IMG/VR virus record: IMGVR_UViG_3300025138_012176
Coordinates: 1 to 34,624 of that record
Source: a virus
Length of the DNA stretch: 34,624 bases
Reading direction: 5' to 3' (one strand)
Positions 1-34,624 of the stretch are shown in pieces. Each line of letters starts with the position of its first letter. Position 1 is the stretch's first letter. A program made the translations under genes and the position numbers. The notes below the pieces were generated by a model. It was not told the origin of the DNA. It did not search any database and saw only the letters and a list, made by a program, of their open reading frames with translations.

Positions 1-57
1 GACTATCGCTACATCGAGATAACCGGGCCTTGCGGCAGGCCCACCCAGGCATCGTGA
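1..57 (+). CDS. C-terminal end of an unidentified upstream gene (partial)
   Basis: Frame 1 is open from the left edge to a TGA at 55-57 and encodes only 18 residues ending GPCGRPTQAS. The call rests on that open frame and on the GTG at 54 of the next gene overlapping this stop as GTGA, the same coupling seen at other junctions downstream. Too little is visible to name a family. Confidence 0.4.
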   Translation, partial: DYRYIEITGPCGRPTQAS

Positions 58-428
58 CTCAGATCCTTGACGGCATTGCCGAGCGCGGCGGCCATGCGGT
101 TCAGGATCCAGACACAGATCTGATCCGCGTCAACGACGAGTTCACGGCGTCGGTGGTGCTGGCCCGGTGTTTCGAGACGCAGGGCGGTTCCCTGCGATGG
201 CGCATCCGTCTCGATACTGGCCTGGTGCCCGACATCACGATTGCCGTGCGGATGGACGAATTGAACGAAGCACCACGTGATTATTACCTGCTGCCGAGCA
301 TCGACATGACCATGGCCAGACTGAGGCTGGCTGAGCAGAACGGGTTGTCACTGGACGCCTATCGCTTCGACACGCTCGACTATTTTTATGCGCTCGCTGG
401 CCGGGCCCGGATCACGGAGGCCGCCTGA
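54..428 (+). CDS. Hypothetical protein upstream of the ParB pair
   Basis: A 124-residue protein of unknown function, acidic, with no membrane segment or recognisable motif. I chose the GTG at 54 because it overlaps the preceding TGA (GTGA) and a purine-rich CAGGC lies upstream; a TTG at 30 in the same frame is an alternative. The stop at 426-428 overlaps the ATG of the first ParB-like gene (TGATG), which implies translational coupling and one transcript. Its position before two ParB-like genes suggests a role in the same mobile-element module, but this is inference only. Confidence 0.6.
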   Translation: MTQILDGIAERGGHAVQDPDTDLIRVNDEFTASVVLARCFETQGGSLRWRIRLDTGLVPDITIAVRMDELNEAPRDYYLLPSIDMTMARLRLAEQNGLSLDAYRFDTLDYFYALAGRARITEAA

Positions 429-1339
429 TGCCCGACGACGCCCAAGACTTCACCCAGAAACAGGTCACTCTCATCCCCACCGACCGAATTCGCATCCTCA
501 ATCCCCGTGTGCGCAACCGGCGCACCTTCGAAGAAATGGTCGAGAACATCGCGAAGATCGGTCTGAAGCGACCAATCACCGTGTCCCAGCGTGCAGGAAC
601 CGACCCTGTTGAATATGACCTCGTCTGTGGCCAGGGGCGGCTTGAGGCGTTCATGGAGCTTCAGCAGGATGCCATACCGGCCATTATCATCGACGCCGAC
701 GAGAGCGACTGCTTGGTCATGAGCCTGGTAGAGAATTGTGCACGCCGCCAGCACAACCCGATCGACCTCATGCGTGAAATCGGCAACCTGCGCAAACGCG
801 GCTACAATGATCGCCAGATCGCAAACAAGATCGGGGTGACGCCAGACTATGTCGGCATGATCGCAGGGCTTCTGGAGCGCGGGGAAGAACGGCTGGTCTC
901 GGCCGTGGAAACCGGCCTTCTGCCGCTGAACCTCGCCATCGACATTTCAAAGACAGATGCCGAGGGTGGCCAGCGCGCTCTGATGGACGCCTACACTCAG
1001 AAGAAGCTGCGCGGCAAGAAACTGGCCGCCGTGCGCCGTCTCATCCAGCAGCGCGACGCACAGGGTCCGCACCTTCATCGAAACCGATATGGCAGAAGCG
1101 ACGGCGCCAAGCGGCCCCTGACCAGCGACGCGCTTGTGCGAGCTTATCAACAGGAAGCGGAGCGACAGAAGATACTGATCAAGAAAGCCGAACTGACGCA
1201 GGGCCGCCTGATGTTTGTCGTGGAGGCGTTTCGCTCGCTGCGCGATGATGACCACTTCCTGACGCTCCTGCGAGCGGAAGGGCTGGACACCCTACCCACG
1301 TATCTCGGTCAATCGCTGGACGCAGGAGCGGGCGAATGA
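428..1339 (+). CDS. ParB/RepB-like partition protein, first copy
   Basis: A 303-residue ParB/Spo0J-superfamily protein. The N-terminal ParB/sulfiredoxin-like domain spans about residues 12-115, with the nucleotide-binding region seen as CGQGRLEAF (a variant of the usual GERR box) and the following MSLVENCARRQHNPID stretch. A helix-turn-helix follows at about residues 120-155 (RQIANKIGVTPDYVG). The C-terminal half resembles the RepB-type partition C-terminal region. ParB proteins normally bind parS-like sites and hydrolyse CTP with a ParA partner; no ParA is visible here. It overlaps the previous gene by 1 base and the next by 4 bases, so the module is probably co-translated. Function in partition, or as a transcription regulator of the element, is inferred. 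Confidence 0.85.
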   Translation: MPDDAQDFTQKQVTLIPTDRIRILNPRVRNRRTFEEMVENIAKIGLKRPITVSQRAGTDPVEYDLVCGQGRLEAFMELQQDAIPAIIIDADESDCLVMSLVENCARRQHNPIDLMREIGNLRKRGYNDRQIANKIGVTPDYVGMIAGLLERGEERLVSAVETGLLPLNLAIDISKTDAEGGQRALMDAYTQKKLRGKKLAAVRRLIQQRDAQGPHLHRNRYGRSDGAKRPLTSDALVRAYQQEAERQKILIKKAELTQGRLMFVVEAFRSLRDDDHFLTLLRAEGLDTLPTYLGQSLDAGAGE

Positions 1340-2253
1340 GCCGGGGCAAGCGCAAAACCCCGGACGCGGTTGCGCTCGGCTTTGAGAGTGATTGCGTCAC
1401 CGTACCGGTAGAGGCTGTCTTGCCCGTGAAGGCGTTAAGCGCATCGGTCAAATCCAGTCGCAAGTACCGCCAGATCACCGCGTCGATCAAAGAGGTCGGC
1501 CTGGTCGAACCTCCGGTGGTCACGCGATCCACGGGTGAGGAAGACACCTACATGCTGCTCGATGGACACATCCGGATCGAGGTGCTGAAGGATCTCGGCA
1601 TCGAACGGGTCGAATGCCTGATTTCCACGGACGACGAGGCCTTCACCTATAACAAGCGGATCAGCCGCCTTGCGCCCATCCAGGAGCACAAGATGATCCG
1701 CAAGGCGATCGAGCGCGGTGTGTCCGAGGAAAAGATCGCCCTGGCTCTGGACCTCAATCCGCGCAGCATTGTGCGTAAGGCCAAGTTGCTCGACGGAATC
1801 TGCGAAGAGGCCGTCGGCATTCTGAAGGACAAACATTGCGCGACGGCTGTGTTCGAAATCCTGCGCAAGATGAAAGCCATGCGCCAGATCGAGGCGGCCG
1901 AACTGATGATGAACGCGAACAATTATTCTCCAGCTTACATCTCGGCGATTTTGGCGGGAACGCCCCAGGCGCAGCTGGTGGACACCAAGAAACCCAAGAA
2001 GATGAGGGGTATCACCCCGGAGGCCATGGCCCGCATGGAGCGCGAACTGGCCCGGCTGCAGGAAGGGATCACTTCGATCCAAGACTCCTACGGCCAGGAC
2101 CACCTGCAGCTGACCGTCATCAAGGGGTATCTGGCAAAGATTCTTGGGAACGCCCGGATCGTCCGGTACCTGATGCAATATCGGCCGGAGTTTTTGGCAG
2201 AATTTCAAGCGATCACTGAGATGGCCTCCACCCCACCGCCCAAGGCGGACTAA
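1336..2253 (+). CDS. ParB/RepB-like protein with RepB C-terminal domain, second copy
   Basis: A 305-residue paralogue-like partner of the preceding gene. The ParB-like N-terminal domain (about residues 20-105) carries LLDGHIRIEVLK at the place of the ParB ENxxR/GERR boxes. A helix-turn-helix follows (about 125-155, EKIALALDLNPRSIVRKAK), then a RepB-like C-terminal domain. ATG at 1336 overlaps the stop of the first copy (ATGA). The two proteins share organisation but little obvious identity, so they are probably distinct subfamilies that work together rather than a recent duplication. Paired ParB-like proteins without ParA are typical of integrated, plasmid-derived islands; that association is from general knowledge, not shown here. 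Confidence 0.85.
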   Translation: MSRGKRKTPDAVALGFESDCVTVPVEAVLPVKALSASVKSSRKYRQITASIKEVGLVEPPVVTRSTGEEDTYMLLDGHIRIEVLKDLGIERVECLISTDDEAFTYNKRISRLAPIQEHKMIRKAIERGVSEEKIALALDLNPRSIVRKAKLLDGICEEAVGILKDKHCATAVFEILRKMKAMRQIEAAELMMNANNYSPAYISAILAGTPQAQLVDTKKPKKMRGITPEAMARMERELARLQEGITSIQDSYGQDHLQLTVIKGYLAKILGNARIVRYLMQYRPEFLAEFQAITEMASTPPPKAD

Positions 2254-2341
2254 CCAAAGCGGCCAGAACTGATGGGGACCCGGACCCGAGAAGCGCGGGG
2301 ACCGCAGGAGACGCCGCACTGTGGGGCGGATCGAGTGCGGC

Positions 2342-2400
2342 GGTGGGAATGGCGGCGAACCCGCTCGGAGCCCACCAGGTCGGCCGAGGTTTCGCCGACC
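2342..2400. other. Two adjacent hairpins downstream of the ParB pair
   Basis: GGTGGG at 2342-2347 pairs with CCCACC at 2371-2376, and GGTCGGC at 2378-2384 pairs with GCCGACC at 2394-2400 around a 9-base loop. Neither is followed by a T run, so they are not standard intrinsic terminators. They could end or process the ParB transcript or be protein-binding inverted repeats. Confidence 0.4.
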
Positions 2401-2540
2401 GCGCGACCGCACATGTGGTTGCGACAATTGCAGGCGTGCCGAGGGTTGGCGCGGATCGGCGCGCCTGCTTCGACGGACCACTTTCCTTCATGCCGCCTTC
2501 ACATACCACCGTAAACCTACGAAAATGCGCAGGATTTCGA

Positions 2541-2569
2541 TTGAACGCGCTGAATTGCTCGGCTAGCGT
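2541..2569 (+). promoter_or_regulatory. Weak sigma70-type promoter candidate for the defence operon
   Basis: TTGAAC at 2541-2546 and TAGCGT at 2564-2569 are separated by 17 bases and lie about 65 bases before the WYL gene. Each hexamer matches only three or four consensus positions. The placement fits an operon promoter that the WYL protein could repress, but no clear operator palindrome was found. Confidence 0.25.
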
Positions 2570-2634
2570 GACAAGGCGCACAGAAATTGGGTGTGCATAG
2601 TTAACGTGCGGATCGGCAAGGCCGGGGGAACGCA

Positions 2635-3495
2635 GTGGAAAACGACAAGGTGGAACTTCGCTGGGGAGTCGAGCAACGGCTCGAGTTCATCGAATTCCGC
2701 CTGTTTTGGGAGGGGCATGTGAACCGTAGCGATTTGATGGAGCAGTTCGGGGTATCGGTGAACCAGGCGTCCACCGATCTGAACCGCTATATCGGCTTCG
2801 CCCCGGCCAACATGGTCTACGACAAGAGTGCACGGACCTATGTTCCTGGCCCGGACTATTCCCCGCAGTTCCTGAAGCCTGACGCCAGTCGTTACCTCGC
2901 ACAGCTGCGGTCTTTGGCTGATGGCATCATGGACAGCGACGACACTTGGATTGCTGAACTGCCTTCATATGATGCTGCGCCAACGCCGGTGCGTGGGGTG
3001 AACCCCACGACCCTGCGCTCCGTGGTCGGGGCAATCCGAAACAACGAAGCACTTGAAGTGAAGTACCAGTCCCTCTCACGCCCAGAGCCCATTTGGAGAT
3101 GGATCGCGCCTCATGCCATAGGGTTCGACGGGTTCCGGTGGCACACTCGGGCGTTTTGCCAGACGGACGAGGTCTTCAAGGATTTTCTCCTATCCCGCAT
3201 CATTGAGACTCGCGAAACCAAGGCAAGCGAAGTAACCGATGCAGCCGATGCAGACTGGCAAGAACGTGTCACGCTTGAGATCGGCCCCCACCCCGAACTG
3301 TCGGATACACAGAAACAGGTCATTGCGCTGGACTACGGGATGCAGGGTGGCACGGCAAAAATTTCCGTGCGGCGCGCATTGGTTTACTACTCTCTCAAAC
3401 GGCTCGGGCTCGACACTGATCCAGCTGCGCGGCAACCACAGGATCAGCAGATCGTTCTTCTAAATCGCGAGGTCCTCGATGAAAATCATCGATAA
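2635..3495 (+). CDS. HTH-WYL transcriptional regulator (CapW/BrxR-like)
   Basis: A 286-residue regulator. Residues about 26-58 form a DeoR-like winged helix-turn-helix (VNRSDLMEQFGVSVNQAS). Residues about 125-200 form a WYL domain, recognised by PHAIGFDGFRWHTRAFC and FKDFLLSRII. The C-terminal 80 residues fit the WCX-type dimerisation extension of BrxR/CapW proteins. Members of this family repress phage-defence operons and are thought to sense nucleic acid or nucleotide ligands. The start is a GTG at 2635 preceded by GGGGGAA. The gene overlaps the helicase by 17 bases and is the first in the operon, the classic place for such a repressor. Autorepression is inferred from family and position; it could instead be an activator. 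Confidence 0.85.
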   Translation: MENDKVELRWGVEQRLEFIEFRLFWEGHVNRSDLMEQFGVSVNQASTDLNRYIGFAPANMVYDKSARTYVPGPDYSPQFLKPDASRYLAQLRSLADGIMDSDDTWIAELPSYDAAPTPVRGVNPTTLRSVVGAIRNNEALEVKYQSLSRPEPIWRWIAPHAIGFDGFRWHTRAFCQTDEVFKDFLLSRIIETRETKASEVTDAADADWQERVTLEIGPHPELSDTQKQVIALDYGMQGGTAKISVRRALVYYSLKRLGLDTDPAARQPQDQQIVLLNREVLDENHR

Positions 3496-6400
3496 CACCT
3501 CTCAGCTTCTTGGTGACGACCTCAAGGACACAATGTCTCGCGGATCGCGTCTCAAAATCGCCGCGTCATGTTTCTCCATTTATGCATTCGAGGCGTTGAA
3601 AGCAGAGCTATCGAAGGTGGACAGCCTGCAGTTCATATTCACTTCACCAACCTTTGTACCAACCGAAGTAACCGATCGCCTACGAAAAGAACGGCGTGAA
3701 TTTTTCATCCCAAAGGCGCGCCGTGAAAGCGGCCTTTATGGAACCGAGTTTGAAATTCAGCTTCGCAATAAGTTGACGCAACGAGCGGTAGCCCGCGAAT
3801 GTGCGGCCTGGATCCGCAAGAAGGCGAAGTTCAAATCGAATACCTCCAAGGCGCCCATGCAGCAATTCATGCATGTCGAAAGCTCTGCTGAAGGCGTCGC
3901 CTACATGCCCATCAGCGGTTTCACAGCAGTCGATCTTGGCTACCAAAAGGGCGATGCTGTTTCCAACTTTGTGACGAAGTTTGACGACCCAAGTCACGCG
4001 CAGATGTATCTTCAACTTTTTAATCAGATCTGGGTAGACTCAGAGAAGGTCAAAGACGTCACGGACGCGATCTGTGATCATATTGAGTCCGTCTATCAGG
4101 AGAATTCACCCGAGCGGATCTACTTCATGATGCTTTACAATATCTTCCAGGATTTTCTGGAAGATATCGACGAAGACGTACTGCCAAATGATCTGACGGG
4201 CTATCAGGACAGCCTTGTCTGGAACAAGTTGTTCAACTTCCAGAAGGATGCAGCAACTGGGATCATCAACAAGCTGGAGACATACAACGGCTGCATTCTG
4301 GCGGACAGCGTTGGCTTGGGGAAAACGTTCACAGCTCTCGCTGTCGTAAAGTATTATGAGCTTCGCAACCGTGCTGTCTTGGTGCTTTGTCCAAAAAAAC
4401 TCGCCGACAACTGGCGGAACTACAACACCAATCTGACGACGAACATTTTTGCAGAGGATCGGTTCAACTATGATGTCCTCTGCCACACGGACCTGTCGAG
4501 GACTTCGGGCGAGTCATTCGGGATCCCGCTAAACCGGATAAATTGGGGGAATTACGATCTCGTTGTGATCGACGAATCCCATAACTTCCGCAACAACGAC
4601 GTCTACAAGGATCGCGAGACCCGCTACCAGAAGCTGATGAACAAGGTCATCCGCGCTGGTGTGAAGACCAAGGTCCTCATGTTGTCGGCCACGCCTGTAA
4701 ACAACCGTTTCACCGATCTCCGCAACCAGCTTGCCCTCGCATATGAAGGCCAGTCTGAAGGCCTAAGCCGTAACTTGAAGACCGATACGAGCGTCGAAGA
4801 GATTTTCAGGCGAGCCCAGAAAGCCTTCAACACCTGGTCGCTACTGCCCCCGGACGAACGAAACGCTGCGTCGATTCTCAAGGCGCTTGATTTCGACTTT
4901 TTCGAGCTTCTCGACGCTGTCACGATTGCCCGCTCGCGCAAGCATATCGAGACCTTCTACGACACCAAGGACATCGGTAAATTCCCCCAACGCCGGAAAC
5001 CATTGTCTTACCATTGCCCTATCACCCATCGTGACGATGTGATGGAGCTGAACGAAATCTTCGAACAGCTCTCGGTCCTCAAGCTGTCCGTTTACGCACC
5101 CATTAGCTACATCCTTCCAAGCCGCCTTCGGAAGTACGAAGAAATCTATGACACCCAAGTCGAAGGGGGGCGTGGCAAGCTGCGTCAGGCTGACCGCGAG
5201 CGCAGTCTGCAAGCCTTGATGACGACCAACCTGCTCAAGCGCTTGGAAAGCTCGGTTGAAGCGTTCCGGCTTACTCTGCGCGCCCTCGCTGCAAACATAT
5301 CACGGACGCTAACAGCGATCGGCGAATTCGAGCGATCCGGCGGCACGCAAAGCGTCAGTGATTACCTGGCCGATGTCGAAACGCTGGACGCGGAAGATGA
5401 CGAACTTGAGGGCCTCAATGAATTCACTGTCGGCAAGAAGGTTCAGATCAGTCTCGGAGATATGGACCTACCGTCTTGGAAAAACGATCTTCAGGCCGAT
5501 CTTATTCTGATCGACGATCTGGTCGCTTCGATGGATAAGGTCCGACCTGAGGACGATGCCAAGCTCCAGCACTTGCAAGACGTTATTACCCGCAAAGTTG
5601 GCGCGCCAATTAACCCGGGCAACAAGAAAGTGCTCATCTTTACGGCGTTCGCCGACACGGCAAATTACCTCTTTGCAAACCTCGCCCCTTTCGCGAAGGA
5701 TCTCGGGCTGCACACCGGAAAGGTGACTGGCTCGGATTCACCGAAGACCACACTCAAGAAGAGCTATGATTTCCAGGGCGTCTTAACGCTGTTTTCGCCC
5801 CGCTCGAAGGAAAAGGACATTATCCTGCCGGACGAGCCAGCAGAGATCGACATTCTGATTGGCACGGACTGTATCTCCGAAGGTCAAAACCTCCAGGACT
5901 GCGACTATCTGATCAACTACGACATCCACTGGAACCCGGTGCGCATCATTCAGCGATACGGTCGTATTGACCGCATCGGGTCACCTAATTCGCAGATCCA
6001 GCTGGTAAACTATTGGCCCGACATTTCGCTCGACGAATACATCAACCTCAAGGAGCGTGTCGAAAACCGGATGGTGATCGCCGACATGGTGGGTACCGGT
6101 GACGACAACGTCCTGACGGCCAAGAGTGGCGACATCGCCTACCGCAAGGATCAGCTCAAACGCCTGCAGGAAGAGGTGATCGATCTTGAAGACGTCAAGA
6201 CCGGCGTGTCGATCACCGACCTTGGCCTGAACGACTTCCGAATGGATCTGCTGAACTACGCCAAGCAGCACGGCGAGCTCGACAACCTGCCGAACGGCAT
6301 GCATGCCGTGGTACCGGCGCAGGCCCAAATGGGGCTCCGTCCCGGCGTAATCTTCGCGTTGAAAAACATCCACGATACCGTGAACATCAACCAGCAGAAC

Positions 6401-6751
6401 CGGCTCCACCCCTTCTATCTGGTCTACATCGCCGACGATGGCGAAATCATCGCTGACCATACCGAGGTCAAGCGCCTGCTCGACCTGATCCGGACCAGCT
6501 GCAAGGGCCGTGGGGTCCCTGTGCCCGACGTCTGCCGCACGTTCAACGAGCGCACCGAGGACGGCCGCAAGATGGAGCATTATTCCGGTCTGCTAAGCGC
6601 GGCAATCCGCTCCATGATCGAGGTGAAAGAAGAAAAGGATCTCGACAGCCTGTTCAGCGGTGGCCGCACAACCGCGTTGACCCACACAATCGCCGGGCTT
6701 GATGACTTCGAACTGATCGGCTTCCTGGTGATCGAGGACAGCGTCGCATGA
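3479..6751 (+). CDS. SNF2-type helicase with degenerate phospholipase-D-like N-terminus
   Basis: A 1090-residue superfamily 2 ATPase of the SNF2/HepA branch. Residues 1-200 look like a phospholipase-D-like domain (MHVESS... ISGFTAVDLGY... FNQIWVD), but the HxK(x)4D signature is reduced to HVE with no Lys or Asp, so nuclease activity is unlikely. Helicase motifs are intact: FNFQKDAA (253-260), Walker A DSVGLGKT (276-283), DESH (365-368), SATP (403-406) and QRYGRIDRIGS (from 825). A long acidic insert lies between the two RecA lobes. It should translocate on DNA or remodel protein-DNA complexes using ATP. The neighbouring DUF4391 gene overlaps by 4 bases, suggesting a complex. DISARM DrmD-like helicases are an alternative comparison, but the rest of DISARM is absent. 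Confidence 0.85.
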   Translation: MKIIDNTSQLLGDDLKDTMSRGSRLKIAASCFSIYAFEALKAELSKVDSLQFIFTSPTFVPTEVTDRLRKERREFFIPKARRESGLYGTEFEIQLRNKLTQRAVARECAAWIRKKAKFKSNTSKAPMQQFMHVESSAEGVAYMPISGFTAVDLGYQKGDAVSNFVTKFDDPSHAQMYLQLFNQIWVDSEKVKDVTDAICDHIESVYQENSPERIYFMMLYNIFQDFLEDIDEDVLPNDLTGYQDSLVWNKLFNFQKDAATGIINKLETYNGCILADSVGLGKTFTALAVVKYYELRNRAVLVLCPKKLADNWRNYNTNLTTNIFAEDRFNYDVLCHTDLSRTSGESFGIPLNRINWGNYDLVVIDESHNFRNNDVYKDRETRYQKLMNKVIRAGVKTKVLMLSATPVNNRFTDLRNQLALAYEGQSEGLSRNLKTDTSVEEIFRRAQKAFNTWSLLPPDERNAASILKALDFDFFELLDAVTIARSRKHIETFYDTKDIGKFPQRRKPLSYHCPITHRDDVMELNEIFEQLSVLKLSVYAPISYILPSRLRKYEEIYDTQVEGGRGKLRQADRERSLQALMTTNLLKRLESSVEAFRLTLRALAANISRTLTAIGEFERSGGTQSVSDYLADVETLDAEDDELEGLNEFTVGKKVQISLGDMDLPSWKNDLQADLILIDDLVASMDKVRPEDDAKLQHLQDVITRKVGAPINPGNKKVLIFTAFADTANYLFANLAPFAKDLGLHTGKVTGSDSPKTTLKKSYDFQGVLTLFSPRSKEKDIILPDEPAEIDILIGTDCISEGQNLQDCDYLINYDIHWNPVRIIQRYGRIDRIGSPNSQIQLVNYWPDISLDEYINLKERVENRMVIADMVGTGDDNVLTAKSGDIAYRKDQLKRLQEEVIDLEDVKTGVSITDLGLNDFRMDLLNYAKQHGELDNLPNGMHAVVPAQAQMGLRPGVIFALKNIHDTVNINQQNRLHPFYLVYIADDGEIIADHTEVKRLLDLIRTSCKGRGVPVPDVCRTFNERTEDGRKMEHYSGLLSAAIRSMIEVKEEKDLDSLFSGGRTTALTHTIAGLDDFELIGFLVIEDSVA

Positions 6752-7455
6752 CAGGCTTCTTCGACTATCCCAAAAGCGCTGCGTTCGGCCGGGTTCTGCC
6801 CAAGAACAAGATCTACGAACACGCAGGCGCGAACACCGCCCTGAAGGATCTGTTCGTGCGTGAGGTCGATCAGATCGTCTGGCGCTACAAGCTCGCGCCC
6901 GAAACCATCAATTTGAGCGCTACCAAATCGGTCGCCGAAATTCAGATCTTCGACATATCGCTGAAAACCGGCAAGCTGGACGAGGCCGTTCTGCGCGCCA
7001 TCGACAAGGCCATTCCTTTTCCCCTGATCTTCGAGTTGAGCCATGACGGCAAACGCAGGGCCATGGCGGCCTACAAGCGGCCCAGCGAGGCCGACAGCGC
7101 GAAGTGGGTGATCAGCGAGTATTTCGCCACCGACTGGGTGGCCGATACCGCCGCCAGGTCGCCCCTACCGGTCGCGCTTAATCTCGGTGGGCTTTACGAC
7201 GCACTTCTGTCCGGTTTGATGCCACAACAGGTTCAGGCGGCACCCGGACAGGACACCGAAGACATTCAGGCCCGCGTCGACCGGATGGAGGCGATCCGCG
7301 CCAAAACGCGAGATGTCGAACGGGTCAAGGCGCGGTTGGGGCGCGAGAAGCAATTCAACAAGCGCGTGGCAATCAACGCAGAGCTGCGCGCGGCGAAATT
7401 GGAATTGGAACGGCTGACCGGGGCGACGGCCTCGGTGACCGCGCCGAGTGAATAA
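6748..7455 (+). CDS. DUF4391 domain protein
   Basis: A 235-residue protein matching the DUF4391 family as I know it: an N-terminal LPKNKIYEH segment, then LKDLFVREVDQIVWRYKLAPETINL (split by my reading into LPKNK and WRYKL anchors), then a mixed alpha/beta core to about residue 150. The last 60 residues are a charged, probably coiled-coil tail (about 175-225, rich in Glu, Arg and Lys). The biochemical role is unknown. DUF4391 genes tend to sit between a helicase and a type III-like methyltransferase, as here, so an adaptor or nuclease-associated role in the defence complex is plausible but unproven. ATG at 6748 overlaps the helicase stop (ATGA). Confidence 0.8.
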   Translation: MTGFFDYPKSAAFGRVLPKNKIYEHAGANTALKDLFVREVDQIVWRYKLAPETINLSATKSVAEIQIFDISLKTGKLDEAVLRAIDKAIPFPLIFELSHDGKRRAMAAYKRPSEADSAKWVISEYFATDWVADTAARSPLPVALNLGGLYDALLSGLMPQQVQAAPGQDTEDIQARVDRMEAIRAKTRDVERVKARLGREKQFNKRVAINAELRAAKLELERLTGATASVTAPSE

Positions 7456-7468
7456 GAGGACGATGAGC

Positions 7469-9331
7469 ATGGAAAAAATGAAGCTGCACAGCCCCGACTT
7501 GAGCCAGGACAACATCGCCAAGATTCGGGCTCTGTTTCCGGGCTGCGTGACCGAAGCCGCCGACGAGAACGGCAAAATTCGGCTAGCAGTAGATTTCGAC
7601 CAGTTGCGGCAGGAACTGAGCGATCATCTCATCGACGGGCGGCAAGAGCGATTTCAATTAGACTGGCCAGGAAAACGGGAGGCTTTAGCGATAGCAAATG
7701 CGCCAATTGCAAAGACCTTGCGCCCCTGCAAGGAAGAGAGTGTGGAATTTGACACCACGGGTAACATTTTTATTGAGGGCGACAATCTAGATGCCCTGAA
7801 GCTTCTTCAAGAGAATTACCTTGGGGAGATCCAGCTCATATATATTGATCCACCCTATAACACTGGAAATGACTTTATATATGAGGACGATTTTTCACAG
7901 GGCTCCGATGTATACCTGCAGCGTTCGAACCAGACTGATGAAGACGGGAACCGTCTCGTGGCAAATACGTCGGCCAATGGCCGGTTCCATTCGGATTGGC
8001 TCTCATTAATGTATCCACGCCTGCGAATGGCAAGAAATTTGCTTTCCGACGATGGGGCAATTTTTATCAATATTGACGACTCTGAATTGGGAAATCTCAA
8101 GAAGATTTGCGATGAAATATTTGGTGAAAATAACTTCATTGCTAATGTTGCGTGGAAACATACGCAGCAGAGCAAAAATGACGAAAGATACTTTGCGCGG
8201 GTCTACAACTCGCTCCTTGTTTATCGAAAGTCTGACTCACTGGAAAAATTCCGCCTTCCCAGAACAGAAGCCGACAACAAGAATTACTCCAACCCGGATA
8301 ATGACGCAAAGGGTCTTTGGCGTGCAGGTGATGTGCGGAGTCCAAATTATCGGCGTACACTTTGCTTTGATATATTGACCCCCTCGGGTAAGAAAATTTC
8401 TCCACCTGACAATGGGTGGCGCTGGTCTGAGGAAACGGTCAAAGGCAAAATCAAGACTGGAGAGATCGTATTTAACGCGGATGAGACCAAAATTGTTAGA
8501 AAAATATATCTAGCCAATCAAGAAGGGCGTACGCCTGAGAACCTTTGGGATGGCGAAGTTGCCGGAACGTCTCGACAGGCAAATTCTGAACTTAAAGATT
8601 TGTTCGATGGCGTTGCAGTTTTCGACACGCCAAAACCCACCGCGCTAATAAAAAGAATAGCGAAGCTATTCTTTGATAGTTCAGATTATATCGCCCTAGA
8701 TTTCTTTGCTGGGTCCGGAACTACTGCGGCTGCATTAATGCAGCTCAATGCGGAGGATGGTGGGCGGCGTAGGGTGTTTACAGTACAGTTTCCCGAGCCG
8801 TGCTCCGAAGGATCTGAACCCCAGAAGGCCGGATATCAGACGATTGCTGAAATTTGCAAAGCGCGTATCCGCCGCGTCGGGGCTAAGATTTTGGAGAGCG
8901 ACTGCCACCCCGACTGGAACAAGGATGTCGGCTTCCGTGTCCTGAAGATTGACACATCGAACATGGAGGACGTTTATTACCGTCCTGACGAGGTCACGCA
9001 AGCTGACCTGCTCACCGCCGTCGACAACGTCAAACCGGACCGCACGGCCGAAGACCTGCTCTTCCAGGTGCTGGTCGACTGGGGCGTCGACCTGACGCTG
9101 CCCATTCGCCGCGAGACCGTGCAGGGCAAGATCGTGTTCTTTGTCGACGACAACGCGCTGGTCGCCTGTGTCGAGACCGGGATCACCGAGGACCTGGTGA
9201 AGGAACTGGCCGGGCATGAGCCGCTGCGCGTCGTGTTCCGCGACAACGGCTTCGTCTCGGATGCGGTGAAGATCAACGTCGAACAGATCTTCCGCCAGCT
9301 CTCCCCCGCCACCGACGTCAAAACGATTTAA
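7469..9331 (+). CDS. Type III restriction-modification DNA methyltransferase, Mod1
   Basis: A 620-residue beta-class N6-adenine or N4-cytosine methyltransferase, close to the usual length of type III Mod subunits. The catalytic motif DPPYNTG lies at residues 127-133 and the AdoMet motif FAGSGTT at 413-419, in the beta-class order with the target-recognition segment between them. It should methylate one strand of a short site and guide Res. I prefer ATG 7469, with AAGAGGA eight bases upstream and an N-terminus (MEKMKLHSPDL) matching Mod2; GTG 7448 and ATG 7463 are alternatives. The middle of the gene (about 7640-8870) is visibly AT-richer than its 3' end, which is nearly identical to Mod2 and suggests recombination. 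Confidence 0.9.
   Translation: MEKMKLHSPDLSQDNIAKIRALFPGCVTEAADENGKIRLAVDFDQLRQELSDHLIDGRQERFQLDWPGKREALAIANAPIAKTLRPCKEESVEFDTTGNIFIEGDNLDALKLLQENYLGEIQLIYIDPPYNTGNDFIYEDDFSQGSDVYLQRSNQTDEDGNRLVANTSANGRFHSDWLSLMYPRLRMARNLLSDDGAIFINIDDSELGNLKKICDEIFGENNFIANVAWKHTQQSKNDERYFARVYNSLLVYRKSDSLEKFRLPRTEADNKNYSNPDNDAKGLWRAGDVRSPNYRRTLCFDILTPSGKKISPPDNGWRWSEETVKGKIKTGEIVFNADETKIVRKIYLANQEGRTPENLWDGEVAGTSRQANSELKDLFDGVAVFDTPKPTALIKRIAKLFFDSSDYIALDFFAGSGTTAAALMQLNAEDGGRRRVFTVQFPEPCSEGSEPQKAGYQTIAEICKARIRRVGAKILESDCHPDWNKDVGFRVLKIDTSNMEDVYYRPDEVTQADLLTAVDNVKPDRTAEDLLFQVLVDWGVDLTLPIRRETVQGKIVFFVDDNALVACVETGITEDLVKELAGHEPLRVVFRDNGFVSDAVKINVEQIFRQLSPATDVKTI
8915..9303 (+). repeat. 3' segment of mod1, directly repeated in mod2
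   Basis: This segment aligns without gaps to 11344-11732 at a constant offset of 2429 bases. Differences are few and mostly silent. One uninterrupted identical run is 9111-9165 versus 11540-11594 (55 bases), and another of similar length follows near 9225-9290. It covers the Mod C-terminal region and could serve as a homologous-recombination site. Confidence 0.9.
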
Positions 9332-9498
9332 CCAAGAAGATTGAGAGTGTGCAAAGCCACACGACACCACCCGAAACAAGCGGCGACAAGCCCCCAGGCG
9401 CTTCCCAATCGGCGCTGACACGGTTCAGAAGTACGAGAAGAACACGACACCAAACGAAGTGCATGACGAGCAAGAACACCAAAACAGAAAGCGACCCG

Positions 9499-9831
9499 AT
9501 GAACATAGATTTCTTTAAAGACGCGACCGACGTAGTGCTTGAAGTCGAAGTAAACCCTGATGCTGCAGGTCGGTTTGAGTCACGATATCGAGCCGTAACC
9601 GGTTCGAACCCTAATCTTGGAGAGGGTTACCAACATCAACCGAACAAATGGGGTCTAGAAGTCCGGGTTTATTTCAATAGTGAGGTGGATATGTCCGATG
9701 AGTTCACCTCTATTGACGTTTACGTTGAGCAAGGTGACCGGCCCTATCGAAAGCGCTGGGTCTATAGACTGAATGACCGTGAATTTTTTTGGTCGCTCGT
9801 TGAGGCCGGATATCGACTTGGCGAAAACTAA
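9499..9831 (+). CDS. Small protein of unknown function between the two mod genes
   Basis: A 110-residue acidic protein, starting MNIDFFKD, with no signal peptide, membrane segment or recognised domain. The predicted strand-rich pattern (VVLEVEV, LEVRVYF, SIDVYVEQG) and many aromatic residues suggest a compact beta-rich fold. ATG 9499 is my choice because the residues before it look non-coding in character. ATG 9463 in the same frame, behind a GAAG sequence, would add 12 residues. The 167 bases between mod1 and this gene hold nothing clear. Base composition is AT-richer than the helicase and Res genes, like the variable parts of the mods, so it may have travelled with one of them. A modulator or immunity role is speculation. 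Confidence 0.6.
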   Translation: MNIDFFKDATDVVLEVEVNPDAAGRFESRYRAVTGSNPNLGEGYQHQPNKWGLEVRVYFNSEVDMSDEFTSIDVYVEQGDRPYRKRWVYRLNDREFFWSLVEAGYRLGEN

Positions 9832-9867
9832 TACTCTGACAACGTAAGGCGAACCGAGGGTGAAAAC

Positions 9868-11760
9868 GTGACGATAAAAAAACTTGAAATGAAAACCCCT
9901 GAATTGTCACGGGACATCAAAACTCAACTTGCTACGTTGCTGCCGGAACTTGTGACGGAAGTGAGAAACGAGGCTGGCGAACTTGAGCAAGTCATTGATT
10001 TTGAACTACTGAAGCAGATCCTTGATGGACAAGCCACAGAGGGTATGCGTGAGCGGTACCATCTAAACTGGCCTGGGAAAGCAGCCGCACTCATTGAAGC
10101 CAATACATCCTTGGAAAAAACCGTTCGTCCATTCGAAGCCGATAGTCTGCATTTCCAGAGCACCAAGAACTTGTTCATCGAAGGAGACAATCTAGACGGG
10201 CTTAAGCTAATCCGCGAGAGCTACCTGGGGAAAGTTGATATGATTTATATTGACCCCCCCTACAACACAGGAAGTGACCTAATTTACAACGATCAATATA
10301 AGTTGGGCGCGGACGAATATCTCGAAAAATCGGGGCAAATTGATGGAATGGGGGGTAAGCTGGTAGCGAACTCTCAAACCAACGGTCGCTTTCATTCTGA
10401 CTGGCTGTCGATGATGTATCCTCGGCTACGAATAGCCCGCCAACTCCTGTCTGATCTTGGGCTCATTTTTATTTCAATCGATGACAATGAGCGCGCTAAC
10501 CTACAGAAGCTTTGCGAAGAGGTCTTTGGGGCCAGCAATTTTTTGGGTTGTTTTGTTTGGAAGCGTCGTAGCGGCGCCATGGATGCTGTGACAAACCTCA
10601 GTGAAGATCATGAGTACGTTTTGGTCTACTCGAAGTCGCAGGCCACCCTCAAAGGTGTTGAGAGAACATTTGAAAAGTATAAAAACCCAGACAACGACCC
10701 TCGGGGCGCCTGGATCTCAGATAACCTCAGCGCAGGAAAACCGGGGGGCGACACATATTATCCGATAACGGACCCAGACACCGGGAACGAGTTTCTTCCT
10801 CCGAAGGGAAGATACTGGCCCTATAGCCGTCAAACTATGGCGCAAAAAGTTTCTGAAGGCCGTGTCATATTTCCTAAAGGCCCGACTGGTACTCCGATGC
10901 TGAAGCGCTTTGCGTCTGAAGCAATGAAACCCACAATACCGGTATCGTCTTGGATTGAACGCCCCACTGGCGGCGGTGGGCAAAGTACTATCGTTTCTCC
11001 AATGAATAGCTCTGCAACGACGGCGTTGAAAAATCTTTTCGGAGGTAAGCTGTTTTCATTTCCCAAGCCGGTCGAGCTAGTAAGAGCGCTTATTAAACAA
11101 GGAGCAGCGAAAGACGCACTAATTTTGGACTTTTTTGCGGGCTCGGGAACGACTGCTCAAGCAGTTTTCGAATGCAATGCAGCTGACGGTGGGAACCGTC
11201 AGTGCATTCTGATTCAGTTGCCCGAGGCAATCGATGAAGGATCAGACGCATTTAAAGATGGTTACGAGACTATTGCGGACTTCTCTAAGGAACGCATACG
11301 CAGAGCTGGTGCCATGGTCCTTGAAGGTGAATGTCATTCCGGCTGGAACAAGGACGTAGGCTTCCGCGTCCTGAAGATCGACACGTCGAACATGCGGGAC
11401 GTCTATTATCGTCCTGACGAAGTCAAACAGGCCGACCTGCTCACCGCCGTCGACAACGTCAAACCGGACCGAACGGCCGAAGACTTGCTCTTCCAGGTGC
11501 TGGTGGACTGGGGCGTCGACCTGACGCTCCCCATCCGGCGCGAGACCGTGCAGGGCAAGATCGTGTTCTTTGTCGACGACAACGCGCTGGTCGCTTGTTT
11601 TGACACTGGCATCACCGAGGATCTGGTGAAGGAGCTGGCCGGGCATGAACCGCTGCGCGTCGTGTTCCGCGACAACGGCTTCGTCTCGGATGCGGTGAAG
11701 ATCAACGTCGAACAGATCTTTCGTCAAATTTCTGTCACGACAGAAGTAAAGGCGATCTAA
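9868..11760 (+). CDS. Type III restriction-modification DNA methyltransferase, Mod2
   Basis: A 630-residue beta-class methyltransferase paralogous to Mod1. DPPYNTG is at residues 129-135 and FAGSGTT at 423-429, both intact, so the enzyme should be active. The N-terminal 170 residues are recognisably similar to Mod1 (FIEGDNLDGLKL, RFHSDWLSMMYPRLR). The target-recognition segment between about residues 220 and 400 differs strongly, implying a different DNA site. The last 140 residues are nearly identical to Mod1. Translation starts at a GTG (9868) behind GAGGGTG. The stop abuts the next ATG (TAAATG). It probably competes or alternates with Mod1 for the single Res. Confidence 0.9.
   Translation: MTIKKLEMKTPELSRDIKTQLATLLPELVTEVRNEAGELEQVIDFELLKQILDGQATEGMRERYHLNWPGKAAALIEANTSLEKTVRPFEADSLHFQSTKNLFIEGDNLDGLKLIRESYLGKVDMIYIDPPYNTGSDLIYNDQYKLGADEYLEKSGQIDGMGGKLVANSQTNGRFHSDWLSMMYPRLRIARQLLSDLGLIFISIDDNERANLQKLCEEVFGASNFLGCFVWKRRSGAMDAVTNLSEDHEYVLVYSKSQATLKGVERTFEKYKNPDNDPRGAWISDNLSAGKPGGDTYYPITDPDTGNEFLPPKGRYWPYSRQTMAQKVSEGRVIFPKGPTGTPMLKRFASEAMKPTIPVSSWIERPTGGGGQSTIVSPMNSSATTALKNLFGGKLFSFPKPVELVRALIKQGAAKDALILDFFAGSGTTAQAVFECNAADGGNRQCILIQLPEAIDEGSDAFKDGYETIADFSKERIRRAGAMVLEGECHSGWNKDVGFRVLKIDTSNMRDVYYRPDEVKQADLLTAVDNVKPDRTAEDLLFQVLVDWGVDLTLPIRRETVQGKIVFFVDDNALVACFDTGITEDLVKELAGHEPLRVVFRDNGFVSDAVKINVEQIFRQISVTTEVKAI
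11344..11732 (+). repeat. 3' segment of mod2, direct repeat of mod1 3' segment
   Basis: This is the second copy of the repeat described at 8915-9303, in the same orientation and reading frame. Homologous exchange between the copies would delete the small gene and swap the Mod specificity segment that remains attached to the shared C-terminus. Confidence 0.9.
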
Positions 11761-12435
11761 ATGCCAACAATCACGGAAATTCGACATGTCGTTAAGTCTG
11801 AACGTTATTGGATCTTTGTAGACGGCCAATACTGTACGAGCGTAAGAGCTAGAACTTTTCCAGCGCTAGCACTTGCGGTTGGGCAGGAGATTTCTTGCGA
11901 TAAGGTCATCGATCTCGAAAAGTTTCATTGGAAGCATAAATATGGCGAGCAAGCCTGGGAGAAGGAGAAAATTCGAATTGATCGTGTGACGAACATTATT
12001 GAAACAAAGTTTCCGAGACTCAAAGTGTCTGTTGTCGGTTTTGGGGCTGATTCGAACGCATTCTTGGCAGAACATCCAGATGAGTCTGGAAAGCCCGATC
12101 TTTTGATAGAGGGACGAGACTCCGGCCGAAAATACTGCATGCTTGAGGTGTCGGGAACGGAAATTATGCGCGGCGATAGCTATTGGGTGCGTCCAGACAA
12201 ATTAAGTTACGCACAGAAACACCCAACAGAAGATGTGTGGGTCTGCCTTCATTACAGCCAGCCATCTGAAAAGCTCGTTTTCATTAGACCAAAACCAGAA
12301 ACCGAATACAGGCCGTCTGAGAAGGAAATACGAGGCTCAATCGAGCATTATGTTGAATTTTCAGAACATTCAGACGAGCACAAGAATGCCGATGACTTCT
12401 TCGACTACCTGCTTTCGAAGAGAGATCTAAAATGA
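11761..12435 (+). CDS. Unknown protein with RecX-N-like domain and PD-(D/E)XK-like core
   Basis: A 224-residue protein that I do not recognise as a named family. Residues about 1-60 resemble the N-terminal domain of RecX ([30 protein letters not shown]). Residues about 95-175 show a nuclease-fold-like pattern: KPDLLIE, then MLEVSGTE, then [13 protein letters not shown]. In a PD-(D/E)XK reading, Asp of PD and Glu of LEVSG are present, but the catalytic Lys is replaced by Ser, so cleavage activity is doubtful. It starts immediately after the mod2 stop and ends 16 bases before res, inside the operon. A DNA-binding or specificity helper for Mod2/Res is the simplest guess. Domain calls are by eye and need profile searches. 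Confidence 0.6.
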
Positions 12436-12451
12436 GGGAGATTTCGGAAAG

Positions 12452-15400
12452 ATGAAGCTTAAATTTAAAGTCCAGCCCTATCAGACAAGCGCTGTCGATT
12501 CTGTTGTGGACTGTTTTGCCGGACAGCCGATGGCCAGTGGCGTCAACTATCGGATCGACCCGGGCCGTAAGGCACAGACCAGCGCGTTCGAGGAAGGCTT
12601 CAAGAATGCCGATATCGCGCTGAGTGAGGCACAGGTGCTGGCGAACATCCAGGATGTGCAGCGCCGCCAGAACCTTCCGTTCAGCCAAAGCCTCACCGAC
12701 TTCACCGTCGTTAACGGGCGTGGCGAGCGAACACCGGCGCCAACGACCTACACCCGCGACGCGCTGGCCGCGAGCCGCTACCACCTCGACGTCGAGATGG
12801 AAACCGGGACCGGCAAGACCTATTGCTACATCAAGACCATCTTCGAGATGAACAAGCGCTTCGGCTGGTCGAAGTTCATCATCATGGTGCCCAGCATCGC
12901 CATCCGCGAAGGCGTCTACAAATCGCTTCAGATCACAGCCGACCATTTCACCGAAAGCTACGGCAAGAAGGCGCGGTTCTTCATCTACAACTCAAAGCGT
13001 CTGCATGAGCTGGAAAGCTTCTCGTCGGACGCTGGCATCAACGTAATGGTCATCAACATTCAGGCCTTTGCCGCCCGTGGTGCGGACAACCGTCGCATCT
13101 ACGACGAGCTCGACGACTTCCAGTCCCGCCGCCCCATCGACGTAATTGCCAGCAACCGGCCGATCCTGATCCTGGACGAACCGCAAAAAATGCAGGGAAA
13201 CGCGACGATGGAAGCGTTGCCGAAGTTCAAGCCGCTGATGGTCTTGCGCTATTCAGCCACTCACAGGACACAGCACAACAGGATCCACCGCTTGGACGCA
13301 TTGGACGCCTACAACCAAAAGCTTGTGAAGAAGATCGCCGTACGTGGCATTCAAACGCGCGGTCTGGCCGGAACCAATGCCTACCTTTACCTCGAAGGGA
13401 TCGACATCTCGAAGAAAGCGCCGGTTGCTCGGATCGAGATGGAAGTGAAGCTGAAAACCGGCGAAATCAAACGGCAACTTCGGCGGCTGGAATTTCGCGA
13501 CGACCTGTTCACGCTTTCCGGGGAGCTGGATCAGTACAAGGGCTTCACGATCTCTCAGATCGACTACAACCACGACACGGTCGAATTCACCAACGGCGAG
13601 GTTCTTACGGCTGGCGAGGCCACAGGCGACGTGTCAGAGCGCGACATCCGGCGGATCCAGATCCGCGAGACGATCAAAGCGCATTTCGACAAGGAAAAGC
13701 AGCTCTTCGCTCAAGGGATCAAGATCCTTTCGCTGATTTTCATCGATGAGGTGGTTAAGTACCGCGACTACGGTCAGGCGGACGAAAATGGAGAGTACGC
13801 CCGCGTCTTTGAAGAGGAATACGAGCTGTTGAAGGAAGAGTATCTTTCAGAGCTGGCAATCGACAACGAGGCCTACCGAACGTATCTCGCGGCGATTGAC
13901 GTGACGAAGACTCACAACGGCTATTTCTCAATCGACAAGAAAACCAAACAGTTGAAGGATCCCGCAGTCGGTGCGCGGGCCGTCGATTCAGATGATGTCG
14001 ACGCTTATGATCTCATCCTGAAGGACAAGGAGAGCTTGCTAAGCCTTCCCGGTCCAACCGACAGCGCCGATCAACGGGCAAAAAGAGAGGTTCGCTTCAT
14101 ATTCTCTCACTCTGCGCTGCGGGAGGGGTGGGACAACCCAAATGTCTTCGTCATGTGCATGTTGAAGCACAGCGACAATACGATCTCTCGACGCCAGGAA
14201 GTGGGTCGGGGATTGCGGCTATCCGTAAACCAGCAAGGTGACAGAATGGACCACCCGGCGGTGGTTCATGACATTAATGTTCTTACGGTGGTCGCGAGCG
14301 AAAGCTACAAGGACTTCGTGGGCGGGCTGCAGAAGGAAATTTCGGAGACATTGTCCTCGCGGCCCCGGCAGGCCACCGAAGCCTACTTTACAGGCAAGAC
14401 CATCACCACCGATGCGGGCCCAATTGAAATCACGGCTGCAATGGCGAAGCAGGTCTACCGGTATCTCGTTAAGAATGATTACACGGACAACGCTGATCAA
14501 ATTTCTGAAGACTATCACCAGGCTAAGGAAGCAGGCACGCTGGTCGAGTTGCCAGATGAACTTAAGCCGCATGCCGAGCAGATATTCCAGCTCATTGACA
14601 GTGTGTTCAGCGATGCACAGCTGCCCAAAGTGGACGACGGGCGAAAACCAAAGACGAACCCGCTCAATGCCAACTTCGAGAAGAAGGAATTCCAGGAGCT
14701 CTGGTCCCGGATCAATCGGAAAGCAGTCTATCGCGTGGACTTCGACTCAGCTGAGTTAGTTCGAAAATGTGTCAGCGCCCTCGACAGCCAGCTCCGCGTA
14801 ACACCACTTCAGTATACCGTTCAAGCAGGCGTTCAGACGGATGGGATTACCGACGACCAGTTGAAGGCTGGCGACGGTTTCGAGGTGACCGCGACTTCCA
14901 CCCAACATGGTGGCTCGGTGTACTCACGAGTGAAATATGACTTGGTTGGCAAGATCGCAGAGAATTCCCAGCTCACGCGACAGTCGACTGCCTCAATCCT
15001 TTCAGGCTTAGAGACTAGTATCTTTGCTCAGTTTCAGCAGAATCCAGAGCACTTTATCGCAGAGGCATCGCGGATTATTGCCGAGCAGAAGGCGACGATG
15101 ATTATCGAGCGTCTGAGCTATGACGAGGTCGCTGACTGCTACGACGTCGATATCTTCACCGCCAATCAGAGCGGTCAAGATTTCTCGCGCGCTAGCGCCA
15201 AGCTGAAGAACCACGTCTACGATTATGTTGTAACCGATTCTGATGTCGAAAAGCGTTTCGTGGCAGAGTTGGAAACCAGCTCAGAAGTGGTCGTATACGC
15301 CAAGCTTCCTCGTGGTTTCCTCATTCCAACGCCAGTTGGAGATTACAACCCAGATTGGGCGATCTCTTTCAAGGATGGGGGCGTGAAACATATTTATTTC

Positions 15401-15580
15401 GTGGCTGAAACCAAAGGTTCGATGTCAACGATGAAATTGCGCGAGATAGAGAAGACCAAAATCGAGTGCGCCAGAAAATTCTTTGATGAAATCAATCAGA
15501 AAATTTCACAAGATAAGGTGAAATACGAAGTCGTCACTGATTACGCAAAGTTGATGGATATCGTCGGTCGTGCAGCGTGA
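12452..15580 (+). CDS. Type III restriction enzyme Res subunit (helicase-nuclease)
   Basis: A 1042-residue SF2 helicase with a C-terminal nuclease, slightly longer than classical type III Res. Walker A is METGTGKT (116-123), motif II is DEPQK (242-246), motif III is around RYSATHR, motif V contains [11 protein letters not shown], and motif VI is [11 protein letters not shown]. The C-terminal PD-(D/E)XK nuclease shows PD at 967-968 and ETK at 986-988, so both activities look intact. With a Mod dimer it should recognise unmodified sites, translocate or slide on DNA using ATP, and cut. It follows the RecX-like gene by 16 bases and overlaps the GIY-YIG gene by 1 base. Two Mods are available for this one Res. 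Confidence 0.92.
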
Positions 15581-16527
15581 TGAAACCCCGCTCGATCAAC
15601 ATCTTCCTCCTCGACGGCGATCCGAACGGCATTCGGGTAGCGCAAATCTCGATGTCTACGATCCAGGCAATCGCCTTCCGCCGCAACCAGCTGCGCCGGG
15701 TTCGCGAGGCTTTTCCCGAGATTGAGCGGCCAGGCGTCTATATCTTGATTGGCTCCGATGACAATCAGGCGGATCAGCAACTCGCCTATATCGGTGAGTC
15801 TGAAGGTATCGGTGGTAGGCTATCCACTCACAACTCCAATGAAAGCGGGCGAGATGCCAAAGGCTTTTGGACAGACACGGTTGTCCTGATAAGCAAAGAT
15901 GAGAACCTTACCAAGAGCCATGCACGCTACGTAGAAGCATGCTTGATCCGCAGCGCTGGGAGCAATCCTCGCTGGACCCTGCCCAATACTAGAATGCCGT
16001 CCAACGATGCTGGGAAGTTACCGCTTCCTGATCGCGCGGCCATGGACGAATTTGTCGATCAGACAAAAACACTGGTCGGCGCTCTAGGCTGGGATGTGTT
16101 TCGCGAGATGCGTGGGCGTGCCCCGCAATTGACACCAATAGAAGAGAGCATGCCACAGCCTGAACCGAGCGAAAGCCCAAAGTTCTTTTTCCGTGGCGAA
16201 GGCTTTTCGGCAGAAATGGTGGTCGGCCCGTCCGGGGATTTCATCGTTCAAGCGGGGTCAAAAGCGCGGCTTCGAACCACATCCACAATCCCCAGAGGAA
16301 CCACGACTTTGCGCTCCACCCTGCTTGAAAAGGGCGTGTTCCGTGAAGACGGGAAATTTCTCCTCTTTACCAGCAACTACAGCTTTTCATCGGTTTCAGC
16401 CGCCGCTGCAGCAGTGATCGGAGCAAGCGCGAACGGCCGAATTCTTTGGAAGCTGCCCGACGGATCAACCTATGCGGATTGGGAGTCGGGTCTGAGCGAA
16501 AACGACGCTGCTGAGCCAACCAAATAG
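15580..16527 (+). CDS. GIY-YIG nuclease with C-terminal DUF4357
   Basis: A 315-residue protein. The GIY-YIG domain spans about residues 48-130 with GVY (52-54), YIG (70-72), the catalytic Arg (R80, GGRLSTHN) and the metal-binding Glu (E119, YVEACLI) all present, so it is predicted to be an active endonuclease. A DUF4357 domain follows at about 225-300 (SKARLRTTSTIPRG to GSTYADW). ATG 15580 overlaps the Res stop (TGATG); a GTG at 15577 is a possible earlier start. As the last gene of the operon it may be a second effector that cuts DNA after Res or helicase action. GIY-YIG/DUF4357 proteins are common near restriction genes, but their role is not settled to my knowledge. Confidence 0.85.
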   Translation: MKPRSINIFLLDGDPNGIRVAQISMSTIQAIAFRRNQLRRVREAFPEIERPGVYILIGSDDNQADQQLAYIGESEGIGGRLSTHNSNESGRDAKGFWTDTVVLISKDENLTKSHARYVEACLIRSAGSNPRWTLPNTRMPSNDAGKLPLPDRAAMDEFVDQTKTLVGALGWDVFREMRGRAPQLTPIEESMPQPEPSESPKFFFRGEGFSAEMVVGPSGDFIVQAGSKARLRTTSTIPRGTTTLRSTLLEKGVFREDGKFLLFTSNYSFSSVSAAAAAVIGASANGRILWKLPDGSTYADWESGLSENDAAEPTK

Positions 16528-16626
16528 GGTGGTTATGCATTCGAATCCGAAGCTCCCAATACCACGTTCGCCGTCAGGCACGTCAACGACAACACCATGA
16601 TATAAATTCAGAAACTTGGTTTGTCG

Positions 16627-16662
16627 GCGTGGGATTGCTATTTGGAATTTACCTTTCCACGC
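16627..16662. terminator. Possible hairpin between convergent defence and phage operons
   Basis: GCGTGGGA at 16627-16634 can pair with TTCCACGC at 16655-16662 with one G-T wobble and a 20-base loop. There is no strong T run on either strand, so termination is weakly supported. It sits in the 145-bp gap where the GIY-YIG gene (+) meets the outer spanin gene (-), where a bidirectional stop would be expected. Confidence 0.3.
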
Positions 16663-16672
16663 GTAGGAAGCC

Positions 16673-16936
16673 CTATGGTGCCGACCAACTGCAGGCCCGC
16701 GCCTGATCTCGCATGACCGCGTAATCGCCCATCATCTCGACGACGGCCGATCCGTCCGGCAGAAGAGCGAGTTCCTCCGTCGCGCGGTTCCGAATTTCCC
16801 TACTGTATTCCACGACCGGCGGACATGCCGCCAAACCGTTCGCTTCAAAACCCGCCGTCGCGCAGCCGGTCAACCAGCTCGCCACGATCACGAGGACGGC
16901 GAACCGCCGCCTCCAGCATCCGGCGTTGGATTTCAT
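16673..16936 (-). CDS. Outer-membrane spanin lipoprotein (Rz1-like)
   Basis: An 87-residue small lipoprotein. A basic N-terminus (CWRRRF) is followed by a hydrophobic segment and a lipobox LTGC, after which the mature protein is short and periplasmic. I start at ATG 16936 because the signal sequence begins there; longer upstream extensions in this frame run antisense to nothing plausible and would bury the signal. Its 5' third overlaps the inner spanin gene in a different frame, the typical Rz/Rz1 nested arrangement. With the inner spanin it should bridge the envelope and fuse inner and outer membranes at the end of lysis. Sequence conservation of spanins is low, so the call rests on topology and context. 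Confidence 0.75.
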   Translation of the reverse strand: MKSNAGCWRRRFAVLVIVASWLTGCATAGFEANGLAACPPVVEYSREIRNRATEELALLPDGSAVVEMMGDYAVMRDQARACSWSAP

Positions 16937-17102
16937 TGGTCTTCTCCCTGATTTCAAGGCGTTCCACCAGGCGACCAACGCGCTCGCCGGAGCGCCGGAT
17001 TGAGAGCAGGAACAGAATGATGGCGAGCGCGATTGCAACGTAGCGCATGGTGGCCCGCGCCCAGGCGCTTGCCCCGACCAGTCCCAGCACAGCCGCGATC
17101 AT
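16845..17102 (-). CDS. Inner-membrane spanin (Rz-like)
   Basis: An 85-residue protein with an N-terminal hydrophobic region (residues about 1-15 and a stronger membrane segment at 20-36, YVAIALAIILFLLS) and a charged, helical periplasmic tail rich in Arg and Glu, as expected for an inner spanin. ATG 17102 overlaps the endolysin stop (ATGA); ATG 17048 would leave one membrane segment and fits Rz topology better, so the start is uncertain. The outer spanin gene overlaps its 3' end in another frame. Confidence 0.65.
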   Translation of the reverse strand: MIAAVLGLVGASAWARATMRYVAIALAIILFLLSIRRSGERVGRLVERLEIREKTNEIQRRMLEAAVRRPRDRGELVDRLRDGGF

Positions 17103-17773
17103 CTCTGCCCCCGTTTCCAGTCATCAAGGCGGGCGTAGATCGTGACCGCGATCCCCCCGAGAGCCACGGCGATGAACACCCAGCGCAACGTGTCCAGATA
17201 CGGCACGAGCGGCAGGATGGCGCTCTGGGTCTCGGTCAGGACGCTCTGCGCCACCTCGACCCCGGCTGCGGCCAGCGTCGCCGCTCCGGCAGCCCCGCCG
17301 CCCCTCATGGTGCGGCTGTCGGCCAGTACTTCGCGCGCAGGCGGGGTTTCAGCCGCGAAAGCCGTCTCCCGGACCGGGAAGCGCTCGCCCCACTGACGCG
17401 CCGGGCCGAGGTCGACATGGATGAACCCCGAGCGCGGGTAGAAGCCGAAGCCGAGGAACCCGACCTCCCGCGCCGCGGCCTCGAACGCCACCGGGTCATG
17501 GTTCGACATGGCGATGTCGAAGGCCGCACCAGCCATGTGCTTCGAGCGTGTTGCCCCACCGACCGAACGGTTGTGTTCCGGGCTTCGATAGGCCGATCGG
17601 ATGATCAGCGATTTGCCCAGCCGGTCGCGGAGCGCCTGCAGTTTATCAAGCGCGGGTTGGTTGATCAGCAGCTTGCCAGTGCCCCGGCAGGCAATTTCAG
17701 CGGGTGAGAAATTGGGCCAGCGCCAGGTGCCTCCCGGCACATCGCGCCAATGGTCGTAAAATGTCGTGGTCAT
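17099..17773 (-). CDS. M15-family peptidoglycan peptidase (endolysin) with C-terminal membrane segment
   Basis: A 224-residue protein whose first 135 residues are a Peptidase_M15 (YcbK/D-Ala-D-Ala carboxypeptidase-like) domain. Zinc and catalytic residues are visible as SKHMAGAAFD (H79, D86) and HVD (H119, D121). It should cleave peptide bonds in peptidoglycan for host lysis. There is no N-terminal signal peptide. The C-terminal 35 residues contain one clear membrane helix (about 197-214, VFIAVALGGIAVTIYA) followed by a basic tail, unusual for an endolysin. ATG 17773 is chosen over an upstream in-frame start because GGAGG lies eight bases before it. It opens the lysis cassette with the two spanins. 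Confidence 0.85.
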   Translation of the reverse strand: MTTTFYDHWRDVPGGTWRWPNFSPAEIACRGTGKLLINQPALDKLQALRDRLGKSLIIRSAYRSPEHNRSVGGATRSKHMAGAAFDIAMSNHDPVAFEAAAREVGFLGFGFYPRSGFIHVDLGPARQWGERFPVRETAFAAETPPAREVLADSRTMRGGGAAGAATLAAAGVEVAQSVLTETQSAILPLVPYLDTLRWVFIAVALGGIAVTIYARLDDWKRGQR

Positions 17774-17787
17774 GGTGTCCTCCAGAA

Positions 17788-17813
17788 ACAAAAAGACCCG
17801 CCACAAGGGCGGG
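17788..17813 (-). terminator. Intrinsic terminator between tail operon and lysis genes
   Basis: On the minus strand a 6-bp GC stem (arms at 17808-17813 and 17797-17802, 5-base loop) is followed by TCTTTTTG. This is a good rho-independent terminator lying just before the endolysin ribosome site. It would end or attenuate tail-gene transcription and lower expression of the lysis genes unless antitermination occurs. Confidence 0.7.
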
Positions 17814-17847
17814 TGCGGGTTGGCAGGTGAACTGAGGCGGAGCGCTT

Positions 17848-18138
17848 TTACGGGCCGCCGCCGAAGATCTTCAGCTTCAGGGCGATCCCGGCGAGGAGCG
17901 CCAGCATCACACCAGTGGTGATCAGATGGACGGCCGTCTGAACGGCCGTGCGCCGCACGAAGCGGATGCAGTCGAGCAGTGAACGAAGATCGCGGATGTC
18001 GAGGGCGGCGTCCTTGCCATCGATCCCGGCGTCGGCCAGGGCGCGTTTGGCACCCGCTTCGGCGGCGCGCGTCAGCATCGCCTGGAATTCAATCTCGGAC
18101 ATGCGCATGTCGCCTTGGTCGGCGCGAGGCGGCGTCAT
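17848..18138 (-). CDS. DUF6127 family phage membrane protein
   Basis: A 96-residue protein with a helical, charged N-terminal part (MSEIEFQAMLTRAAEAG, ALDIRDLRSLLDCIRFV) and one C-terminal membrane helix (about 72-90, LITTGVMLALLAGIALKLK). It matches DUF6127 from memory. ATG 18138 overlaps the stop of the fibre gene (ATGA), so I prefer it over ATG 18102. It sits directly before the lysis cassette, and with a small size and a membrane helix it is a holin candidate, though a single C-terminal helix would be atypical. Confidence 0.7.
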   Translation of the reverse strand: MTPPRADQGDMRMSEIEFQAMLTRAAEAGAKRALADAGIDGKDAALDIRDLRSLLDCIRFVRRTAVQTAVHLITTGVMLALLAGIALKLKIFGGGP

Positions 18139-19130
18139 GACGAGACAATCCCGACTTCCGTCGGCAGCGCAGCCGTGGTCCAGGGCGTGCTGTCGGCCGG
18201 GTTCACATCCCATGTCGAATAGACCGGCGACGGCAAATCGGCAGAGGGCGTACCGGGCGACGCGTCATAGTCCACCCCACCGATCCGCAGAAACCCAGCG
18301 ATGCCGGTCGGCCCTGCCGTCCCGATCTGGGCCAGTTGCTTCACATGCACGCCCGCGATGGCCGAGGCACCGGCCGGACCTGTTGGCCCTGCCAGCGAAA
18401 ATGACATGCGCTGACCGGCGATGTCGCTCGCCGCGCGGGTGGCGATGTCGCCGTCCTTCACGGCATCCACCCCGCCCGAGAAGGCATCATAGGTCGCGAC
18501 CAGATCGGGCGTGCGCCGCGCAAAGCGTCGGCCAATCGTCGAAACGCCATCAAGCACCGCGATATGCGCGTAATAACAAATGGCGGGATTGTAGAAATCG
18601 AAGAGCCCGTAGTTCTTCCACACGCAGCGAACGGGTCGACCCTTGCCACCCGCGTTGGCTGCTGTTGCGCTGCTCTGCAGGACGCCATCGGCGTAGAACT
18701 CGATGGTGATGTCAGCGCCGACCGAGATCTTCACATCGACCCAATAAACCTGGCTTGTAGCGGCAGTGAATGACGAGGCACCATCGACGCTCGTATCACC
18801 CACCGCCATCGCGTGATATTTCTCATCGTCCCGCTCAGTTCGGACAATCGCAACAAGCGCATTTGCGGTGTCATAGAACTCCAGGAAGGTGCCGTCCGTG
18901 CCAATAATGTGGGCATTGACCGACGGTGCTTTGTATCGGAATCCAAGCCAAATATCACCGGCGGGCAAGGGCCAGGAAGCGGAAAACGGGACTGCGCTCG
19001 TCTCACCCGTGTTGATCCGAACGCAGTTCACGTCGAGATCGGCGTCGAACCCGGCGGCGTCAGCGCTGATGCGGCCCTCGACGCCCGCAAGGTCGGTGAC
19101 CTGGTGTCCAAGATGGAGAATGTGGCTCAT
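18135..19130 (-). CDS. Tail fibre / receptor-binding protein with lectin-like domain
   Basis: A 331-residue protein. Residues about 30-195 look like a concanavalin/LamG-type beta-sandwich (repeated short strands such as WVDVKISVGADITIEFYADG). After this come a short collagen-like GPTGPAG stretch (248-254) and a second GPTG (273-276), common in phage fibres. The C-terminal 55 residues are likely a trimerisation or tip region. ATG 19130 overlaps the tail-tip stop (ATGA) and excludes a basic, low-complexity upstream extension. It probably binds a cell-surface glycan and decides host range; the specific receptor cannot be inferred. Confidence 0.65.
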   Translation of the reverse strand: MSHILHLGHQVTDLAGVEGRISADAAGFDADLDVNCVRINTGETSAVPFSASWPLPAGDIWLGFRYKAPSVNAHIIGTDGTFLEFYDTANALVAIVRTERDDEKYHAMAVGDTSVDGASSFTAATSQVYWVDVKISVGADITIEFYADGVLQSSATAANAGGKGRPVRCVWKNYGLFDFYNPAICYYAHIAVLDGVSTIGRRFARRTPDLVATYDAFSGGVDAVKDGDIATRAASDIAGQRMSFSLAGPTGPAGASAIAGVHVKQLAQIGTAGPTGIAGFLRIGGVDYDASPGTPSADLPSPVYSTWDVNPADSTPWTTAALPTEVGIVSS

Positions 19131-22100
19131 GGAAGTACCTCTATGTAGAGAGCGGCCTCGGCGGCCGTGAGACGGGACTGGCCGCCCCATTCGTTGAAGA
19201 TGTCGATGTCCGGTATGGTGAGGCGCGCATCGCTGCCAAAGCCGATCCAGATGGCGGCGTCGGCGATGGTCTGTTGCACCGCCCCGCCGCGATCAAGGAA
19301 TATCACTGTTTCGGCTACGGTCAGGCGCGCATCCGCCCCGATCTCGGTCCAGGCGGAGACCTCGGCGACCTTGATACCGTCGGGCATGAAGAGCCGGATC
19401 GACCGCGCCTGCCAGGCCTCATAGCTTATGGTCCCGGTCGTGCGCCGCGCCTGCACCCGGACCTCGAAATGTTTCGTGCCGGTGGGTGCTGCGAGGATCG
19501 GCACATCCTTCTTGGTCAGCGTGATGCTGTTGGCGGCGCCCACGTCTATCACGGCGGCGGGTGGCTCGATGGTTGTATCGGCATCGGGATCGACCCAGCG
19601 AATTTCGACCGCATAGGTGACACCCGGCTCTGGCCCGATGTCGGCCGCGTCATAGGCATCGAACACGCTGCTGGTCTGGGTGAGCCTGTCGCGATGGGAC
19701 CAGGTCAAAAGGACCGGCCCGAGGTTCAGGACGTTCGGGTTCACGACCGAGACGCCATTGCCGCGCAGATCGCCGGCTGGCAGCGGCCGGATCGCGCGGC
19801 TGGCCAGCGTCACGACATCTTCGGGTGCCTGCGCGAGCGGCAGTGTCCCGAAACCCGTCTCGGGCAGCATCTTGATCGTGACCGTTTCTCCGGCCGCAAA
19901 CCCCGCCTCGGACGCATTCGCAAGCTGCTGCCAACAGATGACCGGCGTGCCCGAGGGATGGGCCTGCGGCACCGTGTCGAGACAGCCGCGCCCGACGGTC
20001 AGCGTCGTGGCACTTACCCCGTCGATCCGGACCAACTCCTCGCCGATCGCGGCCAGCGTGCCGATGGCCACGTCCCCGAGCCCTGTCCAACTGCCAACCG
20101 TGAGGACGCGCTCGCCCGGATCGTCACTGACGTCGGACACAAGCAGCGTTGTCGGCACGAACTCAACCGCCTCTTCCAGCGTGTACCCTGCGCCGCTGTC
20201 GCTCCAGACCTGCGCGGAGAGCGCATCTGCCGAGGGACGTTCTCCCGCCGCAACGATCGCACCCACTCCCGGATCCTCATCCAGAAGCGCGTCCGCCTGC
20301 GCGTGCCCCAATTCCTGGACCAGCAACCAGTATGGCGCTTCCGCCACCCAACGGCGCGTTAGCGGCTTGGGCGGCAGGATCAGGCTGCCTGGATCGCCGC
20401 TTTCGCCGCCGACAAGGGCGGTCTCGCCAAGCGCGAAGACGTCCTCCGCGATCTTGAGGCGGACACCATTGGCGCGCCCGTCACCATGGTCGATCTCGAC
20501 GATGCGGACCACGACGCCCTCGAGCCCGCGCCTTGGGTTTGACAACACGATTACGTCGCCCGGATCGAGCTCGGCACCGACACGGGAAACGGTGATCTCG
20601 CCTGATAGGATCGGTGCCGACAGCGCGCGCAAATCGCGTTCGGCGACCCGCACCGCAAGGGACTCGAAACGAATGCCTGGGTAATCGACCGTCGCGCTGA
20701 CCACCTGGCCCAGGTCCTGGACGAGCGCGGTGTCGGTCACGCTGACCGATCCGGTCTGATCGGTGCGGGCGTCGGAGAACTTCGCCGTGACGCTGTTGAC
20801 GAGATCAGCAGCCTCGCGGCGACCAAGTTCACCCCAGTCAACGACATTGGTCTCGTCGAAAATTGGCAGCGTCTCGGGATCATAATCAGCGCGGATCAGG
20901 CGCAATTCCCAGCGACCTGACCGGCGATCGACATAGAGATATGCGTCGATGTGCTTCAGCACGTCGGCGATGAAGTCCTCGATTGTCGACTCCCGCTGCC
21001 AGAGCAGCGACAACCCGAAGCCTTCGGAGAAGAGCGCATCGGCGGCGGTGGCAAAGCTGGGGCCAATATCGGCGAAAGTGTGCCCGAGGCCCCAGTCGCC
21101 GTTGGTCAGACTTTCCCGGATAATATGGGCCGGGTTCATGTCAGGGCCTTGCCCGAAGGCGGCGCGCAGCGAGGCCACCAGTGCATCAGGATCGCCGGGC
21201 GGCACGACGGGGACGCCATCGACCGGCGTGTTGTCGATCTGGGCCGTGGCGCTCGTATCCGAAAGTGCGATGTTGAAGGCGAAGACATCGACCTCCGAGA
21301 TGCCAGAAAGCGTTGCGATGGCCGTCTGCAGGGTCGAGGCCGGGCTCGGTTCGCCGTCGGTGACAAAGATCAGGATCCGGCGTTTGCCACCCGAGCCGTT
21401 GAAAAACGCCCGCGCCTGGCTGACAGCGACGCCGAAATCCGTACCACCGCTGACGGAGCTTGAGAGCGCATCGACCCAGTCCTTGAGCTCGCCGTAGGCC
21501 GTGGCATCAGCATCGCGCCGCAGGATTGTGCCGGACACGGTGGAGTTCCAGGTGACGATCTGGACGTCGTTGGGCTCCAGGGCGTTCTCGCCGATCTCTT
21601 CGACCAGACGCGAGACAGCGGCGATTTGCGCCGCCATGCGCGATCCCGACATCGAGCCCGAAGCATCCATGGCGATGTAGATCGCGGCATCCCCGATACG
21701 CACTTCCGGTACGATCTGCGCCTTCTCGGGATACCATTGCTGGCCCCCATCCTCGGCCTTCAGGATCCGCGTCAGGCGCACCGACCACGGCTTGAGATAC
21801 GGATTGAGGCCAAGAAACACCTGCCGCAGCACCAGCGAACAGATCCCGCGATAGCCCGGCACATCGGCATCGGCATTAGCAGCGAGATAGTCATTCTGCG
21901 CCTGGCTCGGCGCGCCCATCAGAACATCGATGTCGCCGACGATGCCGCCTTCGCGCTTCTCGCCGCCGAAGAGATCGGGCTTGTTGATCCGAATGCGCCC
22001 GCCTGCTGCGCCGCCGTTCAGGCTGGGTACGCTGGCCGCATCCGACACCGCCACCGATTGGGCTGTGAAGGCAGTGGCGGCGGGCTCGACGAGCCAGGTG

Positions 22101-22468
22101 GTGCTTCCGGTGCCTGCGTTGTAGCTCACCGCCTGAACAGTCACAGTGCGGATTGTGTTGTCCGTCAGAAGTTGCAGGTCATAGCTCTGGCCGAGCCGAA
22201 TGCCCGCGAGCGTGCCGGGGAAACGGAGCTCGGCCACGCTGTCGCCTTCTGCCGCCGCGGAGGCGGACATACCGGTGACAGTGCCGTAACTCGCCAACGC
22301 GCCGACACCAGTTCCTTGCGATGTGCTCTGACCCGTTCCGATTGACCAGGCGATACGGTCATCGACCCGGATCTCACGGATAGCATCCACGGGCCCGTGA
22401 CAGAGCGCCAGATGCGCCCCAAGCGAATAGCGGTAGCCGACGGTTTGCGACTTCGAACGACCGCCCAT
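19127..22468 (-). CDS. Tail tip/host-specificity protein with inserted von Willebrand A domain
   Basis: A 1113-residue phage tail-tip protein of the lambda gpJ/GTA type. The N-terminal part (about 1-250) and residues 445 onward (MNPAHIIRESLTNGDWG, then a long beta-rich baseplate region and fibronectin-like C-terminal parts) form the usual scaffold. Between them, at about 259-440, is a complete VWA domain with the MIDAS residues: DASGS (D268, S270, S272), GGTD (T343) and TDGEP (D371). The scaffold resumes cleanly after it, so this looks like a domain insertion rather than an assembly error. VWA domains bind protein ligands through a metal ion, so an adhesion role at the tip is plausible. It lies three bases after the preceding small gene. 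Confidence 0.85.
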   Translation of the reverse strand: MGGRSKSQTVGYRYSLGAHLALCHGPVDAIREIRVDDRIAWSIGTGQSTSQGTGVGALASYGTVTGMSASAAAEGDSVAELRFPGTLAGIRLGQSYDLQLLTDNTIRTVTVQAVSYNAGTGSTTWLVEPAATAFTAQSVAVSDAASVPSLNGGAAGGRIRINKPDLFGGEKREGGIVGDIDVLMGAPSQAQNDYLAANADADVPGYRGICSLVLRQVFLGLNPYLKPWSVRLTRILKAEDGGQQWYPEKAQIVPEVRIGDAAIYIAMDASGSMSGSRMAAQIAAVSRLVEEIGENALEPNDVQIVTWNSTVSGTILRRDADATAYGELKDWVDALSSSVSGGTDFGVAVSQARAFFNGSGGKRRILIFVTDGEPSPASTLQTAIATLSGISEVDVFAFNIALSDTSATAQIDNTPVDGVPVVPPGDPDALVASLRAAFGQGPDMNPAHIIRESLTNGDWGLGHTFADIGPSFATAADALFSEGFGLSLLWQRESTIEDFIADVLKHIDAYLYVDRRSGRWELRLIRADYDPETLPIFDETNVVDWGELGRREAADLVNSVTAKFSDARTDQTGSVSVTDTALVQDLGQVVSATVDYPGIRFESLAVRVAERDLRALSAPILSGEITVSRVGAELDPGDVIVLSNPRRGLEGVVVRIVEIDHGDGRANGVRLKIAEDVFALGETALVGGESGDPGSLILPPKPLTRRWVAEAPYWLLVQELGHAQADALLDEDPGVGAIVAAGERPSADALSAQVWSDSGAGYTLEEAVEFVPTTLLVSDVSDDPGERVLTVGSWTGLGDVAIGTLAAIGEELVRIDGVSATTLTVGRGCLDTVPQAHPSGTPVICWQQLANASEAGFAAGETVTIKMLPETGFGTLPLAQAPEDVVTLASRAIRPLPAGDLRGNGVSVVNPNVLNLGPVLLTWSHRDRLTQTSSVFDAYDAADIGPEPGVTYAVEIRWVDPDADTTIEPPAAVIDVGAANSITLTKKDVPILAAPTGTKHFEVRVQARRTTGTISYEAWQARSIRLFMPDGIKVAEVSAWTEIGADARLTVAETVIFLDRGGAVQQTIADAAIWIGFGSDARLTIPDIDIFNEWGGQSRLTAAEAALYIEVLP

Positions 22469-22471
22469 GTC

Positions 22472-22690
22472 TCAGGTCTCGCTCGCGGTGCGCGCGGCGC
22501 GTTTCTCTGCCTCCGCGATCACCCGGATTGCCAGAGCGTCGCCAGTCGCGGCCAGCACGTCGGCGGGCAGCCCATCTGCGAGGAAGGCCTGCCAGTCGAG
22601 GCCATGGCGGCGGAACCACGGCCGCGCGCCCTGAAAGCAAAGCCGGGACGCGCGCAGGTCCTGCACCGTGACGATAAGATCATCGCTCAT
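22472..22690 (-). CDS. Small phage protein of unknown function
   Basis: A 72-residue protein (MSDDLIVTVQDLRASRLC...), predicted largely helical, without membrane segments. The region GARPWFRRHGLDWQAFLADG resembles small conserved proteins encoded just before tail-tip genes in related prophages. ATG 22690 overlaps the preceding stop (ATGA). Probably a tail assembly or tip accessory protein, by position only. Confidence 0.65.
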   Translation of the reverse strand: MSDDLIVTVQDLRASRLCFQGARPWFRRHGLDWQAFLADGLPADVLAATGDALAIRVIAEAEKRAARTASET

Positions 22691-22935
22691 TTCTTGCCGC
22701 CCTTCTTGCGGATCGGATCGACCTTGAGGTCCCCGGCCCAGACGACGTTCGGGCCGCGCAGCAACATGGTGCCGAAGACCACAGGGATCGGACGGCCTTC
22801 CTCGGCCGTCGGCAGGTCGAAATCATCAAGCCCGGCGGCTTTCGGGGCTTCGACCTTCGGCTTGGGCGACAGCGCATAGGAGATCGCCGTCAGCACGAGG
22901 CTGGCGACGATCTGGACGACGAAGTTCCAGACCAT
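22687..22935 (-). CDS. Small tail-tip assembly protein with N-terminal hydrophobic segment
   Basis: An 82-residue protein with a hydrophobic N-terminus (about 4-23, NFVVQIVASLVLTAISYAL), a linker, and the motif GRPIPVVFGTMLLRGPNVVWAGDL. That motif resembles the start of gpJ-like tail proteins, which commonly read IPVVYGR...GG. It may be a split-off N-terminal piece of the tail-tip protein system. Its basic tail is RKKGGKK. It is coupled to the next gene by an ATGA overlap. Confidence 0.65.
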   Translation of the reverse strand: MVWNFVVQIVASLVLTAISYALSPKPKVEAPKAAGLDDFDLPTAEEGRPIPVVFGTMLLRGPNVVWAGDLKVDPIRKKGGKK

Positions 22936-22955
22936 GGTGAGTTCTCAGATTTGAG

Positions 22956-23804
22956 TCAGACGATGCTGGTGCCGCCAAACGGATTGCGGCCGGGGATGTC
23001 GGGAAAGCCGCCAAAGTTCAGGAGATTGCCGAACTTGGCCTTGCAGGTGTCACGCCGCAGATCACAGCCGGGCGCGATCTCGACGAGCGCTAAGGCTTCG
23101 GGATCGTCAATGGCCGCCTCCAGATCGGGCATCCGGCCGGAAAGCGTCAGGGCATCCCCGACATGCCCGGAGATGAACCCCAGGATGCCCGCGTGGCGCA
23201 GCACACCACCCCGGAACCAGCCGTTTGGCAGCAATGCGGCCTCGGAGACTGTGATCGTCAGGCCTTGATGCGCACTGGCTGTGCCGCCGACGAAAAAACT
23301 CTCGATGTCGAGACGGCAACCTCGGGAATAGAGCGCATGACGGCAAAGCCGCTGGTATTTGGCGCGCACGCCCTCTCGGCGCATGGATGTGAAGAGAGAT
23401 TCACAGCGTAGAGTTACCCGTCTGCCCTCAACCCGAGCCGAGACAATGCGACCTTTCCAATGCGCAACCACCTCGGCTGGCACCTGTTCGTGGCCGCGAA
23501 AGATGGTGAGGGTCGTGACTGCCCGACCGCGGGGCCCGAGATAGCGACGGGCGAAGGGATCGGAGAGCGGAAAGGAGACGCTGAGATCGACCCGTCGTGG
23601 ATCGCTGCTCTGGACGACGGCCCCATGGCTGACGGGCGAAGGGTCCCAGATCAGATCCTCAGTCTCATCGGCAATCGCCCCCGCAGGCGAAGTCCAGATC
23701 GCCGTGCGGCTCGTAAACCGCCAAACCTGATCGCCTTCCGCGAAGAGATACAGGAAATACGGCCGCCCTTCGGCGGTGGAGGTTTCGGCAAGATCGTAGG
23801 TCAT
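22956..23804 (-). CDS. DUF2163 / phage BR0599-family tail protein
   Basis: A 282-residue protein. The N-terminal two thirds fit DUF2163. The C-terminal region has the BR0599-type Cys-containing signature: CRHALYSRGC, then GCDLRRDTCKAKFGN followed by GGFPDIPG. RcGTA and many Rhodobacterales prophages encode this protein between the tape measure and the tip, where it forms part of the tail hub. In those systems the conserved cysteines can bind an iron-sulfur cluster or metal; here four or more cysteines are retained. It is followed by a 20-base gap and the small hydrophobic tip protein. Confidence 0.88.
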   Translation of the reverse strand: MTYDLAETSTAEGRPYFLYLFAEGDQVWRFTSRTAIWTSPAGAIADETEDLIWDPSPVSHGAVVQSSDPRRVDLSVSFPLSDPFARRYLGPRGRAVTTLTIFRGHEQVPAEVVAHWKGRIVSARVEGRRVTLRCESLFTSMRREGVRAKYQRLCRHALYSRGCRLDIESFFVGGTASAHQGLTITVSEAALLPNGWFRGGVLRHAGILGFISGHVGDALTLSGRMPDLEAAIDDPEALALVEIAPGCDLRRDTCKAKFGNLLNFGGFPDIPGRNPFGGTSIV

Positions 23805-23817
23805 GCGGGTACAGTGG

Positions 23818-24939
23818 TCATACTGGGGTCTCGATCAGGCTGGCGGTGAACTCGGACCGATTGCCAAAATGCTCGATCTCGATCCGGTCGGTATCGAGCC
23901 GCACCTTCGTGAGCAGATGAATGGGCGTGGTGGCCGGAATGCTCTTTCCCGGCGCCGCGATGGTCAGCCGAATCCCGAGTGCGTCGTAGACGGCGTCGGT
24001 GATCTCGCGGAACACCGGGCCTGAGGCGACTTCGAACATCACGTGCCGTCCGATCCAGACGCTCGGATCAGAGGTTGCCGCGACGACAATTGAAGTGGCT
24101 GAGGACGTAACAGGTACTTGCAAGACCAGCTCCCGGCCCCAGGTCGGAAGCCAGAAGGCACGCTGGCGGCCGCGCAAGGTATGCAGCCAGCGGCGGCGCG
24201 TCCAGCGGGCCGCACCCCGGTCCATGAGTGTGATGGTCGACCGACGCTGGACATGAGTCAGCACCGGTTCGATCACGATGGGACCGAAGCCGTTGTCGAT
24301 GTACTCGACGGATTGCGCGATGCTTTCGGCCAATGGCTGGCGGAGCACGGCCGGATCGGTCAGCACATCGAGCCCAAGATGGGTTGGATAGCTGCTTGCC
24401 GGTATTGCCGTTGCGTCCTGCAGCGTGAAACGCGACGAGACCGTCCCCAGTCCCTGGCGCCGCCGGTCGATCTCGATAGGCCGCGTCAGGGCCCCGATGC
24501 CAACCGGCGCCACAATCGGATGAGCAAGCGTCACGCCCACTGGCGCGGCCAACTCAAGCCGGTCAGGCAGAACCGCGCTGACCTCCACGAGGACTGCGTC
24601 CCCGCCATCAGCGGCGATGATGGCCTGTCCCGGTGCCTCAAAGGTTCCCTCGCTGGTATCTGCGAACACAGTCAGGTCGGCAGCATCGATCGGTGCCGTC
24701 GCCGGACGCGCCAGATGCCAGAGCGGCAAGGTCCAATCGTCGAGCGGCCCCGACCGGGCAAGTTCAGCGGCACGCGCGAGGCCTGTCCTATCAAGTAAAT
24801 GCGTATAGGTCAGGATCGACCGCGGGTCGGTCCGCAGCGCGATCCTCTGCTCGGCCGCCTCGGTGATCAGCGTGTCGGTGTTCCATTCCAGCACTTCAGT
24901 GACCGGTTGGCGCACCGGGAATGGCCAGAGGTCAGGCAT
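23818..24939 (-). CDS. Phage distal tail / hub protein
   Basis: A 373-residue beta-rich protein (MPDLWPFPVRQPVTEVLEWNTD at the start, in pieces) encoded directly after the tape measure, where distal tail or hub proteins occur. It has no membrane segments. Repeated short hydrophobic strands separated by turns fit a two-domain beta-sandwich. I do not recognise a numbered family with certainty. Its ATG at 24939 overlaps the tape-measure stop region by 8 bases. Role: probably joins the tail tube to the DUF2163 hub. Confidence 0.7.
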   Translation of the reverse strand: MPDLWPFPVRQPVTEVLEWNTDTLITEAAEQRIALRTDPRSILTYTHLLDRTGLARAAELARSGPLDDWTLPLWHLARPATAPIDAADLTVFADTSEGTFEAPGQAIIAADGGDAVLVEVSAVLPDRLELAAPVGVTLAHPIVAPVGIGALTRPIEIDRRRQGLGTVSSRFTLQDATAIPASSYPTHLGLDVLTDPAVLRQPLAESIAQSVEYIDNGFGPIVIEPVLTHVQRRSTITLMDRGAARWTRRRWLHTLRGRQRAFWLPTWGRELVLQVPVTSSATSIVVAATSDPSVWIGRHVMFEVASGPVFREITDAVYDALGIRLTIAAPGKSIPATTPIHLLTKVRLDTDRIEIEHFGNRSEFTASLIETPV

Positions 24940-27418
24940 CTAGGCCTCCCCGGTTGCGCCGGATCACGTTGACGATGAGCCGCTCGCCCGCGGGCGTGGC
25001 CAAATAGTCGCCAACAATCGAAGGGTCCAGAACGTTGACGATGCGGGTTGCGGACTGAGAGCCCTGACCCTCACCGCTCGCCTCAACGCCAAGCCGACCT
25101 CCGCGGCCACGCCGGAGCGGCAGAATGGCCTCCGGGCCCGCTTCGCCCATCAGCCCGATGCCGCGGGCAAAGGGAAACACCGTCGGGCGTGAGACCACAC
25201 CACCGCTGGCAAAGGCCGTGATCTCACCCGTCTGCCCAAAGGCACCGCCGCGAGCGAAGGTGCCACCAATCCCAAACAGACCGCCAAGCGCGCTGGTCAG
25301 CCAGCCAAAAAGGCCGCCACCCCCGCCGGTGCCCGCGCCGGAAAAGGCACGAAACAGCGCGTCCTCAATCGGTTTGAAGGCGTTATCGATCAGACGATTG
25401 GCCAGGTTCTGCGCGATCCCCGATATTGCGCTCGCGAAGGTTTGCCAGCTCAGTTCACCCGACTTCAGAGCCTCCTTGATCGGCCCTGTGATATCATCGG
25501 CCAGCCCTCGCGCGATTTCCTGAGTGCGTTCCACGGCAGCCCGAGCCGCGTCCCAGGACTGACGGGCAACATCGGCGGCGCTCTGGAGCGCCCCACCGGC
25601 ACGACCGGCCGCATCCGCTGTTTCATCGAGGGTTGCGGCAGGTCCGCCGGTCTCGTCTTCTGCCAAGGCCGCATCAAAGCGATCCGCAGCCAGTGTCGCC
25701 CCGTCCAGGGACGTCTCTGCCTCAGTTCCGGCAGCACGCATCGCCGTTCGCAAAGCTTCAAGAGCTTCAAGCGGCTGCAGGGCACCGTCTGCGAGAGTGG
25801 CGGCAGTCTGCCTCCAGGCCTCGGCTGAGGCGGCTGCGTCACTGGCTGCGCCAGTAAGTCCCAGATCCGGAACAGCCAGCGGGTTGTCTGCGAACGCACC
25901 GGCAAAGGCATCCTGCGCGGCCGTGGCCGCCTGGGTCGCAGCACCCGCAAACCGGTTCTCAAGCTGCCCCAGATCGAGATCGGCGATCAGGCCGATCCGT
26001 CGCTCGACGCCAAGCGCTTCGAGCCCGGCATTCACGCCGCCGATGAAGCCATTGATCCGGGAGACGACACCGTTCAGCATCGCCTCGACGCCTTCGATCA
26101 GGCTGTTCGCCGCCTGAAACGCGAGATCGCCAATGGCGGCGGGCAAAAGCCCCCAGACAGCCTTGATCGCCTCGAACGCTCCCTCAAAACTGTTCACGGC
26201 GGCATTGGCAAAACCGACAACGCCCTCGAGCGCGGCCTGCATCGCGGTGGCCGAAGCTGCTTGAACGTCGGCGAAAGCCGCCATCGCAGAGGCTGCAAAA
26301 CTGCCCGCTCCCGTCTTGATCCGCTCCCAGACCTCGCTCACGAGATTGCCCAACAGCGCCATAGCATTGCCAAAGCCACCGGCTCCGGAGACAAGCTGGC
26401 CGAACTGATAGATCAGTTCACCGGCACCGACGATGAGCGCCCCGATCCCGGTGCGGATCAATGCGCCGCGCATCACGACAAGTGCGGTTGCAAGGCCGCG
26501 TACGGAAATCGCCGCAGCTACCATTCCGGCCACCCAGCGGCCCGCCAGGAGGGCCGCGAACGTAGCGGCGTAGGTGGTCAGACGGCCGATGTTGTCGAAG
26601 AGACCCCGGATCGCGATCCCGAGCGGCCCGGTGCGACTGGCCACGGCCGCCATGGCATTTGCGACCGCTTCGAGCGCGGGAGCTGCGGCAACCGCTAACT
26701 GGTTCGACAACCCGCGCCAGACGAGACCAAGGCGCGAGATCGCATCATTGGTGCGTTCGATCTGGTCGGCATCCTGCTCGGAGACAACCACACCGAAGGC
26801 AAGAACGTCCTCGGTCGCCTGACGCAGTGTCGCGGTATCAATGCGCGACATCGCAATGGAGCCTTCTTCGCCAAAGAGCTGACCCGCGACAGCCGCGCGT
26901 TCGGCGACCGGCACGAACTCCTCGATGGCCGCGTTGATCGCGCCGACACGCTGATCCAGCGGCAGCGCTATAAGGTCGGTTGCAGATATTCCCAGCCGCT
27001 CCAGCGCGTCGGCAGCAGGGCCGGTTCCGGCCGCCGCCTGGCTGAGACGGCGTGTCAGGTCTTTCGTCGCTTGTTCGATCCCGGACATTGAGACACCGGC
27101 CAGTTCGCCAGCACGCTCGAGGGTCAGGATCGAGGCGACCGTGGTTCCGAGGGACTGGGCGAGCTTGGCCTGCGCGTCGACCGTCTGCAGCCCGGAGCGC
27201 ACCATGGCCACGCCAGCAGCCGCAGCAGCGGCCACTGCAGCAGCAGCCGCCACGCGAACCCGCCGCGCGAAACCGGCGAGCCGGGCGTTGGCTGCCTCCA
27301 TCTCCCGGCTGAGCCGCCCGAAGCCACGCGCCCCAGCTTCGCCGACACCTTCCAGCTCAGCGCGCACCTGCCGTCCGCCCACGGCCGCGAGGCGGACGCT
27401 GACCCTCTTCTCAGCCAT
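24932..27418 (-). CDS. Tail tape measure protein
   Basis: An 828-residue protein rich in Ala and Gly, with long helical stretches and several hydrophobic segments (about 55-72, 285-345 and 430-460). The C-terminal region is Gly-rich (GGGGLFGWLTSALGGLFG) and contains the common tape-measure signature FASGGVVSRPT...GLMGEAGPEAILPLRRG (in parts). It sets tail length and is ejected into the host envelope at infection. The expected tail length scales with 828 residues, a medium-sized siphovirus tail. The start ATG overlaps the end of the frameshifted chaperone extension by 8 bases. Confidence 0.92.
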   Translation of the reverse strand: MAEKRVSVRLAAVGGRQVRAELEGVGEAGARGFGRLSREMEAANARLAGFARRVRVAAAAAVAAAAAAGVAMVRSGLQTVDAQAKLAQSLGTTVASILTLERAGELAGVSMSGIEQATKDLTRRLSQAAAGTGPAADALERLGISATDLIALPLDQRVGAINAAIEEFVPVAERAAVAGQLFGEEGSIAMSRIDTATLRQATEDVLAFGVVVSEQDADQIERTNDAISRLGLVWRGLSNQLAVAAAPALEAVANAMAAVASRTGPLGIAIRGLFDNIGRLTTYAATFAALLAGRWVAGMVAAAISVRGLATALVVMRGALIRTGIGALIVGAGELIYQFGQLVSGAGGFGNAMALLGNLVSEVWERIKTGAGSFAASAMAAFADVQAASATAMQAALEGVVGFANAAVNSFEGAFEAIKAVWGLLPAAIGDLAFQAANSLIEGVEAMLNGVVSRINGFIGGVNAGLEALGVERRIGLIADLDLGQLENRFAGAATQAATAAQDAFAGAFADNPLAVPDLGLTGAASDAAASAEAWRQTAATLADGALQPLEALEALRTAMRAAGTEAETSLDGATLAADRFDAALAEDETGGPAATLDETADAAGRAGGALQSAADVARQSWDAARAAVERTQEIARGLADDITGPIKEALKSGELSWQTFASAISGIAQNLANRLIDNAFKPIEDALFRAFSGAGTGGGGGLFGWLTSALGGLFGIGGTFARGGAFGQTGEITAFASGGVVSRPTVFPFARGIGLMGEAGPEAILPLRRGRGGRLGVEASGEGQGSQSATRIVNVLDPSIVGDYLATPAGERLIVNVIRRNRGGLDA

Positions 27419-28075
27419 CGGGGCGTTCCATCTGTTCGTTGAGTTTGGCGACCATCACCGCCTCGATGACGGGCAGCAGTTCGGCCATGGCGAGCGGCGG
27501 CACGCCGAGTGCGTCACCGAGCGCCAGCGCGGCGGACATGTCCCAGCCGATCACCGCGCCGGGCAGCACTCTGATCTGGCCTCCGAGCCGGCCGACGAGG
27601 TCCCAGACCTGCCAACCCTCCGGAGTTTCCGGACGGTTCAGCCGCGCCGGGCAGTCCGGGCAGGCTTGCGCACAGGCTTCGCAGTACCGCTCGCCCCCGC
27701 CGAAGGACCATTCGGCGAGAGCGCGGAGGCGTTTTTTTCCTGTTCCAGCAGCAGGCCCTTCGAGACGTAGGTCAGCTGGAAGGCCTCGAAGATCGGCCAG
27801 ATGTCGAGCAGCGCGTCGATGGCGTCGGGGCTCGGGTCGATGGGCTGGCCGTCCGCATCGCCGATGCCCTCCCAGGCGAGCACCGCCCGCCGCGCGAGCG
27901 CCTTGGCGAACGCGACGGCGCGCTCCTCATCGGAGGCGTCCTCGGGCACCGCTTCGACGGCGGGGTCGCTGCGTGTCGCCACCATCAGCGCGGTGGTCAG
28001 CGGTCGCAACTGCACCCGGACGCCGGGCGCCAAGTCATGCCAGCGCGGCGCGTTCGTCAGATCAAGCGTCAGCAT
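27411..28075 (-). CDS. Tail assembly chaperone, -1 frameshifted long form (GT-like), 221 aa
   Basis: The long form joins the first 115 residues of the chaperone to a 106-residue extension read in the -1 frame from 27731 to the TGA at 27413-27411. The extension is open throughout, has no usable start codon near its beginning, and contains a Cys cluster YCEACAQACPDC (C-x2-C-x3-C-x2-C) that looks like a zinc ribbon. Its end (NEQMERPDG) overlaps the tape-measure start. This matches the lambda G/GT arrangement, where the minor fusion product recruits the tape measure. A conventional gene caller would miss it. Confidence 0.8.
27638..28075 (-). CDS. Tail assembly chaperone, short form (G-like)
   Basis: A 145-residue protein made by normal in-frame reading. 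It is helical and acidic at the N-terminus, with a basic Pro/Ala/Arg tail after the slip site (KPVRKPARTARRG). ATG 28075 overlaps the tail-tube stop (TGATG), which rejects an upstream in-frame extension. Position between tail tube and tape measure, and the slippery site at codons 113-115, identify it as the tail chaperone that coats the tape measure during assembly. Confidence 0.82.
   Translation of the reverse strand: MLTLDLTNAPRWHDLAPGVRVQLRPLTTALMVATRSDPAVEAVPEDASDEERAVAFAKALARRAVLAWEGIGDADGQPIDPSPDAIDALLDIWPIFEAFQLTYVSKGLLLEQEKNASALSPNGPSAGASGTAKPVRKPARTARRG
27731..27737 (-). promoter_or_regulatory. Programmed -1 ribosomal frameshift site A_AAA_AAC
   Basis: The minus strand reads GAA AAA AAC in the chaperone frame, giving the canonical X_XXY_YYZ heptamer A_AAA_AAC at codons E113-K114-N115. 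Slipping one base back puts ribosomes into the open 106-codon extension ending at 27411. I did not model a downstream stimulatory structure; the GC-rich sequence that follows could provide one. Confidence 0.85.
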
Positions 28076-29016
28076 CAATAGGTCTCCACGTCGTTCACGA
28101 GGGTGGCGGTGCACATCCGGCCGACGACGCTGTCGCGCGCGGCCTGCCAGTCGAATGTCGCCTGAACGCCCTGCGGCCCGGAAATCTCGATCCGGGGGCG
28201 CGGGAGGTAGACGGCGTGCACGGTGAAGGTGAAGCTCTCGCCGGACGGCAGGACGTAGGCGAATTCCATCTCGCACGGATCGCCGTTGATCGCCTGCGTC
28301 ACCAGCGTCTGGTCGGCGAAGCGGACCTCGATCCGGCCGGTGAGCGCCGCGATGGATGGGTCCGCGCCGTCGATGCGGCCGTCGCTCCGGATGGTCTCGA
28401 TCCGGTCGAGGTTGTTGGCATAGGTGATCTCGGCGGAGACCACGTTGCCGAGCGCCGTGCCGTTGCGGGTGATTGCCCCGTTGAAATGACCGAACCGCTT
28501 CAGTTCCAGCGCGGCGGGCGTCCCGGCGCTGGTGGTCGTGCCGACCGTCTCGCCCTGCGCCACCAGCCGCGCCGTTGCGGTCAGGAGCCCGGAGCGCTGC
28601 ATCTGCCAGCTGAGCTGGTCGAGCACGCAGCCCGAGTACATCGCATAGCGGGGCACCTCGGGCATGCCGGTCTCGATCGACATGCTGGGCAGCGTCCAGG
28701 ACCCCGACTGGAACTCGTGGCTGTACGGGGCCTCCGCGCCACTGGTCGTGGGTGTCCCGAACGCGGCCTTCAGCCAGAAGCCGAAGGCCTCGGCGTCGAG
28801 CGGCACGACGACATCGCCATCGGCCGTCACCGCGTCCTTGATCGGTGCCAGCGGATCGCGGCCGTAACCCAGAAGCTCCGAGTTCAGCAGCGGCTGCTCC
28901 GCGCCGAGCGACGTGCTGGCGAAGGGCATGCGGGTGAAGCCGCTGGCGGGCGGCGTTCCATAGGTCGTCTCGAACGCAAGCGCCATCAGCGCCCGCGCCC
29001 CCTGGGCTCGTGCCAT
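28075..29016 (-). CDS. Major tail tube protein
   Basis: A 313-residue beta-rich protein that matches siphovirus tail-tube proteins of Rhodobacterales prophages: MARAQGARALMALAFETTYG at the start, an Ig-like C-terminal half (FADQTLVTQAINGDPCEMEF), and the expected place between tail terminator and chaperone. It polymerises into the hollow tail tube. AGGAGAA lies eight bases before the ATG. It overlaps the chaperone start by one base. Confidence 0.88.
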   Translation of the reverse strand: MARAQGARALMALAFETTYGTPPASGFTRMPFASTSLGAEQPLLNSELLGYGRDPLAPIKDAVTADGDVVVPLDAEAFGFWLKAAFGTPTTSGAEAPYSHEFQSGSWTLPSMSIETGMPEVPRYAMYSGCVLDQLSWQMQRSGLLTATARLVAQGETVGTTTSAGTPAALELKRFGHFNGAITRNGTALGNVVSAEITYANNLDRIETIRSDGRIDGADPSIAALTGRIEVRFADQTLVTQAINGDPCEMEFAYVLPSGESFTFTVHAVYLPRPRIEISGPQGVQATFDWQAARDSVVGRMCTATLVNDVETY

Positions 29017-29040
29017 GGTGTTCTCCTGTGGTGAGTGAGG

Positions 29041-29460
29041 TCAGGCCAGCGGGTCGGCCGTGGAATAGTGCAGCACCACCGGGATGACGGCGGCCTTCAG
29101 GCTGGCCGCGCCCTCGACTGGCAGATCGACCGGGCGCGGGGCTTCCGCCTCGACCCAGTCGCAGAGCCCGCCGAGCGTGCGGTCGGCGGCGAGCGCCGCG
29201 CCGATGCTGGCGGTCAACGTGTCGAAGGCGGCGTCACGGGCTGCGCCCTGCACGACCGCCTCGATATCGACCCGGTGCTGGTAGTGGTAGGCGAGCGGCG
29301 ACAGCGTCACCTCGGGCTCGCCCGGTTCGCCGTCGCGCAGGATCAGCAGGCCCTCGGCCGGCACACGCTCGGGCAGGACGTCACCGCGCAGGGCGGTCGA
29401 GGGCAGCGCCGAAAGCCGCGCGTGCAGTGCGGCGAGGATGGTTTCGCGTGGGGTGGGCAT
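29041..29460 (-). CDS. Tail terminator-like protein
   Basis: A 139-residue protein beginning RETILAALHARL, an opening typical of small minor tail proteins encoded just before the tail tube. Databases sometimes label such proteins acyl-CoA transferase, which I consider a misnomer. It likely caps the tail tube and joins it to the head. Upstream on this strand the operon is interrupted by the oppositely oriented chrB-chrA genes, so it now lacks direct linkage to DUF6441. The ribosome site is weak (AGAGACC). Confidence 0.7.
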   Translation of the reverse strand: MPTPRETILAALHARLSALPSTALRGDVLPERVPAEGLLILRDGEPGEPEVTLSPLAYHYQHRVDIEAVVQGAARDAAFDTLTASIGAALAADRTLGGLCDWVEAEAPRPVDLPVEGAASLKAAVIPVVLHYSTADPLA

Positions 29461-29518
29461 GGAGGGTCTCTTCGATGTCCGAAGCGCCCGAACATGGGCA
29501 GCTTGACCTTTGCAATTC

Positions 29519-29548
29519 TTGACAGTTTCAGAGCACTTCCGGTAACTG
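29519..29548 (+). promoter_or_regulatory. Candidate promoter for chrB-chrA
   Basis: TTGACA at 29519-29524 (perfect -35) and TAACTG at 29543-29548 are separated by 18 bases, 83 bases before the chrB ATG. An inverted repeat TGGGGA/TCCCCA (29555-29574) just downstream could be an operator, possibly for ChrB itself, since ChrB-type proteins can act as chromate-responsive regulators. Confidence 0.4.
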
Positions 29549-29630
29549 GACCCATGGGGATTGCGAGCTCCCCACGAGGCGCCAGCTGAAGATCGCGTTC
29601 CTGTTCAACCCCGGCGACGGAGGAACGCAC

Positions 29631-30452
29631 ATGCCTGCGCCCAATGCCATTTCGTTCGACAAGCTCACCCGCATCATCGGAACCCCCCGCGCACCGCTTT
29701 TGCTCGACGTGCGGTCCGAGGAAGATTTCGCCGCCGATCCACGATTGCTCCCAGGTTCTGTCCGGATCGACGACCAGGCGCTCGCCGCCCTCGCGCCTCA
29801 GCTCGGCGGCCAGCCGTCGATCGCCGTCTGTCAGGCCGGTCACCGGCGCAGTCAGGGCACCGCCGCCTGGCTTCGCGCCGAGGGCTGCGCCTCGGAGTAT
29901 CTCGAGGGTGGGTTCGAGGCCTGGCGCTCCGCCGGACTGCCGCTGATCGATCCCGCGAAGTTGCCCGCGCGCGACGCGCAGGGGCGCACCATCTGGGTCA
30001 CGCGCGCGCGCCCCAAGATCGACCGCATCGCGTGTCCCTGGCTGATCCGGCGCTTTCTCGATCCCCGCGCGATCATCCTGTTCGTGGCGCCCGCCGAGGT
30101 GGTGGGCGTGGCAGAACGTTACAACGCGTCGCCCTTCGACATCGAAGGCGTGTTCTGGAGCCACCGGGACGACCTCTGCACTTTCGACGTGATGCTGGCC
30201 GAGTTCGGCCTGAGCATTCCCGCGCTCGACCGGCTCGCGACAATCGTGCGCGGCGCCGATACAGCCCGCCTCGATCTCGCGCCAGAAGCGGCAGGTCTGC
30301 TGGCCGCATCGCTTGGTCTGTCACGTATGTATTCGGACGATCTGGAGCAGTTGGAGGCCGGAATGTTGCTCTACGACGCCTTCTATCGCTGGGCGCGGGA
30401 CGCAACAGACGAGACACATAATTGGCCCACCAACAAGCCGAAGGCAGACTGA
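29631..30452 (+). CDS. chrB: Rhodanese-ChrB fusion, chromate resistance protein
   Basis: A 273-residue two-domain protein. Residues about 6-115 are a rhodanese domain with the active-site loop CQAGHRRS (Cys67). Residues about 125-265 are the ChrB/Chrome_Resist domain (TRARPKIDRIACPWLIRRF, then FDVMLAEFGL and DAFYRWARD). ChrB proteins support or regulate ChrA-mediated chromate resistance; the rhodanese part suggests sulfur transfer or thiol-based reduction linked to oxyanion stress. GGAGG precedes the ATG by seven bases. Its stop overlaps the chrA start (TGATG). It is oriented against the phage genes on both sides. Confidence 0.88.
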   Translation: MPAPNAISFDKLTRIIGTPRAPLLLDVRSEEDFAADPRLLPGSVRIDDQALAALAPQLGGQPSIAVCQAGHRRSQGTAAWLRAEGCASEYLEGGFEAWRSAGLPLIDPAKLPARDAQGRTIWVTRARPKIDRIACPWLIRRFLDPRAIILFVAPAEVVGVAERYNASPFDIEGVFWSHRDDLCTFDVMLAEFGLSIPALDRLATIVRGADTARLDLAPEAAGLLAASLGLSRMYSDDLEQLEAGMLLYDAFYRWARDATDETHNWPTNKPKAD

Positions 30453-31819
30453 TGCAGGACCGCACATATCCAACGTTGACCGAGGCTACCCGTATCTGGG
30501 CCCGCATCGGCCTCCTGAGCTTCGGCGGTCCCGCCGGGCAGATCGCGCTCATGCACCGCATTCTGGTCGAGGAACAGCGCTGGCTTGGCGAGAAGCGGTT
30601 CCTCCATGCGCTGAACTATTGCATGTTGTTACCAGGCCCGGAAGCAATGCAACTCGCGGTCTATATTGGCTGGCTGATGCACCGCACGCTTGGCGGCATC
30701 ATCGCGGGCGTCCTGTTCGTGCTGCCCGGCATCGTGGCGATCATGGCACTTAGCTGGATTTATGCGCTCTACGGCAATGTCGGACCGGTCGAGGCGCTGT
30801 TCTTCGGGCTTAAGGCCGCTGTTCTGGCCATTGTGGTGCAGGCGGTTATTCGTATCGGCTCGCGGGCACTCAAAAACGGCGCAATGATCGGAATCGCCGC
30901 TGCCTCCTTCGTGGCGATCTTCGGTTTTGCGGTGCCGTTTCCGCTGATCATTCTGATTGCTGGTCTGATCGGGTTCTTCGGGGCGCGAGCAGGCCTGCCC
31001 GCTTTCAAAGGTGGTGGCGGACACGGCAAAGTGGGCACGGTCGAGGTCGATGATGCCGATACCCTGCTCGGCGAAGAGTCACCGGATCATACGAAGGTGA
31101 ACCGGGGCTGGGCGTTTCGCATTTCTGGCGTTTTCCTTGCCCTCTGGCTTGCTCCAGTGGCGCTGCTCTTCGCCATACTGGGGCCAGAGAACGTCTTTTC
31201 TCAGATCGCGGGCTTTTTCAGCGTCATGGCTGTGGTCACTTTTGGCGGGGCGTATGCCGTATTGGCCTATGTCGCCCAAGAGGCGGTGCAGAATTACGGC
31301 TGGCTCGCTGCCGGTGAGATGCTGGACGGGCTCGGCATGGCAGAGACGACGCCGGGGCCGCTCATCATGGTGACCCAGTTCGTGGGCTTCATGGGTGCCT
31401 TCCGGGAGGCGAGTGGCCTGTCGCCCCTGATGGCTGCAACGCTCGGTGGGCTGCTGACGACATGGGTCACCTTCGTGCCTTGCTTCCTGTCGATCTTTCT
31501 CGGTGCTCCCTTCATCGAGCGTCTGCGCGATAACGCCGTCCTGACGGCGGCACTGACCGCCATCACCGCGGCCGTGGTGGGCGTCATCCTGAACCTCGCC
31601 GTCTGGTTCGGTCTGCATGTCGTCTTCGACGAGGTGCGGACCGTTACAGCGTACGGCCTCGATCTGGATGTGCCCGTCTGGTCGACGGTGAACCTCGCGG
31701 CTGCGGCACTGGTGCTTGCCGCGCTTGTGGCGGTGTTCCGCTTCAGGCTGGGCGCCGTGACGGTCCTTGCGGGCTGTGCGCTGGCCGGTGTCGCGCTGGC
31801 GTCTGTGGGCTTGACATGA
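30452..31819 (+). CDS. chrA: Chromate efflux transporter ChrA
   Basis: A 455-residue membrane protein of the long-chain CHR family with two homologous halves. The first has FGGPAGQIALMHR and LLPGPEAMQ; the second has FGGAYAVLAYVAQE (from about residue 264) and TTPGPL. About ten hydrophobic segments are visible. It exports chromate from the cytoplasm using the proton gradient. ATG 30452 overlaps the chrB stop; an upstream TTG at 30422 lies within chrB and is rejected. The gene ends 23 bases before the convergent end of the phage DUF6441 gene, with no obvious terminator between. Confidence 0.93.
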   Translation: MQDRTYPTLTEATRIWARIGLLSFGGPAGQIALMHRILVEEQRWLGEKRFLHALNYCMLLPGPEAMQLAVYIGWLMHRTLGGIIAGVLFVLPGIVAIMALSWIYALYGNVGPVEALFFGLKAAVLAIVVQAVIRIGSRALKNGAMIGIAAASFVAIFGFAVPFPLIILIAGLIGFFGARAGLPAFKGGGGHGKVGTVEVDDADTLLGEESPDHTKVNRGWAFRISGVFLALWLAPVALLFAILGPENVFSQIAGFFSVMAVVTFGGAYAVLAYVAQEAVQNYGWLAAGEMLDGLGMAETTPGPLIMVTQFVGFMGAFREASGLSPLMAATLGGLLTTWVTFVPCFLSIFLGAPFIERLRDNAVLTAALTAITAAVVGVILNLAVWFGLHVVFDEVRTVTAYGLDLDVPVWSTVNLAAAALVLAALVAVFRFRLGAVTVLAGCALAGVALASVGLT

Positions 31820-31842
31820 AGCCGATCTTGTCATGGCGCGGA

Positions 31843-32481
31843 TCAAATCTTCGCCTCCACCCAATTCGCCACGATCAGCCCCGGCACGCTGTCCAATGCC
31901 CGATCTGCATCCCGCGCGAGGTCCAGCCGCTTCGGCAGCTTGACCTGCGGCACCAACAGGAAGATTGGCGCGGTGACCTTGCCGCGTCCGGTCTTCGAGC
32001 GCGACACCACCGCCTGACCCTTCGTGTTCAGCCGTCCCTCGGCCACCAGCAGGCTCGGGCCGGTGCGGCGATAGACGAAGCGCAGGCGCAGGCCACGGCG
32101 ACGTTCCCATTCGCCGGGCGTGATCCTGCCGCCGCGCAGGGATTTGCCTGCGGCGGGCAGAGGGATCGCCAGCCAGAAGCCGTCTTTGGAGCGGATCAGC
32201 GGGCCGGTGTCATGCGCGCCGACGATGACCGGGGCCTTCGACCAGACCAGCGCTGCCGCGTCCAGGCTTTCGCCCGACCTCGGGAAGTTCTGGCTCCGGA
32301 TCGAATTGGCGAGCCGGGGGCCGAGCCCCGCGCCGGTGATCTGCAACCGCCACGCCGACTTCAACCCGGTGCCGGCCCCGCGCATGGCGGCGGTGACGGC
32401 GCGTTCGCCCGCCGCGACCTCGGCCGCCATCATCGCGACGATGTCGGGATCGATGTCGAGCTTCAGCTTCATTGCGGTCAC
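31843..32481 (-). CDS. DUF6441 family phage protein
   Basis: A 212-residue basic protein matching DUF6441, found in Rhodobacterales prophages between head-tail joining and tail terminator genes. Features are the N-terminal helix (EVAAGERAVTAAMRGAG), a central region WKSAWRL-like helix and strand pattern, and a C-terminus KLPKRLDLARDADRALDSVP. It may be a tail-completion or neck protein like HK97 gp10. The start is GTG 32481, overlapping the previous stop (GTGA); ATG 32472 is an alternative. Its downstream partner genes are now separated by chrA-chrB. Confidence 0.75.
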   Translation of the reverse strand: MTAMKLKLDIDPDIVAMMAAEVAAGERAVTAAMRGAGTGLKSAWRLQITGAGLGPRLANSIRSQNFPRSGESLDAAALVWSKAPVIVGAHDTGPLIRSKDGFWLAIPLPAAGKSLRGGRITPGEWERRRGLRLRFVYRRTGPSLLVAEGRLNTKGQAVVSRSKTGRGKVTAPIFLLVPQVKLPKRLDLARDADRALDSVPGLIVANWVEAKI

Positions 32482-32789
32482 GCCGGGCGCAGGTCGACGG
32501 TCCAGACCAGCCGCTCGCGGTCACGGACGGGCTCGCCCTGAATGAGGAAGGCGTCGCCGTCGATCTCGATGCGGTCGCCGGGGCGCGGGTTCGCCACCTC
32601 GGCGACGCAAAGGTCGATCCGGGTGGTTTCCGACCAGAGCCGCGCATCGCCGAAGTCGGTGACCGCGTCGGCGCGCCGGGCGACGGCGCGCACCAGCACG
32701 GGCGCGCCGCCGTCGGCGATGTAGACCGCGTCCCGGCCGATATTCGGATCGGCGAAGAGCGCGCCAAGCGCGGCGGCGAAGGCGCTCAT
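32478..32789 (-). CDS. Head-tail joining protein (lambda FII-like)
   Basis: A 103-residue protein with the general pattern of phage attachment proteins: an N-terminal helix (MSAFAAALGALFADPNIG), then a small beta-barrel with DFGDARLWSETTRIDL and GDRIEIDGDAFLIQG. It should sit between portal/connector and tail. ATG 32789 overlaps the decoration-protein stop (TGATG), so a much longer in-frame extension across the DUF2190 gene is rejected. Confidence 0.72.
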   Translation of the reverse strand: MSAFAAALGALFADPNIGRDAVYIADGGAPVLVRAVARRADAVTDFGDARLWSETTRIDLCVAEVANPRPGDRIEIDGDAFLIQGEPVRDRERLVWTVDLRPA

Positions 32790-33124
32790 CAGAACGCCGC
32801 GTTCAGGCGCACCCGGCCGATGGTGTCGCCCGCGCCGCTCGCCACCGCCGCGACGGCCACGCCGATGAGGGTGTTGTCGGTGGCGACCGTCGTGCAGCGC
32901 TTGTTGGTGTCGTCCCAAGAGACCCTGGCGCCGACGGTCCAGGCCTGGGAGCCGACCTTGGTGATGTCGAACACGCCGACGAGCGCGGTCTCGACGGGCT
33001 CGCCGAGGGCAGCGGCGCCTGCGGCGATGCCGAAGATGGAACCGACGAGCAGGCCATCGCCGGAGGCGACGGCATAGGGCGCGGTCAGGGTGATGGTGTT
33101 GCCGGGCTGGACGAAGTTTTTCAT
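32789..33124 (-). CDS. DUF2190 capsid decoration protein
   Basis: A 111-residue protein matching DUF2190: MKNFVQPGNTITLTAPYAVA at the start, a Gly/Ala-rich beta core and GRVRLNAAF at the end. Members stabilise or decorate phage capsids and are encoded next to the major capsid gene, as here. GAGG lies about ten bases before the ATG. Confidence 0.88.
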   Translation of the reverse strand: MKNFVQPGNTITLTAPYAVASGDGLLVGSIFGIAAGAAALGEPVETALVGVFDITKVGSQAWTVGARVSWDDTNKRCTTVATDNTLIGVAVAAVASGAGDTIGRVRLNAAF

Positions 33125-33150
33125 GATGGTGATCCTCTTGGAATGACGAA

Positions 33151-33172
33151 GGGCGGCCCGTCAGGACCGCCC
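33151..33172 (-). other. Hairpin between capsid and decoration genes
   Basis: GGGCGG (33151-33156) pairs with CCGCCC (33167-33172); two more pairs form across a mismatch above it. On the minus strand it is followed by TTCGTCATT, not a T run, so it is more likely an mRNA-stabilising or partial attenuating hairpin below the highly expressed capsid gene than a full terminator. Confidence 0.45.
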
Positions 33173-33198
33173 GTTTGTCAGGGTTCGGGATGGGTGCG

Positions 33199-34624
33199 TT
33201 ACGCGCCCGGGTTCTTGTAGAGGCCCCGCCAGTCGATGGCCTTGGCGCCGAAGTCGAGGCGGCACTTGATCTCGACGCCGTCGACGTCGAAGCCATTGCG
33301 CGTCTCGATGTAGGCGCCCTGCTGACCCTCGAGGTAGGCATACTCGATGGTGTCGATCTGGTTCGGCGAGGCCGCCAGATACCAGGCGGTCTCGCTGGCG
33401 GCGTCGAGCCGGGGCTCGCTAATCGGCGCGAGCGTGCGGATCGATTGCGGCACCACGCTGGACGTCGCAGCGGGCACGAGGTTCTGCGCGACCAGCTGCT
33501 CGGCCTTCAGCTCCAGCGAGGCGGGAACGATCAGAAAGGCGGGCCGGACGTTGAGCACCGTCTTTTTGTCGAGACCCGTCTGCTTGGCCATCGCGGCGCG
33601 AGCAGCGCCCACCGCTTCGACTGCCAGTGCCGCGCCAGTGCCCGCGAGGTTCTTGTGGGTGGTGTGAAACAGCGCGTTGCCGTCGGCCATCGCCGGGTTG
33701 GCGGTGATGATGCCCCAGACCACGTCAGACTCCAGCTGCGCGATGGAGTTGCCATACATCGCCGGGATCCGGGTGAAGGCGTCCAGATCGTCGTTGATCA
33801 GCGTCTGGCGGGTAATGGCGACCACCCGGCCATAGGTCTTGACTTTGTAGCTCTCCTTGCTCTCGCCGAGCGTCCCGCGCTTGAACTCGCCGCTCTCGCC
33901 GACCTCCAGAAGCTGCGGCGCTTCGCCAAGCTGCACCCGATGCATGGCCTTGAAGTCGGTGGCCAGCACCTGGCGGCAGAACAACATGAAGGTCCGGGGA
34001 TAGGCGTCGTAGGCCTGCCGAAGGGTCTTGTTGGTCACGGCCGAGAGGATCTCGGGGAAGTCCGAGGTCGAGTGCAGGGCGCGCGTCGCCACCTCGTCGC
34101 GCGACAGGCCCCGCGTGTTGACCCCGGCATTGCCGAGGCTTTCGCGGGCCAGCTCCAGCAGCGTCATGCCGCGGTACTGGCGGGCGGCGTCCTCCAGCTG
34201 GAACAGCGTCGGGCTGTAGCGGTGCAGCAGCGCGTTCGCCACCGCGTCACGGCGGGTGATGCGCTCGTCGCGGCCGCCGAGCGGGACGGAGACATGGGGG
34301 AAGGTCCGGGTCTCGTCGGACTTGGCGGCGACCTGGTCGAGGATCAGGCGGCGGGACTCGTCGACGCTGACGCCGCGCTTGACCAGGTCCTCGGCGAAGC
34401 CGCGCTCGAGGTTCAGCCGCCCTGCGAGATCGTAGATGGTGGAGACGCGGTCGCGCTCGGCCTCGCGGGCGCGGGTGGCGACCGCCTCGGTGTCGGGCGC
34501 GGGAGTTGCCTGCGTCTTCGGCTGGCTGCGCGTCTCGCTGGCGGCGACCTTCGGGTCGGGCGCAGCCGGTTTCGGCTCGGTCATGGGGGTGTCCTCGGTT
34601 TCGACCGGCTCGGTCGGCTGGGTG
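33199..34624 (-). CDS. Prohead protease/major capsid fusion protein, C-terminal part
   Basis: The visible 474 residues include a complete major capsid domain like the Mu-type head subunit: YDAYPRTFMLFCRQ, then WGIITANPAMADGNALFHTTHKN (in parts) and FLIVPASLELKAEQLV, ending WRGLYKNPGA. The frame stays open past an internal ATG at 34584 to the window edge, through a Pro/Glu/Thr-rich linker (TQPTEPVETEDTP). This indicates that the capsid domain is the C-terminal half of a longer protein, the prohead protease-capsid fusion known in these prophages. The protease half lies outside the window, so that part is inference. ATG 34584 would be the start only if there is no fusion. Confidence 0.85.
   Translation of the reverse strand, partial: TQPTEPVETEDTPMTEPKPAAPDPKVAASETRSQPKTQATPAPDTEAVATRAREAERDRVSTIYDLAGRLNLERGFAEDLVKRGVSVDESRRLILDQVAAKSDETRTFPHVSVPLGGRDERITRRDAVANALLHRYSPTLFQLEDAARQYRGMTLLELARESLGNAGVNTRGLSRDEVATRALHSTSDFPEILSAVTNKTLRQAYDAYPRTFMLFCRQVLATDFKAMHRVQLGEAPQLLEVGESGEFKRGTLGESKESYKVKTYGRVVAITRQTLINDDLDAFTRIPAMYGNSIAQLESDVVWGIITANPAMADGNALFHTTHKNLAGTGAALAVEAVGAARAAMAKQTGLDKKTVLNVRPAFLIVPASLELKAEQLVAQNLVPAATSSVVPQSIRTLAPISEPRLDAASETAWYLAASPNQIDTIEYAYLEGQQGAYIETRNGFDVDGVEIKCRLDFGAKAIDWRGLYKNPGA

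Follow-up and report, generated by a model that had tools for sequence, protein, structure and literature searches.

A prophage-borne type III restriction-modification operon with an extra helicase and two Mods sharing near-identical C-terminal domains

Type III restriction-modification (R-M) enzymes methylate one DNA strand and, given two inverted sites, cleave some 25 bp away from one of them. In EcoP15I, the C-terminal domain (CTD) of Mod (residues 539 to 644) contacts Res, while the N-terminal domain is part of the dimer interface (PMC4490356). An extra helicase-like ATPase encoded 5′ of mod was described in >500 genomes by Murray et al. (2021, PMC8259958); it was dispensable for methylation and absent from the active Eco86II fraction, partial cleavage was obtained without it, and its role in many type III systems was explicitly left as an open question.

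The DNA analyzed here (the window) is the whole 34,624-nucleotide stretch of positions 1 to 34,624 of IMGVR_UViG_3300025138_012176. It carries an operon at 2635-16527 for which a previous sequence-only reading had found no match among named defense systems. Murray et al. had, however, already described the combination of a type III system with an extra helicase, and PADLOC profiles match the helicase (HEL), Mod, Res, and GIY-YIG proteins, so the operon is not unmatched. What the window adds is a rare form of a known system, in which two Mods share near-identical tails.

A type III operon in a marine prophage

All nine genes originally read in the operon were recovered as ORFs, tightly packed and all on the + strand. 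Upstream lie the C-terminal end of a serine recombinase and two ParB/RepB-family genes (30..2253, +; PF07506/PF02195); the recombinase is complete in the corresponding locus of Marimonas lutisalis (L039). Downstream, the host prophage has its tail and head genes (16690..34621, − strand); homology to sister prophages sets in sharply at about 16690. The carrier prophage belongs to a marine bacterium of Rhodobacterales type, and a prophage defense hotspot is the best reading of the location. Promoter and terminator scans gave matches at or below chance level.

Both Mods, i.e., Mod1 (7448..9331; PF01555 [N6_N4_Mtase], PADLOC MTase_III E 3e-229) and Mod2 (9868..11760; PF01555, MTase_III E 5e-212), align as beta-class type III DNA methyltransferases with DPPY and FxGxG motifs and the TRD between them. 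Mod1, with DPPY and FAGSGTT, is homologous to EcoP15I Mod (4zcf_A, E 3e-58). Res (12452..15580; PADLOC REase_III E 0) combines SF2 helicase motifs with a C-terminal PD-(D/E)XK endonuclease (PF04851 [ResIII], PF19778 [RE_endonuc]) and aligns with EcoP15I Res (4zcf_C, E 3e-68), including [12 protein letters not shown] and PDWAI...ETK. The likeness to EcoP15I/EcoP1I would extend to CTD-Res docking and to alleles differing in the TRD, but those enzymes are without HEL, DUF4391, or a second Mod.

The HEL gene (3479..6751; PF00176 and PF00271 [SNF2-rel/Helicase_C], PADLOC C3a139 "HKD+Snf2" over its full length, E 5e-126) lies 5′ of mod and encodes no endonuclease motif, the features of group 3 of Murray et al. 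The order of an extra SF2 helicase gene, mod, and then res, the missing nuclease motif, and the wide distribution are all shared with Eco86II/BspHIV (PMC8259958), whereas DUF4391, a second Mod, and accessory genes do not appear in the text of that paper; the helicases are likened here by gene position and motif content. Escherichia coli loci of Eco86II/BspHIV-like layout carry HEL-DUF4391-Mod-Res.

HEL-DUF4391-Mod-Res as the conserved core

The operon had been taken for one multilayer unit of nine parts. Cross-genome comparison upheld an expanded type III R-M operon that includes the helicase-DUF4391 pair in conserved order, but reduced the conserved, widespread core to HEL-DUF4391-Mod-Res: the nine genes are not one nine-part machine, the WYL and GIY-YIG genes being optional and the Mod2 cassette rare. 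Among 399 Pseudomonadota genomes, DUF4391 (in the window 6748..7455; PF14335 E 8e-60) was present in 23. A strong type III Res accompanied it in 22 of these, in 19 of them within about 8 kb on one contig, and a strong HEL in 20; in the three without HEL, DUF4391 was close to a contig end. Conversely, only 22 of the 43 genomes with this Res class had DUF4391. HEL was directly 5′ of DUF4391 in 70 of 73 complete related loci, and the core was also present in E. coli CFT073, there with an HTH/WYL-type regulator. HEL and Res identities were correlated (r = 0.89), which is a sign of co-inheritance, not of contact.

The two outer genes behave differently. A homologue of the WYL-domain transcriptional regulator (2635..3495; PF13280 E 3e-9) is directly upstream of HEL in many alphaproteobacterial loci, with more distant homologues (113 to 118 bits) in L067, L068, L070, and L150, and other loci have a MAD1-like HTH in its place. 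WYL, one regulator among several that can take this place, probably represses the operon. The GIY-YIG nuclease with DUF4357 (15577..16527; PF01541, PF14267, PADLOC PDC-S14 E 6e-92) matches the full-length PDC-S14 profile (305.8 bits, residues 1 to 303). It adjoins the core in 9 of about 80 close relatives; in the Pseudomonadota sample, it was strong in about 37 of the 399 genomes and never beside DUF4391 (0 of 23 genomes), and a core role for it was rejected. It would act as a plug-in second nuclease.

HEL has a conserved N-terminal domain of about 240 aa that goes by the PADLOC name "HKD" but is without a conserved HxK motif: across 87 HEL relatives no such motif was conserved, whereas the Walker A (DSVGLGKT) and DESH motifs were retained. 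The relation to PLD proteins rests on that name and on a subthreshold match in a distant member (L151, E 0.12); the window HEL had no Pfam PLD match even at E 5, and no PDB profile relative of the domain was found. DUF4391, the strict neighbor of HEL, has a confidently predicted structure (pLDDT 90.8), for which neither PDB nor BFVD yielded a match at E < 0.001. A literature search of open-access journal articles found no paper on DUF4391 in this role and nothing later than Murray et al. on the extra helicase of type III systems.

HEL and DUF4391 might instead form an independent, DISARM-like restriction arm, the Mod marks serving as the self signal, so that two parallel attack pathways would use one modification system. 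Outside its own family, HEL does have DISARM DrmD (NF038317, 152 bits) and DpdE among its best named relatives, a SNF2 helicase core is shared with DrmD and with PLD-helicase anti-phage proteins, and BREX-related type 2 systems pair an HKD-Snf2 helicase with an N6 methylase as main effector (PMC12839542). DISARM, however, brings together DrmD, DrmA, DrmB, and a methylase, while HEL scores far below the curated cutoffs (152 versus 610 bits for DrmD) and the partner genes are missing here: a profile scan of the operon proteins gave no DrmA or DrmB other than a weak helicase cross-match of HEL. Nor were BREX PglZ, BrxC, or PglX found among the window proteins scanned. In addition, HEL has no conserved nuclease motif. 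Every complete case in the sample has HEL-DUF4391 together with Res, for which reason the pair does not look self-sufficient. We consider an independent arm unlikely. Rather, HEL and DUF4391 would most likely constitute a nuclease-less auxiliary DNA motor that raises the efficiency of restriction in the cell, possibly by translocating Mod-Res complexes or removing bound proteins.

Mosaic Mods and the Mod2 cassette

The near-identical C termini of Mod1 and Mod2 are the most informative feature of the operon. The two proteins are 97% identical in the CTD, compared to 26% in the TRD and 33% in the N terminus, and a BLASTN comparison of the window against itself shows the CTD-encoding DNA as a direct repeat (8910..9297 in mod1 and 11339..11726 in mod2, both +) with 91.8% identity. 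In M. lutisalis the corresponding within-genome identity is 94 to 95%, while between the orthologues of the two species it is only 88 to 89%; the CTDs have hence been homogenized within each genome. The same operon occurs in L003 with a single Mod, and the CTD of this Mod is an 87% match to each of the two window CTDs. Gene conversion of this kind can occur without selection.

Across 67 single-Mod loci, identity of the Mod CTD tracked that of Res (r = 0.88, Mantel P = 0.001), in contrast to the TRD (r = 0.07), the C-terminal half of the MTase domain (r = 0.07), and its N-terminal part (r = 0.15), the switch occurring at residue ~485. The Mod N terminus, beside DUF4391, also correlated with Res (r about 0.5). 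Thirty-two locus pairs had the same TRD (>60%) with different Res (<80%), and 141 the same Res (>88%) with different TRDs (<45%). The CTD-Res correlation can arise from linkage; since res adjoins the 3′ end of mod, a swap in mid-mod leaves both flanks in place. The phasevarion genes modA and modS likewise have a variable central TRD between conserved 5′ and 3′ ends (PMC8125046), but with one Mod per locus and phase variation by simple repeats, whereas the exchange here takes in most of the MTase domain as well, and the operon has two Mods. No report of two Mods with one Res was found in the literature search.

In mid-operon, U160, Mod2, and U224 form an inserted cassette, found complete in just one other genome, that of M. 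lutisalis. The U160 ORF (9349-9831) probably starts near 9499 (9499..9831; MNIDFF...), giving about 110 aa, to judge from the 111-aa homologues in L019 and L024. In L019, L024, and L039, a U160 homologue immediately precedes a Mod2-type Mod on its 5′ side, and a Paracoccus plasmid has one next to an N-6 DNA methylase. U224 (11761..12435) has a sole relative, in M. lutisalis (92%; 1 of 298 genomes of the family), and none in the plasmids or viral contigs searched. Of its previous label, RecX-N/PDxK-like, a single weak NCBIfam match supports the first half (NF010733 E 2e-4, residues 1 to 56); the PD...E-V-S pattern is without lysine, leaving a weakly RecX-like N terminus and a nuclease fold that is putative at most. 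An AlphaFold model of U224, built from only two sequences (pLDDT 46), was discarded.

The cassette could be a passenger, i.e., an orphan methyltransferase with its own partners, regulatory or protective against other restriction systems and uncoupled from Res; Mod2 could also be silent or act as a solitary methyltransferase. The association of U160 with Mod2-type Mods, the rarity of the cassette, and the divergent N-terminal domain of Mod2 are consistent with a passenger. Against it, the Mod2 CTD is homogenized to that of Mod1 in both species, and in L019 and L024 the sole Mod next to Res is of the Mod2 type, which indicates that such a Mod works with such a Res. A passenger role is therefore doubtful. 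Still less likely is a recent chance product of duplication or recombination, with no lasting function and likely to collapse to one Mod. Two full Mods are indeed rare (the window and L039, with a partial case in L056), and direct repeats invite deletion. Yet the arrangement has been kept in two diverged lineages with about 75 to 88% identical operon DNA, both Mod reading frames are open in the window, and the orthologous 5′ parts of Mod2 are 89.6% identical in DNA versus 96 to 97% in protein, indicating purifying selection. An apparently broken mod1 in L039 proved to be no mutation but an assembly gap of N, flanked by the repeat.

A proposed single Res for two specificities

On balance, we favor as reasonably probable a system in which one Res serves two swappable specificities, aided by the nuclease-less Snf2 motor and DUF4391. 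Mod1 and Mod2 would each form a homodimer, probably via their own N-terminal domains, and recognize and methylate different asymmetric sites. A common Res is probable because the two tails are almost the same: presenting the same C-terminal docking surface, either dimer could assemble with it, and unmodified invading DNA would be cut at either class of site. The catalytic and recognition part in the middle of mod would be the exchangeable cartridge, and the CTD, Res, HEL, and DUF4391 the chassis that stays together. We infer any activity of the operon in defense from these family relationships.

More tentatively, the operon may represent a type III specificity array of Mod cartridges with a common Res-docking tail, HEL-DUF4391 being a general booster. 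Cartridges would be gained or lost by recombination between the tail repeats, which could give one Res several target sequences at the same time. Such an array would be the type III counterpart of duplicated hsdS genes in type I systems, which also combine several specificity genes with one nuclease (PMC7394358), although those belong to another enzyme class and recombine to switch, whereas the window has its two Mods in a single forward operon.

For type III systems with the extra helicase, DUF4391 emerges as its constant partner. In the sampled genomes HEL-DUF4391 came with Mod-Res throughout, which makes HEL-DUF4391-Mod-Res the minimal unit to test. With its two Mods, the operon provides a natural setting for asking whether a single Res handles both specificities, and the division into chassis and cartridge predicts which part of Mod may be swapped to redirect a type III enzyme to new sites.

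Gene content and the conserved core

The nine-gene expanded type III restriction operon (2635-16527) proposed by the sequence-only reading is borne out in its content, its open reading frames all lying on a single strand with short gaps or overlaps between them. Seven of the nine were firmly assigned by profile searches against Pfam, PADLOC, and NCBIfam, and on sequence inspection intact-looking motifs were found in the SNF2-type helicase (HEL, 3479-6751), the two type III DNA methyltransferases (Mod1, 7448-9331; Mod2, 9868-11760), the restriction helicase-endonuclease (Res, 12452-15580), and the GIY-YIG nuclease. The same searches assigned no family to the small proteins flanking Mod2, i.e., U160 (likely start at 9499, ~110 aa) and U224 (11761-12435, with only a weak RecX-like N terminus). 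On a Paracoccus marcusii plasmid (L164, 5689-9321), a U160 homologue (35% identical) directly follows an N-6 DNA methylase, itself preceded by two helicases; this neighborhood suggests that U160, a small protein, accompanies methylases generally.

A search with DUF4391 (6748-7455), one genome per species, yielded 80 loci. Of the 73 complete loci in the enlarged set, HEL was directly 5′ of DUF4391 in 70, supporting the helicase-DUF4391 pairing, while DUF4391 adjoined Mod in 60 and Mod adjoined Res in 54, with nothing between. Among 399 sampled Pseudomonadota genomes, DUF4391 was present in 23 (22/398 without the chosen center). A strong Res was found in 22 of these 23, 19 on the same contig within ~8 kb, and a strong HEL in 20, the remaining ones having DUF4391 near a contig end; one genome (G074) had HEL without DUF4391. 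DUF4391 was absent from 21 of the 43 genomes with the window's class of Res, and the HEL-DUF4391 pair is thus an add-on to about half of such systems. The core is also carried by E. coli CFT073 (HTH/WYL-type regulator-HEL-DUF4391-Mod-Res), NCTC11023 (with a MAD1-like HTH), and E. coli plasmids.

HEL carries SNF2 motor motifs. Across 87 sequences, its N-terminal domain (HKD in PADLOC) lacked a conserved HxK pattern, and in the window protein it gave no recognizable PLD match. This agrees with Murray et al. (PMC8259958), who found no nuclease motif in the extra ATPase of type III systems, methylation independent of it, and its peptides absent from active Eco86II fractions. The confidently predicted structure of DUF4391 (model m2a0b540c8db2; pLDDT 90.8, 74 sequences) is an alpha/beta fold plus a C-terminal helical hairpin; it had no PDB or BFVD match at E<0.001, and the fold may therefore be new. 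K19, W45, L49, P51, E64, K110, Y150, E200, and Q202 are invariant in the alignment. The most economical reading is that HEL with DUF4391 forms a putative auxiliary motor.

Mosaic Mods and their shared tail

Pairwise identities over 67 single-Mod loci revealed that the Mod C-terminal domain (CTD) tracks Res (r=0.88, Mantel p=0.001) and HEL (r=0.79), Res and HEL themselves correlating at r=0.89. The target-recognition domain (TRD) and C-terminal MTase parts did not follow Res (r=0.07), nor did the N-terminal MTase part (0.15); the extreme N terminus was intermediate (r ~0.5), and the switch lay near residue 485. A TRD was common to 32 locus pairs with different Res, and a Res to 141 pairs with different TRDs. 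These loci can be read as a chassis, to which the CTD, Res, and HEL belong, carrying the middle of mod as an exchangeable cartridge. Allelic TRD variation between conserved ends is already known from phasevarion mod genes (PMC8125046). In the EcoP15I structure, the ModA CTD contacts Res extensively, and the Mod dimer forms through the NTD and MTase domains (PMC4490356). Because linkage would also correlate neighbors, docking of the Mod CTD on Res is inferred.

Identity between Mod1 and Mod2 is 26% for the TRD and 33% for the first 60 residues, versus 97% for the CTD; in the DNA, the final 388 aligned bases match at 91.8%, and this similarity starts abruptly. The single-Mod locus L003 aligns with the window at 88% from HEL through the start of Mod1, loses similarity across the TRD, and regains it (87%) in the CTD, the same stretch also being matched by the Mod2 CTD, followed by Res at 87%. 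This pattern identifies the window operon as one of the L003 type into which [U160-Mod2-U224] has been inserted. The full set also occurs in Marimonas lutisalis (L039). At the DNA level the CTD pairs are 91.8% (window) and 94-95% (M. lutisalis) identical within a genome, against 88-89% between orthologues, an excess that, on sequence comparison, indicates gene conversion in both lineages. The papers searched yielded no pair of mosaic Mods with homogenized tails next to a single Res.

M. lutisalis Mod1 contains ~100 N (L039 12435-12535) with C-terminal repeat copies on either side, 125 bp identical; the gap may conceal an additional copy of Mod, and short-read assemblies probably underdetect multi-Mod operons.

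Accessory slots and the prophage setting

Accessory genes differ between loci and occupy three variable slots, i.e., the DUF4391/Mod gap, the Mod/Res gap, and 3′ of Res; in the regulator slot, other loci have a MAD1-like HTH instead of WYL. Contents include an OLD-type nuclease plus DUF2130, Abi_2, Mrr with HARE-HTH, Schlafen/AlbA, Fic (SoFic), a UvrD-like protein, BRO-N, PLD, and GIY-YIG. Of ~80 close relatives, 9 have the last of these next to the core, whereas the broad sample gave no such case, and GIY-YIG was rejected as a core part; the window gene is thus one among many optional plug-ins. Schlafen/AlbA, OLD plus DUF2130, Abi_2, Mrr, Fic, and the UvrD-like protein are candidate backup effectors. 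Slot genes lie at L031 12688-14409, L152 13925-17217, L060 10768-11676 and 16744-17778, L072 12564-13688, and L068 10669-13371.

From 16690 onward, the 34.6-kb IMG/VR record matches some dozen other prophages at 85-88% identity, the homology beginning at or just past this position. Cargo beyond ~16690 differs: the window, L039, and L156 have the HEL-type III core (L156 the same chassis with one Mod, different from the window's), L168 has SspABC, and L178 has BrxL. In M. lutisalis, operon and phage module are arranged as in the window. The operon looks like cargo of a prophage defense hotspot. The prophage family (window 16690-34621; L167-L185) encodes Mu-like head proteins; among named phages, those of Rhodobacter capsulatus are the best relatives, with 47-49% for the capsid protein. 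On the 5′ side of the operon (30-2253), the end of a serine recombinase is followed by two ParB/RepB-family genes; this unit recurs near the core in L018 (reversed), L039, L156, and L163 and may be what mobilizes the island.

Overall, the operon is an expanded type III R-M system, as first read, although its kind has been described before in broad terms and does not lack any match. To this known kind it adds a constant DUF4391 partner, accessory slots, and a two-Mod arrangement with a shared, putatively Res-docking tail.

What the first reader, a model, noticed from the sequence alone, without database searches (positions are those of the whole stretch)
7469..11760. Two Mod genes with different recognition segments but a nearly identical 3' end share one Res
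Bases 8915-9303 and 11344-11732 align without gaps, including a 55-base identical run, while the central target-recognition parts differ and are AT-richer. This fits cassette exchange of Mod specificity by homologous recombination, giving dual or switchable methylation. Recombination would delete the small gene and leave a chimeric Mod.
Basis: partly seen in the sequence, partly recalled or inferred. Interest (0 to 1): 0.68.

Follow-up and report, generated by a model that had tools for sequence, protein, structure and literature searches.

The report
Two Mods sharing one restriction subunit
A bacterial virus-like element carries a Type III restriction-modification locus with two different DNA-marking genes and one cutting gene; the part predicted to plug into the cutter is kept nearly identical in both by repeated gene conversion, while the recognition part is exchanged between relatives.

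Summary
Two intact Type III mod genes precede one res; their last ~130 codons are 91% identical in DNA (longest run 71, not 55), while the upstream three quarters is only ~45% identical in protein. By homology to EcoP15I, the shared part is the C-terminal domain (CTD) that docks Res; the rest comprises the dimerisation domain (NTD), methylase core and recognition domain (TRD). The closest relative (Marimonas lutisalis) has the same two-mod layout. Its tails match each other, not their orthologues, at 23 sites, and pairing reverts to orthologous in the last 37 bases: gene conversion within each lineage. The mod1 TRD differs between the two loci (32%), mod2's does not (96%). A third relative (Res 98%) has one mod with another TRD and the same CTD. 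Across 65 single-mod loci CTD and NTD track Res; TRD does not. In E. coli, Res 98.6-99.7% identical goes with six TRD alleles. So TRD exchange at mod1 and two Mods per Res are supported. 'Switchable' is not: repeats are direct, homology lies downstream of the TRD, and a crossover would only delete mod2. Two methylated motifs are likely but unmeasured.

The parts
2635..3495 (+). WYL-domain protein, likely regulator of the locus
   Evidence: Pfam WYL 3e-9; same position in L032, L084, L145, L148
3479..6751 (+). HKD(PLD)+SNF2 helicase-like ATPase, conserved upstream partner of this Type III subgroup
   Evidence: SNF2-rel_dom, Helicase_C; PADLOC HKD+Snf2 5e-126; in nearly all related loci
6748..7455 (+). 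DUF4391 protein
   Evidence: Pfam DUF4391 8e-60; upstream of mod in related loci
7448..9331 (+). mod1, Type III methyltransferase; start may be 7463 or 7469; variable-specificity slot
   Evidence: PADLOC MTase_III 3e-229; DPPY and FAGSGT motifs; TRD swapped relative to L032 and L087
7448..7645 (+). mod1 NTD (predicted dimerisation domain), family-typical type
   Evidence: 30% aa to mod2 NTD, 80-85% to single-mod relatives; domain role from EcoP15I structure PMC4490356
8168..8647 (+). mod1 target recognition domain
   Evidence: 26% to mod2, 32% to L032 mod1, but 82% to distant L003
8915..9328 (+). mod1 C-terminal domain = shared tail (predicted Res docking)
   Evidence: 93% aa to mod2 tail; conversion-type sites 8947-9254, orthologous sites 9292-9328
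9499..9831 (+). small gene (110 aa), function unknown, possible methyltransferase partner
   Evidence: 94% in L032; 35% homologue next to a DrmMI/IIG-like methylase on a Paracoccus plasmid
9868..11760 (+). mod2, Type III methyltransferase, GTG start; stable specificity
   Evidence: PADLOC MTase_III 5e-212; motifs intact; TRD 96% to L032 mod2, body dN/dS 0.075
9868..10050 (+). mod2 NTD, divergent type
   Evidence: at most 44% to any other sampled Mod except L032 mod2 (90%)
10573..11080 (+). mod2 target recognition domain (approximate limits)
   Evidence: alignment to mod1 and EcoP15I domain limits; nearest other TRD is L090, 58%
11344..11757 (+). mod2 C-terminal domain = shared tail
   Evidence: its core is nearly identical to that of the single Mod of L087 (dS 0.07)
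11761..12435 (+). 224-aa protein: RecX-like N-terminal stretch plus Hjc/PD-(D/E)XK-like fold (moderate-confidence model)
   Evidence: NCBIfam RecX 2e-4; AF2 mean pLDDT 68; Foldseek to Hjc 1gef E 4e-4, also RecX 3d5l; otherwise only in L032 and L090
12452..15580 (+). res, the only Type III restriction subunit of the locus
   Evidence: PADLOC REase_III E 0; GTGKT, PDW...ETKG motifs
15577..16527 (+). GIY-YIG + DUF4357 protein downstream of res
   Evidence: Pfam; same position in L032, L085, L087, L148

Best explanation
This is a prophage-borne Type III restriction-modification locus of the helicase/DUF4391-associated subgroup with two complete Mods serving one Res. Mod1 and Mod2 each form their own homodimer through different N-terminal domains and methylate different asymmetric sites. 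Either dimer recruits the same Res through a common C-terminal domain, giving two specificities for one cutting engine. Homologous gene conversion between the directly repeated 3' ends keeps that docking domain alike in both genes, while the mod1 recognition segment is an exchangeable slot replaced from outside and mod2 stays constant. Shown: anatomy, intact motifs, tail conversion, replacement of the mod1 TRD between relatives, family-wide TRD exchange. Inferred: CTD docking (from EcoP15I), separate homodimers (from NTD divergence), two methylated motifs and restriction at both.
For: Tail 91% DNA identity, beyond a codon-usage null. In four tails (window mod1/mod2, L032 mod1/mod2) 23 sites pair within genome (8947-9254), with 1 orthologous and 3 crossed in that stretch, then 8 of 8 are orthologous at 9292-9328 (Fisher P 9e-7). 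Tail-core dS within genome is 0.34 and 0.19, against 0.56 between orthologues and 0.47 for the mod2 body. dN/dS is 0.05-0.11 for mod2 body, res, small and the 224-aa gene. mod1 TRD 32% and mod2 TRD 96% between window and L032. L087: Res 98%, same CTD, different TRD, single mod. Over 65 single-mod loci identity correlates with Res for CTD (rho 0.69) and NTD (0.59), not TRD (-0.10); permutation maxima about 0.25. E. coli: six TRD alleles with Res 98.6-99.7% identical. EcoP15I CTD contacts Res and NTD forms the dimer (PMC4490356).
Against: No methylome, expression or interaction data. CTD and NTD also track the upstream helicase (rho 0.64 and 0.58), so covariation alone does not prove docking. 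The two-mod, homogenised-tail form is seen in only two loci. Other tandem-mod loci (L019, L064, L070) show no tail homogenisation. L032 mod1 carries a 98-N scaffold gap in the tail, although 14 of the 23 sites lie beyond the 125-nt overlap and are linked to mod1-specific sequence.
Confidence: 0.65

Rival explanations
1. Switchable system: recombination between the two tails reshuffles Mod specificity within a cell lineage, as inverted hsdS genes do in Type I systems.
For: Long direct repeats with runs of 71 and 56 nt; conversion does occur; different specificities exist among relatives.
Against: Repeats are direct, not inverted; shared DNA is only 3' of the TRD, so a crossover keeps TRD1 and deletes mod2; no recombinase gene seen beside the mods; no simple repeats; the expected deletion product was not found.
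Confidence: 0.08
2. mod2 with the small and 224-aa genes is an inserted cargo module, as other genes are in the same mod-res slot; Mod2 acts independently, for example as a solitary methylase or with the 224-aa nuclease-like protein, and the tail likeness only reflects recombination without a docking role.
For: mod-res and DUF4391-mod gaps hold varied cargo in many relatives; the 224-aa gene is linked to a mod2-like TRD in single-mod locus L090; single-mod is the common layout (5 two-mod of 81).
Against: Insertion alone does not explain tails that are more alike within than between genomes after the split, nor strong selection on the CTD (dN/dS 0.06), whose known role in EcoP15I is Res contact.
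Confidence: 0.17
3. One Mod is non-functional or being replaced; the pair is a transient state.
For: L020 shows a frame-broken first mod in tandem, and L078 keeps a CTD-only remnant.
Against: Both mods are open with catalytic motifs; the two-mod layout persists in two lineages with mod2 body dS 0.47 and dN/dS 0.075.
Confidence: 0.08
4. Assembly artefact: a metagenomic contig joining two loci, or tails collapsed.
For: Window is an IMG/VR record; L032 has a scaffold gap in the same repeat.
Against: The isolate L032 has the same gene order at 88% identity over 7.5 kb, and the window tails differ at 34 of 389 sites, so they are not collapsed.
Confidence: 0.02

Closest known systems
Type III RM subgroup with an upstream helicase-like ATPase (BspHIV, Eco86II; PMC8259958)
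   Same: An extra helicase-like gene upstream of mod, then mod and res; reported in over 500 genomes
   Different: Those have one mod; DUF4391, the second mod, small and the 224-aa gene are not mentioned in the passages read; sequence identity to Eco86II itself was not tested here
EcoP15I / EcoP1I
   Same: Mod domain order NTD-MTase-TRD-MTase-CTD; near-identical Res with divergent TRDs is the classic precedent
   Different: One Mod per Res; no extra helicase in the published complex
modA alleles of Neisseria and Haemophilus (PMC3311624)
   Same: Recognition domain exchanged en bloc by recombination in conserved flanks
   Different: Single mod, phase-variable by simple repeats; here no such repeats and two mods
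Type I loci with duplicated hsdS and inverted repeats (PMC7394358)
   Same: More than one specificity unit for one restriction engine
   Different: Those invert and switch; here the repeats are direct and both mods look expressible

Membership tests
Type III restriction-modification | beta-class Mod with DPPY, then TRD, then FxGxGT | tested here: met
   both mods: DPPY at 134/129, FAGSGT at 420/423; MTase_III models
Type III restriction-modification | Res with SF2 helicase and C-terminal PD-(D/E)XK nuclease | tested here: met
   GTGKT, PDW...ETKG; ResIII and RE_endonuc domains
Type III restriction-modification | asymmetric site methylated on one strand, cleavage needs two inverted sites | not testable with these tools
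   no methylome or enzyme assay
Helicase-associated Type III subgroup (BspHIV/Eco86II-like) | conserved helicase-like ATPase gene upstream of mod | tested here: met
   HKD+SNF2 gene at 3479-6751, conserved with DUF4391 in related loci
Helicase-associated Type III subgroup (BspHIV/Eco86II-like) | sequence homology of the helicase to the BspHIV/Eco86II one | not tested
   those sequences were not fetched; resemblance is by gene order as described in PMC8259958
Phasevarion (phase-variable Type III mod) | simple sequence repeat in or before mod | tested here: not met
   no such tract in 2500-16600
Switching hsdS-like system | inverted repeats around specificity genes | tested here: not met
   only direct repeats between the mods
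DISARM | drmA, drmB, drmC core | tested here: not met
   the helicase hits DrmD weakly (152 bits against cut-off 610); no DrmB or DrmC among the locus proteins scanned

The most novel reading that the evidence does not exclude
A two-specificity Type III system built by division between domains: divergent dimerisation domains insulate the two Mods from each other, while a common Res-docking domain is kept interchangeable by continuing gene conversion, possibly helped by the cassette's own RecX/Hjc-like protein.
Probability: 0.35. Interest if true: 0.62.

Novelty: new variant of a known kind. Interest (0 to 1): 0.45.

Why it matters
Type III enzymes are thought of as one Mod dimer per Res. A locus where two Mods keep one docking domain alike by gene conversion would show how a restriction engine can serve two specificities, as Type I systems do with spare hsdS genes. 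The family-wide pattern (fixed ends, exchanged centre) gives natural sets of recognition domains on near-identical frames, including six in E. coli, for mapping Type III recognition and for testing whether the CTD alone sets Res pairing.

Tried and rejected
Inverted-repeat or simple-repeat switching: looked for, not found. Chance or codon bias as the cause of tail likeness: rejected by simulation. Recent whole-gene duplication of mod with later body replacement: disfavoured, because mod2's last 36 nt are of a different type shared with L032 mod2, and the bodies are saturated at silent sites. Exact deletion product: not found in the loci retrieved. Relatives of the small and 224-aa genes in viral contigs: none; plasmids: one weak hit for small, none for the 224-aa gene. 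Structure of small: uninformative (pLDDT 46). Promoter and terminator scan: no better than shuffles. Literature: no paper found on two mods with one res or on gene conversion in Type III mods; the library lacks most subscription journals.

Full report
Setting. The window is a 34.6-kb IMG/VR record. Its right half is phage tail and head genes on the minus strand; its left end has two RepB/ParB-like genes. Between them lies a defence locus: WYL, HKD-SNF2 helicase, DUF4391, mod1, small, mod2, a 224-aa gene, res and a GIY-YIG/DUF4357 gene. In the isolate Marimonas lutisalis (L032) the same locus lies between alignable flanks on both sides.

Observation. The two 3' ends align without gaps (8915-9303 and 11344-11732) at 91.3%, with runs of 71 and 56 identical bases. 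A null that keeps the peptides and redraws codons gives 77% on average and runs no longer than 42 in 5000 draws. Upstream of this the genes differ throughout: NTD 30%, first methylase part 58%, TRD 26%, second methylase part 49%, against CTD 93%. So the non-shared part is the whole body, not only the centre.

What the shared part is. Mod1 matches the EcoP15I Mod in sequence. In EcoP15I the NTD (14-60) forms part of the dimer interface, the TRD (263-384) reads DNA, and the CTD (539-644) of ModA contacts Res (PMC4490356). The shared tail corresponds to the junction of methylase core and CTD and the CTD itself. The role of the CTD here is inferred from that structure.

Gene conversion. With the tails of window mod1 and mod2 and L032 mod1 and mod2, 23 sites between 8947 and 9254 group the two genes of each genome, one groups orthologues and three are crossed; from 9292 to 9328 all eight informative sites group orthologues (Fisher P 9e-7). 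Silent divergence in the tail core is 0.34 within the window and 0.19 within L032, against 0.56 between orthologues, 0.47 for the mod2 body and 0.48 for res. Because the two-mod layout is shared by both, the tails were homogenised after the lineages split. In L032 the mod1 tail holds a 98-N scaffold gap flanked by a 125-nt exact overlap, as expected if a repeat broke the assembly; 14 of the 23 sites lie outside the overlap on the mod1 side.

Block exchange. Between window and L032 silent divergence is 1.6-1.9 for WYL and helicase, 0.31-0.48 for small, mod2, the 224-aa gene and res, and 1.7 for GIY-YIG. The stretch from the mod1 tail to the end of res therefore has a more recent common ancestor than its flanks, with the left edge in the tail. 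A similar left edge appears against L087: DUF4391 and mod NTD 77%, res and beyond 96%. I read this as homologous recombination using the CTD-coding DNA as an entry point (inference).

Recognition segments. The mod1 TRD is 32% identical between window and L032 while the mod2 TRD is 96%; by nucleotide, 8080-8838 does not align. L087, with 98% identical Res, has one mod with a mod1-type NTD (83%), another TRD (15%) and the same CTD (95%). Its tail core is nearly that of window mod2 (dS 0.07), but its last 40 bases are mod1-like. The window mod1 TRD is found at 82% in the distant locus L003, whose CTD is only 68%. Over 65 single-mod loci, identity of CTD and NTD tracks Res (rho 0.69 and 0.59) and that of TRD does not (-0.10); for pairs with Res at or above 85% the median TRD identity is 21%. 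CTD and NTD also track the upstream helicase, so this shows co-inheritance of the ends with the operon, not docking itself. In E. coli, ten genomes carry a related locus; Res is 98.6-99.7% identical in nine, and seven mods compared represent six TRD alleles (14-37% identity between alleles) with NTD 92-100% and CTD 88-99%.

How common. Of 81 loci with DUF4391, mod and res in one stretch, five have two whole or nearly whole mods (window, L032, L019, L064, L070); outside that count L020 has a frame-broken first mod, and L078 has a CTD-only remnant. Only window and L032 show homogenised tails and a divergent mod2 NTD. In a sample of 397 genomes of the Marimonas family, 13 have the tail and one has it twice; the 224-aa gene occurs in one of 385 genomes sampled in the class.

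Companions. The 224-aa protein has a RecX-like start (E 2e-4), and a moderate-confidence model resembles archaeal Holliday-junction resolvase Hjc, of PD-(D/E)XK fold (E 4e-4); the usual catalytic lysine is not at the expected place (EVSG), so activity is doubtful. Small has a 35% relative next to a DrmMI-like methylase. The gaps before and after mod hold varied cargo across the family.

Mechanism and limits. Most likely each Mod forms its own homodimer (NTDs differ), marks its own site and borrows the single Res through the common CTD. A crossover between the tails would delete small and mod2 and leave Mod1 with the same recognition domain, so it cannot create a new specificity; new specificities come from outside by replacement within mod1. 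Methylation (m6A or m4C), cleavage, dimer make-up and docking were not measured.

Novelty. TRD exchange in Type III mods is known (EcoP1I/EcoP15I; modA, PMC3311624), and the helicase-associated subgroup is described (PMC8259958). Two mods for one res with a docking domain kept alike by gene conversion was not found in the library searched; that library is incomplete. I rate it a new variant of a known kind.

Noticed in passing
11761-12435: RecX-like N-terminus joined to an Hjc/PD-(D/E)XK-like fold, found only in window, L032 and L090, where it accompanies a mod2-like TRD.
   Followed up: partly
L102:9157-10585: WYL gene followed directly by a mod tail and res; helicase, DUF4391 and mod body are missing. 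Deletion or assembly join.
   Followed up: partly
L078:1806-2234: Stand-alone, N-terminally truncated mod CTD 3.5 kb upstream of the helicase, 83% to the CTD of the locus's own mod: looks like a recombination scar.
   Followed up: partly
mod-res and DUF4391-mod gaps of many loci: Two insertion slots hold varied cargo (a recurrent ~551-aa protein family, and by eye AAA ATPases, PIN-like and Fic-like genes): possibly a defence cargo platform.
   Followed up: no
E. coli hits H29-H48 (L152, L155-L160): Related Type III locus on E. coli plasmids and one chromosome with six TRD alleles on one Res: a ready panel for mapping recognition.
   Followed up: partly
1-2253 and 16690-34624: In window, L032 and L084 the locus sits between RepB/ParB-like genes and a prophage tail module.
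   Followed up: partly
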